Below, piece after piece: positions 1 to 64,000 of a DNA stretch of 64,000 nt (positions are counted from its first letter, which is position 1; every line of letters begins with the position of its first letter). A program made the translations under genes and the position numbers. Where the stretch lies: positions 1-64,000 of the forward strand of contig MENQ01000030.1 in assembly GCA_001768325.1 (NCBI GenBank). The letters run 5' to 3'. The notes under the pieces were generated by a model. The model did no database searches and was not told where the DNA came from. It saw only the letters and a program-made list of their open reading frames with translations. This stretch comes from Bacteroidetes bacterium GWC2_46_850. Lineage in GTDB: Bacteria; Bacteroidota; Bacteroidia; Bacteroidales; Dysgonomonadaceae.

Positions 1-3
1 TGA

Positions 4-95
4 CCTTCCTTAGAAGGCCCAAACCCTATAGGGTTTGTAAACGAGGTGATGATACGTCTAAGAAACTTAGAACTGTCAACGAAGTGATGATATGT
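4..95. repeat. structured sequence before the TonB-domain gene: palindromes and a near-direct repeat
   Basis: The first 95 bases hold a 5-bp hairpin (CCTTC/GAAGG, 4-17), a perfect 16-base palindrome AAACCCTATAGGGTTT (21-36), a short inverted repeat CTAAG/CTTAG (58-70), and a 21-base near-direct repeat (37-57 and 75-95) that differs at four positions. The two direct-repeat copies are 38 bases apart, so they sit in different reading frames. I see no BlaI-type TACA/TGTA operator. This could be a regulatory region or the scar of a small duplication that disrupted an upstream coding region. Confidence 0.5.
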
Positions 96-1328
96 AACAT
101 ATCACAATTAAAACAGAGAATTATGATGATGAATAAAACCAGATCTTCTACACTGAAGTTGGCGAAATACCTGATGATGCTGCCGCTTATCTTTCTGTTG
201 GTGACAGCCAACAGTCTCTATGCGTCACAGCAGGAACCTATTTCCGATGAGGCAGTTGCGACGCCGGCAATCGGATCGGATGAAGGGTTTTTTTCGCAGG
301 ATCCCCCACCCGTAAAGAAGGAGGAAGCGGGGGAGGATATCTTTGTGGTGGTAGAAAAAATGCCGGAATTTCCCGGTGGACAAGAAGCCATGATGCAATT
401 TCTGGCGGACAGTATCCGATATCCGAGAGAGGCAATGGAGAAAGGAATACAGGGACGTGTAATCTGTAACTTCGTGGTCATGAAAGATGGTAACGTGAGT
501 GACGTGCAGGTTGTTCGCGGCGTGGATCCGCTGATCGATGCCGAGGCTGTTCGCGTGCTGAAATTGATGCCTGCCTGGGAGCCGGGAACTCAACGTGGAA
601 AAGATGTAAATGTACGGTTTACGCTGCCGGTGGTTTTTAGCCTTGTTAAAAAAGAACCAAAGATCCTGATCGATGAGCCCAAACAGATCAGTGAAGCCAT
701 GTCGGTGGAAGCACAAGTGCAACCACATTTCGTCTTCCCGGGTGGTCAAAAGGAAATGATGCGGTTTATTTCAGAGAAGATCAAATATCCGGTAGTAGCA
801 CAGGAGGATGGGCTGCAAGGACTTGTGAATGCTTTCTTCCGGGTAAATGGAGCTGGAACCATAACCGGAGCAGAAGTAGCTGACGGTGCTGAGGGTATGT
901 CTACCTTGAACAACGAAGTGTTGCGGATAATCAAGGAAATGCCGCAATGGGAAAAGGATGGATTTGTTCTGGTATCGGGCAGGGTGACTGATTCCCATTC
1001 TCGGCCATTACAAGGTGCTTCCGTCATAATAAAAGGAACCAATAACGGCACCATCACCGATACCAAAGGCGGTTTTCAACTGAAGGTGCCGGCGGGCGAA
1101 GCTTCACTGGCCATCTCATTTATCGGGTACAAAACGGAGTCGGTTGCTTTATCAACCCTTAAACCATCGGGTGGAGAAATGGTGACAAGCTTACCCGTTA
1201 TTTTTAAAATACAGGGAGACGAAACTTCGAAATCGTATTCAGGACCGGTTCCCGAGAATGCAGTCGTTGTGGTGGGATATGGTTATGGTGCGAAGAAATC
1301 GAATGGGGAAAATAACAGGGCAAAATAG
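84..1328 (+). CDS. TonB-domain protein, probable C-terminal part of a BlaR1/M56-like membrane protein
   Basis: A membrane segment at about residues 29-48 is preceded by a basic stretch (SQLKQRIMMMNKTRS) typical of the last membrane helix of Bacteroidetes M56/BlaR1-type proteins. A complete TonB C-terminal domain follows (about 95-187, from FPGG to LPVVF). A second copy (about 217-290) stops at MPQWEKDG and runs straight into a carboxypeptidase-regulatory-like beta domain (about 296-360). The tail carries VVVVGYG, the motif found at the TonB box of SusC proteins. No HExxH peptidase motif is present. The frame has no stop back to base 3, so the gene may begin outside the window; GTG at 84 and ATG at 123, 126 or 129 are internal candidates. 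The TPR gene follows after 8 bases, probably in the same transcript. The role is probably envelope signalling or energy transduction. Family is reasonably sure, start is not. Confidence 0.6.
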   Translation: MMICNISQLKQRIMMMNKTRSSTLKLAKYLMMLPLIFLLVTANSLYASQQEPISDEAVATPAIGSDEGFFSQDPPPVKKEEAGEDIFVVVEKMPEFPGGQEAMMQFLADSIRYPREAMEKGIQGRVICNFVVMKDGNVSDVQVVRGVDPLIDAEAVRVLKLMPAWEPGTQRGKDVNVRFTLPVVFSLVKKEPKILIDEPKQISEAMSVEAQVQPHFVFPGGQKEMMRFISEKIKYPVVAQEDGLQGLVNAFFRVNGAGTITGAEVADGAEGMSTLNNEVLRIIKEMPQWEKDGFVLVSGRVTDSHSRPLQGASVIIKGTNNGTITDTKGGFQLKVPAGEASLAISFIGYKTESVALSTLKPSGGEMVTSLPVIFKIQGDETSKSYSGPVPENAVVVVGYGYGAKKSNGENNRAK

Positions 1329-1336
1329 ATGGTTCA

Positions 1337-2647
1337 ATGAAAATCAGGTCATTCATCTTTACTCTCCTTGCATCTCCTATCATGTGCGGCTATGCGCAGA
1401 CCAATCAGGTAACTGAACTGATTGAAAATTATCGTTACCGGGAAGCGATCAGACTACTTGAAGTGTTTCCGCAGAGCATTGATAACCTGCTGCTGATGGC
1501 AGATTGCTATCAGCAAGTCAACGACTACAATCCGGCGTTACAGATCTACGATTCACTTTCGGTCTGTTATCCTGAAAACAGGAACATCCTGATGGCTGGG
1601 GCTGAATGTGCCTACCAGAGTGGAAATCCTGATCTCTCTCTTGCATATTGGCAAAAAATGAATACGCTTTCCCCCGATAATCTTTTTCTGCAGACCAGAT
1701 TGGCTGTGGCTTACTACCGTGCAGAGGACTGGCAGGGGACCATCCGGGCTTCGGAAGAGGTGTTTAAACAGGATTCCATTCCCATGCTGTTGCGCATGGC
1801 CGGAGATGCCCACATTAACCTGAATGACGGTGTGGGACTGGTCTATTATATGAAAGCCTTTGAAAAGGATCCTGCCGACCATCTGGCACTGCGGAACCTG
1901 TGCGATTTTTACTATTCCATGCAGTTGTATGACACCGTTGTCACACTCACCGACCAGTATCTTTCAGGAATAAATTCCGACCACAAATCCATCGGACAAC
2001 TGAACGGGATGGCACTCTATTCATCCGGGAATTACCGGAAAGCAATCGAACGCTTGCAGCGAAATGTGGAATTGAGAGACTCCAGCTATACCACGACCTA
2101 TTTTCTGGGAATGAGTTATTATGCATCGAAGCTCTATTTTGATGCCACAAAGTGGTTGGATATCGCCTACAGAAAGGCAACACCCGAACCCGACGTCAAT
2201 CTTCTTTATTACTACGGAACATCTCTCTCCAGAACATTCGACCGCAAAAAGGGGATAGCGGTACTCGACGAGGGAGTCGACAAGATTGGAAAAATACAGG
2301 AGATGCTTTTTGATTATGAGGTTTCACTTGCCGTTGCCCATCAGCGTTCGAAACTGCTTTCAAAAGCAATCGGGTATTATCAATCGGCTTTTAAACGACG
2401 ACCACAGACTTATTCCATCCTCTACAACATTGCCTCTGTGTATGACGAAATGGAGGATACGGAAGGCGCATTGTCTTATTACGAGCGTTTTCTAAAAACA
2501 GCCCCCGCCGAATTTAATGTGGATGGAGAACCGGTTGCCCAAAGCGAATTGGAAAAACTCACCTCCAGTGAGCTATACTATCGAGCAGCCGCTCAACGGG
2601 TGACAGAGTTGCAGAAAAAACGCTTCTTCGATCAGAGAAAGAAGTGA
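1337..2647 (+). CDS. secreted tetratricopeptide-repeat protein
   Basis: This 436-residue protein starts with a signal peptide (MKIRSFIFTLLASPIMCGYAQ) and continues as tandem helical TPR repeats, for example around residues 45-80, 80-115 and 340-400 (ILYNIASVYDEMEDTEGALSYYERF). There is no catalytic domain, so it is probably a periplasmic scaffold for protein-protein contacts. It lies 8 bases after the TonB-domain gene and is likely co-transcribed with it, which suggests a shared envelope function. It ends 10 bases from the convergent PBP1A gene with no visible terminator. The exact partner is unknown. Confidence 0.75.
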   Translation: MKIRSFIFTLLASPIMCGYAQTNQVTELIENYRYREAIRLLEVFPQSIDNLLLMADCYQQVNDYNPALQIYDSLSVCYPENRNILMAGAECAYQSGNPDLSLAYWQKMNTLSPDNLFLQTRLAVAYYRAEDWQGTIRASEEVFKQDSIPMLLRMAGDAHINLNDGVGLVYYMKAFEKDPADHLALRNLCDFYYSMQLYDTVVTLTDQYLSGINSDHKSIGQLNGMALYSSGNYRKAIERLQRNVELRDSSYTTTYFLGMSYYASKLYFDATKWLDIAYRKATPEPDVNLLYYYGTSLSRTFDRKKGIAVLDEGVDKIGKIQEMLFDYEVSLAVAHQRSKLLSKAIGYYQSAFKRRPQTYSILYNIASVYDEMEDTEGALSYYERFLKTAPAEFNVDGEPVAQSELEKLTSSELYYRAAAQRVTELQKKRFFDQRKK

Positions 2648-2657
2648 ATCCGCAGTA

Positions 2658-5054
2658 TCAGTTGAATATATCGTCTATTCCTTCACTGTTCACCACCGGA
2701 TCGTTGCTGCGATAGAAATCGGGAGAGTAGCGTTGCATGTCGTGGCAGGGATCAAAGCCGGCGGGTATTTCAAATACCCCGTCGTCGGTATAATTTAATT
2801 CGGAATCTGCATATACCTTCTGGTAGAAGATGCCCTGAATGGGGAGTGCCATGCTGGCGCCCTGTCCGTATGCCATCCTGTCGAAATGGATGGAAGGTTC
2901 CTCACCACCCACCCAGCAGCCTGCCACCAGGCTGGGAGTGAATGACATAAACCATCCGTCGGAATTGTTGTTTGTCGTACCTGTTTTTGCACCCATCTGT
3001 CCCTTCAGGTTATAAATTCTACGCAGACGGCCTCCTGTCCCGCCATCAACGACAGCTTTCAGCATATCGAGCATCTTATAGGAGGTGGTTTCGCTGAATA
3101 TCTCTTTCATTTCCGGCACAAAGGTGGCTACCTCGTTGCCATAAGAGTCCTCAATGCGGGTCACGAACATGGGTTCCACACGGATACCACGGTTGATGAA
3201 GGAGGAGTAGGCACCCACCATCTCATATACCGATGCGTCGTTAGGTCCCAAAGCCAGCGATACAACCGGGTCGGCAGGTGTCTTCAATCCAAACGACTGC
3301 AACATGCGTGCAAAGGCGTAAGGGGAGAACTGTTTCATCAGGTAGGCAGTCACCCAGTTGTCAGAGTTTTGCAAACCCCATTTGATGGAGACAAACTCAC
3401 CGTTTGCTCCACGTGAGTTGCGGGGAGTCCATTCCTCACCGGTTTCCGTGATCAGGGTCACAGGTCCGTGTATCATGCCATCGCAGGGACTCATCCCCTC
3501 TTCCATGGCCAGCGTGTAGAGGTAGGGCTTGATGGTTGATCCGATCTGTCTTTTTCCGGTGGACACCATGTCGTACTTGAAATACTTGAAGTCGGGACCG
3601 CCCACGTAGGCTTTCACGTGACCTGTCAACGGATCCATGGCCATAAAGCCGGCGCGGAGAAAGTTCTTGTGGTAGCGAATGGAATCCCAAGGTGTCATCA
3701 ACGTATCCACTTCCCGTTGATGCCAGGAAAAGACTTTCATCTCTACCGGTTTTTCCTTGAAGTTCTTGAGGATGTCGGCTTCACTGAAACCGGCTTTTTT
3801 TAGTATCCGATACCGGTCGGTCTGCTTCATGGCAACCGTCATCAGGTTCTCCACCTGGTCACTCACCTCGCTGGAGTAGGGTGCATACTTCTTCCCGGCT
3901 TTCTCCCGAAAGAACTGGTCCTGGAGGTAACCCCCCAGATGTTCTCTTACGGCTGCTTCTGCATGACGCTGCATCCGCTTGTTGATGGTGGAATAGATCT
4001 TGAGCCCGTCGGTATAGATGTCGTAATTGGAACCATCTGCTTTCTTGTTCTTTTTGCACCAGCCGTACAACGGATTCTCCACCCAGGCGAGAGAATCTTC
4101 CGTGAACTGTTGCCGTTGCCAGGAAGCATAATTCTTCCGGTTAGGCTTGTCGGCCATCATCATCTTTGCCAGGTGCTGCCGGTAATAGGGTGCTGCAATA
4201 TCCACATGGTTGGAGCGGTTGAAATCAATTCCCAGGGGTAGTTGCTTCAATGAATCGGCTTCCTGCCTGGTGAGATAATCTGCCTTCTGCATTTGGGATA
4301 GTACCACGTTTCGCCGGTCACGGGTCAGGTCGGCACGGCGGACAGGATTATACAGGGATGAATTTTTCAACATGCCGATCAACGTGGCTGCTTCTTCCGC
4401 TTTCAGTTCATGTGGCCGTTTGTTGAAATAGGTGCGTGCCGCCGATTCAATTCCTACGGCATTGTAGTTGAAATCATATTTATTCAGATAGAGATTAACA
4501 ATCTCATCTTTTGTATAGTATCGCTCCAGCTTTGCAGCAATCACCCATTCCACCGGCTTTTGAAAAAGACGTTGGATCTTGTTGTTTGCGCGGGGGGAAT
4601 AGAGCAGTTTGGCCAGCTGCTGGGTGATGGTACTGCCACCACCACTTTCCGACTGGCTGAGAATGATTGTCTTAAATATAGCCCTGCCCAGCCCGATGAT
4701 GTCGATGCCCGAATGGGTATAATACCGGATGTCCTCTGTGGAAATAAGGGCATTGATGAGATGAGGCGACAGCTCGGAGTAATCGATCATGATGCGGTTG
4801 TCGTCGCTTTCAGAATAGGTAAAGAGCAGGTCGTTATCGGAAGAGATCACCTGAGAGGCATATTTGTCGATCGGGTTTTCCAGCTCGTTGATATCGGGCA
4901 GGTATCCGAGCGCTCCGACAGATACGAGTATGAAAAAAAACAGTGTGCCGGCCACGATGAGTCCGAAGATACCCCACATGGCTTTAACAATGTCATACTT
5001 ACCCGTGTTGCTTTTTGCTGATTCCTTGCGGAGCGTCTTTTTTTTCTTGCCCAT
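2658..5054 (-). CDS. mrcA: penicillin-binding protein 1A (bifunctional transglycosylase/transpeptidase)
   Basis: This class A PBP polymerises lipid II and cross-links peptidoglycan at the periplasmic face of the inner membrane. A basic cytoplasmic tail and one membrane helix (about residues 26-51) lead into a GT51 domain with the catalytic EDIRYYTHSG motif (about 107) and GGSTITQQ (about 139). The transpeptidase domain has the SxxK serine in GSTIKP, the SDN triad motif and KTGTT. I chose the ATG at 5054 (798 residues). The frame extends 18 codons to a TTG at 5108, but that TTG lies inside a perfect TAnnTTTG promoter box, so it should not be in the message. Length and motifs are complete. The gene is convergent with the TPR gene. 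Confidence 0.93.
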   Translation of the reverse strand: MGKKKKTLRKESAKSNTGKYDIVKAMWGIFGLIVAGTLFFFILVSVGALGYLPDINELENPIDKYASQVISSDNDLLFTYSESDDNRIMIDYSELSPHLINALISTEDIRYYTHSGIDIIGLGRAIFKTIILSQSESGGGSTITQQLAKLLYSPRANNKIQRLFQKPVEWVIAAKLERYYTKDEIVNLYLNKYDFNYNAVGIESAARTYFNKRPHELKAEEAATLIGMLKNSSLYNPVRRADLTRDRRNVVLSQMQKADYLTRQEADSLKQLPLGIDFNRSNHVDIAAPYYRQHLAKMMMADKPNRKNYASWQRQQFTEDSLAWVENPLYGWCKKNKKADGSNYDIYTDGLKIYSTINKRMQRHAEAAVREHLGGYLQDQFFREKAGKKYAPYSSEVSDQVENLMTVAMKQTDRYRILKKAGFSEADILKNFKEKPVEMKVFSWHQREVDTLMTPWDSIRYHKNFLRAGFMAMDPLTGHVKAYVGGPDFKYFKYDMVSTGKRQIGSTIKPYLYTLAMEEGMSPCDGMIHGPVTLITETGEEWTPRNSRGANGEFVSIKWGLQNSDNWVTAYLMKQFSPYAFARMLQSFGLKTPADPVVSLALGPNDASVYEMVGAYSSFINRGIRVEPMFVTRIEDSYGNEVATFVPEMKEIFSETTSYKMLDMLKAVVDGGTGGRLRRIYNLKGQMGAKTGTTNNNSDGWFMSFTPSLVAGCWVGGEEPSIHFDRMAYGQGASMALPIQGIFYQKVYADSELNYTDDGVFEIPAGFDPCHDMQRYSPDFYRSNDPVVNSEGIDDIFN

Positions 5055-5105
5055 ATGTGAATTAAAATCGCTGTTGTGCTGCTTGAACTTTTTAAAAGTC
5101 AGTCG

Positions 5106-5113
5106 CAAAATTA
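5106..5113 (-). promoter_or_regulatory. -7 box of the PBP1A promoter
   Basis: On the minus strand this reads TAATTTTG, a full match to the Bacteroidetes -7 consensus TAnnTTTG, about 50 bases before the chosen ATG. No clear TTTG -33 element is visible at the usual spacing. Its position rules against the upstream TTG start. Confidence 0.5.
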
Positions 5114-5195
5114 CACAAAACCATTGGAAACAAGAAGGAAGAAGTATTAAAAATAGTTTCCTTCTCAGTTTTATAAAAATCGTGCACAGCGCTTT

Positions 5196-6908
5196 TTAAA
5201 ACTTAAACGAAAAACCACCCGAAACGTTCAGGCCCTGTGCCGGATGTCCGTACCAGATATCATATTTTTGTGAAAGCAGGTTGTTGACTCGCAAACTCAG
5301 CGAGAAAGCATCACTTATTTCATAGACACCGCCCAGGTTTAGATCGTTGATCGCATCCATTTCGCGTTCAATGCCCTGATAGTTACTCCACCGCTCTCCG
5401 GCAAAGTAATAATTGAGGGTAAACTTCAGACCTTGTATGATATCGAGGGAAGCACGCATATCGACTTCAAATCCTGGTTGGTTATAGGCTTTGGGATTTG
5501 AAACATCCACACCGTCGATGGTCATGTTGGTGACATCATAGAAATTCTTTTTCAGTCGGAGTGACAGATCCAGCGGAGACCAGACGTTCGACTGGATCAA
5601 TCCGCCGATGTGTGAATGGGTCAGGTCGCCGTAAACCGGGGACAAAACTTCCCTGAATTCTCCCAGCCCATTTCCACCGGTCATTTCTTCACCGTGGCGA
5701 ATAAGGAAATGTGCATCGTCTGTTTTCCGGAAACCGCCAAACAGGTCAATGCGGAGCCCGTTGGCTTCGCCTATTTTTACGCCGCCATCGATGTCCACGA
5801 TGGAGAATGCCGGTTTTACAGAAGCATCATGCAGGAAGTATCGCGATTCGTTCATCATATCCAGGAAGGTGTTGTGTTGGAATCCACCATGGATGTTGGC
5901 GTAAAGCGATGTCTTTTCAGTCAGACCCAGATGCAGTTTCACATTTGGCACCACGCGGACTCTTATTTTATCGGCATCCTGAAAGAGCACATCCACACCC
6001 AGTCGGGCACTTCGGTTCAATCCTCCGAAGAGAATGTAAGGGGCGGCATTGATCAGGAAATAGTTATCATAATTGTTGCTATACCCAGTGGTGAACAGGC
6101 TTCCGTCTACTCCTACCTTGGTATTGATATTCCTGAAGGGCTTGTCGAATCCTGCTGTCAGGTTCAACTGGTTGCCTTTGATGGGGTCACCATTGAGATC
6201 GTAGCCGAATTTGGTGGCGAAATTGCGGAAATCGAGCGATCCCCTGTAGTTCAATCTGTCCGACTCTTTCGAGGTCAGTCCCAGGTGCACACTGAACACG
6301 CCCAGACGTTGTTTTTCGTTGTCAAAATAGCGTTCATGTTCAAAACTGTTCCCGTAATAATTGAAGCCTGAGTTCAGGTATGAGAGATACATGTTGAGCA
6401 GCATGGCGTCGGCATCATGTTTGTAAGCCAGCTTGCCCAGGTTATCCATGAAGTATGCTGTGTTCACCGCAGGGTCCGAATTCTCTTGTACGTAGTTTAT
6501 ATCTCCGTTGGTGGAGTTGTGCAGGAAGGTAAATGCCAGGTTATGTTTCGGCTGATCTACCAGACGATATCCGAAGGCGCCGTCGATATTGGCATAATTG
6601 CCGGCATGAAAAGAGAGATACCCTTTTTTCAGGTTGAACGGAATATCCGTCATGATGCCGGCGGGGCGGGGCAAAGCGATCTCCAGTGGCGGGGTTATTC
6701 GTCCCGCCCAGGTGGAATAGTTGGTGTTGGCCTTTTGTACTACCGGCTCCCGCAGTGCAGGGAGTGAGTTGATCTTGTCGGCATCGAGCAGCGTGGGATT
6801 GAAATCACGTTCCAGCTCCAGCTGTCTGCGCAACAATGAGTCCTGCGTCTGGGCAAATAAACCGGCAGAAAGTGCCATGGCTGCCATTACAATATATATC
6901 TTCTTCAT
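5196..6908 (-). CDS. outer-membrane beta-barrel protein, plugless TonB-receptor-like
   Basis: A signal peptide (MKKIYIVMAAMALSAGLFAQ) is followed by about 550 residues of alternating amphipathic strands. The protein ends in an aromatic-terminated strand (LNVSGGFSFKF), as expected for a barrel inserted by the BAM machinery. The C-terminal half resembles TonB-dependent receptor barrels (VNNLLSQKYDIWYGHP), but I see no plug domain or SusC-type N-terminal extension. The frame extends to a GTG at 6935, but the ATG at 6908 gives a clean signal peptide (570 residues). It lies downstream of the large TPR gene on the same strand with a repeat-filled spacer of about 118 bases, and similar pairs occur in Bacteroidales. 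Substrate and function are unknown. Confidence 0.7.
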   Translation of the reverse strand: MKKIYIVMAAMALSAGLFAQTQDSLLRRQLELERDFNPTLLDADKINSLPALREPVVQKANTNYSTWAGRITPPLEIALPRPAGIMTDIPFNLKKGYLSFHAGNYANIDGAFGYRLVDQPKHNLAFTFLHNSTNGDINYVQENSDPAVNTAYFMDNLGKLAYKHDADAMLLNMYLSYLNSGFNYYGNSFEHERYFDNEKQRLGVFSVHLGLTSKESDRLNYRGSLDFRNFATKFGYDLNGDPIKGNQLNLTAGFDKPFRNINTKVGVDGSLFTTGYSNNYDNYFLINAAPYILFGGLNRSARLGVDVLFQDADKIRVRVVPNVKLHLGLTEKTSLYANIHGGFQHNTFLDMMNESRYFLHDASVKPAFSIVDIDGGVKIGEANGLRIDLFGGFRKTDDAHFLIRHGEEMTGGNGLGEFREVLSPVYGDLTHSHIGGLIQSNVWSPLDLSLRLKKNFYDVTNMTIDGVDVSNPKAYNQPGFEVDMRASLDIIQGLKFTLNYYFAGERWSNYQGIEREMDAINDLNLGGVYEISDAFSLSLRVNNLLSQKYDIWYGHPAQGLNVSGGFSFKF

Positions 6909-6935
6909 ACAGTTTATATTCACTATTTTGTTCAC

Positions 6936-7026
6936 TTAATTTGCTTCGCGTTATTCGGCTTCGCCGTTAGTTGCTCACTGCGTTCGCGTTATTTGTGCTG
7001 CGTACGTTATTCGTTTCACGTTATTT
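6936..7026 (-). repeat. imperfect AATAACGnGAA repeat spacer
   Basis: Read on the minus strand, the gap between the TPR gene and the barrel gene is made of about seven degenerate units built on AATAACG(T/C)GAA. Separations are irregular (about 13-21 bases) and the fill is GCG/GAAGC-like. No open reading frame or promoter consensus was seen inside. It is low-complexity spacer DNA of unknown role and differs from the strict 8-base arrays found further right. Confidence 0.6.
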
Positions 7027-10014
7027 TTAGCGGAGACGTTCGTTGATCATTTGCTGAATGTCGGCCTCGCCGCCTTTATAATTGTTTTTCAGACTTTCCA
7101 GGTATTGACGGGCCTGAAACTCGTCGCCTTTTGCCAGATAAGTGTCCGACAGCACGATGAGTGCACGGGCCATCCAGTACTGGTGGGGTGTTCCCTTTTG
7201 CATAAACTCTTTCACCTGTGCCTCGGCCCGATCATACGATTTCCATCGGTAATAGGTATCCGCCAGGATAAATTGTGATTCCGCACCGTAGATGCTGCGG
7301 GTATCGTTGGCCAGGAACTGGAAATCGGCCAGGGCATTGTCGTTCTCGTTTACCTGCAGGTAAGCCTTGCCGCGCAGGTACCTGGCTTCGGTGACTGTTT
7401 CGGGCGACAGGTTGTTGCCGGCCAGTAATTCCGTGGCTGCTCTTGCTGCTTCGTGATTACCTCCCAAAGCAGTTTGCGTGCGCACCACGCCCAGCTGTCC
7501 CGTCTGTTTGTTGGCCGTGTTTCTGGCTGAGGAGGCCAGTCGTGAATAGTCGGCCAGTGCCTGCCTGTAGTTGTCGTTTTTAAACTCTACCCGCGCTGCA
7601 TAGAGAAGTGCATAGTCGAGAAACTTCGCATTGCTTGCTTCAATCACCTTCCGGAAGTGAGACAATGCCTGCTGCTCATCTTTTTTCTCCTCAGCAATCA
7701 GCCCCAGATAATAATGGGCGTCGCTGCTGTAGGCTCCGTTTGGATAAGACTGCAGATAACGGTTCATCGACGAGGCAGCGTCGGTGCGGTTCCCTCGCAT
7801 ATAGACGCTTTCGGCAGCCAGGTAGGTGAGTGAGTCCTGGCGTGACACCGTGATGCGCATGCCACCGGGAAGCGAGTTGGCATAATTCACATAGCCCTGT
7901 ACATCATTCATGTCACGGTAAACAGTCTCCATGGAAGCAAGCGCGTTGCGTGCATCATCCGATCCGGGGAAGCGGGAGATTACATTTTTATAGGCAGCGA
8001 TACTCTGTGGATAATTACCTGTATTGTAATACAACTGGCCCAGCTGCACGCCGCCCTGGGAAGCGAGCGCACTTCCCGGGAATTCGTTCACAAGCCGTTG
8101 TAATACGGTAATGGCTTCATTTTCGCGGTTTAGCATGGTGAGGGCTCTGCTTTTTTCGTAGAGTGCGTCGTCGAAATACTGTGAATTGGGATATTGTCGC
8201 ATCAGGTTGTCGAGCGCACCAATTTTACCCTGATAGTTGCGCTGCAGCCCCATCACGAAAGCGCGCTGGTAGGCGGCGTAGTCGGCAGCACCCGGATTCA
8301 CGTCGGCAGCCTGCGAATAGTATCGTTCTGCTTCACTGAAACTGCGGTTAAAATAATAGCTGTCGCCCACACGATTCAGTGCGTCGGCATATTCGTTTTT
8401 TTTACGGTTTGTTTCTGCTGAAAGGTAACGCTCAAAGGCAGTCACGGCCTGTCCGTACTGTTGTTGTTTAAAGAGTGCGTATCCGAGGTTGTACCATCCG
8501 GCGGCATAATTTTCATCGGCCGGAGCGGCATTTTGCGTAAACTGACGAAAGTCGTTTGCGGCATTGATGTAATTTCCCATCCTGTACCATGATTCTCCAC
8601 GCCAGTAGTATGCGCTGTTGCGTGCCTTGGCATCATAGTTTCCCATGCCGATGCTGTTGTTAAAATATTGTACCGCTTCGTTCATGTTTCCGTTGATGAA
8701 TTCCTGGGCTCCCAATTGAAAGAAAACCATCTGTTTGGCTTCCAGGATGCGCCGGCCGGGATTGTTGATCCGTTCAATGGCCTTCAGAGCTGCCTGATAA
8801 TCTTTGGTCGTGAGAAACGTCTCCGCGAGGATGTCGTTAACCTGATTGGTATAGGTAGAATTGGGATATTCCCGGAGGAAATTTTCGAACAGGGTAATCG
8901 ATTCGCTGAATACCGAGAAGTTGGTCTGATGTGCCAGTAACGCGTAATTGAACATGGCTGTCTCCCGGACCTGCGGATCGAAGTTGTGTCTGGTAGCCGC
9001 TTCGAAAGCCATCTGAGCCTGCTGCTTCTGATTGAGCTTCAGGTAGGTCTGCCCCAGTTGCAGTTGTGCATTCTGGGTAAGTGCATCCGCTTCTCCCACC
9101 GCCTGCTGAAACATGGCTGCCGCTTCGTTGAATTTGCCTGTCTCGAAATAAGATAATCCCAGAAAATAGGCATCGCCACGCAACGGTCTCTCCGCGTGCG
9201 CAAGATAGTACTCGTAGTATGGAATTGCCCGTGAAGGTTGTCCCAGACGATAGTGGCTGTTTCCGAGTACCCTGTTCATTTCTGTGAGGTGATTGCTTTG
9301 CGGGAAGCGTGTCAGAAAAGTACTTGAGAGGCGGATCGCTTCATCCGGTTTCCCATCAAAAAAGGCTGCCTGCGCCGTATAAAAGGCCACCTCCTCCTGA
9401 TATTCGGGGTGATCTTTCAGACGCTGGAACCGTTGCAGAGCCGCCTGGTAGTTTTTATTTGAATAATCGATGTAACCCAGATAGAAATCACCTGCATCCC
9501 TGTATTTACTGCTATTTTGAGAAAGCAGTCCGAAGTAGCGGGCTGCTTCCTCTTTGTTGCCGAGTTGCAGTTCGGTATAACCTTTGCGAAAGCTGTAATC
9601 TTCCTGTTCTGAAAGGGTGAGGTAATCCAGATCGGACTGGTTGAACCACATCCTTGCGGATTCCCATTCTTTTCGGTCGAAATGAAACGAGCCCACAAGG
9701 AAGCTTATTTCATTGCGATGCATCGTTTGGGGATGTGCTGCAAGGAAATCTTTCAGTTCCTCACCGCTCTTTTCGTGCCCACGACGGAAAGATGATACAG
9801 CCATCATGTAAGCGGCTTCTTCTTTCAGTGTCGCATCGGAACTCACGTGCATAAATTCTGTCAGAAGATCCTGTGCACCAGTGTAGTTTCCTTCGAGAAA
9901 CATCTCTTTGCCAAGATTATACAGGTTTTCATGCCCGGAATAGTAACTGGTCTTCTGGGCTGGTGAAATCTGGGTGATAAGGGCAAGGATAAGCAATAAG
10001 ATGATTTTCTTCAT
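7027..10014 (-). CDS. large periplasmic TPR-repeat protein
   Basis: This 995-residue protein has a signal peptide (MKKIILLLILALITQISPAQ) and then consists almost entirely of TPR-like helical hairpins with regular A-x-x-x-F/Y-x-x-A signatures, for example YNLGYALFKQQQYGQAVTAFERYL and AQLQLGQTYLKLNQKQQAQMAFE. No enzyme domain is visible. Its neighbour downstream is an outer-membrane barrel, so a periplasmic adaptor or assembly factor is plausible. The NUDIX gene ends 29 bases upstream on the same strand, so read-through transcription is likely. It was identified from repeat character only; the specific function is unknown. Confidence 0.75.
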   Translation of the reverse strand: MKKIILLLILALITQISPAQKTSYYSGHENLYNLGKEMFLEGNYTGAQDLLTEFMHVSSDATLKEEAAYMMAVSSFRRGHEKSGEELKDFLAAHPQTMHRNEISFLVGSFHFDRKEWESARMWFNQSDLDYLTLSEQEDYSFRKGYTELQLGNKEEAARYFGLLSQNSSKYRDAGDFYLGYIDYSNKNYQAALQRFQRLKDHPEYQEEVAFYTAQAAFFDGKPDEAIRLSSTFLTRFPQSNHLTEMNRVLGNSHYRLGQPSRAIPYYEYYLAHAERPLRGDAYFLGLSYFETGKFNEAAAMFQQAVGEADALTQNAQLQLGQTYLKLNQKQQAQMAFEAATRHNFDPQVRETAMFNYALLAHQTNFSVFSESITLFENFLREYPNSTYTNQVNDILAETFLTTKDYQAALKAIERINNPGRRILEAKQMVFFQLGAQEFINGNMNEAVQYFNNSIGMGNYDAKARNSAYYWRGESWYRMGNYINAANDFRQFTQNAAPADENYAAGWYNLGYALFKQQQYGQAVTAFERYLSAETNRKKNEYADALNRVGDSYYFNRSFSEAERYYSQAADVNPGAADYAAYQRAFVMGLQRNYQGKIGALDNLMRQYPNSQYFDDALYEKSRALTMLNRENEAITVLQRLVNEFPGSALASQGGVQLGQLYYNTGNYPQSIAAYKNVISRFPGSDDARNALASMETVYRDMNDVQGYVNYANSLPGGMRITVSRQDSLTYLAAESVYMRGNRTDAASSMNRYLQSYPNGAYSSDAHYYLGLIAEEKKDEQQALSHFRKVIEASNAKFLDYALLYAARVEFKNDNYRQALADYSRLASSARNTANKQTGQLGVVRTQTALGGNHEAARAATELLAGNNLSPETVTEARYLRGKAYLQVNENDNALADFQFLANDTRSIYGAESQFILADTYYRWKSYDRAEAQVKEFMQKGTPHQYWMARALIVLSDTYLAKGDEFQARQYLESLKNNYKGGEADIQQMINERLR

Positions 10015-10043
10015 ATTCTGGATTTTTATGATTCCTCTGTGAT

Positions 10044-10592
10044 TTAATTTTTGTGTGGCTTTTTTGTATGTTTATATTCCAGGAGTAATTTTTTTACTCC
10101 CTGCCTGATCGATGTAAGTCCGAAATCTGCCGGAGAGAGTTCGTGCGGAGCAATGAACTGCAGTTCCGATACATCGTCGTGTGGATGTAAACCGTGAAAA
10201 TCACCGACCAAGCACCGGAAAAACAGATCCACGGTATGCACTTCAAAGCCCGAATATACGTAAATATTCGGAATGGAGAAAAGATATTCGGATGAAGTAA
10301 CACGAAGGGTCGTTTCTTCCCCGACTTCCCTACTGACGGCCTCTTCTGCAGTCTCATGCATGTCGATGAAGCCACCGGGAAGGTCGAGGGTGCCCTTTGC
10401 CGGTTCCTTGGCCCTGCGGGCGACCAGAATCTCACCTTCTGCATTTTCAATCACAGCCACCACGGCGGCGGAGGAATTGAAGTAGTATACAAAACCGCAG
10501 GCGGCGCACTTCTTCGATTTTTCATTGTTTTCCTCGAACTGTGAAGAGCCACACTTTGGGCAGAATTGAAACTGATGCAGGGGATGGGTCAT
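10044..10592 (-). CDS. NUDIX hydrolase with N-terminal zinc ribbon
   Basis: The 182-residue protein begins with a zinc ribbon (CPKCG at about 11-15 and CAACG at about 29-33). A NUDIX fold follows with the full Nudix box, GFIDMHETAEEAVSREVGEE (residues 74-93). Members hydrolyse nucleoside diphosphates linked to another moiety; the zinc-ribbon layout resembles NudC-like NADH pyrophosphatases but the protein is shorter, so the substrate is not assigned. I chose the ATG at 10592. The open frame continues 61 codons upstream to a TTG, but that extension is translated 8-base tandem repeat (His/Ile/Ser-rich) and is not believable protein. The first repeat unit begins only 4 bases from the ATG. Confidence 0.85.
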   Translation of the reverse strand: MTHPLHQFQFCPKCGSSQFEENNEKSKKCAACGFVYYFNSSAAVVAVIENAEGEILVARRAKEPAKGTLDLPGGFIDMHETAEEAVSREVGEETTLRVTSSEYLFSIPNIYVYSGFEVHTVDLFFRCLVGDFHGLHPHDDVSELQFIAPHELSPADFGLTSIRQGVKKLLLEYKHTKKPHKN

Positions 10593-10596
10593 AAAT

Positions 10597-10764
10597 TGAT
10601 GTGATGATTTGTTGATTTGATGATGTGATGATTTGATGATGTGATGATTTGTTGATGTGATGATTTGTTGATTTGATGATGTGATGATTTGATGATGTGA
10701 TGATTTGTTGATGTGATGATGTGATGATGTGATGATTTGATGATGTGATGATTTGTTGATGTGC
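10597..10764. repeat. 8-nt tandem array TGAT(G/T)TG(A/T), 21 units
   Basis: Twenty-one contiguous 8-base units with no indels: ten TGATGTGA, five TGATTTGT, five TGATTTGA and a last TGATGTGC. Variation is confined to positions 5 and 8 of the unit, apart from the last base. Units 1-8 (10597-10660) recur exactly as units 8-15 (10653-10716), so a 56-base block of seven units was duplicated. The array starts 4 bases upstream of the NUDIX start codon. Confidence 0.95.
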
Positions 10765-10832
10765 AGATGTACCAATGTGCCAATGTGTTACCCATAATCT
10801 ACTAATCTGTAATCTACTAATCAGTTAATCAG
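10765..10832. repeat. degenerate continuation of the 8-nt array
   Basis: The rest of the gap up to the mrp stop codon keeps a 7-8 base rhythm with changed words: AGATGTAC, CAATGTGC, CAATGTGT, then TAATCTAC/TAATCTG repeats and TAATCAG/TTAATCAG. It looks like older or differently evolving units of the same kind of array. No gene or promoter consensus was seen in it. Confidence 0.6.
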
Positions 10833-11942
10833 TCAATGTGTTTGCACTTCCACTATTTTTGTTCCAGGAAGTTCCCGGTTGCGTTTGTCCACCGCTTCCA
10901 CCAGATTGTCTGCCAATGCGGCGAATGCCATGCCGGTTATGCTGTCGGCGTTCAGTGCTACAGGCCGGCCATCGTCGCCTCCTTCACGGATGCTCTGCAC
11001 GATGGGTATCTGCCCGAGCAGAGCATATCCCTGTTCTTCAGCCAGCTTCTTGCATCCATCCTTTCCGAAAATGTAATACCTGTTTTCCGGCAACTCTGCA
11101 GGGGTAAACCATGCCATATTTTCCACCAGTCCCAGAATGGGTACATTTACCTTGTCGCCGGTGAACATGCTGATACCCTTGCGTGCATCGGCCAATGCCA
11201 CCTCCTGGGGGGTACTCACAATCACGGCACCCGTGATGGGCAGGGTCTGTACAAGCGTAAGATGGATATCGCTCGTGCCTGGCGGGAAGTCGATCAGGAA
11301 ATAGTCGAGCTCACCCCAATGGGCATCGCCGATAAGCTGCTTCAGGGCATTGCTTGCCATGGCACCGCGCCAGACGACGGCATCGGACTTGTTGACGAAG
11401 AAGCCGATGGAGAGCATTTTTACACCATGGTTTTCAATGGGCATCATCATGTCGCGTCCATCCACATGTTCCATTACAGGGCCCTCCTCTTCCACGCCGA
11501 ACATCTTGGGTACGGAGGGACCGAAAATATCGGCATCGAGGAGTCCCACCCTGTATCCTTTCTGCGCCAGGGCGACGGCGAGGTTGGTGCAGACGGTGCT
11601 TTTGCCCACGCCTCCCTTGCCGGAAGCGACGGCAATGATGTTGCTGACTCCCGGAAGCAGTTGGGACAGGGCGGGACGGGGCGCCTGCTTCGACTTCACC
11701 GAGATGTTGCCTTTGATGTCGATATGCGCATCGGCGTAGGTGAGAATGGCCTGCTCGGCCATCTTCACGACAGATTTGATAAAGGGATCGTTTGTCTTCT
11801 CGGTGACGAGCGAGAAGCTCACCTTCATGCCATCAATGCGGATATCGTCGGCCACCATGCCGGCAGACACGATATCCTGTCCCGTTCCCGGGTAGCGCAC
11901 ATTTTTCAGTGCATCGATAATTAACTGGGGATATATTGCCAT
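10833..11942 (-). CDS. mrp: Mrp/ApbC-family P-loop ATPase, iron-sulfur cluster carrier
   Basis: An N-terminal MIP18/DUF59-like domain (about residues 1-85) precedes a ParA/MinD-type ATPase with the deviant Walker A GKGGVGKST (108-116), the LLDADIFGPSVPKMFG motif and FPPGTSD. The family carries and delivers Fe-S clusters in the cytoplasm. The CxxC pair that many Mrp proteins use for cluster binding is missing: the equivalent stretch reads VENMAWFTPAELPENRYYIFG, with only a lone Cys at GKDGCKK. Length (369 residues) is normal. It follows the four-helix-bundle gene on the same strand, with a short repeat array between them. Confidence 0.9.
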   Translation of the reverse strand: MAIYPQLIIDALKNVRYPGTGQDIVSAGMVADDIRIDGMKVSFSLVTEKTNDPFIKSVVKMAEQAILTYADAHIDIKGNISVKSKQAPRPALSQLLPGVSNIIAVASGKGGVGKSTVCTNLAVALAQKGYRVGLLDADIFGPSVPKMFGVEEEGPVMEHVDGRDMMMPIENHGVKMLSIGFFVNKSDAVVWRGAMASNALKQLIGDAHWGELDYFLIDFPPGTSDIHLTLVQTLPITGAVIVSTPQEVALADARKGISMFTGDKVNVPILGLVENMAWFTPAELPENRYYIFGKDGCKKLAEEQGYALLGQIPIVQSIREGGDDGRPVALNADSITGMAFAALADNLVEAVDKRNRELPGTKIVEVQTH

Positions 11943-11946
11943 ATAA

Positions 11947-11986
11947 TGATTTTTTGATTTACTGATTTAGAGATTTGCAGATTTTT
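11947..11986 (+). repeat. 8-nt periodic array at the 3' end of the four-helix-bundle gene
   Basis: Five consecutive 8-base units share a GATTT core: TGATTTTT, TGATTTAC, TGATTTAG, AGATTTGC, AGATTTTT. The array starts 4 bases beyond the mrp start codon and runs into the end of the four-helix-bundle gene, supplying its stop codon and last codons. In plus orientation it matches the TGAT(G/T)TG family at 10597. Confidence 0.7.
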
Positions 11987-12321
11987 TTCTTTGTTGAAGA
12001 AATAATCGTTGCCAGTATTTTTTTAATACTGATTATTTTTATTAATAGTTCGCCTGTAGAAGGATAATTTTCGGATTTTTCGCATAATAAAAGCCAGTAT
12101 TCCGTTTCCTCTGCCTCCTTTGCCGCGATTTTCATTTTATGTAAGAAATCTGTGATGCTCTCTGCATTTTGTGCTTCGCGAATATTGGCTCCGATAGATG
12201 TGCCGGATTTTAATAGTTGGTTTGCAATAATGAATTTTTTGCTTTCCTCTAATTTTTCGCAAAATGAAATAATTTGTAGAGCGAAATCAAAACTAACTTC
12301 CACTATCTCATTTCTATTCAT
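11959..12321 (-). CDS. four-helix-bundle protein, S23/23S-rRNA-IVS protein family
   Basis: About 120 residues, almost wholly alpha-helical, with the family hallmarks: an early helix ending in FCEKLEESKKFIIANQLLKSGTSIGANIREAQNAES, the conserved S-x-GANIxEA segment, then FLHKMKIAAKEAEETEYWL. Relatives are encoded in intervening sequences of 23S rRNA genes, or stand alone in many Bacteroidetes, and are related to the Avd accessory protein of diversity-generating retroelements. The biochemical role is unresolved; nucleic-acid binding is suspected. I use the ATG at 12321; a GTG at 12330 is in frame but lies in the upstream repeat array. No reverse transcriptase or rRNA gene is nearby. The last codons are formed by repeat units. 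Confidence 0.85.
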   Translation of the reverse strand: MNRNEIVEVSFDFALQIISFCEKLEESKKFIIANQLLKSGTSIGANIREAQNAESITDFLHKMKIAAKEAEETEYWLLLCEKSENYPSTGELLIKIISIKKILATIISSTKKKICKSLNQ

Positions 12322-12327
12322 AATCGT

Positions 12328-12359
12328 CACATAATTACATCATCATATCATCACATCAT
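12328..12359 (-). repeat. 8-nt periodic array upstream of the four-helix-bundle gene
   Basis: Four 8-base units (plus strand CACATAAT, TACATCAT, CATATCAT, CACATCAT) end exactly where the trmB stop codon begins. On the minus strand they read ATGATGTG-like, so they face the array at 11947-11986. They belong to the same word family as the array at 19746-19817. Confidence 0.7.
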
Positions 12360-13097
12360 TTAAATTCTCGCATTGCGGCCGAAACTGCGGTAGTCGTCCT
12401 TTTCTATCTCAATGTCGGGTTCAATCCACTGCCGCTCACCGGAGCAGGTGAATTTAATAAACTTGATAGATAAACCTCGTTCCAGCCATTGTTGTTCATA
12501 GAATGTCCGAATTTCCAGTATATCATCCTGCAGGCCGGAGTGGTAGAGGTCGTCTGTCTCGAAAATAACATCGAGTTTATTCTCTGCGATCATCGCCCTG
12601 GTATAAGTGTATAGAAAATTGCTGTCTGTCTTCAGGTGAATGATACCATCATCGTGGATGATTTCACTGTATTTTTTCATGAAATAGGTACCTGTGAGCC
12701 GCTTGTTTACTTTCTTCATCTGCGGGTCGGGGAAAGTGATCCATATTTCTGAAACCTCGTTATCGGCAAAGAAGTAACGGATAAAGTCGATGTTCGTGCG
12801 GATGAAGGCGGCATTATCCAGCTTCTCTTGCAAAGCCTGTGTGGCTCCTTTCCACATGCGGGCGCCCTTGATATCGATCCCGATAAAGTTCTTTTCAGGA
12901 TATTTGCGTGCCATTCCCACCGTATACTCCCCTTTGCCGCAACCCAGCTCCAGCACAATGGGGTGATCGTTATGAAAATAGGTATTCCATTTTCCCTTTA
13001 ACGGGAAACCGTCCTGTTTCAATGTGTCGAAAGCATATTGAAACACATTGTCGTAGGTTTCCATTTCGGCAAATTTGGACAGTTTATTCTTAGCCAT
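12360..13097 (-). CDS. trmB: tRNA (guanine-46-N7)-methyltransferase
   Basis: This class I SAM-dependent methyltransferase forms m7G46 in the variable loop of tRNAs. The SAM motif is [16 protein letters not shown], followed by [15 protein letters not shown], and the family signature [20 protein letters not shown] carries the conserved FPDP. Length is 245 residues with an ATG start. It is first in a run of minus-strand genes and divergent from gdhA. Confidence 0.95.
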
Positions 13098-13110
13098 GCA
13101 GTTTGTTTAT

Positions 13111-13143
13111 CAAAAGTACAAAAATAGCTTTTTAACTGTGAAA
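13111..13143 (-). promoter_or_regulatory. trmB promoter
   Basis: On the minus strand TACTTTTG (13111-13118) fits the -7 consensus TAnnTTTG, and a TTTC at 13140-13143 sits at the -33 position with 21 bases between. A second overlapping candidate, TATTTTTG, is at 13119-13126. Confidence 0.4.
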
Positions 13144-13185
13144 AAGGAAACCTCCTTTTAATTTTTTATCGAAATAAAGAAGAAG

Positions 13186-13218
13186 TCTGTCATTATTCTA
13201 AAATATTCTATAACTTTG
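13186..13218 (+). promoter_or_regulatory. gdhA promoter
   Basis: TAACTTTG at 13211-13218 is a full match to the Bacteroidetes -7 consensus, with TCTG (13186-13189) at the -33 position after 21 bases. Transcription would start a few bases downstream, leaving a leader of roughly 25 bases before the gdhA ATG. Confidence 0.5.
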
Positions 13219-13249
13219 TCAGATTAAAACCATAAATAACCTTTTTTAT

Positions 13250-14587
13250 ATGAAAGTGAATGACATTATGACACAGCTTGAGGCAAAACATCCGGGCGAA
13301 TCGGAATACCTCCAGGCTGTGAGAGAAGTACTGGTTTCCATTGAAGAAGTCTACAACCAGCATCCCGAGTTTGAAAAAGCAGGCATCATTGAACGGATCG
13401 TGGAACCGGACCGTATATTTACATTTCGTGTCCCATGGGTAGACGACAATGGCAGGGTGCAGGTCAACATCGGTTACCGGGTGCAGTTTAACGGGGCCAT
13501 AGGCCCATACAAAGGCGGTATTCGTTTCCACTCTTCTGTCACACTCTCTACCCTGAAGTTTTTAGGCTTCGAGCAGACTTTTAAGAATGCGCTCACCACG
13601 CTCCCGATGGGCGGTGGAAAGGGAGGATCCGACTTCTCCACACGTGGACGCTCACAAGCGGAGATTATGCGCTTTTGCCAGGCTTTTGTGATGGAACTAT
13701 GGCGCAACATAGGTCCCGATACCGACGTCCCTGCGGGTGATATTGGTGTGGGAGGCCGTGAAGTGGGTTACATGTTTGGCATGTACAAGAAACTGGCCCG
13801 TGAACATACCGGTACATTCACCGGAAAGGGAATGTCGTTTGGTGGTTCCCGCCTGCGCCCGGAGGCGACAGGTTTCGGAGCACTCTATTTTGTCCAGAAG
13901 ATGTGCCAGGCACATCAGATTGAACTGCAAGGAAAAACCATAGCTGTCTCCGGTTTTGGGAATGTCGCCTGGGGTGCAGTGAAAAAAGCCACGGAACTGG
14001 GTGCCAAGGTAGTCGCAATTTCCGGCCCCGACGGATATATATATGATGAAGATGGCGTAAATACGCCCGAAAAGATAGACTTTATGCTGGAACTTCGCAA
14101 CTCGGGCAACGATGTGGTGGCTCCTTATGCAGACGAGTTTCCGAAAGCACGCTTTTATCCAGGCAGAAAACCATGGGAGTGCAAGGTGGATATTGCATTA
14201 CCTTGTGCCATCCAGAATGAACTGACCCTTGAGGATGCCCGGCAGCTGAAAGAAAGCGGTGTGACGCTTGTAGCCGAGGTCTCCAATATGGGTTGTACTG
14301 CAGAGGCTGTGGATTTTTTCATTGAAAATGAGATGCTCTTCGCGCCGGGTAAAGCTGTCAATGCGGGCGGTGTGGCTTGCTCAGGACTAGAGATGACGCA
14401 GAATGCCATGCATATCTCCTGGAGCAACGAGGAGGTGGATCGCTGGCTCCACCAAATTATGAGCGACATCCACGAGCAGTGTGTGGCACACGGTCGGAAC
14501 GGAAAATACATCAACTACGTGAAAGGAGCCAATATTGCCGGATTCATGAAAGTGGCCGACGCCATGATGGCCCAGGGTGTGGTGTAA
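13250..14587 (+). CDS. gdhA: NADP-type glutamate dehydrogenase
   Basis: This cytoplasmic enzyme interconverts 2-oxoglutarate plus ammonium with glutamate. The 445-residue length and sequence fit the small hexameric class. The substrate site is PYKGGIRFHSSV with LPMGGGKGG, the catalytic-aspartate region is DVPAGDIGVGGRE, and the Rossmann nucleotide-binding segment is AVSGFGNVAWGAVKKATELG. The C-terminal helix is complete (ANIAGFMKVADAMMAQG). NADP preference is inferred from this class, not read directly. It is transcribed alone from its own promoter and ends at a strong hairpin. Confidence 0.95.
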   Translation: MKVNDIMTQLEAKHPGESEYLQAVREVLVSIEEVYNQHPEFEKAGIIERIVEPDRIFTFRVPWVDDNGRVQVNIGYRVQFNGAIGPYKGGIRFHSSVTLSTLKFLGFEQTFKNALTTLPMGGGKGGSDFSTRGRSQAEIMRFCQAFVMELWRNIGPDTDVPAGDIGVGGREVGYMFGMYKKLAREHTGTFTGKGMSFGGSRLRPEATGFGALYFVQKMCQAHQIELQGKTIAVSGFGNVAWGAVKKATELGAKVVAISGPDGYIYDEDGVNTPEKIDFMLELRNSGNDVVAPYADEFPKARFYPGRKPWECKVDIALPCAIQNELTLEDARQLKESGVTLVAEVSNMGCTAEAVDFFIENEMLFAPGKAVNAGGVACSGLEMTQNAMHISWSNEEVDRWLHQIMSDIHEQCVAHGRNGKYINYVKGANIAGFMKVADAMMAQGVV

Positions 14588-14604
14588 TGTTTTGATATAA
14601 AAAT

Positions 14605-14640
14605 AACCCCCAAAAGTATTTTGTCTAACTTTTGGGGGTT
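14605..14640. terminator. bidirectional hairpin between gdhA and xylA
   Basis: A perfect 12-bp stem (AACCCCCAAAAG with CTTTTGGGGGTT) and a 12-base loop. On the minus strand it is followed by ATTTTTAT, so it is a fair intrinsic terminator for the xylA side. On the plus side it lacks a U run but can still end or protect the gdhA message. Confidence 0.8.
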
Positions 14641-14688
14641 GGTTCAAAGGTGTGACAGCCTTTTCTCTGTCTATCCGGATAGACCGGC

Positions 14689-16020
14689 TTAAATATACAT
14701 ATTCACGAGGGCCTCAAGGAGCTCCTGCTTGCCGCTGATCTGGGCGGGTTCCTTGCCCAGTGCCAGTGCATATTCGCGCAGGTCCTCGAGCGAGAGTTTG
14801 CCTTCCGCAAAGGCCTTGCCCTTGCCTTCGTCGAAAGAGGCGTAGCGCTCTTTCCGCATTGAGAGGTAGGGTGATTCCTCGAGGATGGCTGCCGCAGCCT
14901 CCAGCGCACGGGCAAAGGCATCCATACCGGCGATGTGGGCAATGAAGATATCCTCCAGGTCGGTGGAGTTGCGACGGGTCTTGGCATCGAAGTTGGTGCC
15001 ACCCCCCTGCAGGCCGCCCCCCTGCAGAATGACCAGCATGGCCTGGGTGAGTTCATACACGTCGATGGGAAACTGGTCGGTATCCCACCCGTTCTGATAG
15101 TCGCCCCGGTTGGCATCGATGGAGCCCAGCATGCCGGCGTCCGCGGCACACTGCAGGTCGTGCTCAAAGGTATGACCCGCCAGCGTGGCATGGTTCACCT
15201 CCACATTCAGTTTGAAATCCTTGTCGAGCCCATGTGCGCGCAGGAAGCCGATCACCGTCTCCGCATCCGCATCGTACTGGTGCTTGGTGGGTTCCATCGG
15301 CTTGGGTTCGATGAAGAAGGTACCCTTGAATCCCTTTGCACGGGCGTAATCGCGCGCCTTGCCCAGCATGATGGCCAGGTGCTCCTTCTCCCGCTTCATG
15401 TCGGTGTTGAGCAGGGTCATATACCCTTCGCGCCCGCCCCAGAAGACATAGTTCTCGCCACCCAGCTCGATGGTGGCATCCAGCGCATTCTTGATCTGCG
15501 TGGCGGCAAAGGCCACACTGTCGAAGTTGGGATTGGTGGCAGCGCCGTTCATGTATCGCTTGTTGCTGAATACGTTGGCCGTACCCCAGAGCAGCTTGAT
15601 TCCCGTCTCGGCCATTTTTTCCTTGGCATAGGCCACGATGGCCTTCAGGTTGGCTTCATATTCCTCCAGCGAGTTGCCGGCATCTACCAGGTCCACATCG
15701 TGAAAGCAGTAGTATTCGATGCCGATCTTCTGCATAAACTCAAAGCCGGCGTCGAGTTTCTTCTTGGCCCTTTCAATGGCATCGTTGCCGTTGTTCCATG
15801 CGAAGTCCTTGGTCTCCTCGCCAAAGGGATCGCTCGACTCGGCACAGAGGGTGTGCCAGTAGGCCATGGAGAATTTGAACCAGTCCTTCATCTTGCGGCC
15901 GTAGACCGCCTTCTCGGCATCATAATAACGAAAAGCCAATGGGTTGCGGCTCTCTTTTCCTTCAAATCTGATCTTCCCGATGCCGGGGAAGAATTCTTTT
16001 ACATTGTTTTCTGTTCCCAT
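14689..16020 (-). CDS. xylA: xylose isomerase
   Basis: It converts D-xylose to D-xylulose in the cytoplasm using two divalent metal ions. The TIM-barrel enzyme shows the catalytic His/Asp segment [13 protein letters not shown], the metal-binding [22 protein letters not shown], and [15 protein letters not shown] with SIDANRGD. Length (443 residues) matches the class II enzymes common in Bacteroidetes. It is the last gene of the minus-strand run, 45 AT-rich bases after xylB, and is followed by the 14605-14640 hairpin. It supplies the entry point for xylose released by the xylanolytic enzymes encoded upstream. Confidence 0.96.
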
Positions 16021-16065
16021 TTTTTTAATAAATTAGTAATGATAATAAATAATATATGTTATGTA

Positions 16066-17538
16066 TTATAGATATTTTTTCCACTGAGTGTAAGCCTTCT
16101 GATAGCGGTCGTACAGTTTTGTATCGGGTTCCACGGTCGCAATTTTCTTCAAAGAGGAGAAGGCTTCCTTATTCGATTTGTATATGCCCGCACCCATTCC
16201 TGCCGCTTTGGCAGCACCGGCCGCCCCGTCGGTGTCATAGAGTTCTATGACCGCGCCGCTTACCGAGGCCAGTGTCTCCCGAAAGATCGGACTGAGAAAC
16301 ATATTTGCGTTACCGGCTTTGATTACCCGGATGTCCATGCCCAGCTCCTTCATGATTTCAATGCCATACTGGAAAGAGAAGACGATCCCCTCCTGGGCAG
16401 CCCGGAGGATATCGGCGAGTGAATGGATATTGAAATTGATACCGTGGAAGGAGCTGCCACTGTCCCTGTTCTCCAGCACCCTTTCAGCACCATTGCCGAA
16501 GGGAATCACCGAGATACCCCTGGCCCCGATGGGCGATTGGGAAGCCAACTCGTTCATGCCGTTGTAATCGAGATGAGCGGGTACCATGTTTTTTTTGATC
16601 CAGGAGTTGAGAATACCGGTGCCGTTGATGCAGAGGAGTACGCCCAGACGAGTCTCCGCTGGTTGGTGATTCACGTGGGCAAAGATGTTCACCCGTGAGA
16701 GCGGATCATGTTTCACCTCATCGAGTACCCCGTACACCACGCCCGATGTGCCGGCGGTGGAAGCAATCTCACCGGGATTGAATACGTTGAGCGAGACGGC
16801 ATTGTTGGGCTGGTCGCCTGCGCGGTAGCTAACCGGTGTGCCTGCGTGTAACCCCAGCTCCCGGGCTGTGGCGGCAGTGACCTTCCCCTGTATTCCGAAG
16901 ACGGGTGTCAACGGAGGAAGCATCTCCCGATCAAAGCCAAAATAATTGAGAACGTCCTGCGCAATGCGGTTCTCCTTAAAGTCCCAGAAGATCCCTTCCG
17001 ACAAGCCCTCCACGGTAATGCCGATCTCATCGGTCAGCTTCATGGCGATGTAGTCGCCGGGAAGCATGATCTTGTAGATCCGTTCATAGAGCTCCGGCTC
17101 ATTTTCTTTCACCCAGGCTAGCTTGGAGGCTGTAAAGTTACCGGGTGAGTTGAGCAGATGGGACAGTACCTTCTCTTCGCCGATTGCCTTAAAAGCCTTC
17201 TCTCCATAGGGTACCGCCCTGCTGTCGCACCAGATTATGGAGGGGCGCAGCAGGTTCCGCTCTTTGTCTATCATCACCAGCCCGTGCATCTGCCAGGAGA
17301 TACCAATGGCTTTGATATCCCGGGGATCCACTTTCGACTGGGACAATACCGAGGCATTGGCCAGCTTCAGGTTGTTCCACCACATCTCCGGGTCCTGTTC
17401 GGCCCAACCGGCTTGCTTCGCCTGCATGGGCATCTCTGTTTTTGGAAAAAAATCCGATGCCACAATCTTTCCTGTTTCGACATCCACCAGCGCAGCCTTT
17501 ACCGATGAACTTCCGATGTCATATCCCAATAGGTACAT
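16066..17538 (-). CDS. xylB: xylulokinase
   Basis: This FGGY-family sugar kinase phosphorylates D-xylulose to xylulose 5-phosphate for the pentose phosphate pathway. The N-terminal phosphate-binding loop is YLLGYDIGSSSVKAALVD, the substrate region has GISWQMHGLVMID and WCDSRA, and the C-terminal ATPase lobe has YRAGDQPNNAVSLNVFNPGE and TAGTSGVVYG. Length is 490 residues, normal for the family. It sits between the SDR gene (93-base gap) and xylA. Context favours xylulose as substrate. Confidence 0.93.
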   Translation of the reverse strand: MYLLGYDIGSSSVKAALVDVETGKIVASDFFPKTEMPMQAKQAGWAEQDPEMWWNNLKLANASVLSQSKVDPRDIKAIGISWQMHGLVMIDKERNLLRPSIIWCDSRAVPYGEKAFKAIGEEKVLSHLLNSPGNFTASKLAWVKENEPELYERIYKIMLPGDYIAMKLTDEIGITVEGLSEGIFWDFKENRIAQDVLNYFGFDREMLPPLTPVFGIQGKVTAATARELGLHAGTPVSYRAGDQPNNAVSLNVFNPGEIASTAGTSGVVYGVLDEVKHDPLSRVNIFAHVNHQPAETRLGVLLCINGTGILNSWIKKNMVPAHLDYNGMNELASQSPIGARGISVIPFGNGAERVLENRDSGSSFHGINFNIHSLADILRAAQEGIVFSFQYGIEIMKELGMDIRVIKAGNANMFLSPIFRETLASVSGAVIELYDTDGAAGAAKAAGMGAGIYKSNKEAFSSLKKIATVEPDTKLYDRYQKAYTQWKKYL

Positions 17539-17631
17539 TCTTCTTTTGTGTTAATTAGTTGTTTGTATGCTGTTTACGTATCTTCTTCTTGTTTTGTCAT
17601 TTTCTTTCCTTTATCTTGTATCTTTCCATCC

Positions 17632-18444
17632 CTACATCGCAAAGGCGTTGAACCCCCCATCCACGGTGATGGTTGTTCCGGTCACAAAGGAGGAGGCATC
17701 GCTCAACAGGTAGTGTATGGTGCCGCAGAGCTCTTCCGGCTGACCCATCCGTTTGAAGGGTGTTTGCCGGATCACATCTTCTCCGCGTTGGGTGTAACTA
17801 CCATCGGGCTTGGTCAGCAAATCTCTGTTCTGTTCAGTCAGGAAAAAACCGGGTGCGATGGCATTCACCCGGATGCCCTCCCCAAATTTCGTGGCTACCT
17901 CATTGGCCAGAAACTGGGTGAAGTTGGTGATCCCTGCCTTGGCCGCGGCGTAGCCCACCACGCGGGTCATGGGACGAAAGGCTGCCATGGAGGAGAAGTT
18001 GATGATATTTCCTTTCTGCTGTTCCACCATCGGCTTAAGAAAGACCTGTGAAGGCAGCACGCTGCCGGTGAGGTTGAGGCGTACCACCTCGTCGAACTGA
18101 TCCATATCCAGATCAAAAAAGGTATTCTCCGGCGGGATGTTGGCGCCGGACATGTTACCGCCGGCAGCGTTCAGCAAAGCGTCTATTCGCCCGTAACGTG
18201 CAAGGATCGTCTCCCTGTTTTGTATCAACAGCGGCTCGTTTACCACATCGGTCTGGAGAAAGAGCGCTTCACCGCCATTTTTTTCAATTTCCCTAACCAG
18301 ACTATTGCCGGCATCCTCACGCCGGCCCAGGATCACCACGCTGGCACGTTCATTGGCCAGGTAGGAGGCAATTACACTTCCCAGAATGCCGGTGCCGCCG
18401 GTAATGACGATCACCCGCCCCCTGATATCAAACAAATTTCCCAT
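17632..18444 (-). CDS. SDR-family oxidoreductase, probable D-mannonate oxidoreductase (fructuronate reductase)
   Basis: This classical short-chain dehydrogenase has the NAD(P) loop TGGTGILG (15-22), the NAAGG motif, catalytic Ser in NFSSMAA (about 151) and the YxxxK pair (Y165, K169), and ends near TVDGGF. In Bacteroidales an SDR of this kind commonly sits beside uxuA and is annotated as mannonate oxidoreductase, replacing UxuB. Its ATG overlaps the uxuA stop by one base (TAATG), which suggests translational coupling. It would interconvert D-fructuronate and D-mannonate in glucuronate breakdown. The substrate is inferred from context. Confidence 0.8.
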   Translation of the reverse strand: MGNLFDIRGRVIVITGGTGILGSVIASYLANERASVVILGRREDAGNSLVREIEKNGGEALFLQTDVVNEPLLIQNRETILARYGRIDALLNAAGGNMSGANIPPENTFFDLDMDQFDEVVRLNLTGSVLPSQVFLKPMVEQQKGNIINFSSMAAFRPMTRVVGYAAAKAGITNFTQFLANEVATKFGEGIRVNAIAPGFFLTEQNRDLLTKPDGSYTQRGEDVIRQTPFKRMGQPEELCGTIHYLLSDASSFVTGTTITVDGGFNAFAM

Positions 18445-19640
18445 TATATTTCTTTTATCTCTTTTTTATTTTCTTCAATTTCTTTTCTTGCGACAGCCAT
18501 CATCCCTTCTACCTGTGCCAGGGCAAACATTCTCCCCAAGAAGGAGTAGCCCGGGTTGTAGTTCTTTTCCCCGTCACCCAGCATCAGCCTGCCGTGATCC
18601 ACCCGCATGGGTATCTCCGGCCGTTCCCGCTCCAGGATGCGGATCACCTCTATCAGCCTGCCGTTACCCTCCAGGTGCGATGCTTCCATAAAGTCGCCCC
18701 CGGGGAGCAGTCGGGTGCTCCTGAGATGGGCAAAACCTACCCGGTCTGCAAATTTACCGGCCAGGGCAGGTACATCATTGTGGGCACCGGCACTCAGTGA
18801 GCCGGCACAGAGTGCGAGACCGTTGCTGTAGGAGGAGACAGAGCGGAGTATCCAGTCAATATCCTCCTCATTGGTGACAATGCGGGGTAGGCCAAACACC
18901 GGAAAAGGCGGATCGTCGGGGTGGATGCACAACGTCATGTCATGTTCTTCGGCCACGGGCACCACCTGCCGCAGGAAATATCGCAGGTTCTCCCGAAGCA
19001 TCTCCTTGTTTGTGCCCGCGTACTTCTGCAGCTGTTTCTTGAATTCTGCTACCGGATCGCTGTTCCCTCCCGGGATGCCCCGGTGGATAAAGCCCTGCGT
19101 TTTAACGATGATCGTGTCGATCAGGGTTTCCTTATCCGCTGTGGTCATCTTATTGTACAGCTGATTCATCTTCTCGATCTCTTCTTCGGTGTAATCCTTC
19201 TCCGCACCGGCTCTGTTCAGAATTTTACAGTCGAAACAGGCAAAACGGATCTTGTCGAAATAGATGGTGGTGGTGCCATCGGGCAGTTCGTGGTTCAGGT
19301 CGGTACGTACCCAGTCGATGGCGGGCATGAAGTTGTAACATATCGTCTTCACACCGGCTTTGCCCAGGCTGACCAGACTCGCTTTGTAGTTCTCGATCAA
19401 CCGGTCGCGTGCGTGAGCAGCATATTTAATCTCTTCGGCTACCGGCAGACTCTCTGCCACCGACCAGACAAGACCTGCTGCTTCGATGGTTTGTTTCAGT
19501 TCATCAATATCTTCCATACTCCACACCTCACCGGGATGAATATCGTACAAGGCAGTAACGATCCCCTCCACGCCAATCTGACGAAGCATATCGAGCGTGA
19601 TGCTATCTTTTTTTCCAAACCATCTCCAGGTTTTAATCAT
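18444..19640 (-). CDS. uxuA: mannonate dehydratase
   Basis: It dehydrates D-mannonate to 2-keto-3-deoxygluconate. The TIM-barrel protein opens with the typical MIKTWRWFGKKDSITLDMLRQIGVEG-like region and carries the UxuA metal-site motifs CIHPDDPPFPVFGLPRI, LCAGSLSAGAHNDV and VGFAHLRSTR, then DHGRLM. Length is 398 residues. It connects the glucuronate released by GH67 and GH115 to central metabolism. Uronate isomerase (uxaC), KDG kinase and KDPG aldolase are not in the window and must be elsewhere. The gap to GH67 is filled with short tandem repeats, so the gene may or may not belong to the same transcript. Confidence 0.95.
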   Translation of the reverse strand: MIKTWRWFGKKDSITLDMLRQIGVEGIVTALYDIHPGEVWSMEDIDELKQTIEAAGLVWSVAESLPVAEEIKYAAHARDRLIENYKASLVSLGKAGVKTICYNFMPAIDWVRTDLNHELPDGTTTIYFDKIRFACFDCKILNRAGAEKDYTEEEIEKMNQLYNKMTTADKETLIDTIIVKTQGFIHRGIPGGNSDPVAEFKKQLQKYAGTNKEMLRENLRYFLRQVVPVAEEHDMTLCIHPDDPPFPVFGLPRIVTNEEDIDWILRSVSSYSNGLALCAGSLSAGAHNDVPALAGKFADRVGFAHLRSTRLLPGGDFMEASHLEGNGRLIEVIRILERERPEIPMRVDHGRLMLGDGEKNYNPGYSFLGRMFALAQVEGMMAVARKEIEENKKEIKEI

Positions 19641-19659
19641 TTTAATTTTTGTTTAGCGT

Positions 19660-19704
19660 TCAGCTTTCAGCGATCAGGAATCAGCTGTCAGGATCCAGCT
19701 TCAG
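19660..19704. repeat. 7-nt tandem array (TCAGnnn)
   Basis: TCAG recurs every 7 bases at 19660, 19667, 19674, 19681 and 19688, then as CCAG at 19695, and again as TCAG at 19701. Fill bases vary (CTT, CGA, GAA, CTG, GAT). It lies just upstream of uxuA and next to the 8-base array. Confidence 0.75.
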
Positions 19705-19745
19705 TTATCTAAATTTATCAATTTCAGCGGTATGCAAGTAATTTG

Positions 19746-19817
19746 CACATCATCACATCATCACATCATCACATTATCACATTATCACATCATCACATCA
19801 TCACATCATCACATCAA
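19746..19817 (-). repeat. 8-nt tandem array CACATCAT, 9 units, overlapping the GH67 stop codon
   Basis: Nine contiguous 8-base units without indels: CACATCAT three times, CACATTAT twice, CACATCAT three times and a last CACATCAA. The final unit contains the TGA stop codon of the GH67 gene on the minus strand. The unit is the reverse complement, cyclically shifted, of TGATGTGA in the array at 10597. Confidence 0.95.
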
Positions 19818-21934
19818 TTATGGTGTTTGAGATCCAGTTTTATCTGTTTCAGCTCTTCCAGTTCATGCACCGGCCGCTCAATGTCGTAAGGAATGGGCCT
19901 TCCGGAGAAGGTCTGAAAATAGAGCAGACAGGCATCTTTCCACCAGACGGCATCACGCGACTGTATTTTGAGGCGCGACTGTACGTGGCGAAACCGGTCG
20001 TTGTCGACAAAAGGCTCCATCCGGTCCCATATTTTCTGAAATTCCCGTACCTGTTGCACACCACCGTCGTAGCGGTAGCAGAGTTCATCCCACAAGGTGC
20101 GTCCGTTTTGCATCGGATAATCCCAGGGAACGTGGTGAAACCAGAGCAGCAGCTCCTCAGGACAACTCTTCACATCATTGAACTGTTCGCGCAACGGGGA
20201 GCAATATTGTGAAACGGCATCGCTGCCGGTCGTAGTCCGGTCAAAGCCAATCCCTTCAGGACTTGCGTTGTGGTAGTAGGGGGGCAGCCAGTCGGCCCGC
20301 GCACCCGGTATGTCACACCAGGGCTCCGGGCCGTAGTGATGATCCCATGCGAAGATGTGATGCAATCCGAGCGGCATCATGTAATCGACTGTCGTTTCCC
20401 AAGAGCGGAGCATCATCTCTTTCACCGGCTCTGAAAATGCCGGTTCACCGGTAAAGGTCATTCCGATCCACTCTGCGGCAATCTCTTCAGCCGTGAGGGT
20501 GTGGTTCCATGCTAGGCGGCCGAAGGCGTACCAGTTGGCCTGTGCAAAATGGTGTCCGCACCAGTTGACATCCTGTCCGATATTGGCCACGCCGGCGATG
20601 GCACTGAGACGGTGCGGATAGACTGATCCGTCAGTAGTGCCGGCCACGGTGGTTTGGGGTCCCTTACAATGGGTGTCGCTCTCCAGAAACTCCTTCCATT
20701 GCGGGGCCAGAAACACCAGGTGATTGGAAAAACCGAGGTACTCCTGGGTGATCTGCAGCTCTGGCATGAGTGCTGTTTGTTGCATGGATCCAAACAGGGG
20801 ACTGAAAGGCTCCCGCGGCTGAAAGTCCACCGGCCCGTTCTTGACCTGGATGATCACGTTATTACGAAATGATCCATCCAGCGGTTTAAACTCCAGATAA
20901 GCCTGTTTTGCCCGATCTTCGGGTGTGGGATTGTAGACAAAGGCACGCCACATGACAATACCGCCATGCGGTCTCAGCGCATCGGCCAGCATGTTGGCTC
21001 CTTCGGCATGCGTACGTCCGTAATCCTGCGGGCCGGGTTGTCCTTCGGAGTTGGCCTTCACCAGGAATCCGCCAAAATCGGGGATCAGCTGATAGATCTC
21101 CTTCGTCTTTTCCTGCCACCAGTGCTGTACATGAGGGTTCAGCGGATCCGAGTCGCTCAGACCTCCCAATATTTTGGGGGAGGAGAAGTTCACCGACAGG
21201 TAGACCCTGATGTGGTAGGGTCGCAGGATATCGGCAATCCTCTTTACTTTTTTCAGATAGTCGGCTGTCAGGATGTCGGGGGAAGCATTCACATTGTTGA
21301 GCACCGTGGCATTGATGCCGATGGAGGCGTTGGCACGGGCATACTCACTGTATCGTGGAGAGATCTTTTCAGGCAGCTGATCCCACTGCCAGATGGAACG
21401 GCCCGCGTAGCCGCGTTCCACCGTCCCATTGAGGTTGTCCCAGTGATTCAGAATGCGGATGTCGTAACTTGGTTGCTCGCTGATGTGGAGTGTCGACAGG
21501 TCACTGCCTGTCTGTATCAACCGCAGCAGGTGGTAAACACCGTAGAGCAGCCCCCCCTCACCAGCAGAGGCTACCATTGTGATCCTGTTTTTGCCTTGCA
21601 TCACCGTGCGGATGATATATCCCTCCGCCCCCAGCTCCTGTAGTTCTTTGGCTTTTATTATTTTTCTGATCTCCCGGTTCTTCGGGGTGCCGATCAGCAG
21701 GGTATGATCCGTCAGCCGGTTTGTTTCGGGCAGGGCGCTGCCTGCCATTGCGCTCCACGCCTCCTGAAACTGCTGTAGGGCAAATGATTCCTTGTCGCCG
21801 CTTACAGTTGTGAAACCGGTGAGGGCCGCTACCTCCTGCTGCTGAAAACGGAGCCACAGCCGGCTGCCGTCCTCAGCCTTCGGTAGACCTAAAGATGCCA
21901 TACAGAAAAATATGGAAAAAAGGGTCCGCATCAT
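19814..21934 (-). CDS. aguA: GH67 alpha-glucuronidase
   Basis: It removes (4-O-methyl)-D-glucuronic acid from the terminal xylose of xylo-oligosaccharides. GH67 landmarks: ILNHWDNLNGTVERGYAG, general acid Glu in VKANSEGQPGPQDYGR, and the Asp/Glu pair in IQVKNGPVDFQPREPF and ELQITQEYLG. An N-terminal alpha/beta domain and signal peptide (MMRTLFSIFFCMASLG) are present. I chose the ATG at 21934 (706 residues): it overlaps the GH43 stop as ATGA, and the 55-codon extension to 22099 reads out-of-frame GH43 sequence. The stop codon lies in a tandem repeat. It probably acts in the periplasm on imported oligosaccharides. Confidence 0.95.
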   Translation of the reverse strand: MMRTLFSIFFCMASLGLPKAEDGSRLWLRFQQQEVAALTGFTTVSGDKESFALQQFQEAWSAMAGSALPETNRLTDHTLLIGTPKNREIRKIIKAKELQELGAEGYIIRTVMQGKNRITMVASAGEGGLLYGVYHLLRLIQTGSDLSTLHISEQPSYDIRILNHWDNLNGTVERGYAGRSIWQWDQLPEKISPRYSEYARANASIGINATVLNNVNASPDILTADYLKKVKRIADILRPYHIRVYLSVNFSSPKILGGLSDSDPLNPHVQHWWQEKTKEIYQLIPDFGGFLVKANSEGQPGPQDYGRTHAEGANMLADALRPHGGIVMWRAFVYNPTPEDRAKQAYLEFKPLDGSFRNNVIIQVKNGPVDFQPREPFSPLFGSMQQTALMPELQITQEYLGFSNHLVFLAPQWKEFLESDTHCKGPQTTVAGTTDGSVYPHRLSAIAGVANIGQDVNWCGHHFAQANWYAFGRLAWNHTLTAEEIAAEWIGMTFTGEPAFSEPVKEMMLRSWETTVDYMMPLGLHHIFAWDHHYGPEPWCDIPGARADWLPPYYHNASPEGIGFDRTTTGSDAVSQYCSPLREQFNDVKSCPEELLLWFHHVPWDYPMQNGRTLWDELCYRYDGGVQQVREFQKIWDRMEPFVDNDRFRHVQSRLKIQSRDAVWWKDACLLYFQTFSGRPIPYDIERPVHELEELKQIKLDLKHHN

Positions 21935-22908
21935 TTTTCGGCTGTTCCTTCGATTGTTTGTATGGTTCCGTCGGCGTTGTATGTCAGCTCCACCACCTTC
22001 AGGCTTCTGAGCCAGGTTTGACCACCGGAGGGAACACAATCGTGGTGAAACAAGTACCATTTCCCCTTGAACTCCACGATGGAGTGGTGCGATGTCCATC
22101 CCACCACCGGTGTGAGGATCACTCCCTGGTAGGTAAAAGGGCCGTAAGGATTGTCGCCGGTAGCATAACAGAGCAGGTGGGTATCGCCGGTGGAGTAGGA
22201 GTAGTAGTATTTTCCGTTGTAATAATGCATCCAGGATGCCTCGAAGAATCGGCGTTGGGTGTCGCCGGCAGTCAGCGGTTTACCATTTTCGTCGAGGATC
22301 ACCAGGTCGCGCGGTTCTTCGGCAAACTCCAGCATGTCTTCACGCAGTCGCACCACCTTGGGACATAGAGCCGGCTCATCACCTTCGGGCAACAGGGCGC
22401 ATTCGAGTGCTTTGTTGTTGCGGTAGCGCTGCAGCTGACCGCCCCAGAGACCGCCAAAGTACATGTAATGTGCTCCATTCTGGTCATGCCACAGCGCCGG
22501 ATCCATGCTATAGCTTCCTTTCATGGGATTCTCCCGTGGAATGAAGGGCCCTTCCGGCTTGTCGCTGATGGCTACGCCGATGCGAAAGATGTCGTTCTGA
22601 TCCTTTAGTGGGAAATACATATAATATTTTCCGTTTCGGTAAGCCACATCGCAGTCCCACAGCTGTCGTCCGGCCCAGGGGATATCTTCGGTGCAGAGCA
22701 CCACGCCGTGGTCGGTCACCTCTCCCTGCTCCACATCATCCAGTGAGAAGACATGGTAATCTTTCATGTTAAAGTGGTCACCGTTGTCATTCTCCGGTAT
22801 GCCGCTCTCCCAGTCGTGCGAAGGGTAGATGTATAGTCGTCCGTTAAAAACATGTACCGACGGATCGGCCATGTAATCACCGGGTACGAGGTATCTCGGT
22901 TCTTTCAT
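21931..22908 (-). CDS. GH43 beta-xylosidase/alpha-L-arabinofuranosidase
   Basis: A single five-bladed beta-propeller domain of 325 residues without signal peptide, so probably cytoplasmic. The three GH43 carboxylates are visible: the base Asp in YMADPSVHVFNGRLYIYPSHD, the pKa-tuning Asp in SMDPALWHD and the acid Glu in FFEASWMHYYNGKYYYSYSTG. The HHSIVEFKGKWYLFHHD segment is also typical. In xylan loci such enzymes split xylobiose and small xylo-oligosaccharides after import, and the adjacent GPH transporter supports that. Xylosidase is favoured over arabinofuranosidase because xylA and xylB follow and no arabinose genes are seen. The gene is coupled to GH67 by a 4-base overlap. Confidence 0.9.
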   Translation of the reverse strand: MKEPRYLVPGDYMADPSVHVFNGRLYIYPSHDWESGIPENDNGDHFNMKDYHVFSLDDVEQGEVTDHGVVLCTEDIPWAGRQLWDCDVAYRNGKYYMYFPLKDQNDIFRIGVAISDKPEGPFIPRENPMKGSYSMDPALWHDQNGAHYMYFGGLWGGQLQRYRNNKALECALLPEGDEPALCPKVVRLREDMLEFAEEPRDLVILDENGKPLTAGDTQRRFFEASWMHYYNGKYYYSYSTGDTHLLCYATGDNPYGPFTYQGVILTPVVGWTSHHSIVEFKGKWYLFHHDCVPSGGQTWLRSLKVVELTYNADGTIQTIEGTAEK

Positions 22909-22931
22909 CGTTATGCTATTTATAAATGGTT

Positions 22932-24053
22932 TTATTCTTTTGTCAGATCAATCAATTGCTGTACCACCGGTTTTGGTTGATAGTCACGCCCGAAGAGCAG
23001 CGGATAATCGGTCCTTCCCGGTACGGGCCAGTCGTTTCGCCATGTGTCGTTGTCGGTCACGCCCCACAAGGTCACCCTGCTAATTTTGTCGCTATGCTTC
23101 AAAAACAGAGCGAAAAAGTCGCTGTACCGTTTGTTGAAAGCTGCTTCCACCTCTGCAGGCAGTCCGGCTGCATAGGGGTTCATCTTTTCCTGATATTCGG
23201 CTGTAAGCGACACTTCGGCCGTCTCTCCCGCGGGGAAGGGGAGTAGCGTGATGTCCATCTCGGTGATCATCACCTTCACACCCAGTGCAGCGAATGCATC
23301 GATACTCTTCTCAAACTCGTTGATGTCAGGATAGTCCATTCCCATATGTCCCTGCATGCCGATGCCATCTATCCGGATGCCTTCGGCCTGCAGCTGTTTC
23401 ACCAACTCCACCACGCTGTTGCGCTTGCCTTCCTGCGCCATGGCATAATCGTTATAATAAAGTTCCGCTTCGGGATCGGCCTCATGGGCAAACTGAAAGG
23501 CCAGCTTGATGTAGTCGTCCCCGACAATCTCTTTGAACTTGGTGTTGCGCCAGCTGCCATCGTCGAGAATCGCCTCGTTCACCACGTCCCATCCTTTTAC
23601 ACGTCCCTTGTAACGACCTACCAGCGTGTAAATGTGGTTTTTTATCCGTTCAATCACCACCTCGCGTGACACATCCTCCCCCTTTTCGTTGATGAAGAAC
23701 CAGTCGGGTGCCTGTGAGTGCCAGACCAGTGTGTGGCCGGTGATATACATGTTGTTCTCTTCCCCGAACTGTACAAAATGATCTGCTTCGTCGAAGAAGA
23801 AAACCCCTTCTGTGGGTTGGATATGCATGCTTTTCATGCAGTTTTCCGCCACAATGGCGTTGAAATGTTCCCGGATGACGGCGATGCCGAGCGTGTCGGT
23901 GCCATAATTGTGTCCGGCATTGAGCGCGGTGCCTATCAGGAACTTATCCTGATAAGCCTTCTTCAGTGAAGGTGCTTCTTCGTTTTGGGGTGTGCTGCAG
24001 CTCAGCAGAAGTGCCCCGGCGATTGTGGCAAGCCACGTCGTTGTTAATTTCAT
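22932..24053 (-). CDS. GH10 endo-beta-1,4-xylanase (lipoprotein)
   Basis: This 373-residue, single-domain GH10 enzyme has a lipoprotein signal (LLLSCS, Cys about 19). The acid/base Glu is in WDVVNEA (about 160) and the nucleophile Glu in MITEMD (about 265); HTLVWHSQAPDWF and GIGMQGHMG are also GH10 signatures. It cuts internal xylose-xylose bonds. Compared with the split GH10 at 39773 it has no carbohydrate-binding module, so it probably works on soluble oligosaccharides near the membrane. It sits between the transporter and GH43. Confidence 0.95.
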   Translation of the reverse strand: MKLTTTWLATIAGALLLSCSTPQNEEAPSLKKAYQDKFLIGTALNAGHNYGTDTLGIAVIREHFNAIVAENCMKSMHIQPTEGVFFFDEADHFVQFGEENNMYITGHTLVWHSQAPDWFFINEKGEDVSREVVIERIKNHIYTLVGRYKGRVKGWDVVNEAILDDGSWRNTKFKEIVGDDYIKLAFQFAHEADPEAELYYNDYAMAQEGKRNSVVELVKQLQAEGIRIDGIGMQGHMGMDYPDINEFEKSIDAFAALGVKVMITEMDITLLPFPAGETAEVSLTAEYQEKMNPYAAGLPAEVEAAFNKRYSDFFALFLKHSDKISRVTLWGVTDNDTWRNDWPVPGRTDYPLLFGRDYQPKPVVQQLIDLTKE

Positions 24054-24068
24054 ATGTCAGTTTTTTAT

Positions 24069-25481
24069 TTATTTTTCATCTCTTGTTTCAATTTCCAGAT
24101 TGATCTGATCGATCACATCATCCTCGAGTTCATATTTCGAGATGATAAACATGGCGAGGAGTAGTAGCAGGGCGGGGATCACCGATACTAACCAGAGGAT
24201 ACCCTGTTCCACGAAAGGTGTCTGTGACACCGCGTTCTTCTCGTCGAATCCTACAAAAGCCAGCACAAAGCCGGGTACCACCCCGCCAAGTGCCATGCCT
24301 GCCTTGAAGAAGATGCCGGTAAGCGCATTCACGATGCCCGATATACGGCGTCCGGTCTTATGTTCCCCGTAGGAGATTACCTCCGGTACCAGTGCCCACA
24401 TATAACCGGTGGCGACGATCACGCCGGTCGATTTGATAAACTGGGCCACCAGCACCAACCACACCTGCGTTTTCAGGGCGGGAACGACTGAGATGACATA
24501 GAGCAGGCCCATGCCGAAGATGGCAATCGAGAGGAATACATAAAACATCTGTTTCTTACCGATGGCTCTTTTGATGGCAGGCACCAATGGCATAAAGATA
24601 AATGCCGGTATGGAGCCCAGTGCCATAAAGTAGGGTACCATGTCGGGGGCGTAGACGTTGTAGATCATATAGTAGGAGCCGGCAGAGTTGCCGATGGATA
24701 CCATGGCAAAGGCGGTGATGAAGAAGAAGGCCAGCACCCGCAGCGGGCGGTTACGCCTGAACTCGGTCCAGAGGTCGGAGACCTTCACTTCTTTGGTATC
24801 CTTCTCATCCATTACCACCCGTTCTTTGGTCTGGGTGAAGCAGAAAATCAGGAGAGCCAGTCCCATAACTGCATAGATGGTCATGGTGATAAACCAGGCG
24901 TTACCCGATTCGGGAGAGTTGATCCGCCCGTCGGGGGAGAGACTTTTTACGATGATGGGTATGCCGTAGGCTACGGCCAGTCCTCCCAGGTTTGCCAGGA
25001 ACATGCGGGTGGCGGTGAGCTTGGTGATCTCATCGGTGTCGCGTGTGAGGGAAGCATTGAGCGCGCCATAAGGTACATTGACCAGTGTGTAAGCCATCGA
25101 CATGCCCACATAGGTGATGTAGGCATAGAGGAGTGAGCCGGAGAAGCCGTTCCAGAAACAAAGTATGGCAAAGCCGGTGAGTGGCATTCCCCCCAGGATA
25201 AGGTAAGAGCGGTATTTGCCCATTTTGGGATTCTTCTTATCCACGAAGGCGCCCACGATGGGATCCCACACCACATCGATCAGGCGTACAATGAGGAACA
25301 TGACCGCTGCCGTAGCTGCCGGCAGACCAAATACGTTGGTATAGAAGATAAGCAGGTACATCGACACGGTCTGGTAGATCAAGTTCTGTGCAAGATCTCC
25401 CGAACCAAAGCCGATGCGTTGCACGGCCGACAGTTTGTAGAAGCCGCGTGATTCACTTTTTGTGACTGACTGTTGTTGCAT
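24069..25481 (-). CDS. GPH-family sugar:cation symporter (MFS), probable xyloside importer
   Basis: About 470 residues with 12 predicted hydrophobic segments and a charged central loop (EKDTKEVKVSDLWTEFRRNRP). The N-terminal half shows the glycoside-pentoside-hexuronide signature, LIVRLIDVVWDPIVGAFVDK, and the later half has YGEHKTGRRISGIVNALT. Members move oligosaccharides or uronides across the inner membrane with H+ or Na+. Position between GH10 and the esterase, with a cytoplasmic GH43 downstream, suggests xylo-oligosaccharides or aldouronic acids. The specific substrate is inferred. Confidence 0.9.
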   Translation of the reverse strand: MQQQSVTKSESRGFYKLSAVQRIGFGSGDLAQNLIYQTVSMYLLIFYTNVFGLPAATAAVMFLIVRLIDVVWDPIVGAFVDKKNPKMGKYRSYLILGGMPLTGFAILCFWNGFSGSLLYAYITYVGMSMAYTLVNVPYGALNASLTRDTDEITKLTATRMFLANLGGLAVAYGIPIIVKSLSPDGRINSPESGNAWFITMTIYAVMGLALLIFCFTQTKERVVMDEKDTKEVKVSDLWTEFRRNRPLRVLAFFFITAFAMVSIGNSAGSYYMIYNVYAPDMVPYFMALGSIPAFIFMPLVPAIKRAIGKKQMFYVFLSIAIFGMGLLYVISVVPALKTQVWLVLVAQFIKSTGVIVATGYMWALVPEVISYGEHKTGRRISGIVNALTGIFFKAGMALGGVVPGFVLAFVGFDEKNAVSQTPFVEQGILWLVSVIPALLLLLAMFIISKYELEDDVIDQINLEIETRDEK

Positions 25482-25499
25482 TTTTATGTTATTTGATGA

Positions 25500-27455
25500 T
25501 TAATTCTCATTTGCCGATACTGCTGTCTGAAAGGGGGAGGCGGGCAGTCCTTCCCTGTTTCGCAGGTTTGCTTCCACGGGGTTGTTTCCCCAGGCATAAC
25601 GCACTTTCACCGGATGGTTGATTTTGTCGCTCCACAGGATGACTTTGTTCCGATCGATGGTGGCATCGGCCCAGGCAACGCTTCCGTCGACTCCCTGTAG
25701 GGCAAAACCCTTTAACTGTTCTACCGGCGTCAGGTTGTTGCTTCCCTCTTTGAAGGTGAGTATTACCCGGTTGCCATTGCGGGAGACCTGCTCAAGGAGG
25801 GGACCGTCGCTCACCAGCCCCTTTTCGCCGTAAGCGATGCGGCGGGCTTGCAGAGAGAGCCGCCGGCCTACCTCTTTCTTGTTAAGTGGATGGATGTCGT
25901 TCCACTCGCCAATATCGGTGGTGACGGCCAGGCCTGTGTAGGGCACCTTTTGTGTAAGTTGCAGTTGCCGATCCCTCAGCTCGGCCCAGCTGCTCTCTGC
26001 AGGGTGGGGCGGGTCCTGCATGAAGTTGGCCAGTTGCACAATCAGGAAAGGCAGCTCCTGCTGTTGCCAGAGTGTGCGCCAGTTGCAGATCAGTGATTCC
26101 ATCAGCCCGAAATATTCGTTGTATCGGCTGGTATTCGATTCACCCTGGTACCAGAGCACGCCCTTGAGGCCCCAGTTTCTGAGGGGATGAATCATGGCGT
26201 GATAGAGTCCGGTAGGTTTATATTGAAAGAAGGTCTCCCCGGGCAGTGCCGGCATGCGTGTGGCCTGCTTGTACTTCCAGATTCCCTCCAGGCAAATCTC
26301 ATCCTTGCTCTCTTCTTTGAAGAGAATTTTATAAGGCTTCTCCTCCACAAACCGGGGTGCTCCAGTATAGCTGATCAGTCGCACCGTGATGTTATTCTTT
26401 CCCTCTTTCAGTAGCCCGGCAGGAATCTGATAGATGCGGGGAGGGTACTGATAGGCGGTGGTTCCCACGAAACGACCGTTAATAAAGACCGAGTCGGCAT
26501 CCACGATGCAGCCCATCCTGAGTGTGGCTGTCTTGCCGGCAAGGTGTTCCGGCAGCGTAAACTCTTTCCGGAACCAGTGTGTGCCGTTGACCGGATTCAG
26601 ACCGTCATTGCCCCAATCCTGCGAGAAAAGATCCACATTTTTCCAGGTGGTATCATCATGATCGGATGCGTACCATGGGCTTTCTGTTTTTAATCCCGGA
26701 TCATTCCGAAAAAGTACGCTGTTCCATTGCTGTCGACGTGCACGATCCAGTGCACGGATAGCTTCCACGTGACTGTCGTCACGGTATAATGCTCTTTCGT
26801 TGAGGTGAGCCGGGAAACCGGAAAGTCCCTCTTCGCTGATCCAGGCCTCGGCAGGAGAACCACCTACGCTGGCATTGAGCAGCCCGATCGGTATGCCAGT
26901 TTTTTCATACAATTCCCTTGCGAAGAAATAGGCCACAGCCGAGAAGGAAAGAGCATTCTCGGGTGTGAGCGGTAGCCACGATGCAGTTCGGATTTCATCG
27001 AGGGGATGGTGAAAGTTGTAGGCAAGGGGCACCTTCAGGTGGCGGATCATCGGGTTGCTGTACTGCTCCACTTCTGCCCGGTATAGGTCCATGACGCGAC
27101 TCACGGGCAGTTCCATGTTCGACTGTCCGGAGCAAAGCCAGACGTCGCCAATCAGGATGTTACTGACCAGGATATCGTTAACCAACATCTGAAAAGGACC
27201 ACCTGCCTGCTGCGGAGGTAGTATCGTCTTCCAGTTTCCTCGGGTATCGGTCGTTGTGCTGAATGTTTGATTCAGGAACTGAATGGTGATTGTCTCACCG
27301 GGATCGGCGCTGCCCCAGAGGGTGATTTCCCGGTCGCGTTGCAGCACCATGCCATCGGACACCAGTTGGGGCAGCGTCACTTTTGCTTCGGTCCGCTGCA
27401 CGGCAAGCAGTACCAAAAAAAGGAGGATCAGTGTTGTATGTTGTTTCTTCATCAT
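25500..27455 (-). CDS. SGNH acetylesterase, sialate-O-acetylesterase/CE20-like, probable acetylxylan esterase
   Basis: About 651 residues with a signal peptide (MMKKQHTTLILLFLVLLAVQ). An Ig-like domain is followed by an SGNH hydrolase start (WLCSGQSNMELP, catalytic Ser). An inserted jelly-roll domain follows (about residues 240-360, WYASDHDDTTWKNV and NGTHWFRKEFTLPEHLAGK). The second half of the hydrolase has WYQGESNTSRYNEY and the His segment DIGEWNDIHPLNK. This split layout matches acetylxylan esterases of family CE20 better than true sialate esterases, and no sialic-acid genes are nearby. The frame extends to a GTG at 27482, but the ATG at 27455 avoids overlap with GH115 and starts the signal peptide. 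Deacetylation would expose xylan to the xylanases. Confidence 0.85.
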   Translation of the reverse strand: MMKKQHTTLILLFLVLLAVQRTEAKVTLPQLVSDGMVLQRDREITLWGSADPGETITIQFLNQTFSTTTDTRGNWKTILPPQQAGGPFQMLVNDILVSNILIGDVWLCSGQSNMELPVSRVMDLYRAEVEQYSNPMIRHLKVPLAYNFHHPLDEIRTASWLPLTPENALSFSAVAYFFARELYEKTGIPIGLLNASVGGSPAEAWISEEGLSGFPAHLNERALYRDDSHVEAIRALDRARRQQWNSVLFRNDPGLKTESPWYASDHDDTTWKNVDLFSQDWGNDGLNPVNGTHWFRKEFTLPEHLAGKTATLRMGCIVDADSVFINGRFVGTTAYQYPPRIYQIPAGLLKEGKNNITVRLISYTGAPRFVEEKPYKILFKEESKDEICLEGIWKYKQATRMPALPGETFFQYKPTGLYHAMIHPLRNWGLKGVLWYQGESNTSRYNEYFGLMESLICNWRTLWQQQELPFLIVQLANFMQDPPHPAESSWAELRDRQLQLTQKVPYTGLAVTTDIGEWNDIHPLNKKEVGRRLSLQARRIAYGEKGLVSDGPLLEQVSRNGNRVILTFKEGSNNLTPVEQLKGFALQGVDGSVAWADATIDRNKVILWSDKINHPVKVRYAWGNNPVEANLRNREGLPASPFQTAVSANEN

Positions 27456-27456
27456 T

Positions 27457-29961
27457 TTATTTTGTTTCACTTTGCGGGGCACCCAAATAACTCTGCTTTA
27501 ACCCGCCGAAATTGATCATGATCTTTTGCAGAACGATGCCGGGATCGAGCACCCTGAAGCGGAGTGTTTGTCGTCCCGCCTTGTCCAGCATATGGGTGGT
27601 GATGGTCTCGTTGATGCTGTTGGCCTGCCACCGTTCCATCTGTTTCACATCGTATACGCCGTTGATGTTGACGATGGTCTCCTCACCGCCGTTGAATGAG
27701 ACGGCATAGCGCAGTCCTTCGTTGCGGTTGTAGTTGAGGGTTGGGGAGAGTAGGATATGAAGTTCCGCTTTTCCGGTTGTTTCGGTTTCCAGATCGTATT
27801 CCAGATAGATAAGTTCATCCTCGCCGGGGTAGCTGTTTTGTGGAAAGGTGGTCAGGCCAGAGAGGGTTTTTCCCAGGCCCGGAATCACCTCCCAGTGTGT
27901 TCTTTCCGACTCTCCCTTGCGGGCAAAATTCTCCGCTTCCATGGAGATATATCCTTCCCGTTCCATAAACAGGGGTTTGCTGGTTTTCGCTGCTTCAGCA
28001 ACATAAAAAACCTGCGGCATCACACTTTTTTCCGGTTGTTGCCAATAGGTGTAGCCGATACGCACCTGGTCCATCATGTGTGCCCATTTCCCGCCGGCAA
28101 TCACCTGGTTGTAGTGGTAGGTAAGCAGGGAGTCGCGGGCAAAGCTTTCCTTTACTTTGTCGGCCCACTGGTTTGCGCGGATATCCTGCTTATCGGCATA
28201 GTGTCTGTTTTTGGCCACTGCGAAATACATATCGTAGAGGTTTGAACAGGCATTGATGGGGAAAAGAACCAGCTGGTCGAATGCATCTTTATATGCTGCG
28301 GGCAGTTGATGATGGAGTCGCATGGCATCAATCAGCAGATCGCGATAGTCCCGCACCACCCGCTCAAACTCACCGTAGTTTTCCAGGCTGTAGGTGGTGT
28401 CGTTCAGCAACTCGGGTGTGATCCTCCGGTTGTATTTCGTGTAGGTATCAATCAGCCGCGCAACCTCCGTGGCGTAGGGTGCGCCGAACTGTTCGACCGC
28501 CCATCGTTCCGTATGTTTCAGCAGGTTGGCGGCATTGAACTTAGCCGGGTTCCATGCCATATCGAGAAAGAAGGAGATGGGATACTCCATCGGCTTCAGG
28601 TCACCCACATTCACCACCCAGATGCGGTCTACACCGTGGCTGTAGGTGAGGTTCATCTGCTCCCACAGACGTTGTACCTGGGTCACGTTAATCCATTTGT
28701 AGTTGCGGGGGCCGCCCACGTAGTCGAAGTGATAATACATGCCGTATCCACCGCTGCGTTGCGGCTCGTCGGGCATCGGCAGCTTCCGCACATTGCCCCA
28801 GTTGTCGTCGCACAACAACAGGGTTACATCGTCGGGTACTCGCATACCCTTGTCGTAATAATCCTGTACCTCCTTATAGAGAGCCCACACCTGGGGTGTT
28901 TCTGCAGCTTCCTTGCCGGTTACCTCCGCGATGATCCCACGCTGGTCGCCGATGATCTCTTCCAGCAGGGCAATATTGTTCTCTTCGCTCATCGGTTCGT
29001 CGCCATCGCCCCGCATACCCACGGTAACCAGTGTCTCGTATGCCTTCATCCGCTCCATGCCGCTTTTCCAGAAATCCCGTAAAACCGGAGCATTGGTCTG
29101 GTAGTTCCAGGGGCCGCTGCCATGACGTCGCCATTCATCGTGTGCCCTCCCCATCGGTTCATGGTGGGAGGTACCGATCACAATACCCATCTCTTGAGCC
29201 AGTCTGTCGTTTTCGGGATCATCGTCAAAGAAGGCATTGCCCCACATGGCGGGCCAGAGGAAGTTACCCCTCAGCCGGAGGATCAGTTCAAACACTTTCT
29301 CATAGAAAAGGTGGTTGAAGCCGCCGAAGGTGTGGTGTGCCCATCCGCTCAAGGCTGGCGCCTCATCGTTGAGAAAGATGCCGCGATACCTCACTGCCGG
29401 CTCCCCGTCGGTAAAGACACCCTGTTTGATGCATATCTGTTCCCGCTTCTGCACTGGCACGTCGGCCCACCAGTACCAGGGAGAGACTCCCATCTGGCGG
29501 GAGAGTTCATAGATGCCGTAGATGGTACCACGCAGGTCGCTGCCGGCAATCACAACAGCTTCTTTCATCCCCGGGAAAGGATGTTGTAAGGTGGTAATAA
29601 TATACTTTTCCCTTTTTCCTTTCAGTTGTGACACATCCATTTTACCGGTTCGGATCAGTTCTCCGATCCAGCGGCTGTTGCCGACAGAGCCGACAATTAC
29701 TGCACCAGATCCTGTGGGGGAAGTGATCAGCGCGGGAGCGATGCCGGTTACCTTTTCCGCATCGCTCTTCAGGTTTTGTATGGCACGGATGATCCCGCTC
29801 TCATCTTCCGGATCAAAGAGAAGAGGGTGGGCACGTTCCTGGTTTATCCAGGTGAAACCACCCTCCTCTCCCTGCATTACAAAATTTTCGGAAGCATATA
29901 ACAATGAGGATATTAAATATCCAATGACAAACAATAAAAATCGCATGAACAAAGGTCTCAT
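27457..29961 (-). CDS. GH115 xylan alpha-1,2-glucuronidase
   Basis: 834 residues with a signal peptide. Family hallmarks are GVSPWYWWADVPV, VRYRGIFLNDEAPALSGWA, LRLRGNFLWPAMW, GIVIGTSHHEPMGRAHDEW, VTVGMRGDGDEPM, LLLCDDNWGNVRKLP and RIWVVNVGDLKPMEYP. A C-terminal beta domain (about 660-825) ends the protein, as in characterised GH115. GH115 removes 4-O-methylglucuronate from internal as well as terminal xyloses, complementing GH67. It is the first gene after susD and follows a long hairpin that may lower its expression relative to susCD. A second, diverged GH115 lies at 53273. Confidence 0.95.
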   Translation of the reverse strand: MRPLFMRFLLFVIGYLISSLLYASENFVMQGEEGGFTWINQERAHPLLFDPEDESGIIRAIQNLKSDAEKVTGIAPALITSPTGSGAVIVGSVGNSRWIGELIRTGKMDVSQLKGKREKYIITTLQHPFPGMKEAVVIAGSDLRGTIYGIYELSRQMGVSPWYWWADVPVQKREQICIKQGVFTDGEPAVRYRGIFLNDEAPALSGWAHHTFGGFNHLFYEKVFELILRLRGNFLWPAMWGNAFFDDDPENDRLAQEMGIVIGTSHHEPMGRAHDEWRRHGSGPWNYQTNAPVLRDFWKSGMERMKAYETLVTVGMRGDGDEPMSEENNIALLEEIIGDQRGIIAEVTGKEAAETPQVWALYKEVQDYYDKGMRVPDDVTLLLCDDNWGNVRKLPMPDEPQRSGGYGMYYHFDYVGGPRNYKWINVTQVQRLWEQMNLTYSHGVDRIWVVNVGDLKPMEYPISFFLDMAWNPAKFNAANLLKHTERWAVEQFGAPYATEVARLIDTYTKYNRRITPELLNDTTYSLENYGEFERVVRDYRDLLIDAMRLHHQLPAAYKDAFDQLVLFPINACSNLYDMYFAVAKNRHYADKQDIRANQWADKVKESFARDSLLTYHYNQVIAGGKWAHMMDQVRIGYTYWQQPEKSVMPQVFYVAEAAKTSKPLFMEREGYISMEAENFARKGESERTHWEVIPGLGKTLSGLTTFPQNSYPGEDELIYLEYDLETETTGKAELHILLSPTLNYNRNEGLRYAVSFNGGEETIVNINGVYDVKQMERWQANSINETITTHMLDKAGRQTLRFRVLDPGIVLQKIMINFGGLKQSYLGAPQSETK

Positions 29962-30066
29962 TTTAACGCTGCTGTTTCTGTTGGATCATGCCTGTGTGTG
30001 CCCTGAGGCATCGGTAGTTTTCGAACAGAAAGGTACAAAATTTTTTTCTTTTGGATTGTATTTTAA

Positions 30067-30107
30067 GGGAAATACAAAGAGAACGGTGAAGTTCTCTCTG
30101 TATTCCC
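30067..30107 (-). terminator. long hairpin between susD and GH115 (attenuator or processing site)
   Basis: The 163-base gap between susD and GH115 contains a stem of about 17 bp: arms at 30091-30107 and 30067-30084 with a 6-base loop. On the minus-strand RNA the only imperfections are one G-U pair and one bulged U; on the plus strand the G-U becomes an A-C mismatch, so it suits the direction of the operon. The sequence after it is A-rich with only short U runs. Partial termination or RNA protection after susCD are both possible. Confidence 0.6.
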
Positions 30108-30124
30108 AATAAGTTTATAGCTAT

Positions 30125-32059
30125 TTAATAACCCGGATTCTGATAAGCTTTCTTTTCTTCGTCACTCATGGTCATCCCGTCTATCTGCCCCTGCGGTATG
30201 GGACGCAGATAATGAAACTTCTCGATGGTACGGTTGTAAACAACCGGATTATGGTCACCTGCTGCTGTTCCGCAGATGGTGTAAGAACCGGCCAGTTCTG
30301 CCCATTTCTGGGTGCGTACCAGATCGTACCAACGGTAACCTTCTCCGAAATATTCACGACTACGTTCTTCCAGGATGTAGTTGATGGTGATGATGGCAGG
30401 TGTAGCAGCGGTCATGGCTGCACTGCGGTCGTCCACTTTCGCGTAGTTGCCGTTGTTTTTCCAGCGCCATTTGCCGGCACGGGCGCGCAGCACGTTGACC
30501 AGCTGACGGGCTGTCATTGACCCGGTGGCTCCTTTTACAGCTGCTTCGGCCGCAATCAGGTAGAACTCCGAAAACTTAGCAATATTCCAGGGGCGGGTGA
30601 TGGCACCGTTGGGTTGTCCCAGTCCGGTCCCATTATCGGTACGGTAGGTTCCCAGTTTCCAGAGCCCCGGGTAATAGATGCGGCTGATACCACTGGGGGA
30701 AATCACCCAGTCGGCTCTGCCTGGCAGTGTTCCTGCGCCCACATTGCTGGATCCGCTACCTGTAGGATAGTTGACCGGTATAAGGGGCTCTTCTTCCAAA
30801 AAGGTCAATATTGGCTCACCGTTTTTTACCGGTAACCCGTTGGCATTAAAGAGCGTTTCCTCAGAGCGCCCTGCCTGCTTCCAGTTGCCATAATAGACAC
30901 TGGCGAAAGTGCCATCGAAGCGACTGTCGTTTGTTTTGTCGGCAAATGTTTCGGTATAGGCTTCGATGGTGGGCGCCATACGGGTCCAGGGACGTCCGCC
31001 CCACTGTATGGCATGACGATTCACAGAGGAGATGTTGTAATTGGAACCGTCGGCCGAACTACGAATGTTCCCATAGTTGGAGGTAACATACCATACTGCG
31101 TAATTTTCGGGAGCCGTGCCGTTTGACCAGGAGAGACTGGCCACGTTGTAGTACTCATCTTCGATGTGGTCGGAGTAGAGTACGATTTCCTTGTTGCGAT
31201 CATTGCTGCCGAGGTGTACATCGTAATAGTTGTCGAGAAGTTTGAACGGACCGGGGTTGTTGATTCCTTCCAGAGCCACGTTGTAAGCTTCCTGATAGTA
31301 CCATGCTGCGTTTTTCCCATCGGGGTCGGTACGGGGTGTCTCCGGGTAGGTGGGAATTCCATTGGGATTCTCCAGCCACCAGGCATAGGTGAGATAGGCT
31401 TTTGCCAGGAAAAGGCGTGCGGCTGTTTTGGTGACACCTCCGGTCACACGTCCAGTTTCTGGCAGGTTGGCAACTGCGGTCTTCAGGTCGGCGAAGATAG
31501 CCTTGGTATAGACCTCGGGCACCGTATTGCGGACGGAGGTACGTGAGGGGGAGGTGTTGAACTTCAATTCACCCGATCCCAGGTCGAGGGGTACCCCGCC
31601 AAAGGTCTGTACCAGCAGGAAGTAATCATAGGCGCGCCAGAAACGGGCTTCGGAGATAAGTGCTTCTGATAGTCCCACCTCGGTCGCATTCTCGATGATG
31701 CCGTTGGCTGTGTTGATGTTAGAAAATACAGCGCCCCAGAGAGCGTCGGAACGGCTGCTGGAAGGGTTCAGTGAACCCACACCTGACATGTCGGTATCCT
31801 TGAAGTTGTTGTCGGCGCTCTGTGCATAAGTATATTCGTCGGTGCCATTTTGCGCAGCCGCATAATAATACTGTCCCAGGAAATAGCGGGTATGGGCATA
31901 AAGGGCAGTCAGCCCGTACTGGATTCCCTGCTCGGTCTTGAAGAATCCCGGCTCATAAATGGAGCGGGGTTTTTCATCGAGTATATCGTTGGAACAACCG
32001 AAAGCCATGAAAGCAACCAGGATGATTCCGACAATGTTTTTATAATTTATTTTCATCAT
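30125..32059 (-). CDS. SusD/RagB-family nutrient-binding lipoprotein (first operon)
   Basis: A cell-surface glycan-binding lipoprotein that forms the lid of the SusC channel. Signal peptide with lipobox (VAFMAFGCSND, Cys about 22), followed by an all-helical TPR scaffold typical of the family, including ALWGAVFSNINTANGIIENA, ARFWRAYDYFLLVQTFGGVPLDL and the C-terminal YRWYDLVRTQKW. At 644 residues it is longer than many SusD proteins. It starts 28 bases after its SusC partner. Unlike the second operon, no separate surface glycan-binding protein gene follows. Confidence 0.95.
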   Translation of the reverse strand: MMKINYKNIVGIILVAFMAFGCSNDILDEKPRSIYEPGFFKTEQGIQYGLTALYAHTRYFLGQYYYAAAQNGTDEYTYAQSADNNFKDTDMSGVGSLNPSSSRSDALWGAVFSNINTANGIIENATEVGLSEALISEARFWRAYDYFLLVQTFGGVPLDLGSGELKFNTSPSRTSVRNTVPEVYTKAIFADLKTAVANLPETGRVTGGVTKTAARLFLAKAYLTYAWWLENPNGIPTYPETPRTDPDGKNAAWYYQEAYNVALEGINNPGPFKLLDNYYDVHLGSNDRNKEIVLYSDHIEDEYYNVASLSWSNGTAPENYAVWYVTSNYGNIRSSADGSNYNISSVNRHAIQWGGRPWTRMAPTIEAYTETFADKTNDSRFDGTFASVYYGNWKQAGRSEETLFNANGLPVKNGEPILTFLEEEPLIPVNYPTGSGSSNVGAGTLPGRADWVISPSGISRIYYPGLWKLGTYRTDNGTGLGQPNGAITRPWNIAKFSEFYLIAAEAAVKGATGSMTARQLVNVLRARAGKWRWKNNGNYAKVDDRSAAMTAATPAIITINYILEERSREYFGEGYRWYDLVRTQKWAELAGSYTICGTAAGDHNPVVYNRTIEKFHYLRPIPQGQIDGMTMSDEEKKAYQNPGY

Positions 32060-32087
32060 GTATCAAAGTTAGATAGGGTTGTAAAAT

Positions 32088-35000
32088 TTAAAATGTTAGG
32101 TTGATTCCAACCAGAAAGTTGCGTGTCTGCGGCGTATTGGTACCCACAGTAAGCATTGTGTTCCCATTGTAAGGAAGGCTGGTTGTCACAGCAGCATTTT
32201 CGTCACCATAGGAGTTGGTTACGGGATCCAGTCCACTTTCATCGTTGAAAGGAGAAAAAAGAACGAACGCGTTTTGAATGCTGAAATAAATGCGTGCATT
32301 GGTGATGCTTGCCTTCCGGATCCAGTCTGCCTTGGTATCAAAATTGTATCCGAGTGAGATTTGACCCACCTTGAAGTAGGAAGCATCGAAATACCCGAGC
32401 GTGCTACCGTATTTTGGATTGTCACCGCTCTGGATGCCACCCGGTTTCGGATATTTGGCATCGCTGTTTTCCGGTGTCCAGTAGTCCACTTTTACATTAC
32501 CGCGACGGCCGGATAGCATGTTCAGGTAACCGTTGGACGCATGCAGCGAACTTACAAGAATGCCGCCATGCTGATAGGTGCCGATCACGTTCAGGTCCCA
32601 ATTGTTGTAGGCTACCCTGGTGTTGAACCCTCCCAGCCAGTCTGGGTCGGCACTGATGATCTGTCGATCAGCTGCACCAATCTGACGTACAGGTTTGCCG
32701 TTTGCATCATATTCACCGGTGTATTTTACTTTGATCATACCCACATTACCTCCCGGTTCAAAATCAGTCAAATATGGATCCCCTTCTTGCCAGAGACCTA
32801 TATTTTCGAAGTCGAAGATAGAGTTGATAGGATATCCTTTAAACCAGGCATTGACTTCATCGCGTTCTGAACCCGATGCCAGTTCCACAATCTCATTTCG
32901 GTTGGTGTAGAAATTAAGTCCGGCATCCCAGCTCCAGCCATCCTTGTCATCGATGATGGTACCGGAAAGCGCCAGTTCAAAACCCTTGTTCTGTGATTTA
33001 CCGATGTTGGCCCAGTAGCTTCCTACACCTGCGGTGGAAGGAAGGTTTACTTTCATAAGCAGATCGTTGGTATTGACGATGTAATAGTCGGCCGATCCAC
33101 GCAGGCGATTGTTCCATAGTGAGAAATCGACTCCGATGTTGTAGGTGCTGGAGAACTCCCATCCCAGTTCCGGATTGGGTACCTCCGACACGTATGCACC
33201 AGTTGTGGTGGTGGTGCCAAAGTTATATGGACGCAGTGAGAGACGTCCCAGCGTAGCATAGGGTGTTACCGCCTGATTGGAGGTCTGTCCCCATCCAAGT
33301 CGCAGTTTCAAGTTGTTTATCCAGTTTAAATTCTCCATGAAACTTTCTCTTGATATGTTCCATCCGGCAGAAATGGCAGGGTAGGTATGCCATTTATATC
33401 CCGGTGAGAGTCGCGATGAACCGTCGGAGCGCAGCGCCACCGAGAGCATATAACGGCTGTCATAATCATACATCACACGTCCCATCCATGATTTAAGACC
33501 ATATTCTTCATAATGTTGATCATTTGGATCGACCGTTACATCATCTTTGGATGCCTGCCCCAGGTTCCAGTATTGAAAATGATCAGAAGGAATGTTGAGT
33601 GCTTTCACCAGCGACCGGTCATAATGGGTGGCTTCCTCCGAGTAGAGTCCCGTAAAATTGAGATGATGTTTGTCGAAATTTTTGTCGTAGGTTACAATAT
33701 TCTCTACCACCCACTGGTAAGTGAGTGATTTTTCAAGTGAGCCCGTAGAAGCTGCTGTAGTGGTGGAACTGAATATTCCCTTGCCCTGGTATTGTCCCCG
33801 GTTGAATCCACGGAGGTTTAATCCCAGATTAATGCGATAACTGAGCCCTTCAATACCGGGTATTTTCACTTCTCCATAAAGTGAGTTGTATGAGCCGTAA
33901 CCCCTGCGGTTGTCGGCATAACTGTCGCCGAGTCCCAGCACCCGTTCGCGCGTGTTGGTCCAATAGTCGTCAGCGATAGAATGCACGATCGGTTTAAGCG
34001 TACCATCTTCGGCGTAGGGGTCGATCATGGGAGATGTGGCCAGGGTACTGTACATCCCCAGATTTGATCCATTGGTCACGTTGTAGTTGTTGTTGGTGGT
34101 CAGGCCGAATCGCAAATATTTGCCAATGCTTTGGTCGATGTTGGCTCGCAGGTTGATGCGGCTGTAATCCTGTCCCGGTAACAACGATTCATCTTCGTAA
34201 TAACCGGCGCCAAAGGTGTAGCTTCCCCCTGCCGTACCTCCGGTTACACCAATATCGTGGCTCATCATCATGCCCGACTCGAACATCAGATCCTGCCAAT
34301 CGGTGTTTACTCCTTCCACTTCATCAGCTCCCAGGGTGGGACGACTGTTGCCGCCACCCAGGTCCTCCTTGTAAATGCCGGCCGCATGACGCAGCTCGTA
34401 GAGTTCCTCGCCGCTCATCATGGGATAGCGGTTATACAATGTTTTTGAACCATAATAAGCATTGTAGCTTACGCTGGCTTTCTGTCCGGCTATTCCCTTG
34501 AAGGTGGTGATCATGATCACACCGTTGGCACCCCTGGAGCCATAGATCGCTGTAGAAGAGGCGTCCTTTAGGATGTCGATACTCTTGATGTCATTGGGAT
34601 TGATGTCGGAAAGTGTTCCTGCAAAAGGAATGCCATCCAGTACCACCAGCGGGTTATTGTCGGCGTTCAGTGAGCGGGTACCTCGGATACGTATCTGCAT
34701 GTCTGCACCCGGTTTGGAACTGCTCTGCTGCATCTGTACGCCGGGTAAACGACCCTGTAGCGCTGTCGTTACGTTCCCCGTGGGTACATCCCGAAGTACA
34801 TTTCCCTGCATGGATGAAACCGATCCGGTGACAGCCTCGCGTCGCATGGTGCCGTAGCCGACAACCACAACCTCTTCCAGCAACTCGGTGTCTTCCTCCA
34901 ATACGACCTGCAGTGATGTTCTGCCGTTAAGTCTGATCACCTGCTGGCGCATTCCAACGTAGGATACTTCGATCATTGCGTCGGGAGAAACATTCAACAG

Positions 35001-35198
35001 GGTAAAATTCCCGTCCACATCCGTCACCGTGCCGGTTGTGGAGCCCTGCACCTGAACGGTTACGCCAATCAGCGGATCTCCTGCCACATCGGCAACAGTC
35101 CCTCTGAGTGTCACGTTTTGTGCAAACAGGCTAAAGGAAAGCATGCTCAGTAGTGTGAGACAGATTCCTCGCATTGGGTTTGAAATTTTTCTTTTCAT
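32088..35198 (-). CDS. SusC/RagA-family TonB-dependent oligosaccharide transporter (first operon)
   Basis: A 1036-residue outer-membrane transporter: signal peptide (about 1-26), carboxypeptidase-regulatory-like domain (about 28-105), TonB-box region EEVVVVGYGT (about 108-117), plug domain (SIDILKDASSTAIYGSRGANGVIMITT) and a 22-strand barrel ending in LVGINLTF. It imports xylan oligosaccharides with the SusD lid, driven by TonB. It is the first gene of its operon. The leader and first codons (MKRKISN) closely match those of the second SusC, showing common descent. Two LacI-like palindromes lie upstream. Confidence 0.97.
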   Translation of the reverse strand: MKRKISNPMRGICLTLLSMLSFSLFAQNVTLRGTVADVAGDPLIGVTVQVQGSTTGTVTDVDGNFTLLNVSPDAMIEVSYVGMRQQVIRLNGRTSLQVVLEEDTELLEEVVVVGYGTMRREAVTGSVSSMQGNVLRDVPTGNVTTALQGRLPGVQMQQSSSKPGADMQIRIRGTRSLNADNNPLVVLDGIPFAGTLSDINPNDIKSIDILKDASSTAIYGSRGANGVIMITTFKGIAGQKASVSYNAYYGSKTLYNRYPMMSGEELYELRHAAGIYKEDLGGGNSRPTLGADEVEGVNTDWQDLMFESGMMMSHDIGVTGGTAGGSYTFGAGYYEDESLLPGQDYSRINLRANIDQSIGKYLRFGLTTNNNYNVTNGSNLGMYSTLATSPMIDPYAEDGTLKPIVHSIADDYWTNTRERVLGLGDSYADNRRGYGSYNSLYGEVKIPGIEGLSYRINLGLNLRGFNRGQYQGKGIFSSTTTAASTGSLEKSLTYQWVVENIVTYDKNFDKHHLNFTGLYSEEATHYDRSLVKALNIPSDHFQYWNLGQASKDDVTVDPNDQHYEEYGLKSWMGRVMYDYDSRYMLSVALRSDGSSRLSPGYKWHTYPAISAGWNISRESFMENLNWINNLKLRLGWGQTSNQAVTPYATLGRLSLRPYNFGTTTTTGAYVSEVPNPELGWEFSSTYNIGVDFSLWNNRLRGSADYYIVNTNDLLMKVNLPSTAGVGSYWANIGKSQNKGFELALSGTIIDDKDGWSWDAGLNFYTNRNEIVELASGSERDEVNAWFKGYPINSIFDFENIGLWQEGDPYLTDFEPGGNVGMIKVKYTGEYDANGKPVRQIGAADRQIISADPDWLGGFNTRVAYNNWDLNVIGTYQHGGILVSSLHASNGYLNMLSGRRGNVKVDYWTPENSDAKYPKPGGIQSGDNPKYGSTLGYFDASYFKVGQISLGYNFDTKADWIRKASITNARIYFSIQNAFVLFSPFNDESGLDPVTNSYGDENAAVTTSLPYNGNTMLTVGTNTPQTRNFLVGINLTF

Positions 35199-35332
35199 TC
35201 TCTGATTTGTTTAGATTAATAATTACGAATAAATAAAATGTGTAGATCATTCTCTGATATTCAGATATTCTCTTTTACATGGCGGAATAATTGGGGCTAG
35301 CTAAACTGATTGTATCCGCTAAAATAAAAGGT

Positions 35333-35346
35333 TGTGTACGTACACA
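35333..35346. promoter_or_regulatory. LacI-type operator, perfect 14-bp palindrome
   Basis: TGTGTACGTACACA is perfectly palindromic with a central CG, the hallmark of LacI-family operators. It lies about 135 bases upstream of susC, inside the likely leader. Closely matching sites occur at 35509, 48566 and 48629. Confidence 0.7.
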
Positions 35347-35508
35347 GCATAAATTTGAAAAACAATTCACACGACAATTCCTTAATTTTCTCTTTTGTTT
35401 AAGTTGTTTTTGCAATTAAACGCACAATGAATAATTGAGGCCAGTGCTAAATACATTTATGTTTCTTTGATGGCCGATAGTTTTTAAATATTTAGATAAA
35501 ACTTAAAT

Positions 35509-35522
35509 TGTGGACGTCCACA
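35509..35522. promoter_or_regulatory. LacI-type operator, perfect 14-bp palindrome
   Basis: TGTGGACGTCCACA is a perfect palindrome with a central CG. It sits 33 bases downstream of the -7 box at 35556-35563, so a bound repressor could block the promoter or early elongation. Confidence 0.75.
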
Positions 35523-35543
35523 GTCCGATCAAGAAAAAATTTT

Positions 35544-35563
35544 ATTTGCATCATGCAAATGTA
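35544..35563 (-). promoter_or_regulatory. -7 promoter box overlapped by a 17-bp inverted repeat
   Basis: TACATTTG on the minus strand (35556-35563) matches TAnnTTTG. It shares bases with a perfect inverted repeat, ATTTGCA-TCA-TGCAAAT (35544-35560), which could be a second regulator site. No good -33 TTTG was seen at standard spacing. Confidence 0.5.
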
Positions 35564-35670
35564 AGGTATAATTTCGTAAAGAAAACATGGATCAGAAAAA
35601 AAGTTTCATTGAAATTATAGATAAGTAATATAAATTTTTTTTATATTTATGGGGGTGTTCATTTCTCCTT

Positions 35671-36930
35671 TTACCAGTCGATCCACTTCATATGGTCTGT
35701 GCATGCGTAAGGGTGAACTTCAACGTTTGTTTCTGCAGTAAAATCACCCAGCAGGAATTTGTCGATAAATGATTTCACTTCCGGTCGTTGTTTGTCGGGA
35801 AGCATGCAGTGCCCATGATCGGCTATAATGGAAAATCCGAATCGATCCGGAATTCCAAATGTCTGCCATACCCGTTGAGCAGCTTTGCACGAAACATAAC
35901 CTGACTCATCGGCCAGCCATTCGTAATCGGGATTTCCCAGACACAGCAGTGCCCGTGGTGCGATCATCGCCATCAGTTCGTGGTGGTCGAAAGGCAATTT
36001 ATTGACATGGTTGGAGAATTGAAATATCCCCTCCATAAACCAAACATGGCTAGTCCTGGCCAATGTTTCCACTTCGCCCAGTGTTTCGGAAACCCGCCAG
36101 ACAGCAGCTCCGCCGCCACCCGATTCCTGTGCAATGGTGAGGGCAATGCGTTCATCGAAGGCCGCCGCATAGAGTGCCATTTTCCCGGCGAAGGAGCAGC
36201 CGGTGATGGCTAGATGGCGCAAGTCGACCGGCAGTTTGTCTGTCACGAGTTCCAAACCGTCAATCAGACGGCTCACGCCCCACGACCAGGCGCTGTATGC
36301 CCCCATATGGATCAGCTCGGGATAGAGCCTGTTGATCGGTTCCTCACCTCTTTTTTGTTGCCAGGCCATTACCTGGGCGAAATTGAATGTAATTTGTACG
36401 ATATTGCGGGATGCAAAGAGGTCGGTAGGAAGACTGCCGGAGCTTCTACCAATGCCGATCACGGCCGGGAAAGGGCCCTCACCCTGCGGCAGGACCACAT
36501 GGGATGTGAGGATCAGCGTCTCCCTATTCACCCTGATCTGCACTTTCAGTGTATCGTTGCGGTATTCGGCGGTGATCGAGTCGGGCCGTTCCGGCTTTCT
36601 GCCGATCTCGTAGTGCTGGATCTCCGCTCCAATCTCCATCCTTCTGCGGCTCCAGTCCTCGAAGCGGGTGGATCGTCCGCTACCGTCGGACCAGGCAAAA
36701 GGGTCGGGCAGTGTTTCCATCACGGGCAGCTTCTCAAACGAAGGCAGGGAAACCTCAAAAGGGGCAACCGAATTTTCGGCATCATAGACCAGCGGTATCT
36801 CCCGGGCTGAGGTTTTGAGGTCGGTGGTGGAAGGATGCTGCATCACTCCCTGCTCGGAAAAGCCGAAGATGGATATCGTGCTCAAAACAAGAATGGTAGA
36901 TCCTTTTTTTAATCGAAAAACTGTTTTCAT
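35671..36930 (-). CDS. CE15 glucuronoyl esterase
   Basis: It hydrolyses the ester between 4-O-methylglucuronate of xylan and lignin alcohols. This 419-residue alpha/beta hydrolase has a signal peptide, the CE15 nucleophile motif GCSFAGK (Ser about 246), the conserved acid-region QESGGGG (about 268-274), HHELMAMIAPRALL and the catalytic His in ADHGHCML (about 374). It is the last gene of the second operon, after GH2. With GH115, GH67 and the CE20-like esterase it means the cluster can strip every main side group of hardwood glucuronoxylan. Confidence 0.92.
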   Translation of the reverse strand: MKTVFRLKKGSTILVLSTISIFGFSEQGVMQHPSTTDLKTSAREIPLVYDAENSVAPFEVSLPSFEKLPVMETLPDPFAWSDGSGRSTRFEDWSRRRMEIGAEIQHYEIGRKPERPDSITAEYRNDTLKVQIRVNRETLILTSHVVLPQGEGPFPAVIGIGRSSGSLPTDLFASRNIVQITFNFAQVMAWQQKRGEEPINRLYPELIHMGAYSAWSWGVSRLIDGLELVTDKLPVDLRHLAITGCSFAGKMALYAAAFDERIALTIAQESGGGGAAVWRVSETLGEVETLARTSHVWFMEGIFQFSNHVNKLPFDHHELMAMIAPRALLCLGNPDYEWLADESGYVSCKAAQRVWQTFGIPDRFGFSIIADHGHCMLPDKQRPEVKSFIDKFLLGDFTAETNVEVHPYACTDHMKWIDW

Positions 36931-36968
36931 TATCTGACGGGATTTAATTTCAACTGACGCTCTCTGTA

Positions 36969-39704
36969 TTATTCAGATTCCAGGATAAACTTGTTCTCTT
37001 TCAATCCCGGTGAATCAGCTTTGATCGTGATCCTACCCGGTTTGCCTGCTTCACCTCTCACGATCACCAGACACTGCCCGCTGAAAGCATTTCTACTGGA
37101 TGAGTGAAATGGGATCATGTCGGCCGGATTGCCGTTGTCGGTAGCCACAATCTCTCCCGGCCCCTCGATCGTATAATGAACAGGGTGGACTGCATCGGGT
37201 ACCAGAAGGCCATTGCGGTCGGTCACTTGTACGGTGATGAATGCAAGGTCACTTCCGTCTGCAGCAATCCGACTTCTGTCTGCTTCCAGCTGCAGCGTGA
37301 ATGGTTCGCCGGTAGTGACCACCACCTCCTCAGCCCATTTTTTACCGTTCTTGTAGGCGATTGCCTTCAGTTCACCCGGCTCGTAACGGATGTCATCCCA
37401 CCGCAGTCGGTATTCGAACGCTGCTTTTTGCTTCCTTCCCAGCGAGCGTCCATTGAGGAAAAGCTCTGCCTCATCGCCGGAAGTAAAGAGATGGACCGGT
37501 GTGACCTCACCTTCGCGTCCACGCCAGTTCCAGTGGGGCAGGATATGTATCATGGGAAGCTCAGGTCGCCAGCGGGACTGATAAAGGTAAAAACGATCCT
37601 TCTTGAATCCAGCAAGGTCGATGATGCCGCAGTAGGAACTGCGCGCTGAATAGTAGGGGGTGGGCTCTCCCAGATGATCCCATCCTGTCCAGACGAATCC
37701 TCCCGCTACAAAGGGATGCTTATCCTGCATCATGAACACCTTATCGGGCGACGAGCCAAAATCCACTGCATAGAGTTCGTAAGCACTGACTTGTGCCTTT
37801 CTTGAATCTCCTCCTTGCCCATCTCTCACCGGAGAGGTTATTTTCTGCGTAACCGGAAACAGGTAAATGCCCCTACTGCTGAAGGAGGAAGCTACCTCGC
37901 TGCCAAAAATCACCTTTTCCGGGTATGCAGCCTGAAAAAGATCATATTGTGGAACCGTACGGATCCGGTCGGTACCTTCAAATTCCGGCTCCTGGCGGAT
38001 GCCCTCCCCCTGATAGTTGAGGCCGATCACGTCAACCACTCGCGGGAAAGGCATGTCGGGCTTGGCATAGTTCATGGAGAGGGTGGTGGGACGTGTCGGA
38101 TCCTCTTCCTTGATAATACCGTTCAACCATGCCGCGACCGAGGCTCCCTCTTCGTCCGTGTACTGTTCTCCCACCTCGTTGCCGTAGCTCCACATGATGA
38201 CGGAAGGGTGATTTCTATCGCGACGGACAAAGGAGCGGGTATCGGCTTCTGCCCATTCGGGAAAGATAAGATGAAAATCGTGTGGTGTTTTTTTTCTTTC
38301 CCAGGAGTCGAAAATCTCGTTCACCACCAGGAATCCCATCTTGTCGGTCAACTCCAGCAACTCCGGTGCCGGTGGGTTGTGCGCCATACGAATCGCGTTG
38401 CAACCCATCTCCTGCAGCAACGCAAGCTGCCGCTCTGCGGCACGCCGGTTGAAGGCCGCACCCAGTGCGCCCAGGTCGTGGTGCTGGTTGACACCCTGCA
38501 GCTTGATGGGCTCACCATTCACCAGCACTCCCTGTTGCGGGTCTAATTGCAGATCACGGATACCGAAGGTGGTTTCATCATGGTCAATTACTTTACCTTC
38601 CCTTGTTAACCGGGTTACAGCCTTGTATAAATGGGGTGTCTGGTGTGGTTTGGGACCCCAGAGCCTGGGTTTTTTTAACACGACAGCATATTTTTCTTTT
38701 CCGCTTGCACCGGCATCCAGCACCATCTCTCCGACGCGAGACCGTGCTACTGCTTTCCCAGAGAGTGCTCCCTGCTCGTTCAATTCAAAAATTTCAGTCT
38801 CAATCCCGATCGATACCTCAGTTTGCGCATTGTTGTCGACACCCACCTCCAGATTGAGGGTTGCAGCAGAATCGGAGATATCGCTTGCGGTAACGTAGGT
38901 ACCCCATTGTCCGATGTGGACGGCATTGGTCTTGGTGAGCCATATATTGCGATAAATTCCTGCTCCGGGGTACCAGCGGGAGGAGTGGTTGGGATTGTCA
39001 ATCCGGATGGCCAGCTGGTTTTCTTCACCGTAGCGGATATAGGGTGTCAGATCGAGCCGCCAGGAATTGTAGCCGTAGGGCCAGCCGCCCACCAGGGTAC
39101 CATTGAGCCAGACCATGGCATAGGACATGGCGCCTTCCACATCGAGAAAGATCGACCTGCCCTCATCTGTTGCCGGAATGGCAATTCCCTTCCTGTACCA
39201 GGCCACACCCTGTACAGGGAGACGACCCATACCACCACCCACAACGGGATTGTTACCCGCATAAAAGGGCCCTTTGATTGCCCAGTCGTGCGGTAGATTG
39301 ACCTTCTCCCAGCCGGTGTCGTCAAAATCGTGTTGTACAAAAGGGAAATCTTTTCCGGGCGCTTCACCTTCGGGACGAATAGACCGATTTGCCGGGTCAG
39401 CGATAAAAGGATTTGCCGTGGGCAGGATCCAGGGCTTCAGCACCTCCGTGGAAACAGCCGCTTCGACTGCCTCCGTCGGTTTGGCATCGGCCACCAGATA
39501 CTCGCCTGCTTCTGTTATTTCCGGGCGGATGTCATAGATCAGGTTGTCTGTCTTTTCGGGAGAGTCATACCGGAAGAAGGACCAGTCCTCGTTGATCAGT
39601 GTCTGTTCCCGTACAATGGCGTCACCTCTTCTTTGAGGTGCACAGGAAAGAATCAAGCTTCCTCCCAGAATGATAAAAATAAGTCTTGATTTAGATATAA
39701 GCAT
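36969..39704 (-). CDS. GH2 glycoside hydrolase, beta-galactosidase-like lipoprotein
   Basis: 911 residues with a lipoprotein signal (ILGGSLILSCAP). The order is the jelly-roll sugar-binding domain (VNLPHDWAIKGPF), an Ig-like domain, the TIM barrel with GVNQHHDLGALGAAF and the acid/base Glu in WSYGNEVGEQY, nucleophile Glu in VIFGSEVAS, then DUF4982-like and Ig-like C-terminal domains. The NQHHDLG motif is typical of Bacteroidetes beta-galactosidases, but GH2 also holds xylosidase-like and other activities; in a xylan operon a galactosyl or xylosyl side chain is possible. It has an unusually clear ribosome-binding site (AAGGAG 5-6 bases before the ATG) that can pair with an upstream hairpin arm. 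Confidence 0.9.
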   Translation of the reverse strand: MLISKSRLIFIILGGSLILSCAPQRRGDAIVREQTLINEDWSFFRYDSPEKTDNLIYDIRPEITEAGEYLVADAKPTEAVEAAVSTEVLKPWILPTANPFIADPANRSIRPEGEAPGKDFPFVQHDFDDTGWEKVNLPHDWAIKGPFYAGNNPVVGGGMGRLPVQGVAWYRKGIAIPATDEGRSIFLDVEGAMSYAMVWLNGTLVGGWPYGYNSWRLDLTPYIRYGEENQLAIRIDNPNHSSRWYPGAGIYRNIWLTKTNAVHIGQWGTYVTASDISDSAATLNLEVGVDNNAQTEVSIGIETEIFELNEQGALSGKAVARSRVGEMVLDAGASGKEKYAVVLKKPRLWGPKPHQTPHLYKAVTRLTREGKVIDHDETTFGIRDLQLDPQQGVLVNGEPIKLQGVNQHHDLGALGAAFNRRAAERQLALLQEMGCNAIRMAHNPPAPELLELTDKMGFLVVNEIFDSWERKKTPHDFHLIFPEWAEADTRSFVRRDRNHPSVIMWSYGNEVGEQYTDEEGASVAAWLNGIIKEEDPTRPTTLSMNYAKPDMPFPRVVDVIGLNYQGEGIRQEPEFEGTDRIRTVPQYDLFQAAYPEKVIFGSEVASSFSSRGIYLFPVTQKITSPVRDGQGGDSRKAQVSAYELYAVDFGSSPDKVFMMQDKHPFVAGGFVWTGWDHLGEPTPYYSARSSYCGIIDLAGFKKDRFYLYQSRWRPELPMIHILPHWNWRGREGEVTPVHLFTSGDEAELFLNGRSLGRKQKAAFEYRLRWDDIRYEPGELKAIAYKNGKKWAEEVVVTTGEPFTLQLEADRSRIAADGSDLAFITVQVTDRNGLLVPDAVHPVHYTIEGPGEIVATDNGNPADMIPFHSSSRNAFSGQCLVIVRGEAGKPGRITIKADSPGLKENKFILESE

Positions 39705-39706
39705 GA

Positions 39707-39750
39707 CATCTCCTTTTTAAACAGGGAGATGGCCAGAACGGCCATCTCCC
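39707..39750 (-). promoter_or_regulatory. intercistronic hairpin with alternative pairing to the GH2 ribosome-binding site
   Basis: Between the split GH10 and GH2, GGGAGATGGCC and GGCCATCTCCC (arms 39724-39734 and 39740-39750, loop of 5) form a perfect 11-bp stem. The arm at 39725-39731 is also perfectly complementary over 7 bp to the GH2 Shine-Dalgarno stretch (39707-39713, minus GGAGATG). The two structures exclude each other: one frees and one hides the ribosome-binding site. No strong U tract follows, so simple termination is less likely. Confidence 0.55.
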
Positions 39751-39772
39751 CAGCATATTGCTGATTTAATTT

Positions 39773-42112
39773 TTATTCTTCGGTATACACATTCACATAG
39801 TCATCACCGGTGAAGTCCTCACTGATGTCACGCCCTGCAAGTCCGTCGCAGAACCCTTTGTAGGCATGTTTCCGATTGAAGTCCTTGTCGAACAGGTTGG
39901 GAGACTCGTCCGGGAGCCAGTATTCATGTTCCCGCGGATGGTCGGTCAGTGTCCAGATGGTGATGCCTGAACGTTGTGCCTGGGGAACATGTTTGATATA
40001 GGATTCAGCGATTTGTCGGTAAGTCTTCGCCTGCATCTCCAGCTGACCTGCACTGGGAGAGGCGGTGCCCAGTCGCACATCCAGTTCGGTCACCCGCACG
40101 ATCTTGCCGGTGGCAGCCATTTTCTTAAACATGTTGTCCACCTTGGTGTTGAAGGCAGCAGTCGTGTCGGCGCTCACGTGCATCTGTGTGCCGATACCGT
40201 CTACCGTCTGGCCGTTTTGTTCGATATAGGCTACGAAGTCGATCAGGGCATCCAGCTTCGAAGGGTTGCTTTCAAGGTTGTAGTCATTGACAAACAACAC
40301 GGTTCCTTGTGGCGCATACTTTCGGGCATACTCGAATGCTTTTACCGCGTACTCCTTGCCGATGTAGTAACCCCAGTAGAAATGATCGTCGGCCCAGTTA
40401 AGCTCCAGCCCTTCATTCTCCACGGGGTGACTGTCTTCGTTCATGAAGTTGCCGCCGATGCCACGCCACTGATTATTGTCTGCGATGGGCTCGTTGATCA
40501 CATCCCAGCCGTAAATACGATCACCGCTGTGTTGAACAATCCCTTTGATCCACGCTTCCATGGCACCGAGCAGTGCTGCTTTCTTCTCTATTTCGGTTTT
40601 GTAGACATAGGTGATACCGCCGGCCCGGGTGCCCATGGTGGAGGCAGCAGCAGGTGCAGGCGCTTCCGGTTCCTCAATTGTCACTGTTACATCATCGATG
40701 TAATAGGTGACGTCGGGCAGATAGCCAAAGTCGAAATTACATTTCCACACGGCAACGCCTTCTGCAAAATCAGTATTAAAGTCCTGTAGCACCACGCTGA
40801 TCTGCTGCCAAGCGGTTCCCACCTCAAATGCCTCGGTCCAGCCGCTTTGCGATCCCGTCCAGTTCATCCATGGATAACCATTGGTCAACCCCGAGAAAGA
40901 GATACGTCCTTTTCCTGTCTGGTCAGCCTTGACGAAGAAAGAGAGCCGTACCTTCTCACCGGGGAAGGCAGGTATCTCGGGTGATGCCATCTGCAGATCC
41001 CACGCTTTGGAAGCACCACTGCCGGCAATCATCTTCACGGCTTGGCTTCCTGCAGGGGCATCGGGCAATGACACAGCCTCGATGCCGGCACCGGGATTGT
41101 TTGCATTCCATCCTTCCAATCCTTTTTCGAATGAACCGTTGGGCACATGGTTGACCGGTCCCGTTTTCTTCTTGCCGAACTTGAAATCGTCGATGTAATA
41201 GTCGCCTGCACCCGCTCCGAAGTCGATGGTGATGTGGCTGATGGGCAGGTTTACCAATGCTGCTGTCATGGCGATCTCCGCTTCAAAGTAGTACCATTGC
41301 TTTGCCGGCACACTTTGTGCAGTGTAACCACCGCCACTATACGATGTGCGATTTTGGAGCTGTATCTGGAAGCCGGGGTTTCCCTCTTCGGAGTATACAT
41401 AAAACGATACGATATAGGTTTCACCCTCTTCCCAGGTTGTAGCCGGCAGTGTGTAATATGCCTGTGCCGAGTAGTTGGCTCCCTCCTTGGGATTGTTCAG
41501 CAGCATGGCGTAACTGCTGTTGTATCCTTTTCCGGGGCCGGCAATTTTCTGGGAAGCACCGGCACTGGACCATGCTCCCCATCCGGAAGTGTTGCCCGCC
41601 TCGAAGTCGGAATTAAGTATGATGTTCTCCAGCTTGTCGCCTGGATCTGTCACAATGACCACTTCGGGGGCAATGAGCGACTTCAGGTAGGCCTGTCGCT
41701 GCTGGGTGTGCCAGAGCAGGTTGTGTCCCAGTATTTTCATATCAGCCGGAAGCGTATTGAAGAGGGCGTCGATGGTGGTAAAGTCCAGGGTTCCATTATT
41801 TCTCACCACCGAGGAGTGTTTCATTGCATTTCCGGGAGTAAACAGCTGGAAATTTTTGTCGATTACCTCCTTGTATTTCGGGTCATTGATGTAGAGGTCA
41901 GCACCGGCACCAATTCCCACGATCATGCCCGACGGCACGTAAGCCTTGATGAAATCGTAATTCGCGATCTTTTCGGCCAGGTTCAATGGAATCTCCGAGG
42001 CGGTAACAGGGTTGTGTCCCTCGGGGGTCTTCCATTCCATCACCTGGTCGTCGCAGCTATTCAGCAGCAGTACAGCAGCCAATAGGGTAATAATAATTTT
42101 ATGTAGTTGCAT
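39773..42112 (-). CDS. GH10 xylanase interrupted by two CBM4-like modules (lipoprotein)
   Basis: 779 residues with lipobox LLLNSCDD (Cys about 20). The GH10 barrel begins normally (about 45-150, HNLLWHTQQRQAYL). It is interrupted by two beta-sandwich carbohydrate-binding modules (about 163-312 and 321-480, each starting NSDFE/NGSFE and ending YYIDDF/YYIDDV), then resumes at about 500. The acid/base Glu is in WDVINEP (541) and the nucleophile in RVTELDVR (676). The same split layout is known for surface xylanases of Bacteroides and Prevotella xylan loci. It likely makes the first cuts in polymeric xylan on the cell surface. It follows the surface glycan-binding protein gene. Confidence 0.95.
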   Translation of the reverse strand: MQLHKIIITLLAAVLLLNSCDDQVMEWKTPEGHNPVTASEIPLNLAEKIANYDFIKAYVPSGMIVGIGAGADLYINDPKYKEVIDKNFQLFTPGNAMKHSSVVRNNGTLDFTTIDALFNTLPADMKILGHNLLWHTQQRQAYLKSLIAPEVVIVTDPGDKLENIILNSDFEAGNTSGWGAWSSAGASQKIAGPGKGYNSSYAMLLNNPKEGANYSAQAYYTLPATTWEEGETYIVSFYVYSEEGNPGFQIQLQNRTSYSGGGYTAQSVPAKQWYYFEAEIAMTAALVNLPISHITIDFGAGAGDYYIDDFKFGKKKTGPVNHVPNGSFEKGLEGWNANNPGAGIEAVSLPDAPAGSQAVKMIAGSGASKAWDLQMASPEIPAFPGEKVRLSFFVKADQTGKGRISFSGLTNGYPWMNWTGSQSGWTEAFEVGTAWQQISVVLQDFNTDFAEGVAVWKCNFDFGYLPDVTYYIDDVTVTIEEPEAPAPAAASTMGTRAGGITYVYKTEIEKKAALLGAMEAWIKGIVQHSGDRIYGWDVINEPIADNNQWRGIGGNFMNEDSHPVENEGLELNWADDHFYWGYYIGKEYAVKAFEYARKYAPQGTVLFVNDYNLESNPSKLDALIDFVAYIEQNGQTVDGIGTQMHVSADTTAAFNTKVDNMFKKMAATGKIVRVTELDVRLGTASPSAGQLEMQAKTYRQIAESYIKHVPQAQRSGITIWTLTDHPREHEYWLPDESPNLFDKDFNRKHAYKGFCDGLAGRDISEDFTGDDYVNVYTEE

Positions 42113-42132
42113 GGGGTATTTATTTTAATAAG

Positions 42133-43533
42133 TTATTCTTCGCCCTCCTCGGGGTAATCGGAGATGGTGATGCTTTCGTAAGGAACCACGCGCCAGTTAT
42201 CCAGATAGACACGCGTCGTAAAGGTTGTAGAGGTAACCTCCACTCCCTGGTAGGTGAAATCGGTGTTCACAAAACCGAGTCCAAAGTTCTTATAGGTTGC
42301 CGCGTTGCGTTCGTCGACGACCATCTGGAACGTGGGTGCCTGCTGATCTTCCACAAGTGCCTTGTACTTGCCGAACTCGCTGAAGGGAATGGTCACCGTT
42401 TGCCACGCTCCGGCGGTGAACGGTACTACCTCTCCCTCTTGAATCCAGGGTACGTAGAAAGCGGCCTGTTTGGAAGCGCTGTCGTCGTCCGACCCAACCC
42501 CGGAGAAGTTGAAGTTATTGAACAGCACCACCTGAATGTGACCGGTACCTACCCACTTGTCCGGTACGAGGACGTCAAACTGGAACGCCACCTCTGTCAG
42601 GGGAGTCGTTTGTGGAATGTAGGGATACATCCGGCTCCAGTCGTCCATATCGTTACCGTTCCCAGCTGTCCAGACCTCGGTTGCCCGCGGTTTCCCCGGT
42701 GCGATGCCTCCCGCAGAAATCAGCCGTTCCGGGACGATTTGCACCACCTTACCCCGTCCGCTGTTCAGGGGATCGTCTACCAAGTCTTTGTCGTTGATCA
42801 TTGAACCGGATTCGCTCCAGCTCCAGAATCCTTGCGAACCATTTCCGTCGAAATCGAGGATCATGCCGTTGGCGTTGTTGAAATAGGCGGGTGTAGCGGC
42901 AATGCCATTGGCGCCTTCGGAGTAGAGCGAGCCGCCTTGGGTGATGCCCTCGGGCATGGTGAAGGAGTACCATGCTCCCGCTTCGTCACTTACAATGCCG
43001 GTGGACAGTGCAGTCCCGCCGGGGAAGGTAAGCTTGGTCGTTTCCTGCAGGCCTGTTCCGTAAACGTATACCGTTTCGCCTGGTTGGGGCAGGGTGTTGC
43101 TCACACTGCTTATCACGGGACTCGCTGCCCGGATGGTGAAGGTGAAACGCGTATCGGTGCCGTCTTTCACGAATTGGATCACATCCCGCACTTGGGGATC
43201 TGCATCCACAACTGGTGTTTTGCTGTTGATCTGTATCAACATGGAGTTGTCTGTCACGTATGCCCGGTTAAAATAGGTATCATACCCGTTGATATAAACT
43301 TTTTTCATGCCATAGAGGCCACTGCCTTCCACCCGGATCAACTGCCCGAGGCGTGCGTAGTCGACAAGGCGATCGGGAACCGAAGAATTGTGGTCTTCGA
43401 GGTAAATCTTGTTGATAACGATGGCGGTGCTTTGGTACTTGCCGTCGAAATATTCGTCGCTGTCGTTGCAAGCAGTAAATACAGCCGATAGAGACGCCAG
43501 GCACAGCAACCATATATATTTGAAACTCTTCAT
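42133..43533 (-). CDS. surface glycan-binding protein (SGBP/SusE-position, IPT/TIG domains)
   Basis: 466 residues, lipoprotein signal (SLSAVFTACNDSD, Cys about 22). Two Ig-like IPT/TIG domains (about 35-130 and 135-220; GQLIRVEGSGLYGMKKVYING and PQPGETVYVYGTGLQETTKLTF) serve as spacers. They are followed by a C-terminal beta-sandwich (about 225-450, MILDFDGNGSQGFWSWSESG through TTRVYLDNWRVV) that resembles xylan- or xyloglucan-binding domains of SGBP-B proteins. It has no catalytic residues. It sits between susD and the surface xylanase, the usual place for this protein. Confidence 0.88.
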   Translation of the reverse strand: MKSFKYIWLLCLASLSAVFTACNDSDEYFDGKYQSTAIVINKIYLEDHNSSVPDRLVDYARLGQLIRVEGSGLYGMKKVYINGYDTYFNRAYVTDNSMLIQINSKTPVVDADPQVRDVIQFVKDGTDTRFTFTIRAASPVISSVSNTLPQPGETVYVYGTGLQETTKLTFPGGTALSTGIVSDEAGAWYSFTMPEGITQGGSLYSEGANGIAATPAYFNNANGMILDFDGNGSQGFWSWSESGSMINDKDLVDDPLNSGRGKVVQIVPERLISAGGIAPGKPRATEVWTAGNGNDMDDWSRMYPYIPQTTPLTEVAFQFDVLVPDKWVGTGHIQVVLFNNFNFSGVGSDDDSASKQAAFYVPWIQEGEVVPFTAGAWQTVTIPFSEFGKYKALVEDQQAPTFQMVVDERNAATYKNFGLGFVNTDFTYQGVEVTSTTFTTRVYLDNWRVVPYESITISDYPEEGEE

Positions 43534-43596
43534 ACGATTAAAGTTATTTGTTTTTTTTCATTGGAATTACATAATATGCATTCGCAGGTGCGATCA

Positions 43597-45285
43597 TCAA
43601 TCGAACAGGTCTGAAACGGTGATCTCTTTATCGCCAAACTCGTAGGGCACAGGTTCGTTATTCAGCAGCGAGTTCCGTCCACGGTCCACGTCGGATATAG
43701 GCAGGTGCAGGTTGGCCGCGGTAGCGGTGGCAACCCCCGTTCCTTCCCCGGTAATGGCGTATTGCGACTCTTCCGTCTCGTCCCATTCGTAGCCGGCGTT
43801 TCTATCCTGGTTGTTCAGGTAGTTCACCACTTCCTGTTGCCTGTAGTAAGCCCTGCGTACAAGGTCGTACCAGTATTGTCCTTCGAGTGCCAGCTCGATG
43901 CGGCGCTCGTAGCGGATATCTTCGTAGGTGATCGATTCCAGTGTGGGCATCCCGGCTCGTTGCCGCACCCTGTTAAAGTAGGTGAGCGCGGTGGCGTCGC
44001 TTGTGGAAGCATTGTTTCCAAGGATCGCTTCGGCGAGATTCAGATACACTTCTGCCAAACGCATCATGTAGGTGTTCAGGCCGCTGCTTTGCTGATAACT
44101 CTGTCCGTTATCATCCAGCTTGCCGATCACATATTTTTTGATATTGCATTTCTCCGCGTAACCGGTCTCGGTTTCGTTATAGATATAGCCTCCATTTTTT
44201 ACGTTCAGGTCGGGATACACGGCTCCCACCGTGGCAATCGTGTGGTGACGGCGTATCCGGTCTCTCCGGTCGTACGCTCGCACGAGGTCATACGAGGCAT
44301 ACGTAGCATTTCCCCAGTTGGTTTCGCCCACCATGGTAGACCAGGCGAAGAAGGCCGGCATGGGATTATTACCACCCCAGCCAATGGCGTCGGTGCTTCC
44401 CCGTAGCCACTGCAGCTGGAATATCGATTCACTGTTGTTGTTGGTGGTAGCCACCGCGAAGAGGTCGCCGTAGTTCGCTAACAAGGAGTAAGGTCCCTCC
44501 TCTATGGTCTTCAGGGCTGCCGAACGTGCCAGGCTGAGGTAGTAGGTGTTGCGTGTTCCGCGGTTGAAGTCTGTAGCCACATTGGAACCATTGTATTCGC
44601 CCTCGGTGGTGAGACCGGCCATGGACAGGTAGACGCGCGACAGCATGCCATAGGCACTGTAACAGGTAACCCGTCCCACGTTGGCGGCGGTACGTGACAG
44701 GTTGGCTGCCGCATATTCGAGATCCCGTACAGCAAACTCGATCACGTCGATGCCCCGGTTTGCTGGGACGACCGAGTTTTTGACCTGCTCGGCGGTGTTC
44801 TCGTAGATGATGCCTTTGCCCCAGAGCGAGGCGATGTACCAGTAGGCTACTCCCCGCATGAACCGGGCTTCGGCAAACGCTTGTACCTTGGCTGCTTCGG
44901 TCACCTGGGGGCCTGCATACTGCTTGATGTTGTTGATGGCGTAGTTTGATTGTGCCACCACCGAGTAGAGCGATCCCCATGCTTCTTCCAGCCCTTCGCT
45001 GAGGGCGGTTTCGGTGAAGTTGGTGTAGGGATAGATATAGGGCGACCAGCGGGCGGTGATGTTGTTACCCCTGCCGTCTCCCATTCCATAATAAAACTTC
45101 TCGTTAAAGCTGTACCACACGTAGTTATACAGAGGGGCGGTAGCTGCCTCCACGGCCTTGTCGCTGTCGAAGAACGTCTCCTGGTTCGCGTTTGTGGTGT
45201 TGTCGTGGGTTAGGAAATCTTCGCATGCAGTGGTGAATGCCAGGAGGCTACCCAGCACCGCTATGATTGTTGCTTTATGTTTCAT
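43597..45285 (-). CDS. SusD/RagB-family nutrient-binding lipoprotein (second operon)
   Basis: A lipoprotein signal (GSLLAFTTACEDFL) leads into the SusD helical scaffold with EAWGSLYSVVAQSNYAINNI, ARFMRGVAYWYIASLWGKG and a C-terminal RIELALEGQYWYDLVRRAYY segment. I use the ATG at 45285, which opens directly into the signal peptide (MKHKATIIAVL); an ATG four codons upstream (45297) is also possible. Length is about 562 residues. It directly follows its SusC partner and precedes the surface glycan-binding protein. Confidence 0.95.
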   Translation of the reverse strand: MKHKATIIAVLGSLLAFTTACEDFLTHDNTTNANQETFFDSDKAVEAATAPLYNYVWYSFNEKFYYGMGDGRGNNITARWSPYIYPYTNFTETALSEGLEEAWGSLYSVVAQSNYAINNIKQYAGPQVTEAAKVQAFAEARFMRGVAYWYIASLWGKGIIYENTAEQVKNSVVPANRGIDVIEFAVRDLEYAAANLSRTAANVGRVTCYSAYGMLSRVYLSMAGLTTEGEYNGSNVATDFNRGTRNTYYLSLARSAALKTIEEGPYSLLANYGDLFAVATTNNNSESIFQLQWLRGSTDAIGWGGNNPMPAFFAWSTMVGETNWGNATYASYDLVRAYDRRDRIRRHHTIATVGAVYPDLNVKNGGYIYNETETGYAEKCNIKKYVIGKLDDNGQSYQQSSGLNTYMMRLAEVYLNLAEAILGNNASTSDATALTYFNRVRQRAGMPTLESITYEDIRYERRIELALEGQYWYDLVRRAYYRQQEVVNYLNNQDRNAGYEWDETEESQYAITGEGTGVATATAANLHLPISDVDRGRNSLLNNEPVPYEFGDKEITVSDLFD

Positions 45286-45304
45286 TGTATAATCCATTTT
45301 TTAA

Positions 45305-48300
45305 TTAAAAAGAGACGTTCAATCCAACGGTATAGATCCGGGGTGAAGGATAGCGACCGTAGTCTACCCCGTTCATCAACGCATCGCCATACATGGCGCC
45401 AATCTCGGGGTCTAACCCCTTGTATTTGGTCCAGGTGTACAGGTTTTGGATGTTGGCATATATTCTCACGTTATCCAGGTAGATCTTGCTGATCCATCCT
45501 TTCGGCAGTGTGTATCCTACCGATATGTTCTGCAGTCGCAGGAACGACGCGTCCTCGATGAGCAGGTTGCTCACCCGCGTGTAGTTGTTGTTGGCATCCG
45601 ATTCCTGGAGAGCGGGCATGGTGGGGGAGCCCCCGACGACATGCAGGTTGCGGTAGTCGTTTGCCGGCCCGTTGGGATCAATCATTTCCACTTTCGCGTA
45701 ATCGAGCGACGAGCGGAGGATGTTGGCGTTCGACCTCGGGTCTTCGATGCGGAACCGGGCGAGGTTCAGTGCCTGGTTTCCGTAGGATCCCGAGAAGAAG
45801 ATTGTCAGGTCGAGGCCCTTGTAGGAAAACGTGTTTCCGATACCGTAGGTAAATTTGGGCTCCGGATTCCCGATAAAGGTGGCATCTTCGTTGTTGATCA
45901 GCCCGTCACCATTGCGATCCTCGAAGATATAGTCACCAATCCAGGTGCTGTTTTCTGCGATGGAGTTTCCTTCCGGGATGGCTACCTGCTTCACATTTCC
46001 TTCCCCGTCCTTATAATAGAAGTCGGTAGGCTCATCGAACCGTCCGATCACCTTGTATCCCCAGAACTGTCCGATGGGTTCGCCCACGGTTGTTTTGGTA
46101 ACAATGTAATTGGTCGACCCGGGCTGATAGGTTTTCTCAATCGAGGAGTTGTCGGTATCCAGCTCCAGAACTTTGTTGCGGTTGAGGGAATAGACCAGGT
46201 TGGTGGTCCATTGAAAATCTCTGTTCGTGATGTTGGTGGTGTTCAGCGTGAGCTCGATCCCCTTATTCTCGAGTGAGCCGATGTTGCCCCACGGGTTCGC
46301 TGCCGCTCCTTGTCCGCTGGAGCCCAGATATGCCGGCAGCGGAAGCTGGAGGAGCAAGTTTTTGGTCTCTTTGTAGTAGACGTCGCCAATGAACTCTACC
46401 CGGTTGTTGAATAGCCCGAGGTCGATCCCCAAGTTATAGGAATAGGTGGTCTCCCAGGTTAGGTCGGGATTGGCCGTGTTGCCGGTCAATACGCCCGTGC
46501 CCCAAGGTGTGGTCCTGAACGAGAGCAGTGCCATATAGGCATAGTCGTTCACGTTCTGGTTACCGGTTGCTCCCCAGCCGAAACGAAACTTCATGTTGTC
46601 GATGGTGGAGTTGTCGACCAGGAACGACTCCTGCGATGTACGCCAGGCTAACGCCAGCGAGGGGAACCAACCCCATTTGTTTCCGGTGGCGAATTTTGAA
46701 GAACCATCCCGGCGCAGGGTAGCCGTCGCCAGGTAACGCTCGTCGTATGAGTAGAATGCGCGTCCGAAACCTGAGGCGATGGAGTTAGATATCCGTGAAC
46801 CGGTAGCAGTTGAGGTGGTGATATCACCCGCGCTCAGGTCTGGGGTGGTGTTTGTCAGGAACCCCGTAACTGTACCGTTCTGTGTCTCCCAGTCGGCTTG
46901 TGACATCTCTTGACCAAGCATCAGGTTGATTGCGTGCACATCATTGACCCGGGCATCGTAGGTGAGGATGTTGCGCCACGACCAGTACTTGGAGTCGGTC
47001 TTTGTCCATCTTGAAGTACGTGTATCACTCGTTTTGATTCCGAACTGGTAATCGGGCTGGTAATAGTAAAACTTATTGAAATTGAAGTCATTCGAGAGTT
47101 CGCTCCGGTAGGTTAGCCCTTTCGTTATGGTTGCCTCCAGGTAAGTATTGAACCGGAAGTTTGTTTTGATGTTGTTGTTCGTCCGGATGGAAGTGAGCCC
47201 CACGGGGTTGTCCGGCATCCACACATCATCGGGTCCGTCATAAGAACCGTCGGGCGAGGTAACCGCGACCGTTGGCTGCTGTAGCAGCGCGCTCATGATG
47301 GTGTTGTTGTCGGTGCCCACATCTTGTCTCGATTCGGCAAACGAGAAGTTGACACCGCCGCGCAGCCACGATTTGATGTGGGTGTCCACGTTAGCACGCA
47401 GGGAGAGGCGCCTGAACCCGGATCCGAGCGCTATCCCCTCCTGGTTGAGATAACCCCCGCTGATGGCGTAGGTGGTCATCTCGTTTCCACCGCTTACCGA
47501 GAGATTATGGCTTGTCATCAGTGCTTTACGGAACAGTTCGTCTTGCCAGTTGGTGCCTTCTCCCAGCAGGTCAGGACGGACGAAGGCGCTGCTTTTGTTC
47601 ACCAGTCCCAGTTCTGCCCGTTCGTTGTGATGCGTGGCATACTCCCTCAGGTTCAGCATGTCGAGTTGACTGGGCATCTCTTGCCAGCCGGTGTAGCCGT
47701 CGTAGGTGACAATTGCTTCGCCTTTGCTGCCCCGTTTGGTGGTGATCATGATTACACCATTGGAGGCTCGGGCACCATAGATGGCACTCGCAGAGGCATC
47801 CTTCAAGATATCCATCGATACGATATCCGACGGGTTGATGCTGGATAGCGGGTTGCTCGACTCGCTGTTGGTGGATGAATCCACAATCACGCCATCAATC
47901 ACGAAAATGGGTTGATTTGTCGCGTTAAGGGAGTTTATCCCCCGGATACGAATGGCCGAGCTGGCACCCGGTGTTCCCGAGTTGGCCTGTATCTGGACTC
48001 CTGCTGCGCGTCCCTGAAGTACCTGGTCGATGGAGGTAGGCACCGATCGTTTGATGGCTGCATCGGTTACCGAGACAACCGCACCGGTTAAGTCACTGCG
48101 GCGCATTTGTCCGTATCCTACCACCACCACTTCTTCCAGTAGTTCGGTGTCTTCATGCAACACTACCCGGAGGGAGGTGCGGCCGTTCAATGCAATACTT
48201 TGTGTGCGCATGCCCACATAGGAAACCTCAAGGGTGGCACCCCCAGGCACATTGGGTAAGGAGAAATTACCGTTCATATCGGTAACCGTGCCGACGGATG

Positions 48301-48457
48301 TACCCGTCACCTGCACTGTTACCCCGATCAACGGCTCTCCCGTGGCATCAGAAACCGTGCCCGTGACGGTCACGTTCTGAGAGAACAAACTCAGGGAAAC
48401 TGCTCCCACTAAAGTGAGACAAAATCCCCTCAACAGATTCGAAATTTTTCTTTTCAT
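45305..48457 (-). CDS. SusC/RagA-family TonB-dependent oligosaccharide transporter (second operon)
   Basis: 1050 residues: signal peptide, carboxypeptidase-regulatory-like domain (about 28-105), EEVVVVGYGQ (about 108-117), plug domain with MDILKDASASAIYGARASNGVIMITT, and a barrel ending in YTVGLNVSF. It should import xylan fragments made by the split GH10. The N-terminal 120 residues and the leader are strongly similar to the first SusC, while the barrels differ, consistent with two transporters of related but different size or decoration preference. It is first in its operon, behind two LacI-type operators. Confidence 0.97.
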   Translation of the reverse strand: MKRKISNLLRGFCLTLVGAVSLSLFSQNVTVTGTVSDATGEPLIGVTVQVTGTSVGTVTDMNGNFSLPNVPGGATLEVSYVGMRTQSIALNGRTSLRVVLHEDTELLEEVVVVGYGQMRRSDLTGAVVSVTDAAIKRSVPTSIDQVLQGRAAGVQIQANSGTPGASSAIRIRGINSLNATNQPIFVIDGVIVDSSTNSESSNPLSSINPSDIVSMDILKDASASAIYGARASNGVIMITTKRGSKGEAIVTYDGYTGWQEMPSQLDMLNLREYATHHNERAELGLVNKSSAFVRPDLLGEGTNWQDELFRKALMTSHNLSVSGGNEMTTYAISGGYLNQEGIALGSGFRRLSLRANVDTHIKSWLRGGVNFSFAESRQDVGTDNNTIMSALLQQPTVAVTSPDGSYDGPDDVWMPDNPVGLTSIRTNNNIKTNFRFNTYLEATITKGLTYRSELSNDFNFNKFYYYQPDYQFGIKTSDTRTSRWTKTDSKYWSWRNILTYDARVNDVHAINLMLGQEMSQADWETQNGTVTGFLTNTTPDLSAGDITTSTATGSRISNSIASGFGRAFYSYDERYLATATLRRDGSSKFATGNKWGWFPSLALAWRTSQESFLVDNSTIDNMKFRFGWGATGNQNVNDYAYMALLSFRTTPWGTGVLTGNTANPDLTWETTYSYNLGIDLGLFNNRVEFIGDVYYKETKNLLLQLPLPAYLGSSGQGAAANPWGNIGSLENKGIELTLNTTNITNRDFQWTTNLVYSLNRNKVLELDTDNSSIEKTYQPGSTNYIVTKTTVGEPIGQFWGYKVIGRFDEPTDFYYKDGEGNVKQVAIPEGNSIAENSTWIGDYIFEDRNGDGLINNEDATFIGNPEPKFTYGIGNTFSYKGLDLTIFFSGSYGNQALNLARFRIEDPRSNANILRSSLDYAKVEMIDPNGPANDYRNLHVVGGSPTMPALQESDANNNYTRVSNLLIEDASFLRLQNISVGYTLPKGWISKIYLDNVRIYANIQNLYTWTKYKGLDPEIGAMYGDALMNGVDYGRYPSPRIYTVGLNVSF

Positions 48458-48565
48458 TCCCGGATTTATTTAGATTAATAAGTTCTCTTGTCAGCAAGAT
48501 CAATCGTTTAAGCGCTTACCGTGGTTTCCCTGATTTAGTGAATATTCATTTGCGTTTTTTTATCA

Positions 48566-48579
48566 TGTGGACGTACACA
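48566..48579. promoter_or_regulatory. LacI-type operator
   Basis: TGTGGACGTACACA, a palindrome with one mismatched pair and a central CG. It is the same sequence as the site 63 bases upstream and differs by one base from each of the two sites before the first susC. Confidence 0.7.
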
Positions 48580-48597
48580 GTTTAATTATTATGAAAT

Positions 48598-48630
48598 CAT
48601 TGCTTTATCGCTTATGGTGATAAAGCAATG
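48598..48630. promoter_or_regulatory. 12-bp inverted repeat between the two operators
   Basis: CATTGCTTTATC and GATAAAGCAATG form perfect arms around a 9-base loop. The outer arm shares its last two bases with the operator at 48629-48642. It could fold in the leader RNA or be a further protein site; no U tract follows. Confidence 0.6.
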
Positions 48631-48642
48631 TGGACGTACACA
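48629..48642. promoter_or_regulatory. LacI-type operator
   Basis: A second copy of TGTGGACGTACACA, 42 bases downstream of the -7 box at 48685. The comparable distance before the first susC is 33 bases, so both promoters have an operator just after the start of transcription. Confidence 0.72.
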
Positions 48643-48684
48643 AATTCATTGACCAACTCAATGCACTTTATAAAAAAGATAGTA

Positions 48685-48692
48685 CAAAGGTA
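48685..48692 (-). promoter_or_regulatory. -7 box of the second susC operon
   Basis: On the minus strand TACCTTTG matches TAnnTTTG exactly. A weak TTTA lies upstream at non-standard spacing; no good -33 element is visible. Confidence 0.5.
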
Positions 48693-48798
48693 TGTTATAT
48701 TTTTTAAATTAAACGTATAAATTTCGAAAATTAACGATTTAAAAAACATAAAAAACCATATAGATAAAATATATAACCTTATTTATACCGTTTCTCAG

Positions 48799-50880
48799 TT
48801 ATTTTGTGTTTATTTTCCAGACCAGCACGCCGGCGGTGGGAATCTTTGCATGTCCGATCCGTATTTCTGTCGCCTCCGGCAGTTCCATCTCGAATGCGGT
48901 ATCTCCATAATTCACGGCTATACCCAGCCCGTCACGGTATTCTACCAACACGCCGGGGGGGTAGTTTTCCACGGGTATATGCAACCGGTCAAATACTTTT
49001 GAAAGCACGGCTTTTTCCAGAAGGCCTTCATGGCTGTCGGCTCCCACATAGGTAACACTTCCTTTCTGATGCTGATGAAAGCTCACAGCTGTCTTTCCGG
49101 TATAGAAGTCGCCGCTGTATGTCGCCCAGCTCTCGGTATCATCAGCAGGCTTCAACACATCTCCCCAGCTGCTCCAGGCATAGGGTCTCCCCTCCATCAT
49201 CACCGTGTCGGCTGCATGTGCACGGAGCAGGTCATAGAATTCTATTTCACCACCAATTAGTCCGTAGATGGGCTCCGCATGCCTTGCCTCCCAGAGATGG
49301 CCCATTTCATTCTGATGTCCTGTGCGACACGACATGACAAGGTTTCCTCCATTTTCAACATATCGGGTCAATTTATCCACCAACTCGAGGCTCATCTGCT
49401 GGTATGCGGGTATGACGATGAGCGGATAATCTGAGAAATCCATCTTTTCACGGATAAAATCTACCGGCGCACCGAATGATTTGAGTGCCTTATAATACTT
49501 CAGCACGTGCTGTTCGGTATCCCAGAGGGTAGTTTGTTTATTCTGGTTGATGGCCACGGTATTGTCCGGGTCGTAGAGGATGGCGGTTTTCCTCTCACGG
49601 TATGTTGTCGGCACTTCTCCCGGTAGAGCATGTCGGCGTAACAGATTTATTTCACCGATAAATTGCTGAAACTCCAATCCTCCCGGGGTCGGGGTTACCC
49701 CATCGGTGCCAACAATGCCGTAATGATACTGTTCATAACCGTATATGGGAGCACGGAACCGGTAGGTGCAGGTGAATCTGCTACCACCCGCAAAGACATG
49801 CCACAACCAGAGACGTACTGCACCCGGGAGCGGTTGGGAATTGATGGTGCCCCAGTTTACCTGCCCGGGCTGCAGCTCCATCACGCCATAAATAGGTGAG
49901 AGGGGCCTGAAGTAGTCGTTTGCCATGGCAATGCGGGAATATTCACCCACCCGGTATCCTTTCTTTCCAATCCCTTCGTGCTCACCGTACACCATATAGC
50001 GGGTGTAGGTAATAAAATCAAGTTCTTTGTTCGCACCAATGAAGCGGGCGTCATACATGGGAATGAAGTTGGTGGTGATCCACTGATCAGGACTGGTGTG
50101 ACGGCGGAGTACCCGTGCCTGCTCATCCAGAAACGTGGCTGTCTCCTCATCGCAGAAACGACTGTGGTCGAGCCGCTGATAGAGGTTCATGCCCCACTGT
50201 GTATGTTTGGGAAGATTGATTTCCGAAAAATCGCTGTAGGTGCCACTCCAGAAATTGGTGCCCCAGGCCCTGTTTAAAGCTTCAATTGTATTGTATTTCT
50301 CTTTCAGCCATCGACGAAACCGTTTTTGGGCATCTTCCCCATAATCCACTGTTGAGTGGGGCTCATTGTCGAGCTGCCACCCTATAACCCGTGTGTCGTT
50401 CCCGTAACGTTTGGCCAGTACCTCGATCATGCTCAATGCGTAAGATCGATAAAACTCATTCGAAAAGGAGGCGTGCTGCCGGGAGCCATGGTCATAACGG
50501 GTGCCATCTTCCCGGGTGATCAGGATATCGGGATGTTCGCGTACAAGCCAGACAGGAGGCGTCGCTGTTGAAGTACACAAGATCACCTTCAGATTGTGTT
50601 TTGCCGCCAGTGCGATTGCCCTGTCCAGCCAGTCGAAGTGGTAGACTCCCTCTTCGGGCTCCAGCTGTGCCCAGGCAAACTCTGCAAAGTGGGTAAACTC
50701 GAATCCCATTGCTGCCATTTTCTGCAGATCCCTGTCCCACTGCGACTCATCCCAATGTTCGGGATAGTAGTATGCACCCACGGAAGTGAGTTGGTCTGCC
50801 GGGAAGTAATTCTCTCCATCTTGCGCAAAGGCCTGGAGCGTCACGAGCAAGGGAATAACGAACGTAAAGATCGGTTTCAT
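48799..50880 (-). CDS. GH42 beta-galactosidase
   Basis: 693 residues with a signal peptide (IPLLVTLQAFAQ), so exported, unlike many cytoplasmic GH42. The GH42 start is GAYYYPEHWDESQWDRDLQKM, with FAEFAWAQLEPEEG, the acid/base Glu in WQLDNEPHSTVDYG and the nucleophile Glu in YGVMELQPGQVNWG. A trimerisation-type domain and small C-terminal beta domain follow. It would release terminal beta-galactose, or beta-linked arabinose-like sugars, from side chains. It is divergent from the LacI genes and has its own promoter, with an inverted repeat at the likely transcription start. Confidence 0.92.
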   Translation of the reverse strand: MKPIFTFVIPLLVTLQAFAQDGENYFPADQLTSVGAYYYPEHWDESQWDRDLQKMAAMGFEFTHFAEFAWAQLEPEEGVYHFDWLDRAIALAAKHNLKVILCTSTATPPVWLVREHPDILITREDGTRYDHGSRQHASFSNEFYRSYALSMIEVLAKRYGNDTRVIGWQLDNEPHSTVDYGEDAQKRFRRWLKEKYNTIEALNRAWGTNFWSGTYSDFSEINLPKHTQWGMNLYQRLDHSRFCDEETATFLDEQARVLRRHTSPDQWITTNFIPMYDARFIGANKELDFITYTRYMVYGEHEGIGKKGYRVGEYSRIAMANDYFRPLSPIYGVMELQPGQVNWGTINSQPLPGAVRLWLWHVFAGGSRFTCTYRFRAPIYGYEQYHYGIVGTDGVTPTPGGLEFQQFIGEINLLRRHALPGEVPTTYRERKTAILYDPDNTVAINQNKQTTLWDTEQHVLKYYKALKSFGAPVDFIREKMDFSDYPLIVIPAYQQMSLELVDKLTRYVENGGNLVMSCRTGHQNEMGHLWEARHAEPIYGLIGGEIEFYDLLRAHAADTVMMEGRPYAWSSWGDVLKPADDTESWATYSGDFYTGKTAVSFHQHQKGSVTYVGADSHEGLLEKAVLSKVFDRLHIPVENYPPGVLVEYRDGLGIAVNYGDTAFEMELPEATEIRIGHAKIPTAGVLVWKINTK

Positions 50881-50913
50881 ATGTCGTTGGTATTAATTAT
50901 GCTCATTTCAACG

Positions 50914-50930
50914 CGGATAATTTCTATCCG
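50914..50930. promoter_or_regulatory. inverted repeat at the GH42 transcription start (possible operator)
   Basis: CGGATA and TATCCG are separated by 5 bases. The site sits just downstream of the minus-strand -7 box at 50937-50944. It differs from the TGTGnACGTnCACA operators, so it may bind another regulator or none. Confidence 0.4.
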
Positions 50931-50936
50931 AAGAGG

Positions 50937-50968
50937 CAAATATAGCTGAAATAATAATATTGTGGAAA
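50937..50968 (-). promoter_or_regulatory. GH42 promoter
   Basis: TATATTTG (50937-50944, minus strand) matches TAnnTTTG, with TTTC at 50965-50968 in the -33 position after 20 bases. Confidence 0.45.
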
Positions 50969-50991
50969 TAGAAAAAAAAATTGTTACTTTG
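50959..50991 (+). promoter_or_regulatory. promoter of the tandem lacI genes
   Basis: TTACTTTG (50984-50991) fits the -7 consensus except at one base, and ATTG (50959-50962) lies 21 bases upstream. It overlaps the GH42 promoter on the other strand, so the two may compete. Confidence 0.4.
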
Positions 50992-51030
50992 CAGAATAGA
51001 CATTCAATCAAAATCTATAACGTTTACGGA

Positions 51031-52098
51031 ATGCAACAAAAGATTCGCATCAAGGATATCGCGGAGATGGCAGGTGTTTCTCCCGGCACGGTCGATCGAA
51101 TACTCCACAACAGGGGAAATGTGTCGGAGGCTGCCCGTACAGCCGTGGAGGAGGTCTTGAAGAAAGTGAATTACAAGCCGAATATCCACATCTCCGGATT
51201 ATCTTTGAAGCGGAAATATAAAGTGGTCATCACCACGCCCGGTGTAACAGAAGGTGAGTATTGGGAGAGTATCCATTTCGGGATTCAGCATGCGCTCGAG
51301 GAATACGAGAATATCCGCATCAAGTGTCAGGTGCATACGTATAATGAATTTGATGTCTATTCCTGCAGGGAGGTGTATGACCGGATTTTGCAGATTGATG
51401 CCGATGGCGTCATCATCGGCTTGACTTTCAAGGAAGAGACGCTCAGGCTCACCAAAAAGCTCGAGGAGAAGGGAATACCGTACATATTCGTGGATTCAAC
51501 CATGGAAAATGCATCCCCCCTGGCATTTTTTACCTCCGATCACTACCGATGTGGTTATCTGATGGCCAAGCTGATCACATCCATTATCCCCCGGAACAGT
51601 GACATTGGCATTTCCCATGCGGTAAGAATCGGCGACGAAAGTGCAAATACCAGTATATTGCGTCAGCATGGCTTTAACGACTATCTCTCGGAGAAGAAAA
51701 AAACAAATAAGATGCAACGAATCCCATATTCCACCATGGAACCTGAGAAGAATGATGCGTGGGTGAAAGAATTGTTTCATGATCAGCACAATATTGGTGG
51801 GGTGGTTTTCTTTAATTCCCGGGGAGGGCTGCTTGCCGATTGCTTTGCCCGAAACGGAATCAACAACATCCCTTTAATAGGCGTTGATCTCACGGTTTCC
51901 AACGTCAGGGGATTAAAAAGCGGGTATATCGATTTCCTGATCGGCCAGGAGCCTGAACATCAGGGGTTTCTTGCCATGAAGACCCTGATTGAATATCTGG
52001 TTTACAGAAGGCCTGTCAAGGTGCAGAACTATGTACAGCTCGATATTCTGACAAAGGAAATTATCGATTATTACGACCAGTTTAATTATTTATCCTGA
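51031..52098 (+). CDS. LacI-family transcriptional regulator, copy 1
   Basis: 355 residues. The N-terminal helix-turn-helix (IRIKDIAEMAGVSPGTVDRILHNRGNVSE, about 5-33) and hinge (NYKPNIHISGLSLKRK) lead into a periplasmic-binding-protein-type effector domain (about 62-330). I chose the ATG at 51031: it starts right at the DNA-binding domain and gives the same length as the paralogue. The open frame to 50962 would add 23 unlikely residues inside the promoter. It shares about 75% identity with the next gene by hand alignment. It probably senses a sugar or uronide and represses the susC operons at TGTGnACGTnCACA sites; that link is inferred. Confidence 0.9.
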   Translation: MQQKIRIKDIAEMAGVSPGTVDRILHNRGNVSEAARTAVEEVLKKVNYKPNIHISGLSLKRKYKVVITTPGVTEGEYWESIHFGIQHALEEYENIRIKCQVHTYNEFDVYSCREVYDRILQIDADGVIIGLTFKEETLRLTKKLEEKGIPYIFVDSTMENASPLAFFTSDHYRCGYLMAKLITSIIPRNSDIGISHAVRIGDESANTSILRQHGFNDYLSEKKKTNKMQRIPYSTMEPEKNDAWVKELFHDQHNIGGVVFFNSRGGLLADCFARNGINNIPLIGVDLTVSNVRGLKSGYIDFLIGQEPEHQGFLAMKTLIEYLVYRRPVKVQNYVQLDILTKEIIDYYDQFNYLS

Positions 52099-52127
52099 AA
52101 AGGAGAACCGCTTTAAATTACCGGATT

Positions 52128-53195
52128 ATGCAAGGGAAAATTCGCATCAAGGATATTGCCGAGTTGGCAGGGGTATCTCCCGGCACAGTCGACCGGATTC
52201 TTCATAATCGTGGAAACGTCTCCGAACCTGCCCGGATTGCGGTGGAGGAGGTGTTGAAGAAGGTAAATTACAGACCGAATATACATGTTACGGGTCTTTC
52301 CCTGAAACGAAAATACAGGGTGGTGATCACTACGCCCAATGTGATGGAAGGAGAGTACTGGGAAAGTATTCATTCCGGTATTCAATATGCGTTGGAAGAA
52401 TATGAAAACATTCGCATCAAATGCTTGATCCACACCTATAACCAGTATGATATCTATTCCTGCAGGGAGGTCTACAATGAAATTGCGCAACTCGATGCCG
52501 ACGCGGTGATCATCGGTACCACTTTCAAGGAGGAATCGGTTCGGTTGGCTCATCAACTCGACGAAAAAGGGATTCCCTATATATTGGTCGACTCCATGGT
52601 GGAGAATACTTCCCCGCTGGCATATTTTACCTCCGATCACTATATCTGCGGATATCTGGTGGCAAAGCTGATCACCACCATCATTCCTCCCAATGCCGAT
52701 ATCGGCATGTTGCAGGCAGTCAGGGTCGGTGATGAAAGTGCCAACACAAGTATATTGAGAAAGAAAGGTTTCCAGGATTATCTGACCGAGCACCACATTA
52801 CAAACAAAATTGAGCGGATCCCTTTCACGGCAATGGAACCGGAGAAATATGATGAGCAGCTGGGTACATTTTTTCAGCACAACCACCAGATGGGAGGCGT
52901 GGTGGTGCTCAATTCACGGGGCGGCATTCTGGCCGATTATTTTGCCAGAAAAGGAATCAACGACATCAAGCTGATCTGTGTAGATCTCACCGCTCCAAAT
53001 AGAAAAGGTCTGAAAAATGGATACATCGACTTCCTGATCGGACAGGAACCGGAACATCAGGGTTTTCTGGCGATGAAGACGCTGATCGAATATCTGATTT
53101 ACAGACATCCCGTGAAGGTACAGAATTTTATTCAACTCGACATCCTGACGAGTGAGACCATCGATTACTACAAACGGTTCAACTTTATGTCCTGA
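52128..53195 (+). CDS. LacI-family transcriptional regulator, copy 2
   Basis: 355 residues, a tandem paralogue 29 bases after copy 1. By hand alignment about 265 of 355 positions are identical. Differences are few in the DNA-binding domain (7 in the first 60) and most frequent at about 181-300 of the effector domain; the final 55 residues are again well conserved. The helix-turn-helix stretch from AGVSPGTVDRI to GNVSE is unchanged, so both copies should read the same operators but may respond to different ligands or form heterodimers. It is convergent with the GH115 gene; the 77-base gap between them has no convincing terminator. Confidence 0.92.
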   Translation: MQGKIRIKDIAELAGVSPGTVDRILHNRGNVSEPARIAVEEVLKKVNYRPNIHVTGLSLKRKYRVVITTPNVMEGEYWESIHSGIQYALEEYENIRIKCLIHTYNQYDIYSCREVYNEIAQLDADAVIIGTTFKEESVRLAHQLDEKGIPYILVDSMVENTSPLAYFTSDHYICGYLVAKLITTIIPPNADIGMLQAVRVGDESANTSILRKKGFQDYLTEHHITNKIERIPFTAMEPEKYDEQLGTFFQHNHQMGGVVVLNSRGGILADYFARKGINDIKLICVDLTAPNRKGLKNGYIDFLIGQEPEHQGFLAMKTLIEYLIYRHPVKVQNFIQLDILTSETIDYYKRFNFMS

Positions 53196-53272
53196 TCGAA
53201 TTCTCCTTTTTCCGATCATCTTGATCTGCCCTATTCAAGGGGAGCCTTCTTTCAGAACAATAGAACATTTAT

Positions 53273-55597
53273 TCAGGTTGACCGGACAATCACCTCATCC
53301 AGGATGATGCCTGGCGTGAGCGCCTGTATCGTTATCGTCCTTTCTTTGGATGAAGGAGGTAGGACGATGGTCCGGAGCGCCTGATTGCGCAGCACGTTGT
53401 TCTTCCACTCCTCGCTCCGGTCGTAGGTCTCAAAGCTGATGTAACCCGGTCTCTCACCTTCAACATTTAAAGCTACCTCCAGCCTGCCATTGCCGGCTGG
53501 GTGGATGGGCACAAACGCCAGTGTTACGGTCAGTGCGTCGGATGACCGGGGAAGGGTAGCGCTAAAGGTGTCACCCTCCTGCAGTGCCAGTGCTTCACGG
53601 CTGTATCCCAGTTCTTTCACCACGTATGCACTGCTACTGAACTCCCCGTTGGAGGAAGATATCTTCCAACTTTTCCCTGCGGGTTCCGGTAGAGGAAGCG
53701 ATGTTTGTGTGGTGTCGACCGCCATAAAGACCGGAAGCTCCCTCGGCTTGTAATCCATCATGTATCTCCATTTGCCATCCAGCATGCTGTTGTACCTCTC
53801 CGTTAAAGTCACAATCTCCTCAAAAGCACCGGTGGAAACATGCCACGCTGCCTTGCCGTGTCGTGCAAGCTGAGCACCCAGCATCTTGCGGTTCATGGCA
53901 CAGAGGCTGCGCATCGGATATTCCACCAGTTGAAACCACTGTGCCTGATTGGCTTCACGAACATGTTGTGAGAGATCCCTGATCTCTTTCTCCAGCGCGT
54001 CGCAGCGCTCCAGTCGCTCCGTCACCTTCCGGTCGCTCCAGGGCAGATCTTTTACAATATTGTAAACCGGCTCACTTCGTTCCTCGGTACGGGTGTTGCC
54101 CAGAAACTCCGGCCGCCGCTCATAACTCAGCGCGTAATAACTGTTCCACAGGGGAACCAGTCTCCCAGCCATCTCCTCCCCAAATTCCCTGAAGAGCCAT
54201 TTTCTCAAATGCATGTTGCTGTCCCTCTGAAAGAGCAACTCTTTGTCCCATGCCAGATCCATACAGTACTCCAGCAGATACTCTCCCGGTTTGATGTCTC
54301 CCACGTTAAAAATCCAGATCTGTTGCACATCATGGTTGTACGCCCGCTCCAGTTCTGTGCGGATGAGCGCGGGTGAGGTGGTCGCCAGCCAAAGATAATC
54401 GTGCGGGCGACCCCAGTAGGAGATATGGTAATAGAGCCCGTTGCCTCCGCTGCGAGCCTGCTCCTGTTTGTTGGGCAGCGATCGCATGTAACCATAGTTG
54501 TCGTCGCACCACATCAGGGTGACATCATCCGGAACATTGAGTCCCGACCTGTATATATCCAGCACCTCCTTATAGGGGATAAATACCTGGGGAACAGCTG
54601 TGACGTCGCTGTGGATATATTTTTTAATCAAGTTCCGCTGATCTTTGAAAACCCGTTCCAACACGGTCTTTTGCTCCTCAATGGTTTGGGCACCCTGCAT
54701 CTTTCCATCATGTACACCCCTCATCCCGATGGTAAAGTAGTTATTGGATCCGGCCACTTCCTTCACCCTTTCCTCCCAGAACGCACACACCTTTTCGGCG
54801 TTGTTCACATAGTCGTACTCTCCCACACCTGCCGTGGGCCATTCAATGGGTGTGCTCCGCTGTAGCGGCTCACAATGTGATGTGCCGATGGTGATCCCAT
54901 AGCGGTCGGCCATCTCCCGGTTACCCTCCACAAAAAAGAAGGGTACTGTTACCTCATGCATGGCCGGCCAGATTATGTTGGCCCGCAGCCGCAGCATCAA
55001 CTCAAAGACAGCCTGGTAGGTTTTGGGACCCATTCTCCCTTTTTGATCCGACGGTTCATAATTTTTCCAGCTCCAGGGATTGATACCCCAATCCTCATCG
55101 TTGATGAAAAGACCCCGGTATAGCACTGCCGGTGCCTGTTCGGTGAGAAATCCAGCTTGAATCACCCATTCCTCTCTCCGGTCAGGTGTACTGTCGGCCC
55201 ACCAGACCCAGGGAGAAACCCCCAGCAAACGCGAAAGCTCCATGATACCGTAAGCAGTCCCGTTTGCATCGGAGCCGGTAACATGAAGCTTTCCTCCTTT
55301 CACTTCGATGCGGAATGCTTCATGCTTGGAGGCCATCGTTTTATGAGATTCGTTCCCGTTCAACGTATGGATAATCAGTTTCCCCGATTCACTTTTGCTG
55401 CTCTTCTGCAGGGAGGCACCCAGCACCTTGTCGAGGTCACCCTCGAACAGGGAGAGTGCTGTCTGCACCACAGGCGCGGCATCCCGATCCAGTTCATAAC
55501 GGATTGTTTCTCCTTTGGGGAAAACAATGTCCTGTGTCCTGGCGAAGGCGGACCACAGGAAAATCATACCGAGGAGGGGGCAGAGACGTTTGATCAT
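53273..55597 (-). CDS. GH115 alpha-glucuronidase, second copy
   Basis: 774 residues with a signal peptide. It keeps the GH115 pattern GVSPWVWWADSTPDRRE, VLYRGLFINDEDWGINPWSW, LRLRANIIWPAMHE, GITIGTSHCEPLQRS, FTIGMRGVHDGKM, LMWCDDNYGYMRSLP and QIWIFNVGDIKPGEYLLEY. It is clearly diverged from the copy at 27457 (for example DNYGYMR for DNWGNVR, and a longer WSWKNYEPSDQKG insertion). The C-terminal beta domain is present. It is the last gene of the third cluster, 7 bases after the GH2-CE12 fusion, so its uronide substrate may not be plain glucuronoxylan. Confidence 0.93.
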   Translation of the reverse strand: MIKRLCPLLGMIFLWSAFARTQDIVFPKGETIRYELDRDAAPVVQTALSLFEGDLDKVLGASLQKSSKSESGKLIIHTLNGNESHKTMASKHEAFRIEVKGGKLHVTGSDANGTAYGIMELSRLLGVSPWVWWADSTPDRREEWVIQAGFLTEQAPAVLYRGLFINDEDWGINPWSWKNYEPSDQKGRMGPKTYQAVFELMLRLRANIIWPAMHEVTVPFFFVEGNREMADRYGITIGTSHCEPLQRSTPIEWPTAGVGEYDYVNNAEKVCAFWEERVKEVAGSNNYFTIGMRGVHDGKMQGAQTIEEQKTVLERVFKDQRNLIKKYIHSDVTAVPQVFIPYKEVLDIYRSGLNVPDDVTLMWCDDNYGYMRSLPNKQEQARSGGNGLYYHISYWGRPHDYLWLATTSPALIRTELERAYNHDVQQIWIFNVGDIKPGEYLLEYCMDLAWDKELLFQRDSNMHLRKWLFREFGEEMAGRLVPLWNSYYALSYERRPEFLGNTRTEERSEPVYNIVKDLPWSDRKVTERLERCDALEKEIRDLSQHVREANQAQWFQLVEYPMRSLCAMNRKMLGAQLARHGKAAWHVSTGAFEEIVTLTERYNSMLDGKWRYMMDYKPRELPVFMAVDTTQTSLPLPEPAGKSWKISSSNGEFSSSAYVVKELGYSREALALQEGDTFSATLPRSSDALTVTLAFVPIHPAGNGRLEVALNVEGERPGYISFETYDRSEEWKNNVLRNQALRTIVLPPSSKERTITIQALTPGIILDEVIVRST

Positions 55598-55604
55598 TGT
55601 TCTT

Positions 55605-58600
55605 TTATTTTGTGACGCCTGTGTCGGATGCAGATAAAAAGTAACTTAACGGGAGCTGGAGCTCTTTTATTCCCTCCACTGCAAGGCCGGCAACCACTCT
55701 TGCTCCCTCACCGTTGAGGTGGGTATCATCCTGCTTGCCATCGGGGAAACGGGGGTAGTCGCCCGGTGCAAACCAGACGAAGAGCGATTTCGATTCTTCG
55801 TGTCCCATTGCCTGAATGGCGCTTCTTGTTTTTTTCTCCATGTCGATCAGGGGAACCTGAAGCTTTTCGGCCAGCACCCTCACTGCATCGGGATATTCGC
55901 CGTGTGTATAGGTGAGATTTCCCGCCGCATTAAATTTGCGCCGGACAATGGAGGTCATCAGCACCGGAAAAGCCCCCTTGCTTCTGGCACCCTGCACAAA
56001 ACGGGTCAGGTTGTCGGTATAAGCACCATGTGGATCGGCATAAACAGCCGGTTTGTTTATTTTCTCGTCGTTGTGGCCAAACTGGATAAAAAGGTAATCG
56101 CCCGGCTTCATGTTGTCCATCACCGTCTGCCATCGACCTTCATCGATAAAGCTTTTGGTGCTGCGTCCATTCCGGGCATAATTTTCAACCTTCACCTTCG
56201 TGCTGTCCAGATAGAGCGGCAGAGCCATGGCCCAGCCTCTTTCGGGGTTCCCGACGGTATCTTTGGGTGCCATGGTGGAGTCGCCGATGGTGTGGATGGT
56301 GATTTTTTTCTCTTTCTCACTGTCAGCCTTTTCATAAATATCTATTTCTACTATTCTGAGTTGCCCCTTCGCATTCATGGCATTGGGATCCCTGTATAGA
56401 TCCAGTTCTTTTGTCCCGGTAATTTCTACAATCTCTCCGAATGCATCCTTGTCGGTACTTTGTCCGATCAGCTGGATCCTGACAAACCTGCCTCTGGTGG
56501 GTTTCACCGGTATGGAGATGTACCCCAGACTCTTTTCCGTTTCACCCTCATAGACCAGTGTTTCATCAATGAAAATCTGGATGGGGTAACTTCTCATCCG
56601 CCATCCTGTCAACTTCAGATCAATTTCAGAGACCAGTGCATCCCGTTCCAGCTCATAGGTGATCCATCCGGTAGTGAGCAAGCCATCGTTGGCCCATTCG
56701 GAAAGTTCGTTGTCGTCGAAACAACTTTTTACCTGCTCCTCATTGGAACCTGCCATTGCATCGATAATCTTAATCTGATTGCGGGATACAGAAAATGATT
56801 CGCCTCCCAAGATTTCGTCTCTTCCCTTATAACCGGGTTGATGTTCTCCACTGATGTAAGTAGAGAGTCCATTTGTAACAGTTGTCGGGATTGATTTAAA
56901 TGTAATTGAGGCCGGAGTTAAACCGTTTGCTGTAGCCGTGAGTTTGATATTTCCGCTTTTGTCGGTCGATCGGATTAAAACCCGGTTAATTCCACATTCA
57001 ACCGGGAGATTTTGAGAGAGAATGTAGTTATCGGGCCCCTGGGCAATTCCACCTCTCCACTCTGCAGGACCTTCCAGAGTGAAGGATATCATGTCGTTGG
57101 CAAGGGGACAACGATTGCCGTTCTCATCCACCACTTCAACCTCCACCAGTGCCATATCGGCGCCATCTGCTTTAAATCCGTCGGGGGCCTGCATCAGTTT
57201 CAGCCTGACAGCCGCAGCCTCTCCTGTTGTCTCGAGCTTGTGGCGGCTCAATGTGTTTTTTGCATCGTCGTAGCTGACTGCCTCGAGCGTACCCGACTCC
57301 CAGCGGATGTTGCGGAAAGTGAACAGAAAGTGGTCGCTCCTTTCACCCATACCCTTTGATTTACCATTCACAAAAAGTTCAACCTCTTCACCGGATGAGA
57401 CTACGTAAATATCCTTGACAACTTCCGGTGTATAGTTCCAGTGTCCCACAATGTGGGTGCGGTAATTTTCCACATCCACCCATCCGTCCCACATCACCTG
57501 GTGAGCATAATATCCATCCTTCGGAATCCGCGTTGGGTCTGTAACGCCACTACGGCGGTAGTTTTCCGCTCCCCTGAAGTGCGTGTTGGAGTCGGAAAAG
57601 ATAATTTTCACCCCTCCCGAACTGACTCTTTTGCCGGTGCCGGGACGTACCCTGTAATAGTCGTTCCAGCGTGTTACCAGTTCTCTTGTAAAAGAGTCCT
57701 GATTGCGGTTATATGAACTTGCATTTTGATCTTTGTACAAAGGACCATCACCATCCTGATGGAAAGGATAGGAGTAGTTATCCCAATATTTTCGAAGACC
57801 CTCGTCCCTGCAGTACTCAGTGGCCCACATGGGATGTTTGGCACTTTTGTTAATATAAAGCATTTCCCCTCCATATTCAGCCAGTTTGCTGTCGAGCATC
57901 TCGCGGGAACCGATGGCTCTTCCGCCATATGGATCATACTGATTGCGAACGGCGATCATCTCCGCCATATGCTCCTCGCTGATCGATTCGTTGCCGCACT
58001 CGTAGAAAATGATGCTGGGGTTGTTCCTGTTGTAAATGATTGCATCCCGCATCAGCTCCACCCGCTGCTCCCATCGGCGACCCTCTACGTCTCTTTCTGC
58101 ATCACCAGCAGGCATAGCCTGTAACAATCCTACACGGTCGCACGATTCCACATCCTGTTTCCAGGGAGTGACATGCATCCAGCGCACCAGATTGCCATTG
58201 CCCTCCACGATCATCCGGTTACTGAAGTCGCTCAGCCATGCCGGCACCGACATCCCCACCGAGGGCCACTCGTTGCTGGTACGTTGTGCATAACCTTTCA
58301 GCTGTATCACACGGTCGTTCAGCCACACCATTCCCTCACCAAACCGGGTTTTACGAAATCCGGTTCGGGTAGTCACCCTGTCTACAGGTTTGTTATCAAC
58401 ATAGAGCGTGGTATATACCTTGTACAAATAGCCATGTCCCCAGCTCCAGAAATGAAGATTATCCACCTTGTCATGTACCCGGGTGGTAATTGTCTCTCCC
58501 GGCTGCAAGGTTATTTCGCTTCCTGCAACCTGTTTGATGATTTTTCCCTGCTCATCTTCTATGGCCATTTCAAAACGGAATGTCTTGGGTTGCTTGTATT

Positions 58601-59306
58601 CATTCTTTATCTCAGATTCGGCAAAGATGAGGGCATTTTTTTTACTTACATTGATTTCCCTTGCATAGATATAGGTACCTGTGGTACCCAGATTGCTGTA
58701 GAGAGGAAGTGTCTGGTAGAGACGATCGCTCACATGCAGATACACATTCTTGGGTATGCCGCCGTAGTTTGCATTAAAGTTGCGGTCGTTCCACTGATAC
58801 CGCTGGTTGGTTGCCCGTTCTCTGTATTCCCACGAATTATCGATCCGCACCGCCACCACATTCTCCCGGTTGTACTGGATGTGGTCGGTAATATCGAATC
58901 CGACAGCCATAACTCCATTCTCATGCAACCCCACACTTTTGCCATTGATAAAAAACTCCCCGCCAAAACGGATTCCTTCAAACTCAAGAAAAACCTTTTT
59001 ACCCTGATCACTTTTAGGTATTCTGAAGTGCTTACGGTACCAGACAATTGTGTCTGTAAGCTGATCGATAGCAACCTTGTATGCTTCATCTTCATTGAAT
59101 GCTCTTGGCAAAGTTACATCTTCCCATGAAGAATCCTTTAATCCGGTTTCTTTACCGTTTTCCAGATCGCCAATATGGAGTAACCAGTTACTGTTGAAAT
59201 TATATTTTATTCGTTGTGAGTTGTCTTGATTCACACCAGGTAACGCTACCTGTGAAAATAGCAATAGTATAAGAACTGCCATGCTGCTATAAAAAAATCG
59301 ATACAT
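55605..59306 (-). CDS. GH2-like hydrolase fused to a CE12-type SGNH acetylesterase
   Basis: 1233 residues with a signal peptide. The N-terminal part is GH2-like: sugar-binding domain (DSSWEDVTLPRAFNEDE, NWLLHIGD), Ig domain, and TIM barrel with a likely acid/base Glu in FYECGNESISEEHM and a likely nucleophile Glu in MWATEYCRDEG. DUF4982/Ig-like domains and a discoidin-like beta-sandwich (about 850-1000, GWITYELERDALVSEIDLKLTG) follow. The last roughly 230 residues are an SGNH esterase with GDSTMAP, NGRSTKS, FGHND and DDTHLN, as in rhamnogalacturonan acetylesterases (CE12). One polypeptide would thus deacetylate and trim the same branch. The glycosidic bond cut is unknown. A free-standing CE12 gene lies 12 bases upstream. 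Confidence 0.85.
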   Translation of the reverse strand: MYRFFYSSMAVLILLLFSQVALPGVNQDNSQRIKYNFNSNWLLHIGDLENGKETGLKDSSWEDVTLPRAFNEDEAYKVAIDQLTDTIVWYRKHFRIPKSDQGKKVFLEFEGIRFGGEFFINGKSVGLHENGVMAVGFDITDHIQYNRENVVAVRIDNSWEYRERATNQRYQWNDRNFNANYGGIPKNVYLHVSDRLYQTLPLYSNLGTTGTYIYAREINVSKKNALIFAESEIKNEYKQPKTFRFEMAIEDEQGKIIKQVAGSEITLQPGETITTRVHDKVDNLHFWSWGHGYLYKVYTTLYVDNKPVDRVTTRTGFRKTRFGEGMVWLNDRVIQLKGYAQRTSNEWPSVGMSVPAWLSDFSNRMIVEGNGNLVRWMHVTPWKQDVESCDRVGLLQAMPAGDAERDVEGRRWEQRVELMRDAIIYNRNNPSIIFYECGNESISEEHMAEMIAVRNQYDPYGGRAIGSREMLDSKLAEYGGEMLYINKSAKHPMWATEYCRDEGLRKYWDNYSYPFHQDGDGPLYKDQNASSYNRNQDSFTRELVTRWNDYYRVRPGTGKRVSSGGVKIIFSDSNTHFRGAENYRRSGVTDPTRIPKDGYYAHQVMWDGWVDVENYRTHIVGHWNYTPEVVKDIYVVSSGEEVELFVNGKSKGMGERSDHFLFTFRNIRWESGTLEAVSYDDAKNTLSRHKLETTGEAAAVRLKLMQAPDGFKADGADMALVEVEVVDENGNRCPLANDMISFTLEGPAEWRGGIAQGPDNYILSQNLPVECGINRVLIRSTDKSGNIKLTATANGLTPASITFKSIPTTVTNGLSTYISGEHQPGYKGRDEILGGESFSVSRNQIKIIDAMAGSNEEQVKSCFDDNELSEWANDGLLTTGWITYELERDALVSEIDLKLTGWRMRSYPIQIFIDETLVYEGETEKSLGYISIPVKPTRGRFVRIQLIGQSTDKDAFGEIVEITGTKELDLYRDPNAMNAKGQLRIVEIDIYEKADSEKEKKITIHTIGDSTMAPKDTVGNPERGWAMALPLYLDSTKVKVENYARNGRSTKSFIDEGRWQTVMDNMKPGDYLFIQFGHNDEKINKPAVYADPHGAYTDNLTRFVQGARSKGAFPVLMTSIVRRKFNAAGNLTYTHGEYPDAVRVLAEKLQVPLIDMEKKTRSAIQAMGHEESKSLFVWFAPGDYPRFPDGKQDDTHLNGEGARVVAGLAVEGIKELQLPLSYFLSASDTGVTK

Positions 59307-59318
59307 TAGATATATAGT

Positions 59319-60062
59319 TTATTTTATTAAAGTTATATTTTCGCTTAATCCCGATTTTAATTCAGCTATACCTTCAGCCACAAATTGTGCTACTTTTTTT
59401 GCTCCTTTTTCCATCATATGAGTATCATCCTGTAATCCATCTGGCTTTTTAGGATCTACACCGGGTTCTACCCATCTGTAATATGGTTTGGATGCCTCGT
59501 CTCCCAGCATTGTGATAAAGTCACGTGACTTTAGATTGACATCAATTAATGATACTTCCTCTTCCTTTGCAACTTTTCTGGTAATGGCAGGATAACCTTT
59601 GAGGCGATTATCGGTAAGATGACCGTTCACAAAGGTACGCATCACCAGTGAAGTTAGCAGAACAGGGTGGGCATCCTTTTCTCTTACATCTTCGACCATT
59701 CTTTTTAAATTGACTTCATACTCTTCATACGAAGTGTGCCGCTCTGGGCGTGTAGAAGCATCATTGTGACCAAACTGTATAAATACATAATCACCGGGTT
59801 TTACTTCCGACAATAGTTTATCCCATCTACCTTCAGCAATAAAGCTATTTGTACTTCGGCCACCTATGGCATGATTAACGACCTCGATATTTTCATTGAG
59901 ATAACAATCCAGCATTTGTCCCCAGCCTTTTATTAATCCATCTCTCTCTTCATTATAAGTCTGAGCTGTAGAGTCGCCAGCTATAAATATTTTAGTTTTA
60001 CTATCTTGTACTGTGATAAATCCCATTAGGAAAAGCGACAGTAGCACCAAAAATTGTTTCAT
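59319..60062 (-). CDS. CE12-type SGNH acetylesterase (rhamnogalacturonan acetylesterase-like)
   Basis: 247 residues with a short N-terminal signal. The SGNH blocks are IFIAGDSTAQTY (nucleophile Ser), HAIGGRSTNSFIAEGRW, FIQFGHNDAST and the Asp-His pair in LQDDTHMMEKG. Family members remove acetyl groups from pectin or related polysaccharides. The gene overlaps nothing and lies 7 bases after GH106 and 12 before the GH2-CE12 fusion, which contains a second domain of the same family. Whether the two target different acetyl positions is not visible. Confidence 0.88.
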   Translation of the reverse strand: MKQFLVLLSLFLMGFITVQDSKTKIFIAGDSTAQTYNEERDGLIKGWGQMLDCYLNENIEVVNHAIGGRSTNSFIAEGRWDKLLSEVKPGDYVFIQFGHNDASTRPERHTSYEEYEVNLKRMVEDVREKDAHPVLLTSLVMRTFVNGHLTDNRLKGYPAITRKVAKEEEVSLIDVNLKSRDFITMLGDEASKPYYRWVEPGVDPKKPDGLQDDTHMMEKGAKKVAQFVAEGIAELKSGLSENITLIK

Positions 60063-60069
60063 TTTTTCA

Positions 60070-62856
60070 TTATGGTTCTATGTTATTTATCTCCTGAATA
60101 GTTACAGGACCTAACAATCCGGAAGGCATGATATTCCAGATATCAAATTTAGTGGGCTGATAGGTGATACTGACAAAGTTTATCTCCTGAAATATACGCC
60201 ACTCAACACCTTTTCTATCGTAATCTGCAATACGGTTTGCAGGCAGGTTTGTGACCGCTATTTCTATCTTGTTTTCTCCATCCTGCAGTAGATCGCCTAT
60301 TTTTGTCTCAAAAGGAACGGCATAAAGTGTGCCGGCATCTTTGCCGTTGATCTTTATCTGAGCGCTCTCCCTCACATCGCCCAGCGAGAGCAGATATTCG
60401 GAGCCCGGATTCTTTTTGAACTGAAATGTTTTGCTGTAAAGTCCGGTACCTCTGTTGACCTTCAGGCTATCATGATCGATTTCCGTCCAGGAAGCAAGTG
60501 TATCAACAGAGAAATGCTCCTCTACAACCGGGTCACTATCAATAAATGATAATTCCCAGTCGGTGCTCAATGCAACCATCTCTCCGGTCGGTGCAAAGTA
60601 ATTCCACTCTGGGGATTCAACCTCATTGTAGAAGGTTTTGATAATGACCGATTCGCCAGGTTTCAACTGTAGGTAGACTTCAATTTTACCATCTTTATTA
60701 CGCAGTCTGGCCTTCCCCTTTTCTCCGTTCATCGGATTGAAAATCATTGCACTCTTAGCGGAAACTCCCAGTCCTACCCATCCATCTACGGGATTGTTGC
60801 TTAGCATCGACATGAAATAGATATGTCCGTTTTCATGTTTTCTTCTCACCAATTGACCACCTAATTCAGAAACAAATAACTCCTGGTCACTTTTCCATAA
60901 TTCCAGAATTTTGCCATAGTCGTTGCCGGTGATTACAGCACCCTTACCCAGTTCATTTCGGGTAACAGCATCAAATGTGTTTACATCAGGTAAATCAGAC
61001 ATCACCCGATTGAATTCTTCCCTTCTTTTATCCAGATCATACAGTCCCGGTACATCCGAAGGGTAGTGATCCACAAAAATCACTGTCGCACCCTGTTCGG
61101 TTAATTTTTTTATCTGCTCCATGGTTTCAAGCGGGATATTCTTTACCGCAGGAAGTATCAGCGCTTTATAGGTTGTGCCGCCCTCGGTTTTGAGCAATCC
61201 GTTCTCCAGGGTGGTAGTCATCAGAAAACGGTCTGAAATATAATCGAGGTCATATCCGCTCTCCATGATCCGGTCCACGGCATCGCAAAAATCGGGTAAC
61301 CGTTCCCGCATGCCATGAATGGCAAAGGTGGTAAAATAATTTCCCCGCTGCTCTTCCCAGATATCATAAATAGGCAGATAAAGCAGGAAGTCGTTGTCCG
61401 GTTTTCCGCTCTGGAGAAACGACTGTACACGGGCAATATAGTTGAAGAAGGCAGGTGCATCTTTCCAGATGGTGTTGGTGGGCGACATGTCCACCGAAGC
61501 GTAAAATTTCCATCCGGGCCATTTGGCATCTTCCGGCGAATAGGTTGAACCGTGAAAGAATACCCGATTCACTCCTGATGCAAACATCTGATCTATCTCA
61601 GGTTTAGCTTGTGAAAGTGAAGTTCTGAAATGCTCTGTCAGCCAGGTAAAAGTCTCGGATGATGTGAATTGTTTTCCTGAAATATGTGCTGCAGACGATG
61701 CATATTTAAGCACAGTAGGATCGCTGTCATTTTCTTTTCGGATGGAATCTTTTCTAAGCCCCGGGATGTCAAAATCTGTAATCCCAAACGATTCACACTC
61801 CGGGATGTCCACTGCTGCATACAGGTCAACCAGGTTGGCAGGTGAGCCGTGTGCCTGGTTTCTGGTCTTCACTCCATGAGAATGTGCCCATTTTGTCCAG
61901 GGTGTGGTGAAATTCTCCAGAAGTATGTTACCCACCGTTTCACGGTAATCAGCAATAACCCGTACAGACATATCTGTGGCCCCGTCGGCAAGCAGCTCCG
62001 GAAAATAGTCCTGCAATTTATATCCTCTTCTCTGTTCGAACTCATTCAGGAGTTCCGGTGTCCAGTCGGCACCATACACCTCATAAGAGTCGTTGAAGAA
62101 GGTATTCGGAAAAGGTGTTTCGTTTTCGGCAAAAGCCTTATCAAACCGATCCAGGTAACGCATCACCGCCTCCTTGTCGAAATGGTTCAGCACATAGCCC
62201 GCTCCGCCCGGAGCTGCTCTTTTTACCTGTTGCCTGCTTTTTCCCACAAAGAGGGCAATCACCCTGTAATCTTCACCCGCGGGTGCAACCCAGTCGAGAT
62301 ACCCTTCATCGGTGACCCTGTCGGTCAGGTCGATGGCATCTCCATTTGCCGGGTAGGCCATCACCTTGTCGATATAAGAAATGTCTGTTTGTCTTTTGTC
62401 TGAGATCTCAATTTTCTCCTCCAGTTTTTTCCCTCCTTTTACGTTGTATTGATTGAAGAAAGCTTTCGTGGCAGCATCCTCCACGCTGACCGTAGGCCCG
62501 CCGAAGGGCCATCCGGTACCATTGTTCATATCCACATCCATCCCCAGTCGGGTCGCTTCCGAAATGGTAAGACCGAGCATCTTCATCCATTCGGGAGAGA
62601 GGTAATCGATGTAGTGCGCTTCTCTTCCCTTTACCCCGTAGATGGGCGTAATTTCCACACCACCTATACCCGCATTGCCGAGTGCTTCCAGGTTATACGT
62701 TAGTCCGGCCGAATCCACATCATTGCCCATCCACCACCACCGTGTCCAGGGTTTGCTTTCAGCCGTTATCTCCGGCCAGCTGGTATCATTTGTTTTGATA
62801 CCACATCCTCCCAGAAACAATGCTAACATCAAGGATAAAATCATAGTCTGTTTCAT
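60070..62856 (-). CDS. GH106 alpha-L-rhamnosidase-like lipoprotein
   Basis: 928 residues with a lipobox (ALFLGGCGIK, Cys about 18). The GH106 start is evident (KPWTRWWWMGNDVDSAGLTYNLEAL, GGVEITPIYG, GMDVDMNNGTGWPFGGP), as are FFNDSYEVYGADWTPELLNEFEQRRGY, NQAHGSPANLVDLYAAVDIPE and GVNRVFFHGSTYSP. The C-terminal part has a GH2-like galactose-binding sandwich (about 790-920). It would release terminal alpha-L-rhamnose. With CE12 and GH115 it points to a rhamnose- and uronate-bearing glycan. Confidence 0.9.
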   Translation of the reverse strand: MKQTMILSLMLALFLGGCGIKTNDTSWPEITAESKPWTRWWWMGNDVDSAGLTYNLEALGNAGIGGVEITPIYGVKGREAHYIDYLSPEWMKMLGLTISEATRLGMDVDMNNGTGWPFGGPTVSVEDAATKAFFNQYNVKGGKKLEEKIEISDKRQTDISYIDKVMAYPANGDAIDLTDRVTDEGYLDWVAPAGEDYRVIALFVGKSRQQVKRAAPGGAGYVLNHFDKEAVMRYLDRFDKAFAENETPFPNTFFNDSYEVYGADWTPELLNEFEQRRGYKLQDYFPELLADGATDMSVRVIADYRETVGNILLENFTTPWTKWAHSHGVKTRNQAHGSPANLVDLYAAVDIPECESFGITDFDIPGLRKDSIRKENDSDPTVLKYASSAAHISGKQFTSSETFTWLTEHFRTSLSQAKPEIDQMFASGVNRVFFHGSTYSPEDAKWPGWKFYASVDMSPTNTIWKDAPAFFNYIARVQSFLQSGKPDNDFLLYLPIYDIWEEQRGNYFTTFAIHGMRERLPDFCDAVDRIMESGYDLDYISDRFLMTTTLENGLLKTEGGTTYKALILPAVKNIPLETMEQIKKLTEQGATVIFVDHYPSDVPGLYDLDKRREEFNRVMSDLPDVNTFDAVTRNELGKGAVITGNDYGKILELWKSDQELFVSELGGQLVRRKHENGHIYFMSMLSNNPVDGWVGLGVSAKSAMIFNPMNGEKGKARLRNKDGKIEVYLQLKPGESVIIKTFYNEVESPEWNYFAPTGEMVALSTDWELSFIDSDPVVEEHFSVDTLASWTEIDHDSLKVNRGTGLYSKTFQFKKNPGSEYLLSLGDVRESAQIKINGKDAGTLYAVPFETKIGDLLQDGENKIEIAVTNLPANRIADYDRKGVEWRIFQEINFVSITYQPTKFDIWNIMPSGLLGPVTIQEINNIEP

Positions 62857-62933
62857 ACTGTTATTTTATTTTTTTCAATTTTGTATTTAATCTTTCACCG
62901 ATTTGATAATCACAATTCTATATTGGCGAATTA

Positions 62934-64000
62934 TTAGCGTACCACTCCTTTTAATTCGTCCGGGGCATCCTTCGTGTTGATATGAAGCTTTTCACCCTCT
63001 ACTGTAACAATCTCTTCAATCATGGATAGCGCGACTTCCTGTTCGGGATGAAAAAGATTCGAATTCATATAGGTAAGAATGGAATGACGCAGCTGAGCAG
63101 CCACAGGCCTGTTTTTCAGATCATTTTTCAAATCGATACTGCAAACGACCAGTTTTCCGTTGCCTGTTTTTGTTTCAAACAACATGCCCAGCTTGCGGTT
63201 GATAAACCATGTGTCTATCGGTTGAACAAGCGGTTGAAATTCGGCCGGGAAACTATTCAACTCCATCACCTGAGCCTTGTGAACAAGTTCCCACCATTGC
63301 AGTCCGGTATAATAATCCGTGGGAAAATCACTGAAAATAGCATGATGATTGTTTATAAGCGTTCCCACTGTGTGGGGAGGACGCATTTTAAACCAGGAAG
63401 TATTCCAAAAGGCAGGTGTCATGGTTTGAACCACCTCTTTGCCTTGTTCCACTTTACCGGCAGTAAGGAAGAGTACCTTTCCACCGTTGACGAGTATATT
63501 TCTTGTTTGCTCGTCTAACGTGTCGGTTATATGTATGTCATCACCATGAACCTCAGGAAGAATAGAGGGATATACCCAGAAATCCCAGTTATTCATTACC
63601 TCCTTGCAATTCAGCCAGACCTTCAGATTCATTTTCTGAGCCTTTTCTATGTCATTCAAAGGTACATGGATGGTTCCCAGCTTTTGTCCGTTCCCAATTT
63701 GTATATCTGCAGGAGGCAGTACTCCTTTGGTATGCACATGACCATATACATCCTGAACCGACCAGTATACTGACTCTTTCACCAGCTCCTCCCTGCCAAA
63801 ATGAGATATCTCAATATCGGCTGTAAACTGTTCATTGTTTCTAAAAACATATTTATCCATTTGTGAAAGCAACACCGTAGGGGCACAAAACTGTCTGAAT
63901 GCTGCAGCATCCATATAACCTTTCTCTTCCCAGAAAGCATTCAGCACACCCACCAGCGCGGTACCCTGTCCGGAGTAGTCATTCAGGCTTAACAATTGAA
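62934..64000 (-). CDS. C-terminal part of a GH2-family glycoside hydrolase (cut by the window edge)
   Basis: About 355 residues are visible, in frame to the end of the window. The codon that looks like a start near 63995 is a TTG read as Leu inside QLLSLNDYSGQGTALVGVLNAFWEEKGY, a known internal motif of large Bacteroidetes GH2 proteins (the end of the TIM barrel). The rest is beta-rich C-terminal domains, ending about 77 bases before GH106. The catalytic residues lie outside the window, so activity cannot be assigned; beta-galactosidase-, glucuronidase- or mannosidase-like are all open. Confidence 0.8.
   Translation of the reverse strand, partial: QLLSLNDYSGQGTALVGVLNAFWEEKGYMDAAAFRQFCAPTVLLSQMDKYVFRNNEQFTADIEISHFGREELVKESVYWSVQDVYGHVHTKGVLPPADIQIGNGQKLGTIHVPLNDIEKAQKMNLKVWLNCKEVMNNWDFWVYPSILPEVHGDDIHITDTLDEQTRNILVNGGKVLFLTAGKVEQGKEVVQTMTPAFWNTSWFKMRPPHTVGTLINNHHAIFSDFPTDYYTGLQWWELVHKAQVMELNSFPAEFQPLVQPIDTWFINRKLGMLFETKTGNGKLVVCSIDLKNDLKNRPVAAQLRHSILTYMNSNLFHPEQEVALSMIEEIVTVEGEKLHINTKDAPDELKGVVR

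What the first reader, a model, noticed from the sequence alone, without database searches (positions are those of the whole stretch)
35333..48642. Four copies of one LacI-style palindrome control both xylan susC operons
TGTGTACGTACACA (35333), TGTGGACGTCCACA (35509) and TGTGGACGTACACA twice (48566, 48629) are near-identical 14-mers with a central CG, placed in pairs just downstream of the TAnnTTTG boxes of both susC promoters. Two LacI-type regulators are encoded in the same locus. Xylan loci in Bacteroides are known mainly for hybrid two-component control, so a repressor-type circuit with four operators would be a different logic. The sites and genes are seen; the binding is inferred.
Basis: partly seen in the sequence, partly recalled or inferred. 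Interest (0 to 1): 0.72.

Follow-up and report, generated by a model that had tools for sequence, protein, structure and literature searches.

The report
LacI-pair operators controlling xylan genes
Four matching DNA switches in front of two xylan (plant-fibre sugar) gene sets in a Proteiniphilum-like bacterium are very probably the landing sites of two neighbouring LacI-type repressors, and some close relatives seem to run the same genes with an unrelated regulator instead.

Summary
TGTGKACGTMCACA occurs exactly four times in the 3.75 Mb Proteiniphilum-like genome, all at the two xylan susC leaders. The motif follows the LacI clade: 37 of 43 family genomes with a clade member lacking helix lysine carry TGTGNACGTNCACA, against 3 of 40 without a clade member. 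Seven of seven susC1 orthologues in genomes with a LacI1 orthologue keep two sites in leaders that mostly do not align. In four of five susC1-bearing genomes with an NrtR-type (XylR-like) protein, susC1 has no site and the NrtR gene lies beside it. LacI1 and this NrtR never co-occur (11 and 11 of 39 genomes). Best reading: a duplicated LacI repressor pair of uronate-regulator type controls the glucuronoxylan locus from sites 41-217 nt downstream of the promoter boxes, in place of the NrtR regulator of sister lineages. Binding, repression and effector are inferred. LacI-type repressors over xylan genes are known elsewhere (Xanthomonas XylR), so this is a new variant of a known kind.

The parts
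35333..35346 (.). operator O2 of susC1, TGTGTACGTACACA (perfect palindrome), 217 nt downstream of the promoter box
35509..35522 (.). operator O1 of susC1, TGTGGACGTCCACA (perfect palindrome), 41 nt downstream of the promoter box
   Evidence: a TAnnTTTG box lies upstream of the first site in 8 of 8 susC1 promoters compared
48566..48579 (.). operator O2 of susC2, TGTGGACGTACACA, 113 nt downstream of the box
48629..48642 (.). operator O1 of susC2, TGTGGACGTACACA, 50 nt downstream of the box
48685..48692 (-). promoter -7 box TACCTTTG of the susC2 operon (consensus match only)
51031..52098 (+). LacI1, LacI-family regulator, reading helix VSPGTVDRILHNRG
   Evidence: Pfam LacI and Peripla_BP_4; start; model pLDDT 89.9; nearest solved fold 3gbv
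52128..53195 (+). LacI2, tandem paralogue, 75% identical, same reading helix
32088..35198 (-). SusC1, first gene of an operon-like run SusC1-SusD1-GH115-esterase-like-GPH symporter-GH10-GH43-like-GH67-uxuA-uxuB-xylB-xylA
14689..32059 (-). rest of the susC1 run, SusD1 down to xylose isomerase, all on the minus strand with gaps under 200 bases
   Evidence: co-transcription inferred
45305..48457 (-). SusC2, first gene of the run SusC2-SusD2-SGBP-GH10/CBM-GH2-CE15
35671..45297 (-). rest of the susC2 run (SusD2, surface glycan-binding protein, GH10 with CBM, GH2, CE15-type glucuronyl esterase)
   Evidence: co-transcription inferred

Best explanation
The four palindromes are operators of the tandem LacI-family proteins encoded at 51031-53195. 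Without a xylan-derived signal the proteins bind, probably as dimers, and hold down transcription from the two susC promoters, mostly by standing in the path of RNA polymerase downstream of the start (possibly also by bridging the two sites of a pair), so that the outer-membrane, hydrolytic, uptake, glucuronate and xylose steps of glucuronoxylan use are switched together. Some other members of the regulators' clade sit beside uronate catabolism genes; in one lineage of Proteiniphilum the pair is found where sister lineages have an NrtR-type XylR-like protein. Shown: the sites, their uniqueness in the genome, conservation, co-inheritance, exclusion with the NrtR gene. Inferred: binding, repression, effector, mechanism of block, direction of the swap.
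For: 4 of 4 exact genome copies are in the two susC leaders. 35 forward against 3 control hits over 39 genus genomes; by my reading, 31 of the 35 lie beside, or one gene from, xylan or uronate pathway genes or LacI-clade genes. 37 of 43 family genomes with a clade LacI (50% identity or more to LacI1) of non-lysine helix carry TGTGNACGTNCACA, 1 of 4 with only the lysine type, 3 of 40 with no clade member (first against the other two, Fisher p about 8e-14, relatedness ignored; one genome with an unread helix left out). Of 49 non-lysine clade LacI genes 17 have a full TGTGnnCGnnCACA site within 400 nt upstream, all 17 with centre ACGT; of 10 lysine ones 9 have a site (6 full, 3 with one mismatch) with CGA. 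7 of 7 susC1 orthologues in LacI1 genomes keep paired sites, 13 of 14 sites perfect. The site-bearing susC1 genes form one clade, support 100/99. LacI1 orthologues (11) and close XylR-like NrtR proteins (11) never share a genome among 39 (chance about 0.013 if relatedness is ignored). No HTCS sensor domain (Y_Y_Y) lies on the window's contig although the genome has 11 matches elsewhere.
Against: No binding or expression data. LacI1 and LacI2 of the window have no site in the 400 nt before them, as is true of 32 of 49 non-lysine clade records, although 72% of LacI-family regulators studied by others are autoregulated (PMC4052901, passages). The lysine/CGA change is a single event on the tree and one lysine protein (L154) has centre ACGT. 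Outside the clade residue 17 does not predict the centre: of 27 far relatives 7 have a full site, with centres ACGT in only one (L124), and L149 has valine with CGA, while 3 far lysine proteins have no site. 6 of 43 genomes with a non-lysine clade LacI lack the motif (G004, G007, G018, G070, G071, G077). G025 has paired susC1 sites but no LacI1 or LacI2 was found (draft, 92% complete). G024 has the NrtR relative 37 kb away and two degenerate sites at susC1. Pair spacing varies from 63 to 201 bp without a common helical phase, which gives looping no support. Which of the two proteins binds cannot be told.
Confidence: 0.85

Rival explanations
1. The sites are operators, but of another DNA-binding protein of the genome (for example a Crp-type global regulator or the third clade LacI), and the LacI pair beside them is incidental.
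For: TGTG-N6-CACA has a Crp-like look (recalled); a Crp-type global motif is predicted in Bacteroides (PMC3878776, passages). The genome holds 6 LacI-family proteins. G025 has the sites but no LacI1 or LacI2 was found there.
Against: The Bacteroides Crp-like consensus quoted there (wwwTATGTTnTAnAACATAwww) is different. A global regulator's site would not be expected in only 4 copies at one locus. The third clade LacI has a lysine helix and its own variant site TGTGCACGAACACA at its own promoter. Presence of the motif follows the LacI clade across 87 genomes.
Confidence: 0.08
2. The palindromes act in the RNA of the leader (hairpins or pairing between the two copies), not as protein operators.
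For: They lie in the predicted transcribed leader; the folded susC2 leader pairs the two copies with each other (z -2.87).
Against: The two susC1 site regions fold about as well as shuffles (z 0.49 and -1.02). The same 14-mer lies upstream of clade LacI genes, and within the clade its centre differs with a residue of the reading helix.
Confidence: 0.03
3. The LacI pair activates rather than represses, or only fine-tunes a locus whose main switch is elsewhere (a distant HTCS or sigma/anti-sigma pair).
For: 11 HTCS-type sensor-domain matches exist in the genome; Bacteroides AraR sites overlap HTCS regulons (PMC4666351, passages).
Against: A predicted promoter box lies upstream of the first operator in 8 of 8 susC1 promoters and in susC2, so the sites are placed for blocking. 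No HTCS sensor domain lies on the contig. Four sister genomes have another one-component regulator beside the same gene.
Confidence: 0.15
4. Chance palindromes.
For: None beyond the short length of the motif.
Confidence: 0.01

Closest known systems
XylR (LacI family) and the xyl-box (TGGTAGCGCTAACA) of Xanthomonas; LacI-type XylR of Caulobacter (PMC10380989, passages)
   Same: A LacI-type repressor acts through a 14-bp palindrome on xylan degradation and xylose genes.
   Different: Other letters (TGTGnACGTnCACA here); another phylum; here two tandem regulators and two SusC/SusD operons with paired operators downstream of the promoter box.
UxaR, UxuR, KdgR and UxmR, LacI-family uronate regulators of Bacteroides (PMC3878776 and PMC4052901, passages)
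   Same: LacI family, same order, uronate pathways; the LacI3-type relative in L060 sits in a cluster with glucuronate isomerase, mannonate oxidoreductase and KDPG aldolase.
   Different: Listed for B. thetaiotaomicron under cytoplasmic sugar pathways; KdgR and UxmR regulons are said to hold a few extracytoplasmic genes, but I saw no xylan SusC/SusD operon assigned to them in the passages read. Orthology with LacI1/LacI2 was not tested.
XylR and AraR (NrtR family) of Bacteroides (PMC3878776 and PMC4666351, passages)
   Same: One-component cytoplasmic control of pentose pathways; AraR has tandem sites and covers SusC/SusD systems. An NrtR-type protein lies beside the orthologous susC1 in four sister genomes.
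   Different: Nudix-type protein, not LacI. The window's genome has only a distant NrtR relative, 33% identical, on another contig.
Hybrid two-component systems of xylan PULs in Segatella, Prevotella and Bacteroides (PMC11784079 and PMC10766802, passages)
   Same: Same kind of genes controlled.
   Different: HTCS combine a membrane sensor with an AraC-type DNA-binding part; no HTCS sensor domain found on this contig.

Membership tests
LacI-family regulator and its operators | N-terminal LacI helix-turn-helix domain and periplasmic-binding-protein-like effector domain | tested here: met
   PF00356 and PF13407 over their cut-offs for both proteins; the LacI1 model matches 3gbv and the LacI and PurR structures
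LacI-family regulator and its operators | even palindrome with central CG | tested here: met
   TGTGNACGTNCACA; CG-centred even palindromes (16-22 nt there) are described as typical in PMC4052901 (passages)
LacI-family regulator and its operators | protein binds the site and an effector releases it | not testable with these tools
   only comparative evidence
Xanthomonas-type XylR / xyl-box | operator TGGTAGCGCTAACA | tested here: not met
   the sites read TGTGKACGTMCACA; xyl-box letters from PMC10380989
Bacteroides XylR (NrtR family) | NUDIX plus NrtR_WHD protein beside the xylose/xylan genes | tested here: not met
   no close relative in the own genome, only a 33% match on contig C4; met in G001, G008, G013 and G032
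HTCS-controlled PUL | HTCS gene (Y_Y_Y sensor domain) at the locus | tested here: not met
   11 matches in the genome, none on contig C30
Bacteroides UxuR/UxaR/KdgR branch | common branch on the LacI tree | not tested
   the B. thetaiotaomicron sequences were not fetched
Bacteroides UxuR/UxaR/KdgR branch | location with uronate catabolism genes | tested here: met
   for the LacI3-type relative in L060; for LacI1/LacI2 the locus holds uxuA and uxuB together with xylan genes

The most novel reading that the evidence does not exclude
A xylan utilization locus changed its master regulator within one genus: from an NrtR-type XylR-like protein to a duplicated uronate-type LacI pair that kept one reading head (no fixed difference between LacI1 and LacI2 orthologues in residues 1-62) but diverged in the sensor domain, so that two different signals, for example a xylose-side and a glucuronate-side metabolite, act on one set of four operators: a dual-input switch for glucuronoxylan.
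Probability: 0.33. Interest if true: 0.66.

Novelty: new variant of a known kind. Interest (0 to 1): 0.52.

Why it matters
If true, a glucuronoxylan PUL, from SusC to xylose isomerase, is under a LacI repressor pair, outside the HTCS and sigma/anti-sigma schemes usually described for such loci. The genus then offers a natural comparison: orthologous susC genes under two unrelated one-component regulators. Tandem regulators with one reading head and two sensor domains make a testable case of signal integration on shared operators.

Tried and rejected
Rejected: chance. Weak matches elsewhere: TGTTGAAGTACACA at 50566 lies inside the GH42 gene; at up to 2 mismatches the genome gives 84 forward hits against 94 for the reversed control, so degenerate hits tell nothing. 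TGTGCACGAACACA at C21:97809 lies inside an open reading frame and was taken as chance; the copy at C21:156529 sits at the LacI3 promoter. Looping with a fixed phase: pair spacings of 63, 138, 144, 160, 160, 165, 175, 176 and 201 bp have no common phase. RNA reading.

Statistics that are not independent evidence: the lysine-17/CGA change is one event, the sign test has 1 pair and cannot reach significance. The Fisher values and the overlap chance ignore relatedness.

A count mended on checking: one search put genome G007 with the lysine-only group and G077 with the non-lysine group without its helix having been read. One search showed G077 to be non-lysine (serine), G034 to be lysine as assumed, and a second, partial clade LacI of G007 to be non-lysine (valine). 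The split is therefore 43/4/40, not 42/5/40.

Rows dropped: the LacI tree used 63 of 87 records (those under 290 aa, and those under 50% identity except five chosen as outgroup, left out). Of the 60 clade records one (L169) starts at a contig end and has no readable helix. G016 (fragment, no helix found; it has one motif copy) is outside the 43/4/40 split of 88 genomes. G025 was left out of the footprint alignment because its susC1 is identical to that of G017. G032 is not in the susC1 tree. G022 (susC1 56% identical, no site, no close NrtR) and G025 (paired sites, neither regulator found) are outside the 7-of-7 and 4-of-5 counts.

Papers: none was read whole; I saw search listings and found passages of PMC3878776, PMC12125979, PMC10766802, PMC4052901, PMC4666351, PMC10380989 and PMC11784079. 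No paper on a LacI-controlled xylan SusC/SusD locus in Bacteroidota showed up in those nine searches; most papers of subscription journals are not held.
Full report
WHAT IS THERE. The window is the first 64 kb of a 115-kb contig of a 3.75-Mb genome in 32 contigs whose named relatives are Proteiniphilum, family Dysgonomonadaceae, order Bacteroidales. The locus is, by its enzymes, a glucuronoxylan utilization locus. One minus-strand run goes SusC1, SusD1, GH115, an esterase-like protein (named by eye, scanned in no call), a glycoside-pentoside-hexuronide symporter, GH10 (match below the model's cut-off), a GH43-like protein (weak matches only), GH67, mannonate dehydratase, mannonate oxidoreductase, xylulokinase and xylose isomerase. 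A second goes SusC2, SusD2, surface glycan-binding protein, GH10 with CBM, GH2 and a CE15-type glucuronyl esterase. Two LacI-family genes stand in tandem (51031-52098 and 52128-53195), 75% identical, with the same reading helix VSPGTVDRILHNRG.

MORE THAN CHANCE. TGTGKACGTMCACA occurs in the whole genome only at these four places, and the reversed control does not occur; about 0.06 would be expected from base composition. Over 39 genus genomes there are 35 forward and 3 control hits, in 18 genomes. Reading the neighbours, I place 31 of the 35 beside, or one gene from, xylan or uronate pathway genes or LacI-clade genes; the other four (one each in G003, G005, G009 and G038) I cannot place.

WHO READS THE SITE. 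The genome has six LacI-family proteins; three belong to one clade. Of 60 clade records (56% identity or more to one of the three) 49 have a residue other than lysine at helix position 17 (VSxGTVDR) and 10 have lysine; one is unread. Of the 49, 17 have a full TGTGnnCGnnCACA site within 400 nt upstream, and all 17 have the centre ACGT. Of the 10, 6 have a full site, all with CGA in place of CGT, and 4 a site with one mismatch, of which 3 have CGA and one (L154) CGT. The own genome's third member is of the lysine type, and its site TGTGCACGAACACA overlaps the last two bases of its promoter box. This fits a direct contact, but the change happened once on the tree, so it is one observation and not ten; and among 27 far relatives residue 17 does not predict the centre (7 full sites, one ACGT, one CGA with valine). 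Over 88 family genomes, TGTGNACGTNCACA is present in 37 of 43 with a non-lysine clade LacI, in 1 of 4 with only the lysine type, and in 3 of 40 without a clade member; one genome has an unread helix. All 88 together give 89 forward and 13 control hits.

ORTHOLOGOUS PROMOTERS. susC1 orthologues come from 14 genomes (13, and G019). In the 7 with a LacI1 orthologue (G000, G006, G009, G017, G019, G020, G037) all 7 have a pair of sites; 13 of the 14 sites are perfect to TGTGNACGTNCACA and one has one mismatch. The leaders align over their length only within close groups (G000 with G006; parts of G009, G019 and G020); across groups little aligns but the last 30 or so bases before the start codon. 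The pairs are kept while position and spacing (138-201 bp) drift. A TAnnTTTG box lies upstream of the first site in 8 of 8 promoters (G025 included, which repeats G017), 16-143 nt away; shuffles of the 160 nt before the site contain such a box in 10-18% of cases. The operators thus lie downstream of the predicted promoter, which argues for a block of elongation or promoter clearance and not for plain occlusion.

A SWAP OF REGULATORS. Five of the susC1-bearing genomes have a close relative (73% identity or more) of an NrtR-type protein: G001, G008, G013, G024 and G032; the four of these proteins that I scanned (G001, G008, G013, G032) have NUDIX and NrtR_WHD domains. In those four the NrtR gene lies beside susC1 and no site with 11 or 12 of 12 matches is found in the fetched stretch around it; susC1 of G032 is broken into three reading frames in that assembly. 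The fifth, G024, has two degenerate sites close to the start codon and its NrtR gene 37 kb away. Over 39 genomes, LacI1 orthologues (11: ten at 80% or more, plus G014, a partial match whose tandem pair is seen in L050) and close NrtR relatives (11, 71% or more) never occur together; the chance of no overlap is 0.013 if relatedness is ignored. Site-bearing susC1 genes are one clade (100/99); the four NrtR-type ones in that tree fall in two branches outside it. NrtR-type XylR is known from Bacteroides (PMC3878776 and PMC4666351, passages), so I take NrtR as the older state; the root of the tree is weak and does not prove it. The susC2 orthologue of G001 also lacks sites, that of G020 has TGTGCACGTGCACA.

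WHY TWO LACI PROTEINS. LacI1 (9 sequences) and LacI2 (7 sequences) differ in a fixed or nearly fixed way at 17 residues, none of them in residues 1-62. Several (72, 105, 106, 108, 130, 157, 259, 260, 289) fall in strand ends and loops that, by the predicted topology, should face the effector cleft of this fold; no coordinates were measured. At 12 of the 17 LacI2 shares the state of the LacI2-like proteins of other Proteiniphilum, at 2 LacI1 does, at 3 neither, so LacI1 looks like the more diverged copy. The LacI3-type relative in L060 sits in a cluster of glucuronate isomerase, mannonate oxidoreductase, a PfkB-type kinase, 6-phosphogluconate dehydrogenase and KDPG aldolase. Hence the proposal of a uronate-type ancestor and, more boldly, of two sensors on one operator set.

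COMPARISON WITH THE KNOWN. LacI-type XylR with the xyl-box in Xanthomonas works alike but has another operator (PMC10380989). LacI uronate regulators and NrtR pentose regulators are predicted or shown in Bacteroides (PMC3878776, PMC4052901, PMC4666351). Xylan PULs of Segatella carry HTCS genes (PMC11784079), and HTCS, sigma/anti-sigma pairs and catabolite repression are named as the canonical controls of hemicellulase genes (PMC10766802). All of these were seen as passages only. The combination here, a LacI pair over both xylan SusC operons with paired downstream operators and an apparent regulator swap inside one genus, did not show up in the searches listed under Tried and rejected.

VERDICT. 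New variant of a known kind, interest 0.52.

Noticed in passing
window 48598-48630: A 12-bp stem lies between the two susC2 operators (it overlaps the first by two bases) and folds far better than shuffles (z -7.28). It may be a leader hairpin or a second palindromic binding site. I did not see it by eye in the susC2 leader of G020.
   Followed up: partly
window 48509-48518: TAAGCGCTTA, a 10-bp perfect palindrome, lies between the susC2 operators and the start codon; its core resembles that of the Xanthomonas xyl-box. Not tested for conservation.
   Followed up: no
G000:C21:154521-157674 (L084, L009): The third clade LacI (lysine helix) lies next to a long gene with an HTCS-type sensor domain, has its own variant site overlapping its TAnnTTTG box, and is followed by SusC/SusD-like genes.
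   Followed up: partly
L189 and L179 (G024), upstream of susC1: Two degenerate sites, TGTGTACGAACACA and TGTGCACAAACACA, stand 3 bases apart just before the start codon in a genome that also holds the NrtR relative: a possible intermediate state.
   Followed up: no
L067, L072, L164, L193: In relatives a site (in L193 with one mismatch) stands between GH42 and a gene of GH3 size next to LacI1/LacI2; only the L193 gene was shown to be GH3. In the window that gene is absent and the susC2 leader takes the same place behind GH42.
   Followed up: partly
window 10044-10775: A NUDIX-like reading frame (by eye) carries an N-terminal stretch of repeated SSHHQIIT-like units, perhaps a short tandem DNA repeat in front of the real start.
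   Followed up: no
G068 (same family, another genus): Seven copies of TGTGNACGTNCACA in one 3.0-Mb genome, the largest number among the 88 genomes; contexts were not read and may show a wider regulon.
   Followed up: no
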